From Bacteroidota bacterium (GTDB lineage: Bacteria; Bacteroidota; Rhodothermia; Rhodothermales; JAHQVL01), in NCBI GenBank assembly GCA_039111535.1, contig JBCCIM010000018.1, positions 1-53,794 on the forward strand: a DNA stretch of 53,794 nucleotides, read 5' to 3'. Under the pieces are notes generated by a model, which ran no database searches, was not told the DNA's origin, and was given only the letters and a program-made list of their open reading frames with translations. Shown here one piece after another: positions 1-53,794 of this stretch; position 1 is the first letter of the stretch, and each line of letters starts with the position of its first letter. The translations under genes were made by a program, and so were the position numbers.

Positions 1-1
1 C

Positions 2-763
2 CGCTTTACCCGCGACATTACCTTGTCGGGCATTAGCTTCAAGTATCCTGAGGCTGAAGAGAAAGCGCTCGACCAGTTACAGCTACAGATCCAGAAAAAC
101 CAGTGTATTGCCTTTGTTGGTACCACCGGCTCGGGCAAAACTACCCTCGTGGATATCATTACGGGTTTGCTGCAACCGGGTGCAGGGAGCATCAAAGTTG
201 ATGGGGTACCGCTGGATGCCGGCAACCGCCGCGCGTGGCAAAACTTGATTGGCTATGTGCCACAAGAAGTGGCCCTGTACGATGATACCGTTGCCCGAAA
301 CATCGCGTTTGGATCAGCTGATGAGGATATCGATATGGAGCGTGTTGCAACAGTTTGCCGTATTGCAAATATCGATTCCTTTATCGCGGGAGAGTTGCCG
401 GAGGGATATCATACCCGTGTAGGGGAGCGTGGTGTGCGGCTCAGCGGTGGGCAGCGGCAACGCCTTGGTTTGGCGCGTGCGCTCTACAAACAACCCGAAG
501 TGCTTGTGCTCGATGAAGCAACAAGCGCATTGGATGGGATCACCGAAGAAGCCGTAATGGCCGGCATAACAGCAGCAATTGCCGGCGTCACTACGATTAT
601 GATTGCGCACCGACTCGACACTGTTAAAGCCTGTGATACCATTTATATGCTTGAAAATGGGCGCATTGCCTCCCACGGAACGTACGCAGAATTGATACAG
701 AAAAACGCAGTATTCCGTCGGATGTCTCGCATTGAACCGCGTTTTGAATTCAGCAAGGCCTAA
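2..763 (+). CDS. ABC transporter, ATP-binding C-terminal part (5' end outside window)
   Basis: The reading frame is open from the first bases, so the gene begins upstream and only its nucleotide-binding domain is visible. That domain is complete: Walker A (GTTGSGKTT), a Q-loop (YVPQEVALYDD), the signature LSGGQRQRLGLARAL, Walker B with the catalytic Glu (VLVLDEATSALD) and the switch His (IAHRLD). The sequence entering the domain resembles fused permease-ATPase exporters such as the lipid-linked oligosaccharide flippase PglK/WlaB and MsbA relatives. The gene is followed after 29 bases by a run of glycosyltransferases, so a role in flipping or exporting a glycan intermediate across the inner membrane is the best inference. 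The membrane part is not visible, so substrate and topology cannot be judged. Confidence 0.85.
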   Translation, partial: RFTRDITLSGISFKYPEAEEKALDQLQLQIQKNQCIAFVGTTGSGKTTLVDIITGLLQPGAGSIKVDGVPLDAGNRRAWQNLIGYVPQEVALYDDTVARNIAFGSADEDIDMERVATVCRIANIDSFIAGELPEGYHTRVGERGVRLSGGQRQRLGLARALYKQPEVLVLDEATSALDGITEEAVMAGITAAIAGVTTIMIAHRLDTVKACDTIYMLENGRIASHGTYAELIQKNAVFRRMSRIEPRFEFSKA

Positions 764-792
764 TCAAACTGGAGACGCACAAGCGCAGAAGA

Positions 793-1995
793 ATGAAGAT
801 AGTCTACTATTCACCGCACCCGAACCTTGCCCTCAACAGTCCTTCGGGGTATGGTACACACATGCGGGAAATGATAGCAGCTTTTGAAGCCGGCGGACAC
901 GAACTTTTTCCTGTCATCATGGGAGGTATTGAGCCGGCGCCAGGTGTTGGCGCATCGACATCCTGGCCCAAGCGTTTCCTGAAAGGGATTATACCTTCAT
1001 TTGGGTGGGAGTCTATGAAAGACTACTTACTCCTCAACAAAGACCTTGCGTTTGAGCAATATCTTTACGAAAAGCTGGAGGAGATCCAACCCGATCTTGT
1101 GTACGAGCGGGCAAGTTGTTTACAGTTATCTGGTGTAAATGCCGCGGCTAAGTTTGGCGTACCGCATATCCTGGAAATGAACGCACCCTATGTGGAAGAA
1201 CGCAAAGACCATTTTGCAATCACATCAGCGTTCGAACGCCGTGCAGCAAAAATTGAAAAGCAGCAACTGGCTGGCACAAGCAAAGCGGTGGTGGTTTCTC
1301 ATGTGCTGAAAAACTATTTCGTCAACAAGCATGCGTTGCCGATTGACAAATTTGTTGTTGTGCCCAATGCAGTAGATCCTGGAAAAGTAAATGTGGATGA
1401 GGCCCGCGTTGCCGAGATCAGACACATGCCACAACTTCGTGGCAAAACCATTGTGGGTTTTGTCGGCTCGCTGTTTAAATGGCACGGCGTAGATCAACTG
1501 GTGCAGGCTACAAAACTACTCAAAGAAACGGGATACAACGTAGCGCTGCTCGTGGTTGGTGGAGGCGCCATTTTACCCGAGTTGCAAGGGCTGGCAAAGG
1601 GCCTGTCAATTGAAAATGATGTTGTGTTCACCGACAGTGTGCCCCATACCGAGGTGTTTAACTACCTTGCGGCAATGGACATTACGGTACTTGCAAATTC
1701 TCACTGGTATGGTTCACCCGTGAAGTTGTTTGAGTATGGTGCCCTTGCAAAACCGGTGATAGCACCGGGAAATGGCCCTGTACGAGAGGTTATTACGGCA
1801 GAAGTAGACGGGTTATTGATTGAAAATGAGTTTGATCTGGTGCGTCACCTAAGGCGATTGATCAATGACCCGGGCTTACGAGACAGGCTCGCCAATTCAT
1901 TTCATCGCAAAGTGATGCAGGAGCATACCTGGCGCGACAACGCAACACGCGTTCTTGAACAAATCGGCATGTTCGCACCAGCCGAAATCAATTAA
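793..1995 (+). CDS. Glycosyltransferase, GT4 family
   Basis: A 400-residue GT-B fold retaining glycosyltransferase. The N-terminal Rossmann half opens with KIVYYSPHP and a Gly-rich acceptor-side loop (SGYGTHMREM). The C-terminal half holds the nucleotide-sugar site: the strand GFVGSLFKWHGVDQL and an EX7E-like element around LFEYGALAKPVIAPG. Length and layout are normal for GT4. It would move a sugar from an NDP-sugar to a lipid-linked or growing glycan on the cytoplasmic face of the inner membrane. It lies between an ABC exporter and a second GT4 gene only 9 bases downstream, so all three are probably one transcript. Donor and acceptor cannot be told from sequence alone. Confidence 0.88.
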   Translation: MKIVYYSPHPNLALNSPSGYGTHMREMIAAFEAGGHELFPVIMGGIEPAPGVGASTSWPKRFLKGIIPSFGWESMKDYLLLNKDLAFEQYLYEKLEEIQPDLVYERASCLQLSGVNAAAKFGVPHILEMNAPYVEERKDHFAITSAFERRAAKIEKQQLAGTSKAVVVSHVLKNYFVNKHALPIDKFVVVPNAVDPGKVNVDEARVAEIRHMPQLRGKTIVGFVGSLFKWHGVDQLVQATKLLKETGYNVALLVVGGGAILPELQGLAKGLSIENDVVFTDSVPHTEVFNYLAAMDITVLANSHWYGSPVKLFEYGALAKPVIAPGNGPVREVITAEVDGLLIENEFDLVRHLRRLINDPGLRDRLANSFHRKVMQEHTWRDNATRVLEQIGMFAPAEIN

Positions 1996-2004
1996 GGCAA
2001 GTTG

Positions 2005-3147
2005 ATGCAAATAGCACTTCTTTCAGATGGCATTTTCCCCTTTGTTATGGGCGGGATGCAAAAGCATACGTATTACCTGACGAAGTATCTGGCCCAGGCC
2101 GGCGTAGACGTAGACCTGTATTTCACCTATCCTCCGGGCCAGGATGTCATGCCGGATCTCCATAGCCTCTTCACTGCTGAGGAAGTTGAACACATCCGAA
2201 TACAGCCAATTAAACGCGCTGCACCACAGCGCTTCCCGGGCCACTATGTGTGGGAGTCGTACAAGCACAGCGAACGGATTTGGGATGTGCTCCGGCATCG
2301 GTTAGATGTAGATTTTATTTATGCCCAGGGATTCTCTGGCTGGAAAGCGATGGAGATGAAAAAGGAGCGCCCAGACATGCCTAAAATTGGCGTCAATTTT
2401 CATGGGTTTGAAATGTGGCAGAAGCCGGCCACGTTTAAAACCCGCCTTGAGCACTGGCTGCTGCGTCCTTTTGTCCGCAAAAACCTCAAGCTGGCTGATG
2501 TAGTACTGGTGCTCGGCCATAAGCTAACGCCGTTGGTAAGCCATTTACTTGATGGAAAAAAGACGGCCCTCGAGTCGGCTAATGGAGTAACTACCGATTG
2601 GCTAACAGCGTCGATTCGTAACCGGTCCCAGCAGATGCGATTTGTGTTCATGGGGCGTTATGAGCGAAGGAAAGGCATTGAAGAATTGCATGCCACGATC
2701 AAACAGCTGCTGCCCGATTTTAATTTCCAGTTCGATATAGTCGGACCGATACCCACGCACTTGCAGATCCGTTCGGACCGGGTGAAATATTGGGGTTTGG
2801 TTCGTGAGGAGCGTACGGTGCGGTCGATTCTGGCAAAAGGTGATGTGCTCGTTTGTCCGAGTTACGCAGAAGGGATGCCAACGGTAATATTGGAGGCGAT
2901 GGCGTCTGGGTTGGCGATTATCGCGACGAACGTCGGCGCAGTGGGCGACCTGGTATCGGAGGACAATGGGTGGATTATTCCTCCAGGTGAAACAGCGGCC
3001 CTGCAGTCGGCAATGATTGCAGCATTAACCGACTCCAATGCAGCGCTTTCAAAGAAGCGCGCCGCCAGTTGCAAGCGGGTGCGAAATGCCTATTTGTGGC
3101 AGCGTGTCGCTGCAAAAACCATTGAAGGGATTGAGTCGGTTGTTTAA
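2005..3147 (+). CDS. Glycosyltransferase, GT4 family
   Basis: A 380-residue GT-B enzyme. The N-terminus (MQIALLSDGIFPFVMGGMQ) has the typical GT4 pattern of a strand followed by a Gly-Gly loop. The C-terminal donor domain shows FVFMGRYERRKGIEEL and a classical EX7E element in PSYAEGMPTVILEAMASG. The ATG is preferred over a TTG immediately upstream because it follows an AAGG element by a few bases. The gene sits 9 bases after the previous glycosyltransferase and presumably adds the next sugar of the same repeat unit. Sugar specificity is not predictable. A 78-base gap follows before the next gene. Confidence 0.88.
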   Translation: MQIALLSDGIFPFVMGGMQKHTYYLTKYLAQAGVDVDLYFTYPPGQDVMPDLHSLFTAEEVEHIRIQPIKRAAPQRFPGHYVWESYKHSERIWDVLRHRLDVDFIYAQGFSGWKAMEMKKERPDMPKIGVNFHGFEMWQKPATFKTRLEHWLLRPFVRKNLKLADVVLVLGHKLTPLVSHLLDGKKTALESANGVTTDWLTASIRNRSQQMRFVFMGRYERRKGIEELHATIKQLLPDFNFQFDIVGPIPTHLQIRSDRVKYWGLVREERTVRSILAKGDVLVCPSYAEGMPTVILEAMASGLAIIATNVGAVGDLVSEDNGWIIPPGETAALQSAMIAALTDSNAALSKKRAASCKRVRNAYLWQRVAAKTIEGIESVV

Positions 3148-3225
3148 CCGATAGCAATTGCCTTCGCGTGCTGATAGCACCGCAATATCCAGTATTACAC
3201 TTCTAAAATTGTAATCAAATCTTAC

Positions 3226-4365
3226 ATGATGCAAATCCAACCCGCAGTATCGCGGATTGCTGTATTGTATTCTGAACTGTCAGGATACATGGCTGCCTGC
3301 CTTAAGGCGCTCAAGTCTCGTTTTGACGTTGAACTACTTGTCTATAGATGGCCCATTGCCAAAGATGCGCCATTTGACGAAAGGGATACGTTTGGCTGGA
3401 TTGATGAACTCCACAGCAAAGAGGGACAACGCGCAGAAGATATCTTGCGAACTGTTGAGGCGTTTGCGCCGGACGGCATTTTTATTCCGGGCTGGATGGA
3501 TCAGGATTATCTCAAGGTAGCCCGCGTGATGAAGCGCCGGCGGATTCCTGTTGTTGCCGGATCTGACACCCAGTGGCAGGGGACGCTACGGCAACGGGTG
3601 AGTAAATATCTTGCGCCGTGGTACCTCCATACAGCAATTGATGCACTGTGGGTCGCCGGCGAACGGCAGCGGCAATTTGCAAGTTATCTGGGTTACAGTG
3701 GTGCAAGGTGCTGGAGTGGGTACTATGCGTGCGATTGGGAGAAATTTGCACCTGAGCGAGAAGCTGCCAATACAGTGCCTGCGTTCCTTTATGTCGGACG
3801 GTACAGCCACGAAAAAGGGTTGGACGTCCTGGTTGATGCTTACCAGCAGTATCGCAAGACAGCAACAAATCCATGGAAATTGATCTGTGCAGGTACAGGT
3901 GATAAAAAGGCTGCCCTACAGCACATTGAAGGGATTGAAGATCGCGGCTTTGTACAGCCTGAAGCTTTGCCTGCGCTGATGAATACCGCACAGGCTTTCA
4001 TTTTGCCGAGCCGCAAGGAGCCCTGGGGCGTGGTTGTGCAGGAAGCTGCTGCCGTTGGGTTACCCTTGCTATGTTCAACGGCTTGTGGCGCTACTGTACA
4101 CCTCTTGCAGGATGGATTCAATGGCTATCTCTTCGAAAGTGAAAATACCGGCCACCTTGCTGAAAGCATGCGTCGGCTGTCCATGGCACCTCCCGATGTG
4201 CGCGCGCAAATGGGCCGGCGTAGTCGGATGTTGGCGACACAATTCACGCCCGAACGATGGGCAAAGACGCTGGTCGATGGTATTGCGCAACTCAAGCGCC
4301 GGCAGACTACGCCAGCACCTGCCCGTGCGGTATCTGTTGGTGCCTGGAATAACGTTGGTCCTTAA
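3226..4365 (+). CDS. Glycosyltransferase, GT4-like
   Basis: A 379-residue GT-B glycosyltransferase. The donor-binding half is clear: FLYVGRYSHEKGLDVLVDAY, then PSRKEPWGVVVQEAAAVG, where two Glu form the EX7E motif. The N-terminal half is less typical for GT4 (SRIAVLYSELSGYMAACLKA) and shows a Trp-rich acceptor side (IPGWMDQDY, SDTQWQG), as seen in some capsule and O-antigen enzymes. The C-terminus ends with a short basic, Pro/Ala-rich tail. The position between two glycosyltransferases and a polymerase-like membrane protein supports a role in repeat-unit assembly. Linkage and sugar are unknown. Confidence 0.82.
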   Translation: MMQIQPAVSRIAVLYSELSGYMAACLKALKSRFDVELLVYRWPIAKDAPFDERDTFGWIDELHSKEGQRAEDILRTVEAFAPDGIFIPGWMDQDYLKVARVMKRRRIPVVAGSDTQWQGTLRQRVSKYLAPWYLHTAIDALWVAGERQRQFASYLGYSGARCWSGYYACDWEKFAPEREAANTVPAFLYVGRYSHEKGLDVLVDAYQQYRKTATNPWKLICAGTGDKKAALQHIEGIEDRGFVQPEALPALMNTAQAFILPSRKEPWGVVVQEAAAVGLPLLCSTACGATVHLLQDGFNGYLFESENTGHLAESMRRLSMAPPDVRAQMGRRSRMLATQFTPERWAKTLVDGIAQLKRRQTTPAPARAVSVGAWNNVGP

Positions 4366-4376
4366 CAGAGTTCTGT

Positions 4377-5747
4377 ATGCAAGGTGTTACAGCTACACTA
4401 CATCCTGAGCGCATTGAAGCACCTGTATTGCTGGTGAAGCCGTGCATGATGTTATGTGGCATCCTGGCGGTACTCAAGGTGGTGCCAGTGCTTGTATCAG
4501 TAGTAATGCTTGGCCTGGCAATCTATGCGTGGCGTGGTGCCAAAGAGAGTATACAGGCGCTATCCGTTATGTTTTTACTGCTCAATCTGAACCCTGCAGT
4601 CTTCTATTTCTGGGGACAGGGAGCTTCTCTGCGTTGGCTGATATTGGGGAGTGCCTTTGGCCGCCTGGTCGCAGATGCCATACTGAGCAACAGAAAATGG
4701 CCATTTAAGGTGAATATGCAGCTGTTGCTATACGCTGCGGTGATTGTGATACTTTCGGCCATTTCCAGTCGGCTGCCGGCCATTTCGATCTTCAAGGCTG
4801 TTGCCTTCTTTATGGGCGCCGTTACAATCCTGACCGGTTTTTATCGTACCCGTGATGAACAAGCGTATTGGTTTTCCTGGTTCTTCTCCGTGTTTGTATT
4901 GATGTTGTGTTTGAGTTTGCCGCTCTATTTCTCTGCTGCCGGCTTCTTTACAAATGGGAGGGGTTTTCAGGGTATTTTGAATCATCCACAGACCCTGGGG
5001 CCTGTTACTGCGCCGCTGACAGCTGCGTTAACGATGTGGGTTTTCAGGTCTGAACGCCAGTCAATCATCCATTTGGCCGTGTTGTGCGCTGGCTTGTTTG
5101 TGATTTATGCTTCGCAGTCGCGTACAGCGTTATTGATGTATACCGCGAGCTTACTGGTGGCCGGAGTTGTGGTATGGATGCGCAGGCGCGCGCCTGTACG
5201 CCGGAAAAAGCCGTTATTTCCTGTTGCCGTAAAACTGCTTGGCGTATTGACAATGGCCCTTTTGCTTGTTTCACAAGGGCGCGTCATTGATGACAAGGTA
5301 CAGCAGTTTTTGCTCAAAAAATCTGAAACTGAAGAGTCTTTGTCTTTTCAGGTTCGAAGCTCAATGGTAGCGCGGCAGATGGCCAATTTTGAGACACAGC
5401 CGCTAACTGGGATTGGATTTGGTGTACCATCGAGTGTAGACGACTGGGTATCTCTGTCGACAGGATTTCTTGGTATACCTACCGGTTTTCCGGTAGAAAA
5501 AGGATTTTTGCCCTCCGCAGTTCTCGAAGAAACAGGCCTGATTGGGGCCTCACTTCTCATAGTGCTTCTGTTCACCCTGGTTGGTCCGGTATTGAAAAAA
5601 GCTACCGCGCCATACCTGGCCATCTTGCTGGCATGTATGCTGGCGAACACCGGAGAGATGGTCTTCTTCTCATTTGGTGGAGCAGGGCTTTATTACTGGC
5701 TACTCATTGGTTTGAGTTATAACAGCGTGATACCATGTGTGGAATAG
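4377..5747 (+). CDS. O-antigen ligase/polymerase-like membrane protein
   Basis: A 456-residue, strongly hydrophobic protein with about ten to twelve predicted membrane spans. A motif around QSRTALLMYTASL matches the Ser-Arg-x-Ala signature of the Wzy_C/O-antigen ligase family. A long polar stretch between the later spans (about residues 305-375) would be the large periplasmic loop that carries catalytic residues in WaaL and Wzy proteins. In the middle of a glycosyltransferase cluster it most likely polymerises undecaprenyl-linked repeat units or transfers the glycan to its acceptor. Its last 13 bases overlap the start of the asparagine synthetase gene, which suggests translational coupling. 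Polymerase and ligase cannot be told apart by sequence alone. Confidence 0.8.
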   Translation: MQGVTATLHPERIEAPVLLVKPCMMLCGILAVLKVVPVLVSVVMLGLAIYAWRGAKESIQALSVMFLLLNLNPAVFYFWGQGASLRWLILGSAFGRLVADAILSNRKWPFKVNMQLLLYAAVIVILSAISSRLPAISIFKAVAFFMGAVTILTGFYRTRDEQAYWFSWFFSVFVLMLCLSLPLYFSAAGFFTNGRGFQGILNHPQTLGPVTAPLTAALTMWVFRSERQSIIHLAVLCAGLFVIYASQSRTALLMYTASLLVAGVVVWMRRRAPVRRKKPLFPVAVKLLGVLTMALLLVSQGRVIDDKVQQFLLKKSETEESLSFQVRSSMVARQMANFETQPLTGIGFGVPSSVDDWVSLSTGFLGIPTGFPVEKGFLPSAVLEETGLIGASLLIVLLFTLVGPVLKKATAPYLAILLACMLANTGEMVFFSFGGAGLYYWLLIGLSYNSVIPCVE

Positions 5748-7612
5748 CAGGAATTATTGGAGCAAGGCCTTCTAAAATGCAGGTCGGCATTCATCGTATG
5801 GTTGAGGCCATGCAGCATCGCGGCCCCAACGACAAAGGGGAGTTTTCTGATGGCTGGGTTGCGTTGGGTCACCGACGCCTCAGCATCCTGGATCTGACGG
5901 CTGAAGGCCGGCAGCCGATGTGGACAGCTGATGGGCGGTATGCCATCGTGTTCAACGGAGAAGTTTATAATTACGCCGCGCTGCGCAATCAACTGCGCAA
6001 TGCCGGTTATTCTTTTCGATCAAAAACGGATACGGAAGTCATTTTGCAGGCCTATCTTGCCTGGGGAAGTGAGTGCGTCCAGCATTTGAATGGCATGTTT
6101 GCGTTTGCCATCTATGATGCAAAGACAAAGAAAGTTTTCCTTGCCCGGGATCGGCTGGGCATCAAGCCATTATATTATGCCCGGACGCGCGAAGGGTCGC
6201 TGCTGTTTGCGTCGGAAGTACGGACTTTGCTTGCAAGCCGGCTCGTAGATCGGAAACTGAACCAGGAGATACTGCCTTTCTATCTCGCCTATCAGTCCGT
6301 GCCGGCGCCTGATACGCTCATTGAAGACGTTAAAATGTTGTTGCCCGGGCACAGCATGATTGTGACGCCGGAGGCCATTCGGATTACACGGTATTGGCAC
6401 TTGCTTGATGATGCCTGCACGGCGGCGCGTTACCATGGCGAAAGGGCAGCGAAGAAAGAAATTCACCGCCGGCTTTCAAAAGCCATTGAGCGTCGGCTTG
6501 TGAGCGATGTACCGCTTGGTGCTTTCCTCTCTGGAGGAATTGACTCCTCGATTGTTGTTGGATTAATGAGCCGGATGAAGGAAGAGCGCGTCCACACGTT
6601 CTCTGTGGCATTCGACAATCCTGAATTCCAGGATGGGCACTACGCCCGGTTGGTTGCAAAGCGGTTTAATACGCGCCACAATGAAGTGACACTAACCTTC
6701 GATCAACTGCTCGAACAAATTCCTGATGCCCTCTCGACACAAGACCAGCCTTCGGGCGATGGCATCAACACCTACGTGGTGTCCAAAGCAGTCAAGGAAG
6801 CAGGACTAACGGTAGCGTTGTCTGGCCTTGGCGGCGACGAGTTTTTTGCTGGATATAGCCTCTTTGGACGCATTGCTTTTCAGCAACGCGCCCTGTTTCT
6901 GTGGCAGTGGTTCCCGCAACTTTTCCGTGCACAGTTTGCCCGGATGTTGTATGCGATGAACCCCTCGATTGCAACCCAGAAGCTTAAGCGTCTGATGGTT
7001 TCGAATGGATCGCTTGCAGAAGTGTATCCGCTTGGCCGGCAGTGTTTCTCTGAAGACCAGGTAGCTTCGCTATTGCACAGGCAGCGCGGCTATGATGACC
7101 CTTACACGGCTTTGCTGTCTGAGTCGCTTGCCCAACACAGCGATCAGCCGTTGTTATCGCGTATTTCATTTGCTGAGGCACGCACGTATATGCACGACGT
7201 TTTGCTGCGTGATACAGATCAGATGAGTATGGCAAATGCCCTGGAAGTGCGGGTGCCGTTTTTGGATCACGAACTGGTGTCGTATGTGATGGGCGTCACC
7301 GACACCATCAAAGCGCCGGGTAATACGCCAAAGCGGCTGCTTGTGGAGTCGGTTGGTGATTTGTTGCCCCAGGAAGTCATTCATCGCCCGAAGCAGGGTT
7401 TTACACTGCCTTTTGATCAGTGGATGCGTGGGCCCTTGAAACAGCTTTGTGAGGAGCATCTGGGTGTGTTGGCAGACCTTTCTGTATTTGATGGCAATAC
7501 CATTGACGGCTATTGGCAGGCATTTATGCAGGGTGAAAAGACCGTTTCCTGGAGCCGGCTATGGCTACTCATAGCGCTTGGTGCCTGGTGTGGGCAGCAC
7601 ATAAACGATTGA
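5735..7612 (+). CDS. asnB: Asparagine synthetase (glutamine-hydrolysing), AsnB type
   Basis: A 625-residue class II amidotransferase. It begins MCGIAGIIG, so Cys2, the N-terminal nucleophile that releases ammonia from glutamine, is present. The glutaminase half also shows HRGPND and the FNGEVYN strand. The C-terminal synthetase half carries the PP-loop (LSGGIDSS), SGLGGDEFFAGY and the RVPFLDHELV segment. The family forms an aspartyl-AMP-like intermediate and amidates it with the released ammonia. Copies inside polysaccharide loci are common and may amidate a sugar acid rather than free aspartate; that is inference. It overlaps the polymerase-like gene upstream and precedes a GT4 gene by a few bases. 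It must not be confused with the second family member at 17.6 kb, which lacks Cys2. Confidence 0.92.
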   Translation: MCGIAGIIGARPSKMQVGIHRMVEAMQHRGPNDKGEFSDGWVALGHRRLSILDLTAEGRQPMWTADGRYAIVFNGEVYNYAALRNQLRNAGYSFRSKTDTEVILQAYLAWGSECVQHLNGMFAFAIYDAKTKKVFLARDRLGIKPLYYARTREGSLLFASEVRTLLASRLVDRKLNQEILPFYLAYQSVPAPDTLIEDVKMLLPGHSMIVTPEAIRITRYWHLLDDACTAARYHGERAAKKEIHRRLSKAIERRLVSDVPLGAFLSGGIDSSIVVGLMSRMKEERVHTFSVAFDNPEFQDGHYARLVAKRFNTRHNEVTLTFDQLLEQIPDALSTQDQPSGDGINTYVVSKAVKEAGLTVALSGLGGDEFFAGYSLFGRIAFQQRALFLWQWFPQLFRAQFARMLYAMNPSIATQKLKRLMVSNGSLAEVYPLGRQCFSEDQVASLLHRQRGYDDPYTALLSESLAQHSDQPLLSRISFAEARTYMHDVLLRDTDQMSMANALEVRVPFLDHELVSYVMGVTDTIKAPGNTPKRLLVESVGDLLPQEVIHRPKQGFTLPFDQWMRGPLKQLCEEHLGVLADLSVFDGNTIDGYWQAFMQGEKTVSWSRLWLLIALGAWCGQHIND

Positions 7613-7619
7613 GGATGTG

Positions 7620-8765
7620 ATGAGCAGAAATCAACTCAAAGTCTTACACGTAATGCCGTCACTTTCTCGGGCATTTGGCGGGCCAACACAATCGTGGGTG
7701 GGCTATGCCCGCGCTGCTAAAACCAGTGGCATGGCCGTTTCTGTAGCTGCGCCAGCTGTGAACGAGGCTGATCGGGAATGGCTACAGGCGCAGACAGACG
7801 CCGTATCGTATTCTTTTTTTCCAAGTGCCGGCAAAGGCGCCATGGTCTTTTCTCCAGCTTTACACCGCTGGTTGGTGCGGCATGGCAAGGCCTACGATGC
7901 AGTACACGTTCACGGCCTTTTTAATCCGATCAGCTCGATTGCTTTGCGCCAGTGCGTACGCCGAAATTGGCCCGTAGTCCTGCGTCCGTTTGGTACCCTT
8001 TCACGGTATACATTTACACACCGACGGACGTGGATAAAGCGGCAGTACTTTCGCCGGCTCGATGGCCCAAGTTTGCAAAAAGCTCCTGCAATACACTTTA
8101 CAACGCGGGCTGAGTGTGATGAAGCTGCCTGGCATGGAATCGACTTTTCGGGGCGTAGTCACGTTGTGCCGCCGCCCCTCGCTGAACTCCCTGCACCTTC
8201 CGCCACTATAGCTGATCGTGATGCTCCGATTGTACTGTTCCTTTCCCGGATTCATCCCAAGAAGAATATCGAGTGTCTCATTGATGCATGGCCGCGCGTT
8301 GTTGCCGGCATGCCGCGTGCAGAACTGGTTATTGCCGGCAGTGGCGATCCGGATTACGTAGAGGCCCTTCGAACGCGGGCCCAAACCCTCGGAGTTGGAG
8401 AGATCAGTTTTCCTGGTTTTGTAGCCGGGGAAAAAAAGGCCGGCCTACTGGCAAAATCTTCCCTGTTTGTCTTGCCTTCTTTTCAGGAAAACTTTGGTGT
8501 TGCTGTCATGGAGGCGATAGGCGCTGGATTGCCGGTTGTGATTTCTGAACAGGTCCAACTGGCTGATTTTGTATCCAAAAACGACCTCGGACACGTCATT
8601 AAGCCAGAACCGGAAGCCCTGGCTTTCTCCATTCTTGAAATTCTGGGCAGTAAGGCCTACCAGGATCATTGCAGTACACAAGGACCTGCAGCAATAAGGC
8701 AGGATTTTTCCCTGCAGCAAGTAGGCAAACAACTGGTATCCATGTACGAGTCGGTACGCAACTAG
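7620..8765 (+). CDS. Glycosyltransferase, GT4 family
   Basis: A 381-residue GT-B enzyme. N-terminal elements (VLHVMPSLSRAFGGPTQSW) form the usual acceptor-domain start. The donor domain has LFLSRIHPKKNIECLIDAW and PSFQENFGVAVMEAIGAG, which includes the EX7E motif. The ATG is chosen over the adjacent GTG because GAGGA lies four bases before it. It follows the asparagine synthetase gene with almost no gap. The HGLFNPIS segment is typical of GT4 enzymes of exopolysaccharide clusters (WcaI/PssE-like groups). The sugar is unknown. Confidence 0.88.
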   Translation: MSRNQLKVLHVMPSLSRAFGGPTQSWVGYARAAKTSGMAVSVAAPAVNEADREWLQAQTDAVSYSFFPSAGKGAMVFSPALHRWLVRHGKAYDAVHVHGLFNPISSIALRQCVRRNWPVVLRPFGTLSRYTFTHRRTWIKRQYFRRLDGPSLQKAPAIHFTTRAECDEAAWHGIDFSGRSHVVPPPLAELPAPSATIADRDAPIVLFLSRIHPKKNIECLIDAWPRVVAGMPRAELVIAGSGDPDYVEALRTRAQTLGVGEISFPGFVAGEKKAGLLAKSSLFVLPSFQENFGVAVMEAIGAGLPVVISEQVQLADFVSKNDLGHVIKPEPEALAFSILEILGSKAYQDHCSTQGPAAIRQDFSLQQVGKQLVSMYESVRN

Positions 8766-8829
8766 CCAGCTGTTACCTGTCTGGTACTGCGTACGCTGCA
8801 ATTGTTTAAATCATTTCTACATCCCCGAC

Positions 8830-9447
8830 ATGAATTATCTATTGGCCCAGAAAATCATAGACATGCCCTGGCGTGTGCAAAACGAAGTGCGCCGGACCAT
8901 TGCGCTCCCTTACCTGAAAGTATTCTTTGCCATGAAGGGCATCGACTGGGGCAAGAACTGGCGTGTATTGGGCAAGCCCATTATTCAGCGCCACCGGAAG
9001 AGTTTGATTGAATTGGGGGATGGCGTTGTGTTACGTTCATGGCTCGAATCAAATCCCCTCGTTCCGATTCACCCCGTTGTGTTTTCCACCCGGTCCAAGC
9101 TCGCAGTAATCCGCGTTGGGAAAGAGTGCGGATTTACAGGTACAACCATTGTTGCTGCAGATCGGATTGAAATTGGTGACCGCGTGCAAATCGGAGCCAA
9201 CACCACGATTGTCGATACCGACTTTCATCCGCTGACGCCCGAAGGCCGCAAAAAAGACATGGCCAACGGAAAAAGCCGGCCTGTGATTATCCATGACGAT
9301 GTGTTTATCGGGATGAACTGCCTGATTTTAAAAGGCGTGGAGATTGGCGAAGGCAGCGTGATAGGCGCCGGCAGTGTCGTGAGCAAGGATGTCCCCCCGA
9401 GGACGATGGTAGGAGGCAATCCTGCCCGAATCATCCGCGAATTGTAG
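8830..9447 (+). CDS. Hexapeptide-repeat O-acetyltransferase
   Basis: A 205-residue left-handed beta-helix acyltransferase of the maltose/galactoside acetyltransferase group. Hexapeptide repeats run from about residue 95 to the C-terminus (for example GVEIGEGSVIGAGSVV followed by the closing GGNPARIIREL). The catalytic-type His lies in DTDFHPL. Such enzymes move an acetyl group from acetyl-CoA to a sugar hydroxyl, here probably decorating the repeat unit in the cytoplasm. The N-terminal 80 residues (an amphipathic start and VRRTIALPYLK) are longer than in small family members and may help membrane association. It sits between two glycosyltransferases. Confidence 0.88.
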   Translation: MNYLLAQKIIDMPWRVQNEVRRTIALPYLKVFFAMKGIDWGKNWRVLGKPIIQRHRKSLIELGDGVVLRSWLESNPLVPIHPVVFSTRSKLAVIRVGKECGFTGTTIVAADRIEIGDRVQIGANTTIVDTDFHPLTPEGRKKDMANGKSRPVIIHDDVFIGMNCLILKGVEIGEGSVIGAGSVVSKDVPPRTMVGGNPARIIREL

Positions 9448-9481
9448 CCCCCTGTGGAGATCCGTAACTAAGCCAGAACCC

Positions 9482-10750
9482 ATGATGCCCATGTACGCCC
9501 ACAAATCCATTCTTTTTGTTAATCAGCATTACTATCCAGACATTGCCGCTACCGGGCAAAAGCTAACCGACCTTGCTGAATATCTCGCAGCTTCCGGACA
9601 TCATGTAAATGTGATCTGCAGTCAGGGACGCTACATGGCTGGCGCCCTCGATGTGCCACGTGAAGAAGTGCGCAATGGTGTGCGGATTCATCGGACAAAA
9701 ACAATCAGCCGGGGGCGTGGATCTACACTGACGAGGTTGATTGACTACGCTTCTTTTTATCTCCGGGTATTTTTCTACATCTTGTTTGCCCGCAGGTACG
9801 ACTATATCGTCTATTTAACAACGCCGCCATTGCTGTCCGTTTTAGGTGGGGTTATGTACAAGCTGCGGGGGCAACAATATGGCATCTGGTCGATGGATTT
9901 GCATCCGGATGCAGAAGAAGTACTGGGTATGTTACGGCCGGCCGGGTTTGCTTCCAGAATGCTGCACGGCCTCAACGATTTTGGGTATCGCAATGCTGAA
10001 TTTGTAGTCGATTTGGGCGCCTACATGAAACAGCGCATCCTTAGAAAAGGTGTGCTGGACGAGCGGCTACACACCATTCCTTTATGGGACAAAGTTGAAG
10101 AATTTATTCCGGTGTCAAAAGAGGAGAATCCGCTGGTCAAAGAGCTCCGACTGGAAGATAAATTTGTCATCATGTATTCGGGCAATGCCGGCCTTGCGCA
10201 TCAGTTTGATGAGTTGCTCCTCACGATGGAGCAATTGAAAGATCACCCCAGGTTCTTTTTTCTGTTTGTTGGCAGTGGCGCACAACGTGCCCACATTGAG
10301 TCGTTTGCGCTGAACAAGAACATCCGGAATTACATGTACCTGGACTATTTCCCGAGGGAGCAACTACGGTTCTCGCTTGCCCTGGCAGATATTCACTTGC
10401 TAACACTGAAAAGCGAGATGGTTGGTGTTGCTGTACCAAGCAAATTGTACAGCATCATGGCGTCGGGAAAACCGGTGCTTATGATCGGGCCGGAAGCTTC
10501 TGATTCAGGTGAAATTATTTTGCAGGAAGACGCCGGCATGGTCATCGATCCTGTGCGGCATGTCGACAAAACCGCTGAGGTAATTGCCCAGACCCTGCAT
10601 TTCCTGGAAGAACGACAGGATCGTTGCTGGCAACTCGGCTTGAACGGCCGCCGCGCATTTACCGAGCATTACACCCAAAACGCAGGGTGCAATGCATGGC
10701 ATCGGTTACTGGAAGAAATTAACCAGGAAGCTCTAACCTACGCGCAATAG
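9482..10750 (+). CDS. Glycosyltransferase, WbuB-like GT4
   Basis: A 422-residue glycosyltransferase resembling the WbuB/colanic-acid GT4 group. The N-terminus has FVNQHYYPDIAATGQKLTDL, the acceptor half YLTTPPLLSVLGG, and the donor half VIMYSGNAGLAHQFDEL and VPSKLYSIMASGKPVLMIG. The Ser-Lys-x-Tyr-x-Ile-Met-Ala-x-Gly element is typical of WbuB, which adds an N-acetylated amino sugar in E. coli O26; this donor preference is only a family hint. Three Met codons lie close together at the start, so the true first residue could be a few codons later. The next gene starts 5 bases after the stop. Confidence 0.87.
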   Translation: MMPMYAHKSILFVNQHYYPDIAATGQKLTDLAEYLAASGHHVNVICSQGRYMAGALDVPREEVRNGVRIHRTKTISRGRGSTLTRLIDYASFYLRVFFYILFARRYDYIVYLTTPPLLSVLGGVMYKLRGQQYGIWSMDLHPDAEEVLGMLRPAGFASRMLHGLNDFGYRNAEFVVDLGAYMKQRILRKGVLDERLHTIPLWDKVEEFIPVSKEENPLVKELRLEDKFVIMYSGNAGLAHQFDELLLTMEQLKDHPRFFFLFVGSGAQRAHIESFALNKNIRNYMYLDYFPREQLRFSLALADIHLLTLKSEMVGVAVPSKLYSIMASGKPVLMIGPEASDSGEIILQEDAGMVIDPVRHVDKTAEVIAQTLHFLEERQDRCWQLGLNGRRAFTEHYTQNAGCNAWHRLLEEINQEALTYAQ

Positions 10751-10755
10751 ACCCT

Positions 10756-11775
10756 ATGTCATTTCAATTGAAGCGAACCTGGCGATTTACGCGCCGGCAA
10801 GCGAAGGAAGTAAAAAACCAACTGCTTGGGCGGTATCCTGATCGTAAAGGATTATACGACCTGTACCGTGCTGTAAGCCCGGCGCAGCGTCCTGTATCAT
10901 TGGCCGGAAAACTCTTTCCCAATCAGAATGCGAAGCTTCTTGTCTATGGGCTTACGCAACGGGGCTTTTTCTCCGAAATAAACAACATGATCAATGCCGC
11001 GATCTATTGTATGGATACAGATACCGGCTTTGTGTTGGATACCGAAGCTTTTCTCTATAAAGCTGAAAAAGGATGGGAAGACTACTTTGTGCGTTTCTGG
11101 GAAACGCCTGACCGATCTGGTTCGCAACGAACTTTTGAACTCCACTATCGCAGTGATCTCAAATTGTGGAATCGGATTCGGGCGTATCCATACGAAACCG
11201 TTCATATACCCGACCGTGGGTTGTATAACGCACAAGTATTTGAAAACAAGCGCCGGATAACTGCGCGCCTGTATCAATTCCAGCCGGCAGTTCGCAACCA
11301 TATCGAAGCGCAAATCGAGGAGATGAAACTGCCGGCCGGGTACGCGGCGTGCCACATTCGCAGAGGAGACAAAGTAGGGGAGCGGAAAGGGCAACCGGAA
11401 TCGGAACGGATAGAAGCCGCTGACTATGTAGATTGCCTTTTGCAAGAGAATCCCGAAATGCCAGCGCTCTTTGTTTGCTCTGATTCATACGCCTCAATCG
11501 AGGAAATACAGCAGTATATCGAAGCAAGAGGACTTGACATCGCGGTATTTACAACCTGTGCGCCTACAGCAATTGGACATTCTACAGAACTGTTGAAAGA
11601 GAAATTCGACAATCCTTATGACTCGGTGTTGCAGTTGTTGCTGGATGTAGAAATCTGTGCACGAGCGCAACACTTTGCCGGCACCTATTCCTCAAACATG
11701 TCCCGGTTCATCGCCTTGCGGCATGCAGATGCTTCCCGATGTTTTAGTTTGGACGAAGCCTGGCATGTAGGCTAA
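10756..11775 (+). CDS. Fucosyltransferase-like protein (FUT8/NodZ-like)
   Basis: A 339-residue protein. The clearest motif is CHIRRGDKVGERKGQPESE (about residues 195-213), the His-x-Arg-Arg-x-Asp-Lys element that binds GDP-fucose in alpha-1,6- and alpha-1,2-fucosyltransferases. Other supporting segments are the early QRGFFSEINNMINAA and the late FAGTYSSNMSRFIALR, which occupies the place of the C-terminal donor-site motif of FUT8/NodZ. It would transfer L-fucose, or a related 6-deoxyhexose, from its GDP donor to the surface glycan. The start is 5 bases after the previous glycosyltransferase, so the two are cotranscribed. A second protein with a related motif is encoded at 14.4 kb. Confidence 0.75.
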   Translation: MSFQLKRTWRFTRRQAKEVKNQLLGRYPDRKGLYDLYRAVSPAQRPVSLAGKLFPNQNAKLLVYGLTQRGFFSEINNMINAAIYCMDTDTGFVLDTEAFLYKAEKGWEDYFVRFWETPDRSGSQRTFELHYRSDLKLWNRIRAYPYETVHIPDRGLYNAQVFENKRRITARLYQFQPAVRNHIEAQIEEMKLPAGYAACHIRRGDKVGERKGQPESERIEAADYVDCLLQENPEMPALFVCSDSYASIEEIQQYIEARGLDIAVFTTCAPTAIGHSTELLKEKFDNPYDSVLQLLLDVEICARAQHFAGTYSSNMSRFIALRHADASRCFSLDEAWHVG

Positions 11776-11909
11776 GCCGCAATTTAAGTCTACATCCTGC
11801 CAGCCGATACTAGCTGTGCATATACTTCCCTGGCCTGTCTCGCAATAATTACCCCGGCCCCGTCTTGTTGCCAGGAAGCCTGATTTTCTACAAATCCTCC
11901 CGAATATAT

Positions 11910-14333
11910 ATGGCTTTTCGTCACGTTTTGGCACCTGTTGTATGGATGTTGTTTGTCCTGTTAGGTGCTGGCGCAGTGCACGCCCAAATTCCCCAGGATC
12001 ATGATTATCAGGTTACCCTACGGACGTACCTGGAGACTTTGACCGAAGCTGATTTTGAAGTAACACTGGAGCCTGTCGTGTATGAGGACAGCTTCTTTAC
12101 TTCGATGGACCAGCTACATGCTACCTGGATTCTATTGGAAGATTTTGGTCGCCAGTCGACGCTCGATATGACCGGTGTACGGGTTGATGCGTCTTATTTT
12201 GTGCTGTCGTCCATTGAGCAGAACGGGGAGGTGTATATGCGTGCCGGCAGGAATAGCGGCTTTCTTGATCCCGTTAATACTGCGTGGTGGGCCACGTGGG
12301 ATTATGCCGGTAACCCCTATTTTGATAGCCGGGCTGTGAAGCTCCGCGCCTTTGTTGCGTCGGCTGTTGACATGATGATGACAGACCACGAACTCGAGGG
12401 CAGCATTGTTAACCAGCGTAGCGATTATGTCGGCGGATATCTGGCAAAATATGGGTACGCTTACTATGTCGCGAAAGACCTGCTGGATGTAGAGGTGCAG
12501 GAGGCCTATGAAACCGGCTTGCTCAAGTTTTTTGAACGCCTCGAATCTTACCAGCCTTATGGGTCGGGTGGGGCAGACATGGAAGCATTTCAACTGCCGG
12601 CACTCTGGTACACTGCAGAGGCAATAGACTCAGACGATCTTCGGTTTCGTGCGCGCGAACGGACCCTGGATGTACTGCAAGAAATTATGCGCGGTGACGG
12701 CCATTACCACGAACACGGCAATGATGGCCTCGACCTGAGCTATGAAGGCATTTTACATCATTTTCTTGCATGGGCAGCTTTGTTATACGATGATCCTGAA
12801 ATTGATCAGTTTGTTGATAAGAGCGCGCGGTTAAAAGCGTATCAGACGCTGCCAGAGCCAAGCGGCCATTTTTTCAGTCCATCACACTTTAACACGGGTA
12901 CCGCGAAAGGAGAGGCCAATGATCAATGGCATTCGTACCAGCGAGATCACGCGATGGCCATGTTGTCTGAAGAGGCGCGTTACCTGATTTGGACAGGCCG
13001 TACATTGCCGGCCTGGTATGAGCAGGGGGTGCCTTCTGAAACAGTTATGCGCACCCAGATTGCCCAATCAATCATCAAGCGTAACGATGACACGGAGGCA
13101 ACAAGCATCTGGGCATGGATGGAGCCTTCTGCCAATACACCAGGCGTTTGGCGCGCGGAGCACTGGTTGCGGGGCCTTGCGGCGGCAGCAATTTTATACA
13201 AGCCGGGGTTTTATGCAGAACTTGAGGCGCTGGAGGCCAGCAATGCGCCGGCTACAAAACCGCCCTTCCTGCGCGAAGAAAACTTTATCGAGGAGTTTGG
13301 TGATACATTTGTAATTGCACGCTTTGATACCTACGGCGCGATTATCCATACGGGTTCTACCGTGTCTCAGTGGGGAAATGGAGTGCCAGGTTTGTCCGGT
13401 GGCAGTCTGTCCGCATTCTGGACAGAATCGACAGGCTCCGTAATTATGGGCCGCTCGCGAGGCACACAAAATGCCGATGCTGATGAATGGAGTGGCGATC
13501 GGGGATGGGATACCTGGGCCGTACATGCCATTTCCGGCGTTAATGCCAGCGGACAACCATTCAGCTCAGCGCGCAATAGAATCCCTGAAGTGGAGACAAC
13601 CATAACGGGCAACGAGGCTGCAACCATAACGGTCTCCGGTGCAATAGGCCAGCACGATAACGGATTGAGCGCGCCAGATCAAGCCATTGTGGGCGACGTG
13701 GCATACGAACGGGTTTTCTCGCTCAAGCCATCAGGCCTTACCGTTACCTCTACCCTTACATCCGATGAAAGCGACCAGGTAACCGCGCTGTGGGAAATGA
13801 TTCCGCTCTTCCTCGTGGACACAGTACAGGATGAAGCAGATGCGTCAATTTCATTGTATGTAGATGGTGCCTGGGTGCCGGCTACGGACGCAGTACAAGA
13901 AGGGGTAACAGCCATCAGGACGACCCGTTTTGATGAATCGGTTAAAATCACGTTTGAGCGGCCGCGCCGCGTTAAGCTCTCGTCCACCATCTGGGAGGCC
14001 AGTTCAGTTTCTTCCCGGATCCAGAATGTCATGGTGGATCTACTTGAACAAGAGGGCCCTGCTGCCCTGCCGGCAACAGCCTCCGTTACCTACGCCATTC
14101 GCCCCGCAGATGTATATGCTGTAGGAGACACCAGTGGTGATGGGCTCATCTCTGCATACGATGCAGCAGCCATTCTTCAACATCTTATCAATTACCAGAC
14201 CCTCGAACCTGCGGGTACAGTCGCAGCAGACGTCTCAGGAGATGGTACCATTACAGCTTTTGACGCCTCCCTTATCCTTCAATATATCGTTGGCCTGGTA
14301 GCCTGTATGCCGGCAGCAGATGGCTGCCAGTAA
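11910..14333 (+). CDS. Secreted polysaccharide-lyase-like protein with C-terminal dockerin
   Basis: An 807-residue exported protein. The N-terminus is a classical signal peptide (VLAPVVWMLFVLLGAGAVHA, cut before Gln). Residues about 30-430 look like an all-helical toroid as in heparinase II/III, alginate and chondroitin lyases, with a His-rich segment (GDGHYHEHGNDGLDLSYEG) and QWHSYQRDHAMAM as plausible catalytic parts. Residues about 450-720 are beta-rich, as in the C-terminal sandwich of those lyases. The last 75 residues form a type I dockerin: two calcium loops (DTSGDGLISAYD and DVSGDGTITAFD), each followed by a helix. A glycan lyase inside a glycan locus may trim or release the polymer. 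An upstream in-frame TTG was rejected because it would place 15 residues before the signal peptide. The exact lyase family is uncertain. Confidence 0.65.
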   Translation: MAFRHVLAPVVWMLFVLLGAGAVHAQIPQDHDYQVTLRTYLETLTEADFEVTLEPVVYEDSFFTSMDQLHATWILLEDFGRQSTLDMTGVRVDASYFVLSSIEQNGEVYMRAGRNSGFLDPVNTAWWATWDYAGNPYFDSRAVKLRAFVASAVDMMMTDHELEGSIVNQRSDYVGGYLAKYGYAYYVAKDLLDVEVQEAYETGLLKFFERLESYQPYGSGGADMEAFQLPALWYTAEAIDSDDLRFRARERTLDVLQEIMRGDGHYHEHGNDGLDLSYEGILHHFLAWAALLYDDPEIDQFVDKSARLKAYQTLPEPSGHFFSPSHFNTGTAKGEANDQWHSYQRDHAMAMLSEEARYLIWTGRTLPAWYEQGVPSETVMRTQIAQSIIKRNDDTEATSIWAWMEPSANTPGVWRAEHWLRGLAAAAILYKPGFYAELEALEASNAPATKPPFLREENFIEEFGDTFVIARFDTYGAIIHTGSTVSQWGNGVPGLSGGSLSAFWTESTGSVIMGRSRGTQNADADEWSGDRGWDTWAVHAISGVNASGQPFSSARNRIPEVETTITGNEAATITVSGAIGQHDNGLSAPDQAIVGDVAYERVFSLKPSGLTVTSTLTSDESDQVTALWEMIPLFLVDTVQDEADASISLYVDGAWVPATDAVQEGVTAIRTTRFDESVKITFERPRRVKLSSTIWEASSVSSRIQNVMVDLLEQEGPAALPATASVTYAIRPADVYAVGDTSGDGLISAYDAAAILQHLINYQTLEPAGTVAADVSGDGTITAFDASLILQYIVGLVACMPAADGCQ

Positions 14334-14363
14334 TACACGCATGCCGCGCTTGCAATTCTTCTA

Positions 14364-15365
14364 ATGCAACAGAAATACCTTATTGTAAAAGGGTGCGCGG
14401 GGCTTGGTAATAGAATCTCTACACTTTGCGCAGCCATTGAATACGCACGCGATACAAATCGGACTATCCTTGTTGATTGGGCTGACGGCGTCATTATGCC
14501 CGAAGGCTACAATTTCTTTGATGATTACTTCGTCCTGAAAAATGTAGCGCACGTTACCTCATACGAAGAAATCCCAAATCGTGATAAGCTGAGCTTTTAT
14601 CCGAATATGGATGGGCAGGATATCACTTCGGGGACCTATCACTTGTTTGATCAACTTGATGAACCCCAACACGCACCTATTCCGTTTCATCGGCTGCCAA
14701 AAAACAAACTTCGTACCCTGTACCGGCACTGGCGGGTTAAGCACAAGAAGCGGACAGAATTGCCGCGTCGTCCATGGATACTCTTCGATGACAGGGTATT
14801 GCCTTATGGCGGAGACATGTCACGCAGGATAAAAAAGGATGTCGTTTTTTATGTGGATTATATACCGTCCTTTTCGCAGCAGACCGTAAGGGAAAACCTG
14901 CGCCTGAGCGATCCGCTGGAGGCGCGTATTGCTGCTTTTGTTGATCAGCGACTCGACGGTGGGAAAGCTGTGGGCGTACACGTGCGGTCGACAGATAAAA
15001 AGCCTGATGCTGAAATCAGAGACTTGCTTGCACAGGTACGGCAACTTGCAAAGGACAACACCAGCATCTTTCTTTCAACGGATAACATCGTACTGCAGCA
15101 GGAATTGCAGCAGACACTTCAAAATGTGCACGTGTACCCGAAAGACTTGCCGCAAGTGACGTGTGGGGGAATTCATCAGTGGTCTGTACGAAATAACGAT
15201 CACAAAAAATCCGTTGAAATCCTTGAGTCCAGCATCATCGATATGTACTTACTTTCTCGATGCGAATTTTTGTTATTTCAGGGTAATTCTTCGTTTTCGC
15301 GCATAGCTGCTGTTATGCATGGGAATGAACAAAAGGCATTTGACTGGAATGCGGTTGCCGGCTAA
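14364..15365 (+). CDS. NodZ-like fucosyltransferase family protein
   Basis: A 333-residue protein beginning MQQKYLIVKGCAGLGNRIST; the Gly-Leu-Gly-Asn-Arg loop and the GVHVRSTDKKPD motif (about residue 205) together point to the alpha-1,6-fucosyltransferase superfamily that includes rhizobial NodZ. The donor would be GDP-fucose or a similar nucleotide sugar. A C-terminal LLFQGNSSFSRIAAVM segment resembles the donor-site end of this fold. It is the second such enzyme of the locus, and the two differ enough in sequence not to be a recent duplication. It follows the dockerin protein gene by 30 bases. After it the cluster has a 223-base gap. Confidence 0.72.
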   Translation: MQQKYLIVKGCAGLGNRISTLCAAIEYARDTNRTILVDWADGVIMPEGYNFFDDYFVLKNVAHVTSYEEIPNRDKLSFYPNMDGQDITSGTYHLFDQLDEPQHAPIPFHRLPKNKLRTLYRHWRVKHKKRTELPRRPWILFDDRVLPYGGDMSRRIKKDVVFYVDYIPSFSQQTVRENLRLSDPLEARIAAFVDQRLDGGKAVGVHVRSTDKKPDAEIRDLLAQVRQLAKDNTSIFLSTDNIVLQQELQQTLQNVHVYPKDLPQVTCGGIHQWSVRNNDHKKSVEILESSIIDMYLLSRCEFLLFQGNSSFSRIAAVMHGNEQKAFDWNAVAG

Positions 15366-15412
15366 CACCGGGTCACTTCTGTTTTTTATCTGACCGGCAC
15401 ACCTTTTGGTTC

Positions 15413-15535
15413 ATGCCTGATTTCCAGCTTCTGACAAGGAGCTTTTTCGTGTCCTGGCTGGCAGGGTATCTCATCATGTGGCACACGTGCCACCGCTCCC
15501 CGACCTTTCTATCTATGGGGGTCCTGCCAACCTGA
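15413..15535 (+). CDS. Possible small hydrophobic peptide (40 aa), doubtful
   Basis: An ATG-started reading frame of 40 residues fills much of the gap before the sugar-phosphate transferase gene. The central part (SFFVSWLAGYLIMWHT) could span a membrane. No good ribosome-binding site precedes it and the frame contains the hairpin sequence noted nearby, so it may be only chance in a leader RNA. No family is recognised. Confidence 0.15.
   Translation: MPDFQLLTRSFFVSWLAGYLIMWHTCHRSPTFLSMGVLPT
15478..15493. promoter_or_regulatory. Perfect inverted repeat in the leader of the transferase/lasso operon
   Basis: GTGGCAC and GTGCCAC flank a two-base centre, giving a 7-bp perfect inverted repeat about 100 bases before the sugar-1-phosphate transferase gene. 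A second, wider pairing (GGCAGG near 15460 with CCTGCC near 15527) encloses it. The gap could hold an operator or a structured leader RNA that controls the downstream genes, including the lasso cluster. There is no T-run, so it is not an intrinsic terminator. Confidence 0.35.
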
Positions 15536-15588
15536 TTTCGCTACTCTCCACGCGTTCTGCGTTTAATCTATAGAGACAAAAGATCTCC

Positions 15589-16830
15589 ATGAACTTCTTT
15601 GTCCTGGCGATGGGCTTTGCCCTGGCCTTTGTTTCATCTTTGATCCTGACGCCCCTGGTTGCCCGGTTTGCAAAACACAACAAGTGGGTGGATTTACCGG
15701 GTGGGCAACGTACGGTCCATATCAAGGCGACGCCCCGTGCCGGCGGTATAGCAGTGATCTTTACGTTTTTAATAGGCATCTTCTTTTTAATGTACAGCGG
15801 TGCCGGCCTGGCAATGCCGCTTGGTGCAACCGCGCATCCTTTCTCCTGGGCTTTGTTGTTGGGCGCAATCACCATCGCGCTCACGGGGTTGTACGATGAT
15901 GCTTACGGGCTTGGCTTTAAGAAAAAATTCCTGTTTCAACTGGTTGTTGCGTACGGAATGTATTTGGCCGGCTTCCGGGTGGTTGTCCCTGAAATTTCTT
16001 TTCTGGATTCAGATCCTTATCTGCAGGCTGCCTTGGGTTTGCCGCTTACGTTGCTCTGGTATCTCGGGGTGATGAATGCCGTAAACCTTGTCGATGGTCT
16101 TGATGGCCTGGCGTCTGGTGTATCATTGATCAGCTTTTGCAGCCTGGCCGCGATCTTTGTATTGCACGGGGATGTCAGCCTTGTGCCGGTAGCGATTGCG
16201 ATGGCCGGGGCGCTGCTGGGTTTTCTTGTGTTCAATTTTAATCCGGCGTCCATTTTTCTCGGGGATACCGGTAGCCTCTTTTTGGGCTTTATGGTCGCCA
16301 CGTATGCATTACAAGGGACCACCCATACCCATCCGGTACTCGCTGTAGTGGTTATGGCATTGTGTATTGGGTACCCGCTTGTCGATACAACCCTGGCTTT
16401 TGTACGCCGGTTTGTTAAAGGCGAGTCGCCATTTGCCCCGGACAAAGACCACATCCACCACAGGCTTGTACACCGCAAGCGATTCTCAACAAAAGGGAGC
16501 GTTGTGGCCTTGTATCTGATTCACGGTGGCATGGCGGTCGCAGCCATTGGACTTTCGTTGGTTGCACCTGCGTGGGGATTGCTCTTGATCATCGCCGCTG
16601 CGGGTTTTGTCGCGCTCATTTTGCGCTGGTTGGGGTACCTGAACGTGCAGCGTGGTATCAAACTTATCAAGCGGCGCCTGTCCGATGAAATTGGTGAACG
16701 CGTGCCACGTGGCAGTTGGAGTGGAGATGGCGCCGTACGCTCTGTGCTTGAGCCTGTTGCCAATGCGCCAAAAAAATTACGACCCGAAAAAGAGGATGAA
16801 CGCGAACTGGTTATGCCTTCTTTTGACTAG
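15589..16830 (+). CDS. Polyprenyl-phosphate sugar-1-phosphate transferase (WecA/MraY family)
   Basis: A 413-residue integral membrane enzyme with about eleven spans. Family motifs are in order: the cytoplasmic Asp pair (GLYDDAYGLGFKKK), NAVNLVDGLDGLASG, FLGDTGSLFLGF and the His-rich loop DKDHIHHRLVHR. It attaches a sugar-1-phosphate from a UDP-sugar to undecaprenyl phosphate, the first step of O-antigen, teichoic or exopolysaccharide repeat units. Compared with WecA (about 367 residues) there is an extra charged C-terminal tail of about 50 residues. It is the last polysaccharide gene; the lasso B1 gene starts 14 bases after its stop, so both functions may share a transcript. Confidence 0.9.
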   Translation: MNFFVLAMGFALAFVSSLILTPLVARFAKHNKWVDLPGGQRTVHIKATPRAGGIAVIFTFLIGIFFLMYSGAGLAMPLGATAHPFSWALLLGAITIALTGLYDDAYGLGFKKKFLFQLVVAYGMYLAGFRVVVPEISFLDSDPYLQAALGLPLTLLWYLGVMNAVNLVDGLDGLASGVSLISFCSLAAIFVLHGDVSLVPVAIAMAGALLGFLVFNFNPASIFLGDTGSLFLGFMVATYALQGTTHTHPVLAVVVMALCIGYPLVDTTLAFVRRFVKGESPFAPDKDHIHHRLVHRKRFSTKGSVVALYLIHGGMAVAAIGLSLVAPAWGLLLIIAAAGFVALILRWLGYLNVQRGIKLIKRRLSDEIGERVPRGSWSGDGAVRSVLEPVANAPKKLRPEKEDERELVMPSFD

Positions 16831-16844
16831 CCCCGTAGGCTGGA

Positions 16845-17186
16845 ATGAAGTGGAATCCAGTACGTTACTGGACGATGTTTGAAAACGATAAACTTATGAT
16901 GGACCTAAACGACATTGTAGAAGCAAACAACAACCTCATGATGGCAGATCTTGAAGGGGAAGCTGTGTTGCTGAACATCCAGACAGGACGCTATTTCGGG
17001 TTGAACGATGTAGGCACCACGGTCTGGTCGCTATTAAAAACACCTTGCACCATTGAAGACATTTTGCTGCATATGCAAGGACGCTATGAAGTCTCTGCAG
17101 ACGCATTGCGGGAAGATATACTTCAATTTCTTGCTGATATGGAAAAGCGGAATCTGATCCGCATTGTGGTCCCGGCAAATGCGTAG
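16845..17186 (+). CDS. Lasso peptide B1 protein (PqqD-like RiPP recognition element)
   Basis: A small protein (113 residues from the first ATG; 103 or 96 from later ATGs) with the PqqD fold. The winged-helix core is seen in ADLEGEAVLLNIQTGRYFG and LNDVGTTVWSLL. In lasso systems with split B proteins this domain grips the Tyr-x-x-Pro motif of the leader and presents the precursor to the protease and cyclase. The partner leader at 19.6 kb has exactly that motif. Its stop codon lies inside the start of the B2 gene (ATGCGTAG), which implies coupled translation at equal amounts. None of the possible starts has a strong ribosome-binding site, so the exact start is open. Confidence 0.9.
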   Translation: MKWNPVRYWTMFENDKLMMDLNDIVEANNNLMMADLEGEAVLLNIQTGRYFGLNDVGTTVWSLLKTPCTIEDILLHMQGRYEVSADALREDILQFLADMEKRNLIRIVVPANA

Positions 17187-17607
17187 CCGGATACAACGCC
17201 TCTGGTATTTCAGGAAATCGCTGACAGGGGCTTTTGTGATGCTTGCTTTACTTCGTATTGCTCTTGCTGTGCTCCCCTATCGCAACGTACGAAGAGCCAT
17301 AGCAGCATCTGGAGAACGATTTCCCGAGCGACGGATGCATCTGATCGCGTATGAAACAGAGATGGTATGGGCCATCGAGCGGGTAGGTCGGTATGTGGTT
17401 GGCAAAAAACCCTGCCTGCCGCAGGCCCTGGCCCTTCAGTGGTTTTTACGGCGTAAAGGCATCGTCACGAGCCTGCATATCGGGGTTAAAAAAGACGATA
17501 CAAAAGGCATTGCAGCCCACGCATGGCTGGAGAAGAACGGACGGGTGCTTATCGGTGGCTCGGATTCTCCGGCAGATTTTGAACGATTGGAAACAGTCAA
17601 CTCTTAA
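17179..17607 (+). CDS. Lasso peptide B2 protein (transglutaminase-like leader protease)
   Basis: A 142-residue protein of the transglutaminase-like superfamily. The catalytic Cys79 sits in KKPCLPQALAL and the catalytic His114 in AAHAWLEKNG, the two conserved segments of McjB-type proteases. The third triad residue is not obvious. The N-terminal third is hydrophobic and basic, as in other stand-alone B2 proteins. It would cut the precursor behind the leader, after the conserved Thr at position -2, in complex with B1. The ATG overlapping the B1 stop by 8 bases is preferred over an upstream TTG. The cyclase gene follows after 5 bases. Confidence 0.92.
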   Translation: MRSRIQRLWYFRKSLTGAFVMLALLRIALAVLPYRNVRRAIAASGERFPERRMHLIAYETEMVWAIERVGRYVVGKKPCLPQALALQWFLRRKGIVTSLHIGVKKDDTKGIAAHAWLEKNGRVLIGGSDSPADFERLETVNS

Positions 17608-17612
17608 CGCAT

Positions 17613-19526
17613 ATGAGCGCAATTGTAGGGATCTTGCAGCAGGATGGACAGCCTGTGGAAGCAAGCCGCTTTGAGAAAATGCACGATGTACTTACCCACC
17701 GCGGCCCTGATGGGGAGGGTGTGTGGTATGGACCGGCGGTTGCTCTGGGCCACCAAATGCTGCATACAACAGAAGAGTCACTACGCGCAGTTTTGCCTTT
17801 GGCAAACGGTGATACGTCCGTCGTGCTGACAGCAGATGCCCGGATCGACAACCGCGGCGAGTTATTGGCTGATCTTCAACTTCCGCCAACGGTAACTGAC
17901 GAAGAAATCATCTTGCACGCGTACCGGCGATGGGGGGCAACGTGTCCAGTACATCTCATTGGGGCCTACGCTTTTGCCATTTGGGATGCCGCCCGGCAAC
18001 GCCTTTTTTGTGCACGCGATCATTATGGATTAAAGCCCTTTTACTATTGCCATGTGCCCGGACAGTTTTTTGCGTTTGCATCCGAATTGAAGGCATTGCT
18101 CGAGCATCCTGAAGTGCCGCGTATCCTGAATGAGATGGCCGTAGCTGAGCATCTGCTGGCGCCCGTAGACGTTGATACAACCATCACATTCTATAAAGAC
18201 ATTGCCAGACTGGCGCCGGCGCATAGCCTGGTTGTAACCCGCGAGGAAGTAAAGCAGCAACGGTACTGGCACCTCGATCCGGAACGGGAAATCCGCTACG
18301 GCAGCGACGAAGAATATGCAGAAGAATTGCGCCGGCTCTTTGCGCAAGCTGTGGCTTGCCGAACCCGCAGCGCATTCCCCGTAGGGTCGATGTTAAGCGG
18401 AGGGCTTGACTCCTCTTCGATTGTTTCTGTTGCCGCCGAAACAGCCAGTAAGGAGGCGCCACTGTATACGTATTCCGCTGTGTTCAACAAAATGCAGCAG
18501 AGCGACGAGCGGCCCTATATCAACATGGTGTTGGATAAGTATGGGGAGCGCCTTACCCCACGCATGGTTGCCGCAGACCAACTGAGTCCGTTGCAGCACT
18601 ATGCGGATATGCTTTGGCATCAGGACAGCGCCATTCAGGCCGGCAATCTTTACTTCTTCTGGAATCTTTACCAGCAGGCACGCACGGACGGTGTACGTGT
18701 AATTCTAGACGGATTTGATGGGGATACTACGCTGTCGCATGGCATCGGATATCTCCATGAATTGGCGCGGGCGCGGAAATGGAAAACCCTGGTGCATGAA
18801 GTACGCAGCCACGCTAAAAACTGGGGCCAACCCTGGAAAGGGGTTGCCTGGCAGTGGTTCAGGGAATACGAAGTGGCGCCTATTGTGCGCAAGTGGCCAG
18901 CTGTTTTGAATGCCCGCAGTATTGCAAAGGAGGCCGTGCGACAGTTACCGCGACGCAAAGCGCCGGCAACAGCTGCACTCAACTGGACGCACATGCTTGA
19001 TACAACTTTTGCAGCAGGCATACGCGATAACATTCGCCCACAGCGCCCCATGGCCCGCACGGAACGGGAAGAGCATTGTTACTTGCTTGGCCGGCCCGTT
19101 ATGCATCGAATTATAGAAGTTTGGGAAGCCTCAGCAGCGGCCGCCGGCCTGGAGTTGCGGTTACCCTTTTGTGATCGCAGGTTGCTTGAGTTTTGTCTTG
19201 CACTACCTGCAAATCAAAAAAGACGTGATGGATGGTCACGCGTGGTGATGCGCCATGCGATGGATGGGGTTTTGCCACGGGGAATCCAGTGGCGCGCCGA
19301 CAAAGGCAACCTGGGCCCCAGCTTTGATCACGGTCTTCTTGTAAAAGCCAAAGAAGAGTTGCAACAAATGATGGACGGGGATACCGGCGCTATCAGCCGA
19401 TTTGTAGATCTGGACATGTTGCACAAAACGCATCCAGAGTTTAAACAGGAGAGCATGGATAATTACACGGTATACCACTGGCGAGCTTTATCCTTGGCCT
19501 TGTGGTTGCAGTATACCGGTTTGTAA
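17613..19526 (+). CDS. Lasso peptide C protein (asparagine-synthetase-like macrolactam synthetase)
   Basis: A 637-residue asparagine-synthetase homologue that closes the lasso ring: it adenylates the side-chain carboxylate of the ring Asp/Glu and joins it to the freed alpha-amine of core residue 1. The ATP-binding PP-loop is intact (LSGGLDSSS, residues 261-269), as is an acidic element (DGFDGDTTLSHG). The N-terminus reads MSAIVGIL, so the glutaminase nucleophile Cys2 is replaced by Ser. This fits lasso cyclases, which need no ammonia, and contrasts with the AsnB-type enzyme at 5.7 kb. It lies 5 bases after B2. A 79-base gap then leads to the precursor gene, which has its own strong ribosome-binding site. 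Confidence 0.92.
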   Translation: MSAIVGILQQDGQPVEASRFEKMHDVLTHRGPDGEGVWYGPAVALGHQMLHTTEESLRAVLPLANGDTSVVLTADARIDNRGELLADLQLPPTVTDEEIILHAYRRWGATCPVHLIGAYAFAIWDAARQRLFCARDHYGLKPFYYCHVPGQFFAFASELKALLEHPEVPRILNEMAVAEHLLAPVDVDTTITFYKDIARLAPAHSLVVTREEVKQQRYWHLDPEREIRYGSDEEYAEELRRLFAQAVACRTRSAFPVGSMLSGGLDSSSIVSVAAETASKEAPLYTYSAVFNKMQQSDERPYINMVLDKYGERLTPRMVAADQLSPLQHYADMLWHQDSAIQAGNLYFFWNLYQQARTDGVRVILDGFDGDTTLSHGIGYLHELARARKWKTLVHEVRSHAKNWGQPWKGVAWQWFREYEVAPIVRKWPAVLNARSIAKEAVRQLPRRKAPATAALNWTHMLDTTFAAGIRDNIRPQRPMARTEREEHCYLLGRPVMHRIIEVWEASAAAAGLELRLPFCDRRLLEFCLALPANQKRRDGWSRVVMRHAMDGVLPRGIQWRADKGNLGPSFDHGLLVKAKEELQQMMDGDTGAISRFVDLDMLHKTHPEFKQESMDNYTVYHWRALSLALWLQYTGL

Positions 19527-19594
19527 TCCTTCTATTTGTACCCTGGCCGGCACCCCCGGTCACCGTTTCATTTCTTTCACAATGCCTAAATCTT

Positions 19595-19599
19595 GGAGG
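19595..19599 (+). promoter_or_regulatory. Strong Shine-Dalgarno of the lasso precursor gene
   Basis: GGAGG stands six bases before the ATG. Most genes of this window lack such a site, so its presence fixes the start of the 49-codon precursor gene and suggests high translation of the peptide relative to the enzymes. Confidence 0.8.
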
Positions 19600-19605
19600 T
19601 TTATT

Positions 19606-19755
19606 ATGAATAAACAAGATAAGAAGCAGTATCAGGCGCCTGTCGTAATTGATTACGGCGATGTCGCTGAACTGACTCAGAACTCAAACAACAACAATAG
19701 CGACGGACAGGGAAACAGCACAGGCTGCCAGTCTCCTTTCTGCAGCAATGGTTGA
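19606..19755 (+). CDS. Lasso peptide precursor (49 aa)
   Basis: A 49-codon gene directly after the cyclase gene. The leader (about 25 residues) ends in YQAPVVIDYGDVAELTQ, which fits the lasso leader pattern Tyr-x2-Pro-x5-Gly-x5-Thr-x, with Thr at -2. Cleavage after Gln25 frees a 24-residue core starting NSNNNNSD, so Asp8 is the expected ring acceptor for the amine of Asn1 (8-membered ring). The tail after the ring contains Gly9, Gly11, Gly15, Cys16, Pro19, Phe20 and Cys21 and ends Ser-Asn-Gly. Phe20 is the only bulky residue, so it or a Cys16-Cys21 disulfide loop would have to hold the thread. Seven Asn and five Ser make the core very polar. The leader match and gene order are seen; ring size, disulfide and start residue are inferred. 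Confidence 0.9.
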   Translation: MNKQDKKQYQAPVVIDYGDVAELTQNSNNNNSDGQGNSTGCQSPFCSNG

Positions 19756-19769
19756 TTAAAGCATACAGT

Positions 19770-19808
19770 ATGACGTTTCCAAAGGCGTAGATTCGATGGA
19801 AACGTCAT
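19770..19808 (+). terminator. Hairpin 15 bases after the precursor stop (attenuator or RNA stabiliser)
   Basis: ATGACGTTTCCA pairs perfectly with TGGAAACGTCAT (12 bp) around a 15-base loop. A run of six T follows 12 bases after the stem, too far for a textbook intrinsic terminator. Its place between the precursor gene and the kinase/exporter genes suggests partial termination or protection of the upstream mRNA, which would raise precursor over enzyme levels. Confidence 0.6.
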
Positions 19809-19829
19809 CTGGATGCTGACTTTTTTAAA

Positions 19830-19859
19830 CTGCCTTGCCATGCTTGCATGTCAGGGCAG
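19830..19859 (+). promoter_or_regulatory. Second hairpin between precursor and kinase genes
   Basis: CTGCCTTG pairs with CAGGGCAG (one G-U), and after one mismatch CATGC pairs with GCATG around a minimal loop. No T-run follows. Together with the first hairpin it fills the 227-base gap, the largest inside the lasso cluster, and may be an RNA-processing or stability element. No separate gene is visible in this gap. Confidence 0.45.
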
Positions 19860-19971
19860 GACGCTACATTGTGTACAATGCCCCCGGCGAGCTGCTCGCA
19901 GGATACCTGTTGGTAAGTTGCCGTAATGCATTGGTGCGCAATGCTTAACTGGTATAAAGCATCTCAAGGCC

Positions 19972-19976
19972 AAGGA
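19972..19976 (+). promoter_or_regulatory. Ribosome-binding site deciding a TTG start
   Basis: AAGGA lies six bases before TTG at 19983. The next in-frame ATG would remove the conserved N-terminal segment (YSAFGLSIRSQVPF) of the kinase family, so the TTG is taken as the start. Confidence 0.55.
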
Positions 19977-19982
19977 TAAAGC

Positions 19983-20948
19983 TTGTTAGAACATGTTCAT
20001 CTTGCTGATCTAGATCAGCGCCCCCCATTTCAGACATATAGTGCATTTGGCCTCAGTATCAGGTCGCAGGTTCCGTTTATGGACCCCGGCGAGTCTGTGA
20101 AAGAGGTTGATGTAGAAATAGTATTGGATAGGTTGCCGCAGCATTGGCTGGCGGATCCAAGAGCCGCTGCCGGATTTTTGGAAGTGGAAGGGGAGACGAT
20201 CTGGTTTGTCTGGGCTGACCTTGGCGTCATGCAGATCCACGCCGGCAAACGGATTGTCTTGCATCCAGTCCCTGAATCGCAGCGGTCCCTGATGCATCAG
20301 GCCGTGCAAAGCGCCGGCCTCGGCCTGCTGTTGCACCAGCGCGGGTTGCTAACATTACACGCCAGTGCTGTTGAAGTGAACGGCGTTGCCGTAGCCTTTG
20401 TGGGATACAAAGGGGCTGGCAAGTCTACCACAGCTGCTGCACTGTATGGACAAGGGCACGCGTTGGTTACCGACGATTTGCTTGTGCTCCAGCAAAACGC
20501 GTGCGGTACTATTGATGCATATCCCGGCATACCGCAACTCCGGTTATGGCCCGAAGCTGTGGCAGCATCGCTGGATGAAGACCCAGAATTGCTACCCAGA
20601 AACTCTGCAGCTTCTGTAAAGCGCTTACGGAATACGTCGCAGCAATTTGCTACAGCATCCCATCCGCTTCAGTGCATCTATGTGCTCGATTTTCAGCCGG
20701 AAGGAGCGGAAGGAATTACCATATCACCACTTGTGCCCCGCGACGCGTGCATCGAGATGATCAGGCATTCTTATGCCTTGCATTACCTCGGTAATGAAGG
20801 CGCAAGTGCACCACATCTCAAACAAAGTAGCCTGCTCAGTCAGCAGGTTGCCGTCCGAAAACTGCTGCGTCCTCGTGCCCTGGATGCATTGCCTCAACTC
20901 GTTGCCGCAATTGAAGCAGATGTGGCTGCCCATTCAGTGCCGGCTTAG
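19983..20948 (+). CDS. HPr-kinase-like lasso peptide kinase
   Basis: A 321-residue protein related to the C-terminal domain of HPr kinase/phosphorylase. Motifs are the early TYSAFGLSIRS, LTLHASAV (His126), the P-loop GYKGAGKST (141-149), VTDDLLVL (Asp164/165) and PGIPQLRLWP. Homologues in paeninodin-type lasso clusters phosphorylate a Ser near the peptide C-terminus. Here the core has Ser18 and Ser22 in the tail and Ser13/Thr14 in the loop as possible targets; Ser22, two residues from the end, is the closest match. There is no N-terminal HPr kinase domain and no HPr gene nearby, so a sugar-transport role is unlikely. The substrate is inferred from gene order. Confidence 0.85.
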   Translation: MLEHVHLADLDQRPPFQTYSAFGLSIRSQVPFMDPGESVKEVDVEIVLDRLPQHWLADPRAAAGFLEVEGETIWFVWADLGVMQIHAGKRIVLHPVPESQRSLMHQAVQSAGLGLLLHQRGLLTLHASAVEVNGVAVAFVGYKGAGKSTTAAALYGQGHALVTDDLLVLQQNACGTIDAYPGIPQLRLWPEAVAASLDEDPELLPRNSAASVKRLRNTSQQFATASHPLQCIYVLDFQPEGAEGITISPLVPRDACIEMIRHSYALHYLGNEGASAPHLKQSSLLSQQVAVRKLLRPRALDALPQLVAAIEADVAAHSVPA

Positions 20949-21028
20949 TTGACCGGCTGGTCAATACATCCGGATGCATTGAAAGGCAGCAATACAGGCG
21001 TCCAATTGCCTAATTGCATATTAAGCCT

Positions 21029-22930
21029 ATGCCTACGCTGAACAAAACCACGCTCATGAAGCGGTGGAAGCTGTTTACACGCGCAATACATCTTATCTGG
21101 GAAGCCACTGGCCGATGGACCCTTGTGTGGGCCGGCCTGCTTGTGTTACAAGGATTGCTGCCAGCGCTAACCGTTTATCTGTCCAAAATCCTGGTAGACC
21201 AGCTTGCGCTCGTCATGGGTGCATCAGATACCTCTGCTGCACTCTGGAGCATGGCTACGCCATTGGCCTGGCTCGGCGGGGTGTTACTGCTTGCGCAACT
21301 GCTTCAAGGTGCAATCTCATGGGTCCGTGCGGCGCAAGCGGAGCTATTGCAAGACCACATTAAGGCGAAGGTACATGAACAGGCTGCGCGGGTTGATCTG
21401 GAGTTTTATGAGTCGCCGGCGTACTACGATGAAATGGAACGCGCTAACAGCCAGGCAGACAAAGACTCGCTTGCGCTTTTGGAAAGCCTCGGGCAAATCA
21501 TTCAACACAGCATTACCCTGTTTGCGATTGCCGCGCTCATCATCCCTTATGGCGCCTGGTTGCCTCTGGCGCTGTTGGTGAGTACGTTGCCGGCGCTATG
21601 GGTTGTAATCCGACATAACCTGTTGCACCACGCCTGGTGGAAAGATACAACAGAAAAGCGCCGCAGAACCCAGTATTACGACTGGATCCTTACAAATCGT
21701 TTCTACGCTTACGAGGTCCGCATCTTCAAGTTGAGTGCCCATTTTCGGGAGCGATTTAATGCCTTGCGTACCACGTTACGCAAGGCTCAGCTTGCCCTGA
21801 TGAAAAAACAGAGCATCGCCCAGGCAGGCGCCGGCAGTTCTGCTTTTATTGTGACGGGAGCTGTCATGGGATGGATGATGGTGCGTGCAATACAGGGCCG
21901 GGCAACGCTGGGTGATCTTGCACTCTTTTATCAGGCTTTCCAGAAAGGACAGTCGCTGATGCGGACATTACTCCAGGGTATCGGGCGCGTATACACCAGT
22001 ATGCTGTTTCTCGAACATCTATTCAATTTTCTGGATATCAAACCCGTCATGCAGGTGACTGAGGCCAAAGCGGCTCTACCTGCTGCACCGTATACCATCG
22101 ATATTGAAGCGGTTGATTTTCGCTATCCGGGCAGCGATCAACTGGCACTGGAGAATTTTAACCTGCATATTCCTGCCGGACAGACGGTAGCGATACTAGG
22201 CCCTAACGGCGCCGGCAAAAGTACATTGATCAAAATGTTATGCCGGTTTTATGACCCGGAAAAAGGTAGCATCAAAATAAATGATGTGGACATCCGCGAC
22301 GTATCACACCAGGCTTTGCTGCAAGAGGTGACCGTGCTCTTTCAATACTGGGTCAACTACGCCGGGACGCTTGCTGAAACCATTGCACTTGGTGCCATAG
22401 ACGGCGGTATGGATGAGGCACGCGTCAGGGTTGCAGCTGCAGCGAGTGGCGTTGACAGCATGCTCCCTGATCTGCCGGCAGGATACGATACCCTGCTCGA
22501 TAAACGGTTTAGCGGTGGTGTTGACCTTAGTGGTGGGCAGTGGCAACGCGTAGCGCTGGCCCGTGCGTTTTATCGCGAAGCTCCAATTTTACTACTCGAT
22601 GAGCCCACAAGCGCCATGGATCCGTGGGCGGAGACGCGCTGGCTAGATCAGTTCTTTGAGTTGGCCCGCGAGCGAACCACGCTGGTTGTTACACATCGGC
22701 TAAGTACAGCCATGCGGGCAGACAAAATTTATGTCATGGATCGCGGCAACGTTATCGAATCAGGTACACACAATGAGTTGTTGCGCTTTGGCGGTATGTA
22801 TGCGCAGTCGTGGTTTGATAAGATGCGGACCAGTGCAGAGGAGGGAGATAGCAAGTTGTCTGATAAGAAACGCAGCAGCCGGCGGCGGACTCGGGCAGGC
22901 AAAGGCACCTTGCCCCGAACAACATCCTGA
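21029..22930 (+). CDS. ABC exporter, probably for the lasso peptide
   Basis: A 633-residue fused permease-ATPase. About six membrane spans occupy residues 25-330. The ATPase part has Walker A GPNGAGKS (391-398), the signature LSGGQWQRVALARAF, Walker B ILLLDEPTSAMD and the switch His in VTHRLS. There is no N-terminal C39 peptidase domain, as expected because B2 removes the leader. The C-terminal 25 residues are rich in Arg, Lys and Ser. Lasso clusters usually carry such a D protein, which exports the product and gives self-immunity. It follows the kinase gene after 80 bases and ends exactly where the convergent nucleotidyltransferase gene ends. The ATG is preferred over a TTG five codons upstream. 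Confidence 0.85.
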   Translation: MPTLNKTTLMKRWKLFTRAIHLIWEATGRWTLVWAGLLVLQGLLPALTVYLSKILVDQLALVMGASDTSAALWSMATPLAWLGGVLLLAQLLQGAISWVRAAQAELLQDHIKAKVHEQAARVDLEFYESPAYYDEMERANSQADKDSLALLESLGQIIQHSITLFAIAALIIPYGAWLPLALLVSTLPALWVVIRHNLLHHAWWKDTTEKRRRTQYYDWILTNRFYAYEVRIFKLSAHFRERFNALRTTLRKAQLALMKKQSIAQAGAGSSAFIVTGAVMGWMMVRAIQGRATLGDLALFYQAFQKGQSLMRTLLQGIGRVYTSMLFLEHLFNFLDIKPVMQVTEAKAALPAAPYTIDIEAVDFRYPGSDQLALENFNLHIPAGQTVAILGPNGAGKSTLIKMLCRFYDPEKGSIKINDVDIRDVSHQALLQEVTVLFQYWVNYAGTLAETIALGAIDGGMDEARVRVAAAASGVDSMLPDLPAGYDTLLDKRFSGGVDLSGGQWQRVALARAFYREAPILLLDEPTSAMDPWAETRWLDQFFELARERTTLVVTHRLSTAMRADKIYVMDRGNVIESGTHNELLRFGGMYAQSWFDKMRTSAEEGDSKLSDKKRSSRRRTRAGKGTLPRTTS

Positions 22931-24079
22931 TTACCGAACAGCTTTTCGAGACCAACGGCGCTTCCAGTGTTCAGCTGTTACATAACCGAGGTACATAGCC
23001 TTTTCAGACCACCGCGGGAAAAGGCCGGCCTGGATGCGGTGGAACTGGAAAGATTTCTCTTCTGCATCGTCGTCAAATAGCCGCTCCATAATCTGATCGG
23101 ATAGCGCGAACAACGTGCTGTCTTTGGCAATGAGCCGGCGAATTGTGTCGGGGATCGGAATCTGAAACAAACGATGAACCAGCAACACGTTTAGGCTGAG
23201 CATACGCTCGGCCTTTATGCGTTTGGCGCGTATCGCAATTTTTTGCCAGTTGAGCGGAACGTTGGTCATATATGCCGCCAGGTCCGTCAGCATGTACATC
23301 CGAAACCAGCCATGCTTAGCGCTGTGCACACATAGCAGGCAGAACTGATCCTCAGGAGCCAGGCTCGGAATACGCGTGTCATCGAGCATCACATGTGTTG
23401 CTCGCTTCCATACATCCTGGCTGTCGAAGGTGGCAGCATACGACATTTTGATGAAGGACCGCTGCTCCAGAGAAAAATGGACATCCACATCTACCGTATT
23501 ACCATAGAAAGTCAGCTGGCGTTGGCGGGCTAGCTGTGCTTTTTCTTCAGCAGGTGTCAGACGGGTATCAAATCCAAGTTGCAATAAGCGCTCTTTTGCC
23601 GGCGCAAAATGTACTTCGTGAATCAGTACATCGAGGTCGCCAGGTTTGCGCCAGATCGGGTTTCCATAGACTTCGGCGCCAAGCTGGATGCCTTTGAAGA
23701 AAAGGATAGGCATGTTTACCGATGCAAAGTCGTCAATCAAGTGCTTCATCACACGGGTCTGCATGGCAATGAGCAGGCCAATGCTATGAAAGTCATTTTG
23801 GAGCCTGGTTTTGACGTTTTGCGGCACGAGCGAGTGGTGTTTGTCCTTCAGCGTTTTGTAAAAAAGAGGAATACCTCCATGTTTACGCGCCAACTGGATG
23901 AGTGCGTCCCATCGCAGGGTGTAGGTGCTCAGGAGTTCGTCAATTTTTGCAAAGCGGGACTGGCTTTCTCCTGCTTGCATGAGCAGCAGAAATAATTGCG
24001 ACTCTGGAGGGAGCGATGCAACAAAATCATAAGATTTTTCAGACAAGACGTCTGCTAAATCAGAATAGGGTGTACCCAT
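22931..24079 (-). CDS. Nucleotidyltransferase family protein (PF14907-like), lasso-associated
   Basis: A 382-residue protein with the fold of uncharacterised bacterial nucleotidyltransferases (NTP_transf_5). The core is HGGIPLFYKTL, then PILFFKGIQLGAEVYG, then WRKPGDLDVLIHE, in which Gly-Asp-Leu-Asp supplies the metal-binding acidic pair, and later DVDVHFSL. Such genes recur next to lasso clusters that have an HPr-kinase-like enzyme, where they are thought to extend the phosphorylated tail. It is transcribed toward the exporter and the two stop codons are adjacent with no free base, so transcripts must overlap. This orientation means it has its own promoter. The function on this peptide is inference. 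Confidence 0.8.
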   Translation of the reverse strand: MGTPYSDLADVLSEKSYDFVASLPPESQLFLLLMQAGESQSRFAKIDELLSTYTLRWDALIQLARKHGGIPLFYKTLKDKHHSLVPQNVKTRLQNDFHSIGLLIAMQTRVMKHLIDDFASVNMPILFFKGIQLGAEVYGNPIWRKPGDLDVLIHEVHFAPAKERLLQLGFDTRLTPAEEKAQLARQRQLTFYGNTVDVDVHFSLEQRSFIKMSYAATFDSQDVWKRATHVMLDDTRIPSLAPEDQFCLLCVHSAKHGWFRMYMLTDLAAYMTNVPLNWQKIAIRAKRIKAERMLSLNVLLVHRLFQIPIPDTIRRLIAKDSTLFALSDQIMERLFDDDAEEKSFQFHRIQAGLFPRWSEKAMYLGYVTAEHWKRRWSRKAVR

Positions 24080-24379
24080 GGTAATGATGACCTTTTTGGG
24101 CGCGCGCCGGGAAGAAGTGTTGTATATTCGGCCGGCCTGGTACTACTTTCTTAGATATGCAGGTGCGGATGGTAACCACAGAGAATCGATTCGTTCCATC
24201 AGTGCGCCTTACACGATTGCTACCAGGGCTTGTGCCGTTCCCGGACTTTGCGGTGTTAACAGTAAAATGCCAGAAGACATTTGTAAGGTATACATTTGAG
24301 GGCGTATCCTGACAGCAAATGGGACGCAAGTAGCTGTAGGTTAATTTCCCTAAATACAACCATGATTGAGAGACGCGTT
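24080..24379. other. Divergent intergenic region, 300 bases
   Basis: This stretch separates the minus-strand nucleotidyltransferase from the plus-strand lipoprotein gene, so it must hold promoters for both. No convincing gene, repeat or terminator is seen. The sequence AATTTCCCTAAATACAACC, shortly before the lipoprotein start, is AT-rich like a leader. No promoter box can be claimed with confidence. Confidence 0.5.
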
Positions 24380-25303
24380 ATGAAAAGAGGCTCATTTTTC
24401 TGCCTGTTTTTGCTGCTGGGTACGCTTACAGGATGCCAGGAGGCGGCAACGGATGCTGCAGACGCATCTGCTAACACGTCTGAGCTGATGCAAGATGCTG
24501 ATGCACCTTTTGAGGTGTTGGGGCCTGCCATTGCCGGCGAACTCATCCAGGCTCGAAGTCAGGTTCGCACAACAACCATACTTTCGATGTTACCGGATAT
24601 GGGAAGAGATGCCGCATACGAGGTGCAGTTGGAAGCCCTCCGGATACAGGAGGCAGCTGGCGAGCAACGCATTGGATGGAAGATGGGCGGCACACGCGTA
24701 ACCGAAGCCGGCGCTTCACCAGACCCTTCGTTTGCATACATCTTACGATCTGATAGCCTGGATGATGGCGCACAATTGTCAGCAGCCACGTATGTTGATG
24801 GCGATGTTTTGGTGGAAGCAGAAATTGCGTTTATCATGGGCAAAGACCTCGCTGGTTCATCCCATAGTGCGGAAGCTGTACGAGACGCTGTGGCAGCGGT
24901 TGCCGGCGCAATTGAATTGATTGATATTCGGGTTGTGGCCGGTGAAGATGGCGAAGCGCCGGGAATGAATCACATGATTGCAGCAAACCTGTCCCATGCC
25001 GGCATCATCCTTACAGAGGCGCGTCTGCCGTTGGAAACCGTTGATCTAGCCGCAGAAACTGCAGTTGTGTATGTTGATGGTGAGGAGGCAGCTTCCGGGA
25101 GCGGCAATCAGATCATGGGGACAACCCCAATGGATGCGTTGGTCTGGATTGCAAACGCGCTGCCTGGGCAGGGGCTGATGCTCCGGGCCGGCGATGTTGT
25201 GATTACAGGAGGCCTCTATGACAATCCGGTATTGGCAACAGGTAACAGCGCGGAAGTAACGTTCAGTTCATTTGGTCGGATTGGCGTTTCAATGGGAGAT
25301 TGA
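24380..25303 (+). CDS. Lipoprotein with fumarylacetoacetase/2-keto-4-pentenoate-hydratase fold
   Basis: A 307-residue protein. It begins with a lipoprotein signal peptide (lipobox LTGC, Cys19), followed by an acidic Ala/Asp linker, and then a domain of the MhpD/DmpE hydratase and 4-oxalocrotonate decarboxylase group. Family signs are QRIGWKMGGT, VLVEAEIAFIMGKDL (acidic metal ligands in the Glu-x-Glu), AIELIDIRV, GNQIMGTTPMDALVWIAN and the closing GDVVITGGL. These enzymes act on 2-keto acids in cytoplasmic aromatic catabolism; an exported lipid-anchored member is unusual. The metal-ligand Glu residues seem kept, so activity is possible. No other catabolic genes lie nearby. An upstream ATG six codons earlier is possible but would spoil the signal peptide start. 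Confidence 0.75.
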   Translation: MKRGSFFCLFLLLGTLTGCQEAATDAADASANTSELMQDADAPFEVLGPAIAGELIQARSQVRTTTILSMLPDMGRDAAYEVQLEALRIQEAAGEQRIGWKMGGTRVTEAGASPDPSFAYILRSDSLDDGAQLSAATYVDGDVLVEAEIAFIMGKDLAGSSHSAEAVRDAVAAVAGAIELIDIRVVAGEDGEAPGMNHMIAANLSHAGIILTEARLPLETVDLAAETAVVYVDGEEAASGSGNQIMGTTPMDALVWIANALPGQGLMLRAGDVVITGGLYDNPVLATGNSAEVTFSSFGRIGVSMGD

Positions 25304-25308
25304 TAGAG

Positions 25309-25335
25309 AGACTTCTGGAGACCACGCTGAAGTCT
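25309..25335 (+). terminator. Short hairpin after the hydratase-like lipoprotein gene
   Basis: AGACTTC pairs with GAAGTCT across a 13-base loop just after the stop codon. There is no T-run, so it would be a weak or factor-assisted terminator at most. Confidence 0.3.
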
Positions 25336-25478
25336 GGATAGTATCCGGGCTAAACAAGTGGGCATAGAGGGCTTATTTCATCGTTTTTTATGGCCTGTGC
25401 AAGTTAGGCAACATTCTTGCGTAACGGATGGGTGTTCGCATTTAAGAAACCTGTTGCCCCCCACGCAACGGGAAAACA

Positions 25479-26000
25479 ATGAAATTCGCAAAACGATTCG
25501 CTTTCGCAGCGATTTGCCTTTTGCTCCTTGGGGGCTGTACCAATAACTACGAATCGCTTGAACCCAATGAGCTTTACCGGCTGGCCCAAAAGGCAGCCAA
25601 CGATGGAAAGCTGGACAAAGCGGCAGATATCTCACGTGTAGCACTGCAAAAAGGGGACATCCGCGCCCAGGTGCTGTTGGGCAATGTCTTATATGATGAA
25701 GACCCCGAAGCTGCCTTTCGCCACTGGCACGCAGCAGCAGAGAAAGGGGAGCCGGCTGCAAAATATATCCTTGGATTTTTTGCTTACACCAACAGTGAGG
25801 ATGAAGAGGCTGTATTCTGGATATCAGATGCAGCAAGCCAGGGGGATAAAGAAGCGCAATACCTGTTTGCCATGATGTACCAGGAAGGCCGCGGGGTTGA
25901 GATGAATTTCGAAAAAGCGCGCTATTGGCTAAATAAAGCAGCAGATCAGAATCACACCTACGCCATCCAGCAACTCAAAGTACTGGACAATAAAACTTGA
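25479..26000 (+). CDS. Sel1-repeat lipoprotein
   Basis: A 173-residue lipoprotein (signal with LLLLGGC, Cys20). Residues about 60-165 carry Sel1-like repeats, the short TPR-like helix pairs with an Ala/Gly pattern: AFRHWHAAAEKGEPAAKYIL, then AVFWISDAASQGDKEAQYLF, then a last unit ending in YWLNKAADQNHTYA. Such proteins act as protein-protein scaffolds in the periplasm or at the outer membrane; no specific partner is suggested. The start is preceded by the A-rich GGGAAAACA, typical of Bacteroidota. The gene stands alone, with 330 non-coding bases after it. Confidence 0.8.
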   Translation: MKFAKRFAFAAICLLLLGGCTNNYESLEPNELYRLAQKAANDGKLDKAADISRVALQKGDIRAQVLLGNVLYDEDPEAAFRHWHAAAEKGEPAAKYILGFFAYTNSEDEEAVFWISDAASQGDKEAQYLFAMMYQEGRGVEMNFEKARYWLNKAADQNHTYAIQQLKVLDNKT

Positions 26001-26331
26001 TTTTGATCATTGTGGCGGGGTATAGTGGCCTTTTTACTAACGGAATCGCTAAAAAAGACGCAGCGGACACAACCGCTTAGCTTCTTCTTTTGGCGCTGAA
26101 CGCTTGGCCAGAATCATTAAGAGGATGCTACAGTTATTTAGGAAATGATAAGTATGTAAAGGGTGTGTAAAAGGCAGAAAAGCCATTGTGTGTTTTAACA
26201 CGGAGGGGGGTATCAGAACCGCAAACACAAGCAAAACCATCTGCGCGTGTAGGGTTCGTATGGTAACCTGATACGATCTGAAAACGGGCATGTTGGATAC
26301 CAGATAGATAACCTCAACTCCGGTTAAAACA
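26001..26331. other. Intergenic region without a recognisable gene
   Basis: About 330 bases between the Sel1-repeat lipoprotein and the next secreted protein. A minus-strand frame crosses it but has no family character and overlaps the next real gene, so it is not counted. No strong hairpin or repeat is seen. Confidence 0.4.
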
Positions 26332-26853
26332 ATGAAATCATATAATAGAAGCCTGTTTTCTTTTTTTGTACTCACCTTCGCTTTTGTCTTTACGGCTTCA
26401 GCACAGCAGAGCACGTCGATGATGTCTGATCTGCCGGCAACTTTTGATGCCTCCGTATTTCTGAATGAAGACGATGAGATCTTCCCGGCCGTAAATAATT
26501 ATGTCATTACACCAGCAGCAGAACGAGACGCTGAATGGTGGCGTGAAGTCGAAAACGAAATCTCAATTGCGGACAAAAACTACAAAAAGGTTACGGCCCA
26601 GGAGCTTCGGCACATCCTGCACTTCGAAGTGAACTACAATGAAGAAGTCGACTTGAGCAGCTCTGTTTCAACGCTGCTTGATGTACACGCATTTCATAAG
26701 TCTGTGCCCGTACGCATGATGGCTGTGGCTGCCCTCGTCGAAATTGGCGATGAGAAAGCCATACAGCAAGTCCACGAGACGTTGTATCGCCAGCGTTCAG
26801 CGCGCGTATTGGATTACTCTATCCTTGCATTGCAGTCATTTTATAACAACTAG
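26332..26853 (+). CDS. Small secreted protein with HEAT-like C-terminus, function unknown
   Basis: A 173-residue exported protein with a signal peptide (SFFVLTFAFVFTASA, cut before Gln). The middle contains a Trp-rich helix (RDAEWWREVENEI). The last 60 residues read like one and a half HEAT-type helical repeats (SVPVRMMAVAALVEIGDEKA, then a second helix pair). No enzyme motif is visible. The gene is single and closes with a strong hairpin terminator. A role as periplasmic binding scaffold is possible but unproven. Confidence 0.65.
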   Translation: MKSYNRSLFSFFVLTFAFVFTASAQQSTSMMSDLPATFDASVFLNEDDEIFPAVNNYVITPAAERDAEWWREVENEISIADKNYKKVTAQELRHILHFEVNYNEEVDLSSSVSTLLDVHAFHKSVPVRMMAVAALVEIGDEKAIQQVHETLYRQRSARVLDYSILALQSFYNN

Positions 26854-26896
26854 GCCAGCATTGCAGTAGATGTATACACACAGCTTAAACATTACT

Positions 26897-26928
26897 AAAA
26901 ATACCCGGCATACCGTCGGGTATTTTTT
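26897..26928. terminator. Intrinsic terminator, probably bidirectional
   Basis: AAATACCCG pairs with CGGGTATTT around a nine-base loop. It is preceded by a run of A and followed by a run of T, which fits termination of the preceding gene and could also work from the opposite direction. Confidence 0.85.
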
Positions 26929-27083
26929 ATTTATGGTAAGTGGCGGTTGATAAGAGGTGCAGCCGGCGCCACTGCCCATCGTTTCTATGTTTACCAAAGC
27001 GCCTCGTTTAACGGTTTTGCTTTTTGTCTACCCAGCCTTAATATCTAATCTTAACCGCAACTTATTCCCCATCTCAAGCAGGT

Positions 27084-27839
27084 ATGGATACCCCCAGGTA
27101 CAAAGATTTAGAAGGCCAATGTGTGGTGGTGACCGGTGGTGCAACCGGCATTGGTGAATCCCTCGTGCGCGCTTTTGCTGCACAAAGTGCCCGCGTTTAT
27201 TTTTGTGATATTGATCGAACTGCCGGCGAGGCACTGGCTGGTGTGCTGGGTGAATCTGTCACTTTTGATGTGGTAGATCTGACCAGGGAAGATCAGGTGG
27301 TAAGTTGGATTCAGCGTATTGGGCGCACAAATCCATACATCAAGGCACTACTAAACAACGCGGCCCAGGATACCCGTTTGCCCCTGTTGGAAACGACAAT
27401 GGAACGCTGGGATCAGCTCACTGCGGTAAATCTGCGGGCGGCTTACCTTTGTACACAACAGGCTGTGCCTTTCATGAAAGGACGGGATGCTGCAGTCATT
27501 AACTTCGGTTCGGTTACTTTTCAGTTAGGCGAAGCCGGCCTCTCGGCGTACGTAACAGCCAAAGGTGCCATCGTAGCCATGTCGCGCTCGCTTGCAAGAG
27601 AACTGGGGCCCGACCATATTCGGGTGAATACCTTGTCTCCTGGATGGGTAATGACGGAAAAACAGTTGCGCATGCACGTAAACGAAGAAGTTAAAAAACG
27701 CCTTTTGGAAAGCCAGTGCATCCCCACGCTAATTGAACCAGTAGAAATAGCAGAAACAGCCCTTTTTCTCGCCTCAAACGCCAGCCGCGCCATCACCGGA
27801 CAAAATATTGCCGTCAATCGTGGATGGATGCATTTGTGA
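27084..27839 (+). CDS. Short-chain dehydrogenase/reductase (SDR)
   Basis: A 251-residue classical SDR. The cofactor loop is TGGATGIG, NNAA follows at the fourth strand, the catalytic Ser lies in NFGSVT and the Tyr/Lys pair in AYVTAKGA. Asp after the second strand (FCDIDRT) favours NAD over NADP. The C-terminus (GQNIAVNRGWMHL) resembles sugar and polyol dehydrogenases of the family, but the substrate cannot be assigned. It is a monocistronic gene between a terminator upstream and a repeat element downstream. Confidence 0.88.
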   Translation: MDTPRYKDLEGQCVVVTGGATGIGESLVRAFAAQSARVYFCDIDRTAGEALAGVLGESVTFDVVDLTREDQVVSWIQRIGRTNPYIKALLNNAAQDTRLPLLETTMERWDQLTAVNLRAAYLCTQQAVPFMKGRDAAVINFGSVTFQLGEAGLSAYVTAKGAIVAMSRSLARELGPDHIRVNTLSPGWVMTEKQLRMHVNEEVKKRLLESQCIPTLIEPVEIAETALFLASNASRAITGQNIAVNRGWMHL

Positions 27840-27854
27840 TTGGGGATTGTTGCG

Positions 27855-27927
27855 GTATGAAATATCGAACACCGAACAAGGAATTTTGAATGTCGAAGTG
27901 ATTTTTTTCACTCCTCACTCCTCACTG
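27855..27927. repeat. Modular intergenic repeat (CGAAyrCCGAA / TGTCGAA units plus ACTCCTC triplet)
   Basis: The 92-base gap holds a patchwork of short related words (ATATCGAAC, ACCGAAC, TTTGAATGTCGAAG), then a T-run, and three tandem copies of the ACTCCTC-type unit (CACTCCTCACTCCTCACT). Words of the same type recur between the tRNA genes at 53.7 kb. This resembles the low-complexity intergenic repeats seen in Bacteroidota genomes. No coding function. Confidence 0.6.
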
Positions 27928-27931
27928 AACG

Positions 27932-28678
27932 ATGCTTAAAAAACAACCTTTTGGTCTAGGCGCGTCCCGCTCATGGAAATCAATCTTTATTGATATTGGG
28001 GCCATTATTTTTAGCGTGCTCTTTGCGTTAGCGCTGGATGACTGGCGTGTAGACAGGGATACCAATGAGAAAGTGGAGAACGTGATTGCGACGATACGGC
28101 ATGAAATAGCAGAGAACAAAGCGCAGGTACAACAGGCCCTTGCATATCATGAGCCGCTGGTACAAAACCTGAGTGCCGGCACACATCGATTGGGCGGGGC
28201 AGGGCTGGAGGAAAGGGGTATATCTGTGCAAAATGAAGCTGACATGGCGGCTGTTTTAAAGCGCATGTTTATGGGGAATTCCCGGGCGATGTTTGAGGAG
28301 ATAAAAGTCCTAAAGTCGTCCGATACGGCGTACTACGCCCGCGTTGGGGCGCGTCCCATCCGGCTTGAGCTCACTGCAGATTCGCTTTTGATATTTGGTG
28401 AAGGAAATATCCAGTTGCGGCCAGCCCGCTTACTCAACTCAGCGTGGGAAACCGCGATTGCAACCCAGACCACCATCCATATGGATTTTGAATTGGTAGC
28501 AGCGATGACGGAGCTTGTCGGGTTACATGAGATCCATGACAGTACCGTCAGCAGGATTATCGAGATCCTCTATACAGGAAATGGCTCAGCTACATCAGCG
28601 TTGCAAGATTTGCGCTGGTTTGAGGCTTCCATGTTGGAGCAATACGCCAAAATAGAGGCCATCCTTGACAAAGAATAG
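27932..28678 (+). CDS. Membrane-anchored protein of unknown function
   Basis: A 248-residue protein. After a short basic start, a single membrane segment (IFIDIGAIIFSVLFALALDDW) is followed by a charged helix (DTNEKVENVIATIRHEIAEN) and a mostly helical soluble part. The layout, a membrane helix ending in Asp-Asp-Trp then a coiled region, recalls DUF6090-type Bacteroidota proteins, but the match is by layout only. The soluble domain would face the periplasm or the cytoplasm; topology is unclear. It begins four bases after the repeat element. No catalytic motif is visible. Confidence 0.65.
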   Translation: MLKKQPFGLGASRSWKSIFIDIGAIIFSVLFALALDDWRVDRDTNEKVENVIATIRHEIAENKAQVQQALAYHEPLVQNLSAGTHRLGGAGLEERGISVQNEADMAAVLKRMFMGNSRAMFEEIKVLKSSDTAYYARVGARPIRLELTADSLLIFGEGNIQLRPARLLNSAWETAIATQTTIHMDFELVAAMTELVGLHEIHDSTVSRIIEILYTGNGSATSALQDLRWFEASMLEQYAKIEAILDKE

Positions 28679-28729
28679 GAAATACATGGGAGCAGCCGTA
28701 TACCACCTGCTCCCATGTAAGTGCCTGTG

Positions 28730-29269
28730 CTACTGTGCGCCGACATCCAGGCCTACAGCCGTAAAGCTACCAGAAATGGTCACCTGGGCTGTGGAATTGG
28801 GCAACACACTGGCGGCTGTCATTGAAATACTGCCGGCTACCCGGTTGTTCGACGACTCCGTTATGGTGAGCGTCCCGCCAGACGAGTAGAAGACATCCGT
28901 CCCTGTGGAAAAGATGCCAATAAACGCATCGTTGCTGAGCGTTTCTACCTCTGTGTCGAGGTTAATGTTGGCAATCGAGTGCCCGCCATTTCCTGGTCGG
29001 GTACCTTTACGGGTAATGGAGAGGGTCTGTGCAGTCGTGCCCGTGACGCCAAAATTCATCCCAAACCCTGAAATCCCTGTTTGTGCATCGGTAACTGCAC
29101 CGAAGGCTGCCTGGTTACCACTTAAGGTTTGCATAACGTCGCCGGTTACCTGGATTTCAAAAGAACCAATGAGATCTTCAACCTCATCAGGGTCGTTGGA
29201 GTCGCAGCCGGCCAGCATTAAAAGGCCAGAGAGTAACAAGAATCGGGTGTAAAAAAGGGTCTTTTTCAT
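28730..29269 (-). CDS. Lipoprotein of unknown function
   Basis: A 179-residue lipoprotein (signal ending LLMLAGC, followed by the acidic DSNDPDEVED, a common Bacteroidota outer-membrane lipoprotein start). The mature part is beta-rich and low in charged residues (GSFEIQVTGDVMQTLSG, SGGTLTITESSNNRVAGSIS), suggesting a small beta-sandwich. It lies 78 bases after the gene for a type IX-secreted protein on the same strand, so the two may be cotranscribed. No known domain is recognised. An upstream in-frame ATG would add 13 residues before the signal peptide and was not used. Confidence 0.75.
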   Translation of the reverse strand: MKKTLFYTRFLLLSGLLMLAGCDSNDPDEVEDLIGSFEIQVTGDVMQTLSGNQAAFGAVTDAQTGISGFGMNFGVTGTTAQTLSITRKGTRPGNGGHSIANINLDTEVETLSNDAFIGIFSTGTDVFYSSGGTLTITESSNNRVAGSISMTAASVLPNSTAQVTISGSFTAVGLDVGAQ

Positions 29270-29347
29270 TGTTCTATAGGTTTTTTGTTGAGAATAGGTT
29301 GAGCGCATGCTTGCAAAGATGACCGGTCCGCGAGGGCAGCAAAGCAG

Positions 29348-30511
29348 TCACTTGACATGCAGCATCGTGCGGCGTGAAATTGCACCGTCAGTTTCGAGTT
29401 CGAAGAAGTAGAGGCCAGAAGGCATGTTTTCAGGAGTCCAGCGGACCGCGTGTTTGCCGGCTGCACGGGTTTCATCAACCAGTAGTGCTACACGTTGCCC
29501 GATGCTGTTAAAAATGCTGAGTCGTACGTGGCCGGCTTCTGTCAATTCAAAAGGCAAGGTGGTTTCCCGTAGAAATGGGTTTGGGTAGTTAGGATGGGCC
29601 ATAAGACGGTCAGAGCCGGCCGTTGTGGTCGGGGCTATGGCCGTAGTCATCGTGTTGCTGGGGCTGAATAGCGAAATAGATTGGGGGCTTGACAAGTCAA
29701 ACGATATTTCTGCCGGATCTGCAGGAATATGCTGGTCATAGAAAACACCAAGCTGCTCAAGGTCAGCTGTGACAAAGCTCCATCCACCGAGCTCCTGCGA
29801 TGACCCATCTGGGCTTAAAATTGTCTGGTTGATACGGATACGCAGACAGGGAAATGAGCCGTTATGGGTAATCAAGGTGCCGTACCCATCCACTTGAATG
29901 TCGTGCTCTTCTACCACACCGGGGATTTCAACGACGCCGATTGGTGTTTCTACAGTATTGATATGGGTGAAATCAGACTGCCAGGCATTGCCCATCTGCA
30001 GTGGAAGCGGCGCCTGGAGCTTTCCGGGAGAAAAAACGCTGACGACTGGGTCAGGTGTACCATCCGCGTTGGTGTCTTGCCATACACCATTGCCCAACCA
30101 TGCGAGGCTGTCTGCCGTGATGCTCCTGAAAATAAAGATGTCGGGTGTGCTACTTTCTTCAAAATCTACCTGCCAGACATCCGTCACTTCTCCGTTAAAT
30201 GTGCTTGCTGCACCAGGAATTGCTACACTGTCGGATGGGAAAGAGAGGTAGTAGTTGGTCGAAAAAAGAGGAAGTTGGGCTGTGATTGCGGCAAAATCAA
30301 ACGTGTTGTTGTTACCATCGAGCAAAAGGAGGTCGGGTAAGAATGCCAGATTGTTTGGGAGATTACCGTTGTTGTTGTCAGCGAGGAATTCCTGGAAAGA
30401 TGCACTGGTTTGTGCCTGAAAATCTGCTGCTGTGAGTACAAGTTGTGCCTGTGCCGGCACACTGATCACAGCCGGGAAGAGGAGCGTGAAAAGCCATAAA
30501 GAACGAAACAT
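29348..30511 (-). CDS. Secreted protein with type IX secretion sorting domain
   Basis: A 387-residue exported protein: signal peptide (FTLLFPAVISVPAQA), a beta-rich body without a recognised catalytic motif, and a C-terminal domain of about 80 residues beginning HPNYPNPFLRETTLPFEL and closing with PSGLYFFELETDGAISRRTM. That end is the type A sorting signal of the type IX system, which carries proteins across the outer membrane for release or surface attachment. The body holds a calcium-type DTNADGTPD loop. Two Cys are few for a surface protein. The neighbouring lipoprotein gene downstream may be a partner. Function unknown. Confidence 0.8.
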   Translation of the reverse strand: MFRSLWLFTLLFPAVISVPAQAQLVLTAADFQAQTSASFQEFLADNNNGNLPNNLAFLPDLLLLDGNNNTFDFAAITAQLPLFSTNYYLSFPSDSVAIPGAASTFNGEVTDVWQVDFEESSTPDIFIFRSITADSLAWLGNGVWQDTNADGTPDPVVSVFSPGKLQAPLPLQMGNAWQSDFTHINTVETPIGVVEIPGVVEEHDIQVDGYGTLITHNGSFPCLRIRINQTILSPDGSSQELGGWSFVTADLEQLGVFYDQHIPADPAEISFDLSSPQSISLFSPSNTMTTAIAPTTTAGSDRLMAHPNYPNPFLRETTLPFELTEAGHVRLSIFNSIGQRVALLVDETRAAGKHAVRWTPENMPSGLYFFELETDGAISRRTMLHVK

Positions 30512-30679
30512 GTCGTAGGTCTCTCTGATATGTGGATAACTGCATTGATGCAAAAAGCAGAATGTTTGCGCTTTGCTCACCCCACATGCGCTGTTTTCAG
30601 AGAAAGTGGATCACAGGCATGAATATTTTTATAGATTAATGTTGCTTAGCCCACGTTTGAAATAGTTCTTGAGTATCAC

Positions 30680-31252
30680 ATGACCCCAGATTCTGATGAA
30701 GTGACGCAGCTACTGGATAAGTGGCGGGCAGGAGAAACGGAAGCATTTGAATCGTTGATTCCACTCGTGTACGAAGAGCTGCGCCGGCTCGCACATCACC
30801 ATTTACAGAAAGAGCGCACCGGTCACACGATGCATACAACAGACCTGGTTCATGAGGCATACCTGAATTTGGCGGGAAAAGAGGGGGCTGCGTGGCAGAA
30901 TAGAACGCACTTCTTTGCCGTAGCAGCACACGCCATGCGCGGCATCCTCATTGATTACGCCCGCCGGCGCAACCGAAAAAAGCGGGGCGGAGGAACGCCA
31001 GATTTGCACCTTGATGATGTACAGGTGTGCACTGAAGACAAACTGGAGGATCTCTTAACCCTGGATCAGGCAATGCATATGCTGGCAGAAATCGACAGCC
31101 GGTTGTGTCGCATTGTTGAATGTCGGTATTTTGCCGGCCTGACCATCGACGAAACCGCCGAGGCCCTGGGCGTGTCGCCGGCCACCGTGAAACGCGATTG
31201 GAAAGTTGCTAAAGCCTGGTTACATCGCGCTGTTAACGAACAAAAAAGCTGA
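30680..31252 (+). CDS. ECF-type RNA polymerase sigma factor
   Basis: A 190-residue sigma factor of the group usually found with Ser/Thr kinases. Region 2 is seen in ELRRLAHHHLQKER and TTDLVHEAYLNL, with the family-typical AVAAHAMRGILIDYARRR. Region 4 has the helix-turn-helix LTIDETAEALGVSPATVKRDW. The C-terminal KAWLHRAVNE is a standard end. No anti-sigma gene is adjacent; instead a kinase gene follows after 75 bases, so activity may be controlled by phosphorylation. Targets are unknown. Confidence 0.92.
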   Translation: MTPDSDEVTQLLDKWRAGETEAFESLIPLVYEELRRLAHHHLQKERTGHTMHTTDLVHEAYLNLAGKEGAAWQNRTHFFAVAAHAMRGILIDYARRRNRKKRGGGTPDLHLDDVQVCTEDKLEDLLTLDQAMHMLAEIDSRLCRIVECRYFAGLTIDETAEALGVSPATVKRDWKVAKAWLHRAVNEQKS

Positions 31253-31327
31253 CTTATTTGAGCTGAATCTACCCTTTCTGACGCTCCTACCTGTAAAGAG
31301 CATGCGCTGAACCAAGTTGTCTGACCC

Positions 31328-34009
31328 ATGAGTGAACTAAACTGGCAGAAGCTAAAGGAGATATTTAACGAAGCCCTGGCACTTTCGCCTGACAAGCGGC
31401 ACGCTTTGCTGGAAGGGCTGCCTGACCAACAAATGAAAGCAGAGGTTGAATCGTTACTGGCTTCGTACAATGAAAATCCCGCCTTTCTAGAAAATGCGGT
31501 GCATACCTCTGCGTTGAAAGCTGTGGAGTTGGTGGACCCGCAGGCAGCAACAGGACTTGTGTTGGGTGCTTATCGTGTTGTGCGTGAATTGGGGCGTGGC
31601 GGTATGGGCATGGTGTACCTCGCAGAGCGCGTTGATGGCGCCTTTGAGCACCATGTTGCAATCAAAGTGGGTAAGCAGGATGCATACAATCCCGAGTATG
31701 TGGAGCGGCTGAAACATGAGCGTCAGATCCTTGCTTCTCTTGCACATCCACACATAGCCAAATTATTGGATGGTGGCGTTACGGCAGATGGCCGGCCATA
31801 TTTCGCAATGGAGTACGTTGAAGATGGATTGCCTATCGATACATTTTGTGCGCAAGAGGGATATGATGTAGTGCAGAAACTTCAGCTTTTTCGGTCTATA
31901 TGCGCGGCTATTGCTTATGCCCATCGCCAACTGGTTGTACACCGCGATCTGAAGCCTTCCAATATCCTGGTGTCTCCTGAAGGCCAGGTAAAGCTGCTTG
32001 ATTTTGGGCTGGCAAAATTACTCGACGATAAAGCTGGGAGCATCGGGCCGCAAACCCGCACCGGGATGCAACTGATGACACTCGAGTATGCCAGCCCTGA
32101 ACAGGTGCGGGGTGTACCTGTTTCTACAGCAACCGATGTGTATTCACTCGGCGTGGTGCTCTACAAGCTACTTGCCGGCAAGCGCCCGTATGATGTCCGG
32201 CATCTCTCACCAACGCAAATTGAGCGGATAATTTGTACGCAAGAACCTATGCGTCCGAGTGAGATGGCGCGGGACGTTGCAACCGGGAAGGAAAAGATTG
32301 CAGCAGACCTCGACAACATCGTTATGAAGGCGCTGCGCAAAGAGCCTGAACGCCGGTATGGATCTGTTGAGCTTTTACGAGAAGACATTGACCGGTTTTT
32401 GCAGCAATTGCCCGTATCAGCACGGCCTGCAACAGCGCGTTACCGGCTCTCCAAATTTGTAAATCGTCATCGGTGGGGTGTTGGCGCTGCCATTGTTTTT
32501 GCGTTTGCATTGCTTGGAGGAGTGGTCTCGACATCTTATCAGGCGCAACGGGCTGCTGTTGCGCAACAGAAAGCAGAAGAACGCACCGATGCGGTGCGCG
32601 CCATGGCGAATACGTTGCTATTCGATATCCATGATGCTATTCGCGATTTGCCGGGTGCAACGCCGGCCCGCAGGCTGCTGGTGAAAAACGCTGAGCAATA
32701 TCTGAATATGTTGGGACAGGCTTTTCCCGAAGACCCAGGCTTGCAAGCTGAACTCGCAGAGGCATACAACCGGGTGGGTGAGATTTATGGTGATCCTCAC
32801 TTTCCCAATCTTGGCAATTTGGCAGAAGCCGGGACTTATTATGGCCGAGCGCTGGAGCTTCGGGAGTCGCTGCAAGAACAGGGAGATGACGAGCATGCGG
32901 ATACACACGCGCTTGCGTTGGCAAAAGCGCGGCTCGCTGTTGTAAAGTCGTGGGGTGGTGAAAATGAAGAAGCCATCGTGCTGAGTAGCGCAGCGTTGGC
33001 TTCCCTTGGCCAACAATATCAAAATGAACCCAATGATGTCATACTCCACGATATAGGGCGCATTAGAAGTGAGTTGGGCTGGTGGCTGGTTTTCTCAGGC
33101 GACATACCCGAAGCAAAGGAGATTCTTGAAAAGGCGATCGACGAACTCGAATCCCTCTCGCAAACCAAAGCGGGGCATGTCGATTTTGAAATTGATTTGT
33201 GGCGGGCTTACAACTATGCAGTGGATGCCTATCGCTGGAGCGGCGCGCCGGCATATGCCCTTGAGGTCCTGGAAGCCAAAGCCTGTCCGCGCCTGGCTGC
33301 ATTAGGCCAAAAACTAGCCCTGAACCCGCGGCTGCAGTCGTGTTATGCAACTTGTCTCAGTAAAATGGGCGGACTTTATAACGCAATGGGTGACGAAGCG
33401 AAAAACATTCAATACCTCGAGCAAGCCCTGACAATTGCCAAAGGCATGGAGGCATCAGATACCACCAATGTTTTGGGCAAACAGACGGTTGGGGCCTTGC
33501 TTTCAGCTTTGGGGAACGCCCATCAAGAATCTGGGGATGTGGAAAAGACAACGGGGTATTTTGAACGGGCCATCAACCTGCGTAGAGAAATCTACCAGTT
33601 AGATGAAACGCACGGGGAAGCCGGCAATGCACTCGGTAATTCCCTGCGATCTTCGTGTCTGTTTTATGCAACAAACGCAAAATTTGACCTTGCCCTGGCG
33701 CGTTGTGCGGGAGCAGTGGAGGTGTTTGAAAAAGTTATTGCCGTGGATTCCCTGAACGGCATCTGGCAATCCAATTTGATTGAGTCTTACCTGGTAACGG
33801 CTGATGTGCATAAAGCAGCAGCAGAGCAGCGCTCGGGCGCCTTTGCACTACATCTGCAACAGGCAAGCGAGGAGTATGCCAAAGGAATCGCCTTAATCGA
33901 TTTACTGGCCGGGGAAGGGCGGGCATTTGAGTGGCCGGCTAAACTTGATAGTTTGCGGGCACTGCATCGTTTGGTACGCGATGAACTCGATCGCGCTAAG
34001 AAGGACTGA
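31328..34009 (+). CDS. Membrane Ser/Thr protein kinase with TPR repeats
   Basis: An 893-residue protein. A helical N-terminal segment of about 75 residues precedes a Hanks-type kinase domain (about 82-360): Gly loop ELGRGGMGMVYLA, Lys113 in HHVAIKVG, catalytic HRDLKPSNIL, DFGLAKLL and the APE-like SPEQVRG. A single membrane helix (about 381-400, VGAAIVFAFALLGGVV) separates it from an exported half rich in TPR-like helices, some with clear repeat signs (ALGNAHQESGDVEKTTGYFE). The layout is that of sensor kinases encoded next to ECF sigma factors, where the kinase is thought to switch on the sigma factor. The last bases overlap the end of the convergent regulator gene by 14. Confidence 0.92.
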   Translation: MSELNWQKLKEIFNEALALSPDKRHALLEGLPDQQMKAEVESLLASYNENPAFLENAVHTSALKAVELVDPQAATGLVLGAYRVVRELGRGGMGMVYLAERVDGAFEHHVAIKVGKQDAYNPEYVERLKHERQILASLAHPHIAKLLDGGVTADGRPYFAMEYVEDGLPIDTFCAQEGYDVVQKLQLFRSICAAIAYAHRQLVVHRDLKPSNILVSPEGQVKLLDFGLAKLLDDKAGSIGPQTRTGMQLMTLEYASPEQVRGVPVSTATDVYSLGVVLYKLLAGKRPYDVRHLSPTQIERIICTQEPMRPSEMARDVATGKEKIAADLDNIVMKALRKEPERRYGSVELLREDIDRFLQQLPVSARPATARYRLSKFVNRHRWGVGAAIVFAFALLGGVVSTSYQAQRAAVAQQKAEERTDAVRAMANTLLFDIHDAIRDLPGATPARRLLVKNAEQYLNMLGQAFPEDPGLQAELAEAYNRVGEIYGDPHFPNLGNLAEAGTYYGRALELRESLQEQGDDEHADTHALALAKARLAVVKSWGGENEEAIVLSSAALASLGQQYQNEPNDVILHDIGRIRSELGWWLVFSGDIPEAKEILEKAIDELESLSQTKAGHVDFEIDLWRAYNYAVDAYRWSGAPAYALEVLEAKACPRLAALGQKLALNPRLQSCYATCLSKMGGLYNAMGDEAKNIQYLEQALTIAKGMEASDTTNVLGKQTVGALLSALGNAHQESGDVEKTTGYFERAINLRREIYQLDETHGEAGNALGNSLRSSCLFYATNAKFDLALARCAGAVEVFEKVIAVDSLNGIWQSNLIESYLVTADVHKAAAEQRSGAFALHLQQASEEYAKGIALIDLLAGEGRAFEWPAKLDSLRALHRLVRDELDRAKKD

Positions 34010-34769
34010 TTACCGGTTTATGAACCTTGATTGTCGTCTGTGTATCGGTGCCACTTTCATGCGGCGTAAGCGTGCCTTGGGCATGGCGCCACTGGGTTGC
34101 AAAGTGCAGCAGGGCGGAGACGCTTTCGAAATTTAGCTTCTCTTTTACCCGCCGGCGATGCGTTTCGACCGTTTTTCGGTCGAGCTTGAGCCGGTCAGCC
34201 ATGTCTTGAGGACTCGCGCCTTCTCCCATCATCAGGAGCACAGCCAATTCGCGGTGCGTCAGCAGGTCCATCGCTTCTGTTTTAACTGCAGCTGCGCCCT
34301 TGGTAATTTTATTGAGCAGCCGTGCGGTCATTGAGGTGCTCAGGAACGTCTCATTACGCATTACGCTACGGATGCCTTCGAGGACATCCTGCATATTCAT
34401 GCGCTTCATGATGTAGCCCATTGCGCCGGCTTCGATGGCGCGCTCTGCAAAGATTTTCTCGTCATACTGAGAGAAAATGAGGATGTGCAGGTTGGGAAGT
34501 TGGGCAACAAGTTGCATGCACAAGTCGAGCCCATAAGCATCGTCCAGAGACAGGGAGATGATCACGACATCCGGTTTTGCTATGGTGATGTGGTCGTATG
34601 CTTCCGAAGCAGTGGTGGCCTGGCCACAGAAGATCATGTCTTCCGTATGTTTCAACAGGCTAGAGAAAGCATCACCAATAGCGGGATGGCGATCAATGAC
34701 AAGTACGCGAATGCGTCGTACCAAAGATCCGTTTGCGTCTTTTTGTTGGGGTATAATCACGTAGCCCAC
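33996..34769 (-). CDS. NarL/FixJ-type regulator with atypical receiver domain
   Basis: A 257-residue protein: receiver-like domain (about 20-140) and a C-terminal LuxR-type helix-turn-helix (LTHRELAVLLMMGEGASPQD, then DRKTVETHRRRVKEKLN). In the receiver the usual phospho-acceptor Asp is Ser72 (PDVVIISLSLDD) and the acidic pair after strand 1 is reduced (VIDRHP instead of Asp-Asp-His-Pro). The Lys of the switch (YIMKRM) and the Ser/Thr position (IFSQYDE) remain. It should therefore not be a classical phosphorylated regulator and may respond to a ligand, a partner or other modification. No histidine kinase is nearby. It is convergent with the Ser/Thr kinase gene. Confidence 0.88.
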   Translation of the reverse strand: MGYVIIPQQKDANGSLVRRIRVLVIDRHPAIGDAFSSLLKHTEDMIFCGQATTASEAYDHITIAKPDVVIISLSLDDAYGLDLCMQLVAQLPNLHILIFSQYDEKIFAERAIEAGAMGYIMKRMNMQDVLEGIRSVMRNETFLSTSMTARLLNKITKGAAAVKTEAMDLLTHRELAVLLMMGEGASPQDMADRLKLDRKTVETHRRRVKEKLNFESVSALLHFATQWRHAQGTLTPHESGTDTQTTIKVHKPVISPS

Positions 34770-35299
34770 TCCTAATCTATAAGGTGATGCGAGTTCACCA
34801 GGTGAAGAACAAAGGGGGCTTGATAAGTTGTGATGGAGGGTGCCTCGTTAAGGCAGTTTGGGTACTTGCAACAAGCATGCCGACACACAAACCTGTTTAT
34901 TTGGCCCAGTTTCGCCGTTACATTTGCTTCATGATTCGAGGCATTGTCATTCTGACGAATTCGTATCGTTTCGAGATTGACCGGCTATCCGCGCATTACC
35001 GCCGGTTTGCTGGTGGCTATTGGCGATGCGCTTAAGGATGAGTTGTTTTTTCTGAATGGTGTTTGACTTTTTCTCAGCCAGGCTGTTAATAAGAGGTAGA
35101 ATACCCCGTGAAAGGCTCAGAAACGGACAAAAGAGTAGATAATTTGCTTCTGTGAATTAATTGTGCAACTGTCAGATAAGACGTGAGTACATATTCCAGT
35201 CGTATGTCCGGCTTCATGCTTACCCACTTCTTTATACCGGGAAAAGCATACCGGGGTGTAGATCGACATTAACTGCGCTTGAACGGCAACTCTGACCCA
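34770..35299. other. Intergenic region, about 530 bases
   Basis: The region lies upstream of both the minus-strand regulator and the plus-strand zinc-ribbon gene, so it must contain both promoters. A frame of about 80 codons starts near 34784 but has no family character, poor composition and no ribosome site, and is not counted. No strong hairpin is visible. Confidence 0.4.
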
Positions 35300-36001
35300 A
35301 TGCGAAACTGCAAATGGTGCGGAAACTCTGGGTGGCTCCTCAAAATATCCAAAGACGGCCTGTGCCAAAAATGTGAACCCGATGTCAAAATGCGCGTGCT
35401 CAATGCAACGCGGGTTTTGAATGAGAACTTGCACGTAATGCGACGTGCAAAGGAGATAGATATGCGCCTTGCAAAAGGGCGGCAGGCCATTGAGCAGTTA
35501 CGTGACCTTATTCCGTATTACGAAAAAGGGCTGGTTAACCTCCAGCCTTCGCCGCAGGAGCTTGTGGCCCGTATTTATAATGCAGAGCGGACCATCACGC
35601 ATCAACACATCGAAAGCCTCTTCAACGTTGCGCTAAAGCAAGCGAAGAAAGCGCCAACTGAAGCCAAGGGACAATACATCACCGAGCTTACCGAAGCGGT
35701 AGACAAATACAAATCGCAACTTGGTAAATCAAATGAGATACGCTGGCGCAAGCGTTTGGAACGGGATCGGAGTCTGTTGCTGGTAGAACGTGCGCAACAA
35801 GATGAGGGTACAGGAAAGCGAGATCGGGCGATAGACCAGTATATAGAAGCCCTCGATATGCTGCGGGCAGACAACAACGGTGACCCTGCCCATCAACAAC
35901 GCATTGAACAGGTGAAAAAGAGAATTCGCGACCTGGGCGGTCAGATTCCAGAACGTTGGGAAAACGAAGAAGCAACAGGCGGCGACGGATTGTCGGCCTG
36001 A
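35300..36001 (+). CDS. Zinc-ribbon and coiled-coil protein of unknown function
   Basis: A 233-residue cytoplasmic-type protein. The first 30 residues contain two Cys pairs (NCKWCGNSGW and GLCQKCEPD), a compact zinc ribbon. The rest is highly charged and helical, with likely coiled coil from about residue 30 to 200 (for example RRAKEIDMRLAKGRQAIEQL). A TPR-like segment near the end (DRAIDQYIEALDMLRADNNG) could bind a partner. The ATG directly before the zinc ribbon is preferred to a TTG seven codons upstream. Single gene, no clear context. No function is assigned. Confidence 0.7.
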   Translation: MRNCKWCGNSGWLLKISKDGLCQKCEPDVKMRVLNATRVLNENLHVMRRAKEIDMRLAKGRQAIEQLRDLIPYYEKGLVNLQPSPQELVARIYNAERTITHQHIESLFNVALKQAKKAPTEAKGQYITELTEAVDKYKSQLGKSNEIRWRKRLERDRSLLLVERAQQDEGTGKRDRAIDQYIEALDMLRADNNGDPAHQQRIEQVKKRIRDLGGQIPERWENEEATGGDGLSA

Positions 36002-36090
36002 TGCCAAATCCCTTTTTATAAATCCGCCCCGGGTTTGGTTTGCCGTGCTGGAGAGGAAAAAATGCACGGTTTTCCGGGTAGCGCAAGTCG

Positions 36091-36212
36091 TTTTGATTCA
36101 GGTTACAGACACCTGGGCCTGTATTACCTGTTTAATCGAATAATATAACAGAGACAATAGCTTTTAAATACTGATAGCAAACACGTCTAGTTATCCGTAA
36201 CCTGAATCAAAA
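36091..36212. repeat. Terminal inverted repeat pair (16 bp) around 90 bases
   Basis: TTTTGATTCAGGTTAC is repeated as its exact inverted complement GTAACCTGAATCAAAA, with 90 AT-rich bases between them. The pairing extends one further base outward (G90 with C213). The 122-base unit has the build of a small non-autonomous transposable element or of a widely spaced regulator site. No coding frame and no clear target duplication are visible. Confidence 0.6.
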
Positions 36213-37304
36213 CCGGCATCACACGTATCCCCCGCTCAACCTCCGAAGCCTAGAATGGCAACAGAGAGGAAAATGAAAAGAAAAGCGAGAATAGCCAAGG
36301 CCAGGCTAAACGCAGTGCCCCATGAGTTTGTACTACTCGGTCTCATACAAGGAAAAGGGATTAAAGCTTTACGAAAAGCGAGTGAGGAAAGGGGCCTCGG
36401 AAGGGCATGCTATAATATAAGCTGTTACCAAATCGTAATGTGCCGAAAGTGTCATAAAAGTTTGGCAACTGTGCTTCAAGCCCAGCCGTGATCCGTTTCC
36501 GTAAGAAAGGCGAAGGATGTAGAAAGATCTCCTCTGCACAGACTGCTTCCCTGACTTCACTATCAGATCTTGAATAAAAGAACAGATGCACTGCAATGTT
36601 GCAGGGCGAAGCACGTCTTTGCAAGCTCTGTGCCACGTGGATTTTTTAGAAGGGTGATTTGTACCTGCTCCGTATACTGCTTGCCGGCGATATCACCGTG
36701 GTCCGGTAAGCCCTATCCCTCGGCAAGTGAGAGAAGGACTTTTTGCAGGATAGCTGCCGGCGCAGGTAAAAGGCGCATGCCAAAAGTGTGTTCAAACTGT
36801 GGAGGTTGTGGCCGAACTATTCTGTGAATGTGTTAAATTGCGCATATCGAGGCATTTAAAGGGTTAGGCGGAAACTGAATCCATCATTTCTTCGTCCGAT
36901 ATTCACCGGAAACACCCTCGAATCCGCCCGTTATTCGGGCAAAAACCCCTGGCCGCTATGGCACTATTCGCGCTCCTCGCCTTTGTATTCCTGATCGGAT
37001 TTTTGGCATTTTTTCAGCCGGACCACCGGCAATCCCGCCGCCTCTAATGGCGCATGAAGCAGGCTATTTGTGCGCCTGTGGCATCCCATAATCCTGTAAA
37101 AATGCCGGCAGGCATTTAAACCAATTCTCAAAAGTCTTCATACATGCTTCATTCTAGCTTGAATGCAGGCATGTAATTCTTTCCGCAACAATTACATATT
37201 TGCCCTGCACAGCTTTCCCTATCCTGAATGTGCAGGTATAAACAATATGAATGTGTTGTGCCCTGTGTCTATCAGGCAGTATTCAATCACAAACGAATGT
37301 TGCC
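36213..37304. other. Gene-poor stretch, about 1.1 kb
   Basis: No protein of known family, RNA gene or strong terminator is recognised. Short frames near 36255 and 36570 have Cys-rich or otherwise odd composition and no support. GCCGGC palindromes near 36690 and 36760, and a 16-codon Cys-rich frame at 36778 (MPKVCSNCGGCGRTIL), are the only local oddities besides the small hydrophobic frame listed separately. It may hold the long leader of the surface protein gene downstream, decayed genes or an unrecognised RNA. Confidence 0.4.
36958..37047 (+). CDS. Possible 29-residue membrane peptide
   Basis: ATG to TAA encodes one hydrophobic helix (ALFALLAFVFLIGFLAFF) followed by a polar basic end (QPDHRQSRRL), the normal build of a small membrane protein with its positive end inside. 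No Shine-Dalgarno is present, which is common in this phylum. It is the most protein-like frame of the gene-poor stretch, but so short that chance cannot be excluded. Confidence 0.3.
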   Translation: MALFALLAFVFLIGFLAFFQPDHRQSRRL

Positions 37305-40300
37305 ATGATACGCTCTTCCTTTTTCGTTACGCTCCTTTTCGCCGCGATTATTATCGCCCCCAAGTCTTCCGTTGTCTATGCCTTGCAGCAGACCCACTGG
37401 GTTGCGCCCAACGGCAACGACGCACAGACTTGTACAGTAACTACGCCATGCAAGACAATTAACCATGTACTGCAGGCGGTTGTTAGTGATGGTGACGTTA
37501 TTAACATACTCCCCGGTATCTACCGCGAGCAACTCGAGATCACCCTGGACAACATAACGTTACAAGGGACCGCACCCGGTGTTTTTCTCTATGGAGCTGC
37601 TGTGCCCGAATTGGTACCCGCTGAAGGCAAATACACGGCACCGTGGGTGTGGGGTGACTCATTTGACGGGACGCCTTTTTGTAATAACCTCACAAATGAT
37701 GTTGGTATGGATGACCGGTTATGCAACACGTTGGGGTTTTGGGAAAATGAACAGCGGCTTGCGCAGGTCTTGTCTAAGTCTGCTGTGGTTGCCGGCACCT
37801 TTTATTATGACGCAGGTGCAGAGGCGGTGTGGCTGCAGCCATACACCGGCAGCGACGGCCTGGCTGCCATAGAAGGTGCCACATATCCCTACGTGTTAAA
37901 ACTGTCTGCTTCAAGCAGTGGTGTGGCCTTAAAAGACCTGAGCATATGGTACGGGACTTCGATGCCCGATGACGGGATCCTGCAGGTGGAAGGCAGTGAC
38001 CATCTGATTGAAAATGTGGATGTCCGGTATACCGCAGGCGCCGGGATTCTTGTGTACGGTGCAGATCGGGTCACGATGCAAGACGTAGAAGCTGCAGCCC
38101 ACGGGCAAAACGGCTGGCGGATCCGCGCAGATGCCTCGTTTTCAACCTCATCAGGCTGGCAGATTAACGACTGGGTTGACGCACTGGTGCTGGATCACGC
38201 CATCTCTCGCAACAACGGTTGGAAAGGCTACGACAATTGCTGGGGCGGTGGCGGGACCAAGTTTTCCTTTACGCGCGATTTGCAAATTGACCGTTTCTAT
38301 TCTGCAGACAACAACGGGTTTGGGATTTGGTTGGATATTGAAAACCATACGTATGATGTGACTTCTTCTTTGAGCGCCCGCGATGCCGGCCGGGGCATTT
38401 TTGTAGAATACATCAGCGATGACGGGCGCGTTGAAAACAATGTGGTATTTAATACGCAGGACGCAGATAATATTGGATGTGGCATCAGCGTGGGGCTGGC
38501 TGCAGCTGATTCGCGCAATGTGACCATCAAAAATAACACGGTCTATTCAACTGCAGACGATGTAAAAGGCATCATGCTCAAAACAGGATGCCCTACGTGT
38601 CGCTCTTTCCCATATACAAGCGAGGATATCGTATGGGAAAACAACCTGTTAATCAACAAGGGAGACGCCGGCTTTGTACGCGACCTGGATGCTGGCAGCG
38701 CTGATCCATTCACCTACAGCAACATGCACATCGAAGAATCTTTTGCTGGAGATGGCACTGTGGCTGTATGCTGGGATGCGCTGGGGAACTGCTCTCAAGC
38801 TGCATTTGACATCGAAGCGTTGCCACCCGGTACCTATCTTGCGGATGAAGCAGATGAATGTGGGTTTTCTGAAAACAATGCATTGCTTGATGGTGTGGGG
38901 GCGCAGGGTTTTGTGCATCCACAGCACGCAGCAATTTGTGATGGGGCGCCACCCCCTGCGCCGCCTGTAGCAGGCTTTACGTATGCCGTGGAAGGCATGC
39001 TGGTCATGTTTACAGATACAAGCGCTGATGACGAGGCCCTGGTTGCCTGGAGTTGGGATTTTGGGGACGGCAGTTCATCCAGCGAACAGTCGCCTGAATA
39101 CGCGTATGCCGCAGCGGGTACGTACGCCGTTTTGTTAACTGTAACTGACTCAGATGGGCTATCAGATACCTTTTCGGAGCAAATTGCCATTGATTCGCCG
39201 GCGCCTCCTGCAGAACCTCCCGTGGCAGACTTTACCTATACAGCAACCGCACTAACCGTTCAGTTCGAAGACCTGAGTACGGACGATGGCACCCTTGTGT
39301 CGTGGCTTTGGACCTTTGGGGATGGCAATCAGGCATCAACACAGGACCCAACCCATAGTTATAGCGATGCCGGCACGTACAGCGTATCGCTGTTGGTCGA
39401 GGATGACGAAGGGTTATCTGCAACACAAACGCGCGATGTGGTTGTTGAGGAGGTTGATCTACCTACGCCTCCCAGCGCTGCCTTCACCTTTACAGTAGAC
39501 AACCTTCAGGTAACTTTTCAGGATGCAAGTACCGACGATGGGTCCGTAGTTGCATGGCTCTGGGAATTTGGAGATGGTGAGGTGGCGACATCAGCCACAA
39601 CGTCGCATACGTATATGCAGGCGGGTACGTATACGGTAGTACTTACGGTCACCGATGACGAAGGCCTGACCGCCAGTGTTGCTGAAGAAGTGATGGTCTC
39701 CTCGCCGCCTGTTGACCTCCCACCCGTGGCCGCATTTACGTTTGTTGTTGATGGTCTCAGCGTTCAATTTACAGACCTTAGTACAGATGAAGATGGCGAA
39801 GTAGCCGGCTGGTTGTGGGATTTTGGTGATGGAGAAACGGCTACACTTCAGCATCCCGTCCACGTCTACACCACGGCCGGCAGCTATTATGTGACGCTAG
39901 AAGTAAAAGACGATACGGGCTTGAAAGGGGATGTGGGTATACAGCTCCTCCTGATTGAAGGAGAAGACGATGTTACAGGTACTTTTGTAGAAGTTGCCGG
40001 CCTTGTTGTTATGGAGGCTGAACACCACGTAGCCCAATCTGCCAACGGTATCACCGGTGATACCTGGATAGAGGCGCAAATAATGACAGGCAGCGAAACG
40101 GCGGTTGGCATGCAAGTATTGCCGGACAATGGCCACAGCGTAACCGCTAACTTTATGGTGGACAATGCTACGCTGCACTTTCCGGTATTGTTTATCACAA
40201 CAGGGACATACTATATCTGGGTCAGAATGCGACCTGAAGCGGATGCAAGCACGATATATGCCGGCACTGCTGAATCCGCTAGTATGATCGGCGAGACCAG

Positions 40301-40862
40301 GTTCGATAAACCGGTAGATACATGGGTATGGTACAATACAAAAAACGCGAGCCGGCGCGCCCGGATAAACGTTCCTGCAACCGGAGAGCAGTTAATTCAG
40401 GTCTGGATGCGCGAAGATGGCGTGGTGCTAGACCGCCTGTTGCTAACCACTGATCCTGACTATGTACCGGAAGGTGTGGGGCCTGCAGAAAGCCCAAGGG
40501 TGCTTATCGATCCGTATCCAAACGGATCCCATAGGGTTTCAGATCGGCTGGATATGCCGTTGCAACATAGACCCACTTCAATCCGGGTAGGACATTTTTA
40601 TCCTAACCCGGCTACTTCCGACAGCCATATGTCTCTCGATTTACCCGATGAGGCGCAGGTATCCGTATTGCTGTATGATATGATTGGACGTGTGTGGCAT
40701 AGTGAACAGTACGTACTAAACGCCGGCGCTAATCAGAAACTACGGGTAGATACGTCTCGGTTGGCAGCAGGGGTATATATTTGCCAAATACGCGTTTTAT
40801 TGGCTGAAGGAAGCCAGACATTCAGCAGGCGATTGGTGGTTGTCCCTTTTGGCGCACCATAG
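37305..40862 (+). CDS. Large surface protein: beta-helix, four PKD domains, sugar-binding-like domain, type IX sorting signal
   Basis: A 1185-residue exported protein. After the signal peptide, residues about 30-540 form a right-handed parallel beta-helix (DUF1565-like start HWVAPNGNDAQTCT, later IENVDVRYTAGAGILVYG and NNTVYSTADDVKG), typical of polysaccharide lyases and adhesins. Four PKD domains follow (starting near 552, 637, 721 and 805), each with the WxFGDG core. Residues about 890-1050 look like a beta-sandwich carbohydrate-binding module (VMEAEHHVAQ, DTWVWYNTKN, VVLDRLLLTTDP). The last 90 residues are a type IX sorting domain (FYPNPATSDS to AAGVYICQIRV). Likely exported to the cell surface or medium to bind or cut a glycan. 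The start is set by the signal peptide. Confidence 0.85.
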   Translation: MIRSSFFVTLLFAAIIIAPKSSVVYALQQTHWVAPNGNDAQTCTVTTPCKTINHVLQAVVSDGDVINILPGIYREQLEITLDNITLQGTAPGVFLYGAAVPELVPAEGKYTAPWVWGDSFDGTPFCNNLTNDVGMDDRLCNTLGFWENEQRLAQVLSKSAVVAGTFYYDAGAEAVWLQPYTGSDGLAAIEGATYPYVLKLSASSSGVALKDLSIWYGTSMPDDGILQVEGSDHLIENVDVRYTAGAGILVYGADRVTMQDVEAAAHGQNGWRIRADASFSTSSGWQINDWVDALVLDHAISRNNGWKGYDNCWGGGGTKFSFTRDLQIDRFYSADNNGFGIWLDIENHTYDVTSSLSARDAGRGIFVEYISDDGRVENNVVFNTQDADNIGCGISVGLAAADSRNVTIKNNTVYSTADDVKGIMLKTGCPTCRSFPYTSEDIVWENNLLINKGDAGFVRDLDAGSADPFTYSNMHIEESFAGDGTVAVCWDALGNCSQAAFDIEALPPGTYLADEADECGFSENNALLDGVGAQGFVHPQHAAICDGAPPPAPPVAGFTYAVEGMLVMFTDTSADDEALVAWSWDFGDGSSSSEQSPEYAYAAAGTYAVLLTVTDSDGLSDTFSEQIAIDSPAPPAEPPVADFTYTATALTVQFEDLSTDDGTLVSWLWTFGDGNQASTQDPTHSYSDAGTYSVSLLVEDDEGLSATQTRDVVVEEVDLPTPPSAAFTFTVDNLQVTFQDASTDDGSVVAWLWEFGDGEVATSATTSHTYMQAGTYTVVLTVTDDEGLTASVAEEVMVSSPPVDLPPVAAFTFVVDGLSVQFTDLSTDEDGEVAGWLWDFGDGETATLQHPVHVYTTAGSYYVTLEVKDDTGLKGDVGIQLLLIEGEDDVTGTFVEVAGLVVMEAEHHVAQSANGITGDTWIEAQIMTGSETAVGMQVLPDNGHSVTANFMVDNATLHFPVLFITTGTYYIWVRMRPEADASTIYAGTAESASMIGETRFDKPVDTWVWYNTKNASRRARINVPATGEQLIQVWMREDGVVLDRLLLTTDPDYVPEGVGPAESPRVLIDPYPNGSHRVSDRLDMPLQHRPTSIRVGHFYPNPATSDSHMSLDLPDEAQVSVLLYDMIGRVWHSEQYVLNAGANQKLRVDTSRLAAGVYICQIRVLLAEGSQTFSRRLVVVPFGAP

Positions 40863-40974
40863 GCGTCATAATGCGTGGCATTCTAATGGTTTGTTTTAGA
40901 TATGCCGTATTGATGTCATAGCCTGTACAGTATCCTACAAGCGACAGGTTGATGTAAACAAAAGGTACAAGACC

Positions 40975-41925
40975 ATGGAAGAGATTCAGGGAAAACTACA
41001 GCAATACCTTGATGCACGCGATGCTTTTGTCTCGCGTGTGAAGGAAGACCGCTGGGTGTTGGCCGTTGTGCAGATCGGCTCCTTGAATGAGGAGACGGTA
41101 TGGCGCAAAGATGGCCTTGGATTGTGGGTTGTAGAGGCGGACGGTGTCAGTCGCCGGCAAAAAAGCGATGGCGAAGCGCACCGCATCTGGCGTATTCTGG
41201 TTGAACATGATGTGAATCTGTGGGCTGAAATCATTCCCCGTGCCCGGTTCAAGCGGATGGTTGAGGGTACTTCTCGAACGGCCTTCTCGTACAACTTCTT
41301 TGCACACCGGTCGTTGATTTATTGTGTAGATGAAAGCATTGCAGACTGGTTCGAGGAAGCCAATAGCATAGCTACCAAAGACCAGCAGAAAGAAGTTATG
41401 ATGATGACCTGCTGGTTCATCTATCAGCTGCGGTATGCACGCCGGCTGCTTGAAATAAAACAAGACGACCACAGGGCCTGGCAGGCCTTGCTGGATGCTG
41501 CACATGCATTGGCCGCTACCCATGTTGTGATGGCGGGCGAAATTTGTGAGACGCATGCGATGCATCGCGCGGTCGAACTTGAGCCGAGCTTGTTTGCCAA
41601 AATGTACACCGCGCTACTGGTCGCAGGTCCAGAGAGGCCGGCTCTACAAGAGGCTTTGCTCCAGGGAGAAGGGTGGCTGCAGGAATACGCTGCACTACAC
41701 ATGACACCCGTGATGAAATACCTGAAGAAACAACGCCGGGTGGTGTCTCTTTCAGAACTGGCCAATTACTTTGCTTATAGCCAACTGCATCCCTGGCATC
41801 TGGAATCTGCCTGTGAATGGCTGGTACAACAAGGGGCGCTTGAAAAGCTGGCTGCAGAAATGCTGTTGACAAAGAAAAGCCGCCACCATCTCGAAGAACC
41901 TGCCTATCTCGTCCATGAAGCCTGA
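40975..41925 (+). CDS. Unknown protein, possibly nucleotidyltransferase-like with C-terminal winged helix
   Basis: A 316-residue cytoplasmic protein. The N-terminal part has a Gly-Ser followed by an Asp-containing strand (VQIGSLNEETVWRKDGLGLWVV) that recalls the Gly-Ser...Asp core of minimal nucleotidyltransferases such as YgxA, but the second acidic pair is unclear. The middle is helical; the end (VVSLSELANYFAYSQLHPWH, then ACEWLVQQGALEKLA) resembles a winged helix. Its stop overlaps the start of uvrA by 11 bases, so the two are translated together, and a link with DNA repair or nucleic acid is tempting but unproven. Confidence 0.55.
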   Translation: MEEIQGKLQQYLDARDAFVSRVKEDRWVLAVVQIGSLNEETVWRKDGLGLWVVEADGVSRRQKSDGEAHRIWRILVEHDVNLWAEIIPRARFKRMVEGTSRTAFSYNFFAHRSLIYCVDESIADWFEEANSIATKDQQKEVMMMTCWFIYQLRYARRLLEIKQDDHRAWQALLDAAHALAATHVVMAGEICETHAMHRAVELEPSLFAKMYTALLVAGPERPALQEALLQGEGWLQEYAALHMTPVMKYLKKQRRVVSLSELANYFAYSQLHPWHLESACEWLVQQGALEKLAAEMLLTKKSRHHLEEPAYLVHEA

Positions 41926-44800
41926 GCCTGTAAACACCCGCACCACTCTTTCGGTACGCGGGGCGAGGGAAAACAATCTCAAGAATATCGATGTGGATAT
42001 TCCCCGTGATCAATTGGTGGTGATTACGGGCGTCAGTGGTTCGGGCAAGTCATCGCTGGCGTTTGAGACCATATATGCTGAGGGGCAGCGCCGGCTCATG
42101 AGTTCTATGTCGGCTTACGCCCGCCGTTTTGTATCTCAACTCAAAAAACCGGATGTAGATTTTGTCAACGGGTTGTCTCCCGTGATCTCTATTGATCAAA
42201 AAACAGTTGGTAAAAATCCCCGAAGTACTGTTGGTACCATGACCGACATTCAGGACTATCTGCGCATGCTGTATGCCAGCATCGGCCAAGTCCATTGCCC
42301 CTGGTGTGCAGCGCCTGTGACGGCGCGTAGTCCGCAGCAAATGTTGGAGCACATGTTCTCTCTTCCGGACGGCGCTGTCGTTGAAGTGCGTGCACCCGTT
42401 GGCAAAGTATGGGGCGAAGAATGGAGCCTACTGCTGGAGCAAATCAGGCACCACGGCTACCGCAAAGCCGCTATAGATGGCACCCTTGTGGACCTGGGTG
42501 ACGAAATTGAACTGGACGAGTCACAGGACCACCATGTCGAGGCGATTGTCGATCAGTTTATTATTGAAAAGGGGATTGACCGTCGGGTAATTGCTGCGCT
42601 TAGCAACGCCCGCGAACTTGGCGATGGATTGCTTTCTTTTGTACTCAAGGATGGCGTTTCAGCCGCGCAAGAAAAAACTTTTTTCAAGGGCTTTGGATGT
42701 GCCAAACACCACGTGGTGAGCTTAACCCTGCAGCACGGCGATTTTACGTTTAACGATCCTGCGGGCGCCTGCGTTACATGCTCGGGGCTGGGGACGGGAA
42801 AACGTGTCCATAAAAAACTGCTGGTCCCAGATCCAGGTCTTTCCCTTCGCGAGGGTGCAATTGTCACGCGCGAATACAATCCGGGGAATTGGACGGGGCG
42901 CGTCCTCTATACGTTGTCTGAACACTTCGGCTTCTCACTCGACACCCCGTTTGCTGATCTGGCTGAAGAAACGGTTACGTTGCTTTTTGAGGGATGCCCT
43001 GAAGAACCGCTTACTATAAAGGTGCCACCAGAGGCAAAAGTAGGCGCCCACTATGCCGGCCGTGATTTTCGATTTCAAGGCATTATAAATGAAATCGAAC
43101 AGCACTACCATCGCTACCGCAAACAAGGAGATGCCAATACATGGACAGAAGATTATCTGGACAAAATCATGGTCACCTACGATTGTCCGGACTGCAGAGG
43201 GGGGCGCTTGAAGCGGGTACGAGAAATGGTTACTGTTGGTGGCAAAAGCTTGCCCGAGCTCTGTCGTACCCATTTTCATTCACTCATTTCGTTTCTGGAA
43301 GGTGTTGATGCAAATTCAGATAAAGCAGCAGTTACTGAAGTGTTGATCAGGGAAATTGTAGGGAGACTGCGGTTGCTGGTGGGTATCGGCTTGGATTATC
43401 TCAGCCTGGAACGACGCGCCGGCACGCTATCAGGCGGTGAATCGCAGCGCATTCGCTTATCAACACAAATTGGCAGTGGATTAATGGGCATGCTCTATGT
43501 CCTTGATGAGCCGAGTATCGGCTTACATCCTAAAGACAACGCGCGCATGATCTCTACCCTGCGGAAGCTTGTAGATGTTGGCAATACGGTAATTGTTGTC
43601 GAGCACGACGAAGACACCATCCGCGGCGCAGATTATTGCATTGAAATTGGCCCGGGCCCCGGGATACACGGTGGTACAGTTGTTTCTGCAGGTCCGCCCA
43701 AAGCTTTGATGACAGATCCGGCATCGTTGACGGGGCGTTATCTTTCAGGGACCAAAGAAATTGCCGTGCCGAATGAACGGCGTACGTTAGACAATGGACG
43801 GATCGCGGTGTCCGGTTGCCGGCATAACAATTTACAGGACGTCGATATTGACATCCCCATGCACGCATTCACCTGCGTGACTGGCGCTTCTGGTTCAGGC
43901 AAAAGCTCATTTCTGCATGAAACCCTGTATAAAATCCTGATTGCAAGACTACATGACAGCAGGGTTTTACCTGGCGCGTACCGGACAATCACCGGTCACG
44001 AAGCCATTGATGACGTCATACATATTAACCAGCGTCCGATTGGCCGGTCTTCCCGGAGCAATCCTGCGACATACATCGGGATATACGATAACATCAGAAA
44101 GCTATTTGCTGGCACAGCAGAAGCAACAGCGCGCGGCTACACTGCTTCTCGGTTCAGCTTTAATGTAAAAGGAGGGCGCTGTGAGCAGTGCAGCGGTGAA
44201 GGGACCATAACGACGAAGCTTTCCTTCATGCCCGATGTTGAAGTACAATGCCCCACCTGCAAAGGCGCGCGCTACAACGCGGACACGCTCGAGATTGTAT
44301 GGAATGGGAAGAATATCGCTGATGTGCTGGAGATGTCTATTGAGGATGGTGTTGCCTTTTTTGAAGGCCAGCGATTGATTCGGCGTAAACTGGGTGTCAT
44401 GCATGACCTCGGACTGGGATATCTGAAGATTGGTCATCCTGCCCCGATTTTATCTGGCGGTGAGGCGCAACGCGTGAAGTTGGCTGCTGAACTGGGTAAG
44501 GTAAAGCGGGGCAAACATTTGCTCTATATCCTGGATGAGCCTACGACTGGATTACATTTTGCAGACATCGATCGCTTGTTGCAAGCACTCAACAGCCTGG
44601 TAGACGCCGGCCACTCAGTTGTTGTCATTGAACACAACCTGGATGTGATAAAGACGGCTGACTGGGTCGTTGATCTTGGGCCCGAAGGAGGGCACAAAGG
44701 CGGACATGTTGTCGCCGCCGGCCGGCCAGAAGACGTTGCAGCCGTGCCCGAAAGCCATACGGGTCGATTTCTAATGCCACTCTTAGTCGATCCCCTCTAA
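41915..44800 (+). CDS. uvrA: Excinuclease ABC subunit UvrA
   Basis: A 961-residue tandem ABC ATPase that finds DNA damage together with UvrB. Both halves have Walker A (GVSGSGKSS near 39-47, GASGSGKSS in the second half) and signatures (LSGGESQRIRL, LSGGEAQRVKL). The segment between about 130 and 250 keeps the UvrB-binding domain, so it is not the shortened class. The second zinc module is intact (CEQCSGEG ... CPTCKGARY). In the first module one expected Cys is His (GCAKHH before ACVTCSGLG). NPRSTVGTMTDIQDYL differs slightly from the common Val-Thr-Glu-Ile version. The start overlaps the upstream unknown gene. It could be a second uvrA paralogue of the genome; this cannot be tested here. Confidence 0.92.
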   Translation: MKPEPVNTRTTLSVRGARENNLKNIDVDIPRDQLVVITGVSGSGKSSLAFETIYAEGQRRLMSSMSAYARRFVSQLKKPDVDFVNGLSPVISIDQKTVGKNPRSTVGTMTDIQDYLRMLYASIGQVHCPWCAAPVTARSPQQMLEHMFSLPDGAVVEVRAPVGKVWGEEWSLLLEQIRHHGYRKAAIDGTLVDLGDEIELDESQDHHVEAIVDQFIIEKGIDRRVIAALSNARELGDGLLSFVLKDGVSAAQEKTFFKGFGCAKHHVVSLTLQHGDFTFNDPAGACVTCSGLGTGKRVHKKLLVPDPGLSLREGAIVTREYNPGNWTGRVLYTLSEHFGFSLDTPFADLAEETVTLLFEGCPEEPLTIKVPPEAKVGAHYAGRDFRFQGIINEIEQHYHRYRKQGDANTWTEDYLDKIMVTYDCPDCRGGRLKRVREMVTVGGKSLPELCRTHFHSLISFLEGVDANSDKAAVTEVLIREIVGRLRLLVGIGLDYLSLERRAGTLSGGESQRIRLSTQIGSGLMGMLYVLDEPSIGLHPKDNARMISTLRKLVDVGNTVIVVEHDEDTIRGADYCIEIGPGPGIHGGTVVSAGPPKALMTDPASLTGRYLSGTKEIAVPNERRTLDNGRIAVSGCRHNNLQDVDIDIPMHAFTCVTGASGSGKSSFLHETLYKILIARLHDSRVLPGAYRTITGHEAIDDVIHINQRPIGRSSRSNPATYIGIYDNIRKLFAGTAEATARGYTASRFSFNVKGGRCEQCSGEGTITTKLSFMPDVEVQCPTCKGARYNADTLEIVWNGKNIADVLEMSIEDGVAFFEGQRLIRRKLGVMHDLGLGYLKIGHPAPILSGGEAQRVKLAAELGKVKRGKHLLYILDEPTTGLHFADIDRLLQALNSLVDAGHSVVVIEHNLDVIKTADWVVDLGPEGGHKGGHVVAAGRPEDVAAVPESHTGRFLMPLLVDPL

Positions 44801-44874
44801 GCGCAATGCCGGCTGTGAATGCGTCAAATTAAGGGTTCAACCATCCTGCACAAAACTATCTTCTTCAATAGGTA

Positions 44875-44922
44875 TGTCCTGATGGACACATGCGCATCCT
44901 GATACCTGTGTCCACCAGGACA
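44875..44922. promoter_or_regulatory. Two copies of the palindrome TGTCC-N4-GGACA
   Basis: The first site has the centre TGAT, the second ACCA; their starts are 34 bases apart. The two sites also form one larger inverted repeat with a single mismatch (TGTCCTGATGGACACA against TGTGTCCACCAGGACA). They lie about 175 bases before the TPR lipoprotein gene, in the 296-base gap after uvrA. This arrangement is typical of paired dimeric repressor or activator sites, or of a cruciform RNA. The binding protein is unknown. Confidence 0.6.
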
Positions 44923-45083
44923 CATGTCACGGTTTTTGCGGTCTTTTTAAGAAATGTGTTTATCTCCTAATTCGTTGTTAGCCAACAGGTTAGGGGCTTC
45001 GTTTGCGTAGTGTTCTCCAGTTTGGCCTCTTGCTTGTAATTGAGGGTGGTAACCTGGCCGCAGGGCCGCAAGCAAAACAAACC

Positions 45084-45091
45084 AAAGGAGG
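45084..45091 (+). promoter_or_regulatory. Strong Shine-Dalgarno of the TPR lipoprotein gene
   Basis: AAAGGAGG lies five bases before the ATG. It decides against an upstream in-frame start that would precede the signal sequence. Confidence 0.75.
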
Positions 45092-45096
45092 ACATC

Positions 45097-46125
45097 ATGT
45101 CTATTAAAAACAAAGCCCGCATTGTCGCAAGTCTAACCGTAGGCGGTTTCATTGCCCTCATTTTTCTTGCTGTTGGATGCAAGGGGGAGTACGGGGTTAT
45201 CGAAGAGGAACGCGTTACGTTCGCGCCGGCGCAAACGGTAGCACTGGATGCTACGCCGGCAGATATTGAGCCGACCCAAACAGGCGTAACGCCAGTCCCT
45301 GTAGAAAATATTTCGGCTGCGCTTGATGGCAAAGAAGGTGGGGCACTTATCGCGACCGTCGACACCACACGCAAAGTAACCTACAAGGAAGCGGAAGCTG
45401 CGTTTAGAGAGAGAAATTATGCCGAAGCTACCGAGCTTTTTACCCGGTATACGCAACGCAAACCCGAAAATGCCTGGGGATATTATATGCTTGGCCTGTC
45501 GGCAAAACGGGCCGGCGATCTTGAGAAATCAGTACAGGCGTTGCAAAAAGCAGCGTCAATAGATCCGCAGCACCTCAAAAGCTGGGTAAACCTTGGGCGG
45601 ACACATATGGCCTTAAATCAGCCAAATGAGAGCCTGGCAGCAGTTGAAAAGGCCCTGGTTATTGATCCATCTGCCCGCGATGCGTATCGCATCAAAGGCC
45701 GCGCACACCATCAGTTGGGTGAGCTGCCAGAGGCAGAACTGGCCTACAAGCAAGCACTTGCGCTCAATGACCGAGATGCGTGGTCAATGAACAACCTGGC
45801 TTTTGTAATGATCGGCCAGCGCAAGTTTGACGATGCCCTGCCGTTACTGGCTCGCGCCATCGAAATCAATGATCAAGTAGCTGTGTTTCACAACAACCTG
45901 GGCATGGTACTCGAAAATAAAGGCTATTTCAGGGCGTCAGAAAAAGCTTATGAATCAGCTGTGGCGCTAGATGAAGGGTACACGCGTGCTGTGACTAACA
46001 AGGCACGTGTTGCAGGTATTACCGAAGCCAATTCAGCCGGCGACCCAGATTTTGCTGCACTGGCCCAACGGGCTGCATCGGCCATCAAATCCTGGGAGTC
46101 CATTTCTGCACAGGGCGGTCAATAG
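45097..46125 (+). CDS. TPR-repeat lipoprotein
   Basis: A 342-residue protein with an N-terminal signal ending in LAVGC, a slightly atypical lipobox (Ala at -3). After a Pro/Thr-rich linker, residues about 105-320 hold five to six TPR units, e.g. AWGYYMLGLSAKRAGDLEKS, LKSWVNLGRTHMALNQPNES and AWSMNNLAFVMIGQRKFDDA. It probably scaffolds protein complexes in the periplasm, in the manner of outer membrane assembly lipoproteins. The strong ribosome site and the two palindromes upstream suggest an abundant, regulated product. Specific partners are not suggested by the neighbours. Confidence 0.82.
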   Translation: MSIKNKARIVASLTVGGFIALIFLAVGCKGEYGVIEEERVTFAPAQTVALDATPADIEPTQTGVTPVPVENISAALDGKEGGALIATVDTTRKVTYKEAEAAFRERNYAEATELFTRYTQRKPENAWGYYMLGLSAKRAGDLEKSVQALQKAASIDPQHLKSWVNLGRTHMALNQPNESLAAVEKALVIDPSARDAYRIKGRAHHQLGELPEAELAYKQALALNDRDAWSMNNLAFVMIGQRKFDDALPLLARAIEINDQVAVFHNNLGMVLENKGYFRASEKAYESAVALDEGYTRAVTNKARVAGITEANSAGDPDFAALAQRAASAIKSWESISAQGGQ

Positions 46126-46174
46126 TCTCCGATGTATACTGATCTTGCTGTTTAGAATTTTAATCATACGCAAG

Positions 46175-46212
46175 GCAAGGGTTCTTTCATGTTCGCATGA
46201 TTGAATCCTTGC
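46175..46212 (+). terminator. 17-bp imperfect hairpin with TTCG loop
   Basis: GCAAGGGTTCTTTCATG pairs with CATGATTGAATCCTTGC (one G-U and two mismatches) around the tetraloop TTCG. It sits between the TPR gene and the next gene without a T-run, so it may be a factor-assisted terminator, an mRNA end protector or a leader structure for the downstream gene, which starts 20 bases later. Confidence 0.5.
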
Positions 46213-46231
46213 TGTCTAGATATCAGATTTG

Positions 46232-46924
46232 ATGAACAACAGAAACAGCTGGCACCTGACGTGCGCCCTTTTTCTTCCTTTGTCTTACTTTATTTTAGCC
46301 TTTGCTAGTGGCCGTGTAATGCCGGCGATTGTAGATCCTCCGCTATGTGAGGTCTATGATGTAGAGGTTGTTGATATGTATGGCAATCTTACAAGTGGTA
46401 AACTGCAAACTACAACAGACGCGTATGGTGGGCATACACCCGGTACGCTCGATAGACAGACTGTCCTGACAAATAAGACAGCCTCCGGCCCGGAGTTGGA
46501 TACCCTTCGGATATATCCTGTTGTGCACATGGTCGAGGTCCCGAAGGGGTTCAGATTTGTCATACTGCCTTCGGATTCATTGCAAAAGATAGCAATGGAT
46601 AATGTGGAAGACATTCGTATCGAGAACTCATACGGTTGTGCACAGGATAGTAGCTATCAACACGTGTTTCCTCAGGGTATTTATCAGCTTCCGTTTGAGA
46701 GTATAAGGGCGGTGCAGAATAATCAGCTTCGCGTTGCTTTTCAGGACATCGACGTAAAATGCTGGTTTGTGCTTAACGAAGAGAACAGGGCGCAAGAGCT
46801 ACTCAAAAATACATTTGACCGGATTAGGACAAGAACAACATGGTATTCTGAACACCGCGCAGCCAACGAAGAGCTATGGGAAACAGAAGGGCTTGCCCTG
46901 ATATGCCATCCTCTCCTGTGGTGA
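46232..46924 (+). CDS. Exported protein of unknown function
   Basis: A 230-residue protein with an N-terminal hydrophobic segment (LTCALFLPLSYFILAFASG) that is a signal peptide or anchor. The mature part is mixed beta/alpha, contains three Cys in its exported part (DPPLCEVYDVEV, NSYGCAQDSS and VKCWFVLNEE) and another near the end, and shows no known motif. The ATG is preferred to the adjacent TTG. AT-rich codons are slightly commoner than in the neighbours. It begins just after the TTCG hairpin and is followed by a convergent gene. No function is suggested. Confidence 0.65.
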   Translation: MNNRNSWHLTCALFLPLSYFILAFASGRVMPAIVDPPLCEVYDVEVVDMYGNLTSGKLQTTTDAYGGHTPGTLDRQTVLTNKTASGPELDTLRIYPVVHMVEVPKGFRFVILPSDSLQKIAMDNVEDIRIENSYGCAQDSSYQHVFPQGIYQLPFESIRAVQNNQLRVAFQDIDVKCWFVLNEENRAQELLKNTFDRIRTRTTWYSEHRAANEELWETEGLALICHPLLW

Positions 46925-46975
46925 TAAGTTACTGGGTACAGCGTCAACTGATGCGTGTACCTGTGGTGGATATCG

Positions 46976-48070
46976 TTAGGGAATTATTTGTGCGTCTACA
47001 ACAACGTATTTAATTTTCTCGCGTTGCCAGGTATAGGTGATATGAATGCTGCCATCTGCTGCCTGTACCATGGCCGGGTAGGAATATTCGCCGGCAGCGT
47101 GCTCGAGCAACGCCACAGATTTCCACTGCTTGCCGTCTTTCGAGACCGCAAGGCCTAGCTTCTCCCTTCCTTCGCGGGTCGGATTGTAAATGAGGAGGAA
47201 TCGACCATCCTGGAGCCTGAGTGCATCAATGCCGGCACTTGGGTTTGGCAGGGTCGTTTCCTGCATCGCATCCCAAGTGATGCCGCCATCTTTAGACCAG
47301 GCTTCTGTTACCACACCCTGCACCGATCGACATAAAATCTGCAACCTTGTTGGACTATGGGCGAGAATGGTTGGTTGAATGGCGCCAAATTGTTCGGGGT
47401 CATTCAGGTCGTTTACAACTTCCCACGAGGTAGAATCAGCGAGGTATTCAAGCGTCCACATATTGTCTGCACGCGGATTGCGTAGGCGTTCCATGTGAAC
47501 CACCCAACCATCGTGCTCCGTACTGGAGCCGGCGAGTAGCGAACTGTCTGCCATCAATACGGGTTTTGCCCGGATTGGCCCCAGGATCCCATCGGGGAGT
47601 CGCGTTTCTTCAGACCACGTTTCGCCATTGTCAACTGATGTACGCACCAACCCCCACCATTCGCTTGGACTTGGGCCGGCTTTGTAAAAAAGCAGCAGAG
47701 GCCCATTATCCGGAGCTTGAAACAGTACAGGATTCCATGTTGGATAACGCGTGCCATCGGGTTGCATACCATTGGCTACTTCAACAGGAGGTGTCCACCC
47801 AGATGCTGTTTCACTCGAAAACCAGATGCCAACGTCCGGGTCTCGTTCTGCTGTTCCGCCAAACCAGGCAGCCGCCATTCCCGCCGGGGTTTCAACAATG
47901 GTTGAGGCATGGGCTGAGGGGAAAGGAGCCTCATCATAAATGAAAGAGGCACTTGTGACAAGCCTGGCGAGTTTTGGTTGTGACCAGGTGGCATCGGACG
48001 TGTCTTTGTTGCATCCGGCGAATACGAACACCATACTTGCGAGTAAAATGGAGGCGTATCGGATATTCAT
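46976..48070 (-). CDS. Sialidase-fold (BNR repeat) lipoprotein
   Basis: A 364-residue lipoprotein (signal ending VFVFAGC). The mature part is a six-bladed beta-propeller of the exo-alpha-sialidase group: Asp boxes SVDNGETW and SKDGGITW, plus SKDGKQW near the end, and an early ETPAGMAAAWFGGTAERDPD that fits the BNR-like family used for sialidases and related glycan hydrolases. It likely removes terminal sugars from glycans outside the cell; true sialidase activity is not assured, as catalytic Tyr and Arg residues cannot be placed by eye. It is convergent with the preceding exported protein gene. An upstream in-frame start would spoil the signal peptide. Confidence 0.82.
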   Translation of the reverse strand: MNIRYASILLASMVFVFAGCNKDTSDATWSQPKLARLVTSASFIYDEAPFPSAHASTIVETPAGMAAAWFGGTAERDPDVGIWFSSETASGWTPPVEVANGMQPDGTRYPTWNPVLFQAPDNGPLLLFYKAGPSPSEWWGLVRTSVDNGETWSEETRLPDGILGPIRAKPVLMADSSLLAGSSTEHDGWVVHMERLRNPRADNMWTLEYLADSTSWEVVNDLNDPEQFGAIQPTILAHSPTRLQILCRSVQGVVTEAWSKDGGITWDAMQETTLPNPSAGIDALRLQDGRFLLIYNPTREGREKLGLAVSKDGKQWKSVALLEHAAGEYSYPAMVQAADGSIHITYTWQREKIKYVVVDAQIIP

Positions 48071-48235
48071 AGGGCAGTAGGCAGGTGAACAGAGCTTGCA
48101 CAATTATAAAAAGGCTGGCTATTAAAAGAAAATTGCCCCGCCAGGGGTGCTTGTCTTTAATTGTTGTTGAAGCGCGTATTTAATTGGTAAGCAATAGTAT
48201 ATTGTGCGCAACCTTAATTAAATCGTGATCAGATT

Positions 48236-48694
48236 ATGTACGCTGCGCTACTGGGAACGCACTCCTGGGTTCGTTGGATTTTGTTGATTAGCATGGTCCT
48301 GATTCTATTCAGGAGTTTTGGAGGAATGAAGAAAGGAACGTATACGGGGGTTGATAAGAACGCTGCGCTTGTGCTCTTCTGGGCATTGAATATTCAATTC
48401 ATCCTCGGACTTGCCCTATATTTTGTTTTTAGTCCGATCACGCAGGCTGCGTTTGGTAACATGTCAGAAGCAATGGCTGACTCTTCGCTTCGCTTTTTTG
48501 TAGTTGAACACTTTGTAGCCATGTTTCTGGCGATCGCTGTTGGACATGTAGGGATTGCGCGCGCAAAACGAGAGCAAGATCCAGCGAGAAAACACAAACT
48601 TCTGCTGATTTGGATTGGGCTTTGTCTGCTGATTGTGATTGCCGGCATTCCCTGGCCATTCCTGCCTTACGGACGCGGCTTGTTCTTCTTTTAG
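48236..48694 (+). CDS. Small four-span membrane protein
   Basis: A 152-residue protein with four membrane helices (around WILLISMVLILFRS, ALVLFWALNIQFILGLAL, FVAMFLAIAVGHVGIA and LLLIWIGLCLLIVIAGI). Three conserved-looking His residues at helix ends (THSWVRW, VEHFVAMF, VGHVGIA) resemble a b-type cytochrome or heme-binding bundle, as often seen in small Bacteroidota membrane proteins annotated as cytochrome-B-like. It is a single gene before a serine hydrolase gene. Function is open. Confidence 0.7.
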   Translation: MYAALLGTHSWVRWILLISMVLILFRSFGGMKKGTYTGVDKNAALVLFWALNIQFILGLALYFVFSPITQAAFGNMSEAMADSSLRFFVVEHFVAMFLAIAVGHVGIARAKREQDPARKHKLLLIWIGLCLLIVIAGIPWPFLPYGRGLFFF

Positions 48695-48774
48695 GCAAAA
48701 CGGACGTGTAACTGGCGTAGGCATTGATGCGTAGGCAGCTGGGTATGCTGTTTCCACACAACCCGTTGAGGCTT

Positions 48775-50529
48775 ATGTCCATCTTTCCCGCTCCCCTGGT
48801 CCGGCAATCCCTTTTACTGTTTTTTGCATTGTTGCTGGTGGGGCCGGCTGCTGCGCAAAAGAAAGCAACGCAAATCGACAGGTTGGTTGCAGCCTATCAC
48901 GATTACGGCATCTTTAACGGGACGGTCCTGGTTGCTGAAAAGGGCAAGGTACTCTTCAAGAAGGGCTATGGCATGGCCAATATGGAATGGGACATGCCCA
49001 ATGAGGCAGATACCCGTTTTAGATTGGGATCGATCACAAAGCAATTCACGGCTGCGTTAATTCTCCAACTGGAGGCAGAAGGCAAGCTCTCAACTGCTGA
49101 TTATATCAGCAAGCATCTACCCGATTACCCGGGTGCTGTTGCTGATAAGGTGACCATCCATCATTTGCTTGTTCATACTTCGGGTATCCCAAGCTACACA
49201 GGCCTGCCCGAATTCTTCAATGAAAAAAGCAGAGATCCATACACACCTGACGAGTTCATAGAAGTTTTCTCCACGCTGCCCCTCGAGTTTGAGCCGGGTT
49301 CAACGTGGCGCTATAATAACTCCGGATATTTCTTGCTTGGCGTGATTGCCGAGAAGGTGACCGGGATGTCGTATGCAGATGCGCTACAAGCTTATATTTT
49401 TGAGCCGCTGGGAATGGCACATTCCGGGTATGATACCCACGCAGCGATCCTGAAAAAACGGGCTACTGGGTATGAACGCGGCGCAGCGGGATATATTACC
49501 GCTCCTTATCTGGATATGTCGCTGCCCTATGCTGCCGGCTCACTGTATTCAACCGTAGAAGACCTGTTTCTTTGGGATCGTGCGCTGTCCAAAGATAAGC
49601 TACTGTCAGTGGACCTGAAGGAGAAAATGTTTACACCGTATATGAATGATTACGGTTACGGCTGGTTCATTGATGACGACCGGGCATTTGGTGACGGGTC
49701 CAAAGAATCGGTTATTATTGGTCACGGAGGCGGGATAAATGGCTTCAACACAATACTGGAGCGTGCACCAGAAGAGGGCCACCTTGTTGTATTGCTGAAT
49801 AATACCGGCGGGACGGTCCTGGGATCTATTAGCAAGGGTATTTTTGACATTCTGTATGGTTTTGATGCTGAGTTGCCGAAAAAACCAATCGTCATGGAAA
49901 TGTCGAAGTTGATTGAATCCAAAGGTATCGAGGCCGCCGTTAATCGATATAACCGATTGTACGCTGAGCAGCAAGACGCATACGATTTTTCGGAGCAGGG
50001 GATGAATGGCCTGGGCTACGCATTGTTGCAGCAAGACAAGGTCGACGCAGCTGTGGCGATGTTTACGCTCAACACTGAAACCTATCCCGACGCGTTCAAC
50101 ACCTGGGACAGCCTGGGTGAGGCCTATATGGAACGTGGTGACCACGAAAAAGCTATTGCCCATTACGAGAAATCGCTGACGTTGAACCCACGCAATGAGA
50201 ATGCAAAAGAGAAGTTGGCGGAGATGGGTGTTGAAGTTGATGAATCGCTGGGCCAGGAGATTGAAGTAGCACCAGAAATACTGGCCAGCTATGTGGGGAC
50301 GTACGAAATTAATCCGGGGTTCGAGCTTACGATTACCCTGGAAGGGGCACAACTGTATGCCCAGGCTACGGGGCAACCGAGGCTCGAAATATTTGCGCAG
50401 TCTGAAGTTCGCTTTTTCCTGAAAGTTGTGCAGGCTGAACTGGAGTTTCGCGTTGCAGAAGACGGGATTGCCGACCAGGTGACCTTGTATCAAGGGGGGC
50501 GAGAAGCGCCGGCCAAGCGCGTTAAATAA
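48775..50529 (+). CDS. Secreted serine hydrolase, beta-lactamase class C fold, with TPR and C-terminal domain
   Basis: A 584-residue exported enzyme. Signal peptide SLLLFFALLLVGPAAA, then the penicillin-binding/beta-lactamase domain (about 30-360) with Ser-x-x-Lys in GSITKQF, Tyr-x-Asn in RYNNSGYF and His-Gly-Gly in IGHGGGING. A TPR-like part follows (NTWDSLGEAYMERGDHEKAI), then about 90 residues of beta-sandwich resembling the DUF3471 end of such hydrolases. Family members are D-aminopeptidases, esterases or cell-wall-acting peptidases; real beta-lactamase activity is uncommon. Several ATG codons precede the chosen one but would place charged residues before the signal. A strong terminator follows. 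Confidence 0.85.
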   Translation: MSIFPAPLVRQSLLLFFALLLVGPAAAQKKATQIDRLVAAYHDYGIFNGTVLVAEKGKVLFKKGYGMANMEWDMPNEADTRFRLGSITKQFTAALILQLEAEGKLSTADYISKHLPDYPGAVADKVTIHHLLVHTSGIPSYTGLPEFFNEKSRDPYTPDEFIEVFSTLPLEFEPGSTWRYNNSGYFLLGVIAEKVTGMSYADALQAYIFEPLGMAHSGYDTHAAILKKRATGYERGAAGYITAPYLDMSLPYAAGSLYSTVEDLFLWDRALSKDKLLSVDLKEKMFTPYMNDYGYGWFIDDDRAFGDGSKESVIIGHGGGINGFNTILERAPEEGHLVVLLNNTGGTVLGSISKGIFDILYGFDAELPKKPIVMEMSKLIESKGIEAAVNRYNRLYAEQQDAYDFSEQGMNGLGYALLQQDKVDAAVAMFTLNTETYPDAFNTWDSLGEAYMERGDHEKAIAHYEKSLTLNPRNENAKEKLAEMGVEVDESLGQEIEVAPEILASYVGTYEINPGFELTITLEGAQLYAQATGQPRLEIFAQSEVRFFLKVVQAELEFRVAEDGIADQVTLYQGGREAPAKRVK

Positions 50530-50582
50530 CCCTGTTTCGCGATATATCTTACTCGCTTTCGATATCTGTCTCGCGATAGGTG

Positions 50583-50621
50583 AAAATGCGATCATCATCG
50601 ATAAGATGTGATCGCATTTTT
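50583..50621 (+). terminator. Intrinsic terminator after the serine hydrolase gene
   Basis: AAAATGCGATCA pairs perfectly with TGATCGCATTTT around a 14-base loop and ends in five T. It closes the serine hydrolase transcript. The next 264 bases before the membrane-fusion gene hold no gene and presumably contain its promoter. Confidence 0.85.
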
Positions 50622-50885
50622 AGTGTCTGGTTACAACGCGCGATACGCCCGTTGTGGGTCCAAGTGCATTCAGGCAATTTCAATTCCTCAACTACAAAAT
50701 ATTAAGGAGCTCTTACCAATAGAGCAGTACATTTGAGGGTTTGTTTACAGTATATTAACACCTCGTTAGTCCCCATTCAGGTCTGGCTTGAAGATAAAAC
50801 ACCACCAACGACCTTTAGTGTACGAGGCGCTGCGCCCGGGTATATGAGCCGCCAAGTCATATTGCCGGCCCAGCGCGATTGATTT

Positions 50886-51932
50886 ATGGGAAAATCGATA
50901 TACAGTTTGCTCATCCTGGTAGCACTTGCTACTGGCTTTTTTTTGCTTCCGGAGACGGTCAGGTATACCGTTGATCTACGCGGCGAAATACTACCCGTAA
51001 AGGAGTGGATGCTGGTGCGGGATGGTAACGGCACACTAAACGGAAGTATTCTCGACCATCGCGAGGGTGCTACAGAGTCTTACAGCGTGAAACGGTTTGA
51101 ACGCGGGGATAATATGCAGTTTCGACTACACCCTGCAGCACAAACGGCAACCCATATTGCAGCCGGCGATACCATCGGTCAGCTTTATTCGAACGATGCC
51201 ATGCGCCAGATTGCCGAATTAACGGGAGATTTGGGTAGCCGGCTGGCCGCTTTGCGTTTTGCCCAGGCTGGAGACAAGCCGGCGCTCGTAGAACGCGCCC
51301 GTAAAGAACTGGAACGCGCAGAGGCACGACTTGAAGGCCATCGCAACGTCATGGCCCGCACCGAAACCCTGTATACCCAGCAATTGATTTCTGCGCAGGA
51401 GCTTGAAGCAGTCAGGAGCCAGGACCTGGTGTACAAAGCTGATGTCGCCATTGCGCAGGCACTGCTTGATGCGCGGGAAACAGGGGAAAGCCAGGAGCGA
51501 CTTGCTGTATCTGAAGCAAAGGTTCGCGAGCTGCAAGGTCAATTAGATGTCTTACAAACCCGTATCGATCAATTCACCATTACAGCACCCTTTGCTGGCG
51601 AAGTAGCACGATACCCATATAGCGACACCCTCTTTGTGCTCCGCGATCCTACGGCGTTTGTTGTAATTATGCCTGTGGAGTCAGCAGATCATCACCTCAT
51701 ACAGCCAGATCAGGACGTCCATTTTCGGGTGCCTGGCATCGAAGATGCTGTTGTGGGGACGGTATACCGAAGTGGCAACACGGTTCACCAGCTTAATAAC
51801 CAGCAGGTGCTTATTGCTACCGCCGTTATTTCTGAGCCTGTGGCAGGGTTACACCCCGGTATGATGGTAGATGCTGCTGTAGAAGCCGGCAGCCTTGGGT
51901 TGATGGATTATATCAAACGCATGCTTAACTAA
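50886..51932 (+). CDS. Membrane fusion (HlyD/RND-adaptor-like) protein
   Basis: A 348-residue protein with one N-terminal membrane helix (SLLILVALATGFFLLPE). The periplasmic part starts a beta-barrel, then a lipoyl-like half (HIAAGDTIGQLYSNDAM), a long helical hairpin of about 110 residues rich in Ala, Glu and Arg (ARKELERAEARLEGHRNVMA, then EAKVRELQGQLDVLQTRID), the second lipoyl half (ITAPFAGEVARYP) and a final barrel (LHPGMMVDAAVE). Such adaptors link inner-membrane pumps to the outer membrane, yet no pump or outer-membrane channel gene is adjacent. Instead VTC-domain and DUF4956 genes follow at 6 and 12 bases, so the adaptor seems part of that unit. Confidence 0.8.
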   Translation: MGKSIYSLLILVALATGFFLLPETVRYTVDLRGEILPVKEWMLVRDGNGTLNGSILDHREGATESYSVKRFERGDNMQFRLHPAAQTATHIAAGDTIGQLYSNDAMRQIAELTGDLGSRLAALRFAQAGDKPALVERARKELERAEARLEGHRNVMARTETLYTQQLISAQELEAVRSQDLVYKADVAIAQALLDARETGESQERLAVSEAKVRELQGQLDVLQTRIDQFTITAPFAGEVARYPYSDTLFVLRDPTAFVVIMPVESADHHLIQPDQDVHFRVPGIEDAVVGTVYRSGNTVHQLNNQQVLIATAVISEPVAGLHPGMMVDAAVEAGSLGLMDYIKRMLN

Positions 51933-51938
51933 ACCGTC

Positions 51939-52736
51939 ATGCGTAATGAGCTCAAATACCTGGTACCCAGCATACTGTTGGATGAATTGCGCAACGTTAT
52001 CACCCACTTTGCAAAACCGGATAAGTATAGCAAGCTGAGAGGAACGCGCGGGTACACCATTCGCAGCATCTATCTTGATACGCCTTCGCTCGATTTCTAC
52101 ATCGAAAAGATTGAAGGCTATGAAAAACGCCGAAAATTACGCATTCGCGGGTACAACGAAGGCACGCTAAATGAAAGTCCGGTCTTCCTCGAAATCAAGC
52201 GGAAAGAGGGCGCGAAGATTGAAAAACAGCGCGTTCAGGTGCCATACCTTGCTGCTGCCAGCTTGCTCGATTGCGCTGATCCCCTTGGTTCAATTGTGCC
52301 GTTAATGCCTTCTCCACAGGCGGATGCTGATATGCGGGCCTTCCTGTTTCATGCGCGAAAAAGACCCATGCGGCCGATTAATCTGGTGGTTTATGAGCGA
52401 GAAGCTTTTGAAGGCCATGCGGAAGAATCTTTGCGGCTGACATTGGACAAGAACCTGCGCGCCGGCCTGTATCCTGCAATGGATGGTTTGTATGAAGAGA
52501 AGGGCCTGTACGACGTAGTACCAGGCCATTTTATTTTAGAGGTCAAATTCGACCACTTCTATCCCGTTTGGCTGCGCCCGTTCTTGAGCCGGCATCAGCT
52601 AAAAAAACAAGCTTTGTCAAAGTATGTCATGGCCATTGACCGATTCGATTTGACGATTGGGCGGCGTGATCAAACGATTGTCAGTCAACCCACCGATATT
52701 GCGGTGCCATTACACACCCTTACCCCACTGTCCTGA
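51939..52736 (+). CDS. VTC-domain protein (polyphosphate polymerase-like)
   Basis: A 265-residue protein matching the VTC domain, the tunnel fold (triphosphate tunnel family) of yeast polyphosphate polymerase Vtc4. Charged residues that line such tunnels are seen in order: NELKYLVP, RSIYLDTPSLDFY, KRRKLRIRGY, FLEIKRKEG, VVYERE and FILEVKFDH. Bacterial members are often beside DUF4956 and CotH-type genes. Nothing in the sequence proves polyphosphate synthesis; protein or nucleotide substrates are possible. It has no membrane segment, but its partner gene 12 bases on encodes a membrane protein. Confidence 0.85.
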   Translation: MRNELKYLVPSILLDELRNVITHFAKPDKYSKLRGTRGYTIRSIYLDTPSLDFYIEKIEGYEKRRKLRIRGYNEGTLNESPVFLEIKRKEGAKIEKQRVQVPYLAAASLLDCADPLGSIVPLMPSPQADADMRAFLFHARKRPMRPINLVVYEREAFEGHAEESLRLTLDKNLRAGLYPAMDGLYEEKGLYDVVPGHFILEVKFDHFYPVWLRPFLSRHQLKKQALSKYVMAIDRFDLTIGRRDQTIVSQPTDIAVPLHTLTPLS

Positions 52737-52748
52737 CCATAAACGTAG

Positions 52749-53450
52749 ATGCTGGATAACTTTACTCAGGTCATGAATCCACAAGTAACCGCCGGCCAGA
52801 TAATATTGGGGCTTGGGGTGGCTTTTTTGTGTGGATTCATCATCACCTATTTTTATAAGTGGGCGTACCGCGGTTCAAATTATACACCTTCGTATGTGCG
52901 TTCGCTACTCTACCTGACGTTGATTGCTGCGATGATCATCATGGTCATTGGCAATAACCTCGCGCGGGCGTTTGGGTTAGTAGGAGCCATGTCAATTATA
53001 CGGTTTCGAACGGCGCTGAAAGATACACAGGATATTGTATTTGTATTCTTTTCACTGGCTGTCGGGTTGGCAGCCGGCGTGGGCATGTACGGCCTTGCAC
53101 TTGGGGGGACTCTGGCTGTCGGACTCGTCATTCTGATTACGTCTAGAACGAACTTTGCTGCCCTAAATCGTAAAAGTTACCTCGTCCAATTCACTTTCGA
53201 CGATACGCCGGCAGCCAATGAAAACGCTGCGGCATCGGGCAATGAGGCACCTTACCTGGACGTTTTTAATCGATATGCCCGTAAACATCGCCTGGTTAAC
53301 CTGCGCACTGCTGAGGGCAGCGACACCCTTGATCTGACCTATTACGTCTTCCTGAAAGACCCCAAAGAGGCAGAAGCTTTAACTCGCGCGCTGGGTGATA
53401 TTGCGCAAGTTTCTCGTGTAAATGTTTTCTATGACGAGGCGATGAACTAA
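52749..53450 (+). CDS. DUF4956 membrane protein
   Basis: A 233-residue protein with four membrane helices in the first 140 residues and a soluble C-terminal domain. The hallmark is the loop AMSIIRFRTALKDTQDIVFVFF between helices, with its conserved Arg-Phe-Arg and Asp residues, followed by AVGLAAGVGMYGLALGG. Such proteins accompany VTC-domain proteins in many bacteria, and the two probably form a membrane complex, perhaps one that moves or anchors a polyanion. Third gene of the adaptor-VTC-DUF4956 operon. A terminator lies after its stop. Confidence 0.85.
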   Translation: MLDNFTQVMNPQVTAGQIILGLGVAFLCGFIITYFYKWAYRGSNYTPSYVRSLLYLTLIAAMIIMVIGNNLARAFGLVGAMSIIRFRTALKDTQDIVFVFFSLAVGLAAGVGMYGLALGGTLAVGLVILITSRTNFAALNRKSYLVQFTFDDTPAANENAAASGNEAPYLDVFNRYARKHRLVNLRTAEGSDTLDLTYYVFLKDPKEAEALTRALGDIAQVSRVNVFYDEAMN

Positions 53451-53529
53451 CCTTTCTTCTCCGCCATGATCGCATGTGAGGTGTTGCAGTGATAGGCTGC
53501 GTTTTCAAGCAGAGGTCCTAAAACCAAAC

Positions 53530-53570
53530 AACCCCTAACCACTTGCAAATATCAAGGAGTTAGGGGTTTT
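53530..53570. terminator. Intrinsic terminator, usable in both directions
   Basis: AACCCCTAAC pairs with GTTAGGGGTT; an inner CTTG/CAAG pairing shortens the loop. TTTT follows on the plus strand, and the minus-strand transcript from the tRNA genes also reaches a T-rich tract. It separates the DUF4956 operon from the tRNA genes. Confidence 0.85.
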
Positions 53571-53577
53571 ATCTATG

Positions 53578-53661
53578 TGCCCGGGACTGGAATCGAACCA
53601 GCACGGCCTTGCGGCCACCGCCCCCTCAAGACGGCGCGTCTACCAATTCCGCCACCCGGGC
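53578..53661 (-). tRNA. tRNA-Leu, anticodon GAG
   Basis: Reading the minus strand, the 84-base gene starts GCCCGGGTGGCGGAATTGG and folds into a class II tRNA. The acceptor stem is GCCCGGG/CCCGGGC with discriminator A, the anticodon loop is TTGAGGG (anticodon GAG, codons CUC and CUU) and the variable arm is built on GGCCGCAAGGCC. The T-arm has GGTTCGATTCC. The 3' CCA is not encoded. It lies downstream of a second tRNA on the same strand. Confidence 0.95.
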
Positions 53662-53675
53662 AAGGGGATATCTGA

Positions 53676-53743
53676 AGTGCCGAATGTCGAATGCCGAGTT
53701 TCGAATCAAAGAATTCGGCACTCGGCATTCGTAATTCGACATT
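53676..53743. repeat. Structured repeat between two tRNA genes
   Basis: The 87-base spacer is made of interlaced inverted repeats: AGTGCCGAAT with ATTCGGCACT, CGAATGCCGAG with CTCGGCATTCG, and AATGTCGAA with TTCGACATT. The units TGTCGAA and ATGCCGA recall the repeat at 27.9 kb. It can fold into competing hairpins and may be a processing signal between tRNAs or a copy of a dispersed intergenic repeat. Confidence 0.6.
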
Positions 53744-53748
53744 TCTTG

Positions 53749-53794
53749 TGATTCCGCCAGGGTTCGAACCTGGGACCCTCTGATTAAAAGTCAG
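53749..53794 (-). tRNA. tRNA-Lys, anticodon TTT (partial, 5' part outside window)
   Basis: The minus strand shows the anticodon arm CTGACTTTTAATCAG, with TTT as anticodon, then the variable loop, the T-arm (CCAGGTTCGAACCCTGG) and the 3' acceptor strand CGGAATC with discriminator A. The D-arm and the 5' acceptor strand lie beyond the window edge, so the acceptor pairing cannot be checked. Confidence 0.85.

Follow-up and report, generated by a model that had tools for sequence, protein, structure and literature searches.

A predicted class IV-like lasso peptide with a conserved tail cysteine pair and an adjoining kinase gene in the Rhodothermales

What would lock a lasso peptide whose tail offers a single bulky residue, set within a pair of cysteines? 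The question is raised by an open reading frame at 19606-19755 (+) of the 53,794-nucleotide contig JBCCIM010000018.1 from a member of the Rhodothermales (the whole stretch is called the window here), whose 49-residue product consists of a leader, MNKQDKKQYQAPVVIDYGDVAELTQ, followed by a core, NSNNNNSDGQGNSTGCQSPFCSNG. A sequence-only reading had proposed an unusual lasso precursor with an Asn-rich ring and a new kind of thread lock. The features that bear on this proposal are as follows.

16845-17186, +: B1, PqqD-like leader-binding (RRE) protein (Pfam PqqD, 68 bits; NF033536 lasso_PqqD_Bac, 73.8 bits, just below the cut-off of 80)
17164-17607, +: B2, leader peptidase, transglutaminase-like (NF033537 lasso_biosyn_B2, 88 bits, cut-off 33)
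17613-19526, +: C, lasso isopeptide-forming cyclase of the asparagine-synthetase family (NF033535, 720 bits, cut-off 525)
19594-19599, +: ribosome-binding site GGAGG of the precursor gene (from sequence; favours the ATG at 19606 over the in-frame ATG at 19582)
19606-19680, +: leader peptide (NF033521, 26.4 bits, cut-off 19; no change at Y, P, G or T across 8 aligned relatives)
19681-19752, +: predicted core peptide (from sequence and comparison with the relatives G002, G001 and G068; candidate phospho-Ser22)
19769-19806, +: strong hairpin, stem ATGACGTTTCCA/TGGAAACGTCAT, with a T run shortly after (fold of the 80 nt downstream of the precursor gene, -27.8 kcal/mol)
19983-20948, +: K, HPr-type lasso-peptide kinase (Pfam Hpr_kinase_C, 33.9 bits, cut-off 33.3; catalytic His/Lys/Asp-Asp kept)
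21014-22930, +: D, ABC exporter (ABC_tran, 111.7 bits, MsbA-like; syntenic in G001, G002, G023 and G012)
22931-24079, -: N, uncharacterised nucleotidyltransferase (NTP_transf_5), convergent (Pfam PF14907, 154.8 bits)

The B1, B2, C, precursor (A), kinase and exporter genes share one orientation and span 16845-22930, in an order that is the same in relatives. B1, B2 and C lie in one cluster, B2 and C above their model cut-offs and B1 a clear PqqD protein though below that of NF033536. The precursor frame begins approximately 80 nt 3' of the cyclase gene and, as the sequence-only reading had stated, its leader follows the pattern Y9-x2-P12-x5-G18-x5-T24-x exactly. Taken alone this motif is weak evidence for a lasso precursor, and the bare DNA pattern has three matches in the window against 0.49 by chance. 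The precursor also passes the curated lasso-leader model NF033521; it stays below the cut-off of NF033528 (lasso_cyano; 29.6 bits against 33), which counts against a class IV-like lasso cluster. A search of solved structures gave no match to it. Judged by its sequence, the frame is a lasso precursor.

We give a probability of about 0.72 to the reading that the lasso cluster is complete and encodes a class IV-like lasso peptide, with a cystine loop aiding the lock, that is phosphorylated by the kinase and exported. The leader, bound by B1, would be removed by B2 with a cut behind Thr(-2)-Gln(-1). The cyclase C would then join the Asn1 amine and the Asp8 side chain, closing an 8-residue ring around a pre-folded tail. 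Oxidation of Cys16 and Cys21 may then enclose Phe20 in a small loop of the tail; this loop would help to stop the tail slipping out and would stand in for the Tyr plug of near relatives. Phosphorylation of the precursor by the HPr-type kinase would most likely fall on Ser22, and the product would leave the cell through the ABC exporter, any biological activity being likewise a prediction. The calculated monoisotopic masses are 2383.878 for the lactam, 2381.862 with the disulfide as well and 2461.829 with a phosphate added to both; for a product trimmed behind Ser22 they are 2210.798, or 2290.764 if phosphorylated.

Cyclase matches at E 1e-60 or better occur in 30 of 99 relatives; those at 1e-70 were confined to this order in a class-wide search, with weaker matches in a few other families in a sample of the phylum. 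The cyclases of G001 and G002, each from a further genus of this family, are 53% identical to that of the window, and the three form a clade (support 100/100) in which the members with a Cys-bearing tail, the window and G002, are sisters (93/80). A mobile or viral origin was considered and rejected, as no relative of the precursor was found in plasmids and none of the cyclase in viral contigs; plasmid cyclases are at most approximately 36% identical to that of the window, and the sole cyclase match in a genome-contig scan, from Anoxybacillus, is 27% identical. In genus g5 (clusters L086, L088 and L098), multiple precursors, for example GSCWYGKQGGQYDADLGPGTLSDCR and SGWGHPPGLPGGG..., lie beside one cyclase, the core of the second type being rich in Trp, Gly and His and lacking an acidic residue near its start.

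The G002 precursor, ...VELTR followed by NSGAPNSDGQGNGTACFGDFCSDPRDP, shares the leader framework and aligns with the window core without gaps, 14 of 24 residues being identical (N1, S2, N6, S7, D8, G9, Q10, G11, N12, T14, C16, F20, C21 and S22). Eight of these (N1, S2, D8, G9, Q10, G11, F20 and C21) are kept with different synonymous codons. Residues 3-5, 17-19 and all those after 22 vary: G002 has Gly-Ala-Pro in the ring, a second tail Phe (Phe17) and a five-residue extension after Ser22, and otherwise carries every unusual feature of the window core except its Asn run. The numbering given previously for Asn1, Asp8, Cys16, Phe20 and Cys21 is correct and five of the first seven core residues are Asn, yet the alignment with homologous precursors that had been suggested as a check divides these features: Asn1, Asp8, Cys16, Phe20, Cys21 and Ser22 are kept in G002, and Asn3-5 are not. 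The latter are encoded by an AAC-AAC-AAC run, and we reject an Asn-rich ring as a functional feature. Since the remaining residues are kept, several with changed codons, selection appears, from this comparison, to hold Asn1, the acceptor, the Cys pair, Phe20 and Ser22, but not Asn richness.

Phe20 is, as noted previously, the sole bulky residue of the window tail, and both the window and G002 have exactly one Cys pair, Cys16 and Cys21, wholly within the tail and at the same spacing. The pair is best read, on this conservation, as a class IV-like disulfide, which agrees with the earlier proposal. The lasso cluster holds no gene for a disulfide-forming enzyme, which counts against a class IV-like product; class IV clusters need no such enzyme (PMC9266682). 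Near relatives outside the Cys-bearing pair suggest what the loop may have replaced. In an ungapped alignment, Tyr16 (DNTAY) of G068, a member of another family with the precursor ...EEVTR followed by GGGASSSDGQGDNTAYSPGHPGYDANA, stands opposite Cys16 of the window (NSTGC) and of G002 (NGTAC). In G001, whose precursor reads ...AELTA followed by QAGAQNADVPEGTPNTAYPPVS, NTAY comes two residues later and the alignment needs a two-residue insertion; the tails of three more relatives contain TFYS or TQYS. The Tyr of G068 and G001 is likely the plug, and the simplest reading of the four sequences from the window, G002, G068 and G001 is that the putative cystine loop Cys16-x4-Cys21 around Phe20 took over from a Tyr plug. 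The exact Cys16-x4-Cys21 tail occurs in only two precursors, the window and G002, which counts against our reading. A leader pattern yields 39 predicted cores across the order, some of them orthologues and a few of them doubtful ORFs; 15 of the 39 contain two Cys and no more, each time within the tail, and this recurrence of tail-only pairs looks new.

The product might instead be a lasso peptide plugged by Phe20 alone, the Cys pair merely stiffening the tail or staying reduced. We consider this somewhat unlikely. Phe20 is kept in G002 with a changed codon and lasso disulfides are reportedly unnecessary for maintaining the interlock (PMC13352647), but both Cys are kept in G002 at equal spacing, Cys21 with a changed codon, and Cys pairs confined to the tail turn up repeatedly in the order.

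The kinase raises the question of its target. His-Lys-Asp-Asp is kept in K in an alignment of 14 kinases, and a homologue is present in most related clusters. Paeninodin-type kinases are described as needing a C-terminal Ser (PMC9266682; PMC8498205), whereas the window core ends Ser22-Asn-Gly, which counts against the kinase step of our reading. Position 22 is Ser in all three family members (window, G001 and G002), followed by Asn-Gly in the window and by Asp-Pro-Arg-Asp-Pro in G002, and forming the C-terminus itself in G001. Ser22 is therefore predicted to be the phosphorylated residue, either as an internal site with the extension tolerated or after trimming; a kinase beside a core that lacks a C-terminal Ser, yet shares Ser22, looks new. 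Modification of ring Ser2 or Ser7 is a doubtful alternative. BsfK phosphorylates Ser3 of BsfA, a precursor ending in Asp (PMC10368454), and both ring Ser are kept in G002, but in G001, where the same kinase gene adjoins, the ring lacks Ser and the core's only Ser is at position 22. Furthermore, 9 of the 12 related cores carry [F/Y/W/C]-Ser within their last 12 residues, where shuffled sequences give an expectation of 1.8, a result that is only supportive because the motif was picked after seeing the data, the cores are related and kinase presence was unchecked for G095 and G060. The more specific proposal, that in this lineage a cystine-loop lock replaced an aromatic plug and that Ser22 is phosphorylated beside the loop (either internally or once the C-terminal residues have been trimmed off), is offered tentatively.

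Weak homologues of the N nucleotidyltransferase adjoin other lasso clusters of the order, and N is a possible tailoring enzyme; together, the kinase and nucleotidyltransferase genes, which the sequence-only reading had passed over, predict further modification of the peptide. The hairpin at 19769-19806 is likely a partial terminator ahead of the kinase gene. Similar inverted repeats were seen by eye 3' of the precursor in G068, G023 and G012; none was evident by eye in G002, and a consensus terminator scan did not list the window hairpin. Such a hairpin would fit a higher dosage of precursor. The lasso cluster lies directly 3' of an exopolysaccharide locus (793-16830) that includes glycosyltransferases, an O-antigen ligase-like protein and a Glycos_transf_4 protein (WecA/MraY family), and a WecA-like gene is upstream of lasso B1 in G012 and G010 as well. 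Near the far end of the window, a HlyD-like protein (50886-51932) precedes a VTC-domain protein and then a membrane protein (51939-53450), possibly a polyphosphate-related set.

The predicted cut before Asn1 and the ring to Asp8 are supported, in agreement with the first proposal, and both residues are kept in G002. Asp8 is the sole acidic residue of the core and lies at core position 7-9, where an acceptor is expected, so that it must be the acceptor if a ring forms. A cut at Thr-x would leave no choice but an 8-residue ring from Asn1 to Asp8. All 8 aligned precursors have Asp at position 8 or 9. A cut shifted by one residue would give a 7-residue Ser2-Asp8 or a 9-residue Gln(-1)-Asp8 ring; lasso rings of both sizes are known (PMC9266682), but Thr(-2) is invariant in all eight, the Thr-to-Asp spacing is constant in seven and Asn1 is kept in G002, making a shift very unlikely. 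Lasso peptides in general prefer Gly (62%), Ala (16%) or Leu (7%) at position 1 (PMC7549694). Among the same leader-pattern matches of the order, position 1 is Ala in 11, Thr in 7, and Asn, Gly and Asp in 4 each, with others making up the 39, and two further precursors start with Asn and have Asp8 (NQSSAGCD... and NQSAGGCD...). Asn1 as an unprecedented first residue is rejected: it was demonstrated by MS in metanodin in 2025 (PMC12670498).

Two Asn1-Asp8 cores, from L008 and L009 (G023 and G012; precursors NQSSAGCDHPCGGVDDTFYSTGK and NQSAGGCDHPCGVNNIDNTFYSVGVK), have a ring Cys7 and a tail Cys11 that could form a ring-tail, class III-like disulfide. Very few class III lasso peptides are known.

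A decaying or unexpressed cluster with a core free of selection, to which the Asn3-5 codon run and the unconserved C-terminal residues might point, is highly improbable given intact genes throughout, synonymous changes at conserved core residues and synteny across genera.

Set against known systems, the window peptide resembles the class IV peptides LP2006, the felipeptins and pandonodin, as reviews describe them, in its single Cys pair wholly within the tail and its lack of need for a dedicated disulfide gene. Their tail disulfide is described as a plug, whereas that of the window is predicted; those peptides are reported from Actinobacteria and Proteobacteria, and the window peptide comes from another phylum, starts with Asn and has a cluster with a kinase and possibly a nucleotidyltransferase. 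A 2022 review lists only three class IV peptides, none described from this group of bacteria. The idea of a disulfide plug as a new thread lock does not survive, as tail disulfides already figure as plugs in class IV (PMC7549694, PMC9266682, PMC12427821). Metanodin, from a soil metagenome (Steroidobacterales), shares Asn as the first ring residue, Thr at -2 and an Asp acceptor; it derives from a proteobacterial ABC cluster, and the sections consulted describe no tail Cys pair and mention no kinase. Paeninodin, pseudomycoidin and the Bradymonas bsf cluster are reported to share the HPr-type kinase with His-Lys-Asp-Asp and the split B1/B2, and the psm and bsf clusters also have a nucleotidyltransferase; paeninodin-type substrates reportedly have Ser as their last residue and in bsf the site is Ser3, whereas the window core ends Ser-Asn-Gly. 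Asn1 and a tail disulfide plug each already have a characterised precedent. What is new, as far as the papers compared show, is the combination, the lineage, and a kinase beside a non-Ser C-terminus with tail Cys.

Compared with one another, the window cluster, the sister with its Cys-bearing tail and the relatives with Tyr would offer a direct test of whether a tail disulfide can do the work of a bulky plug. If true, the replacement of a plug by a cystine loop would be a first natural before-and-after pair for the evolution of a disulfide lock. The rule of a C-terminal Ser for lasso kinases may also prove too narrow, and the order, with tail-only Cys pairs in 15 of those 39 predicted cores, is suggested as a reservoir of candidate class IV peptides.
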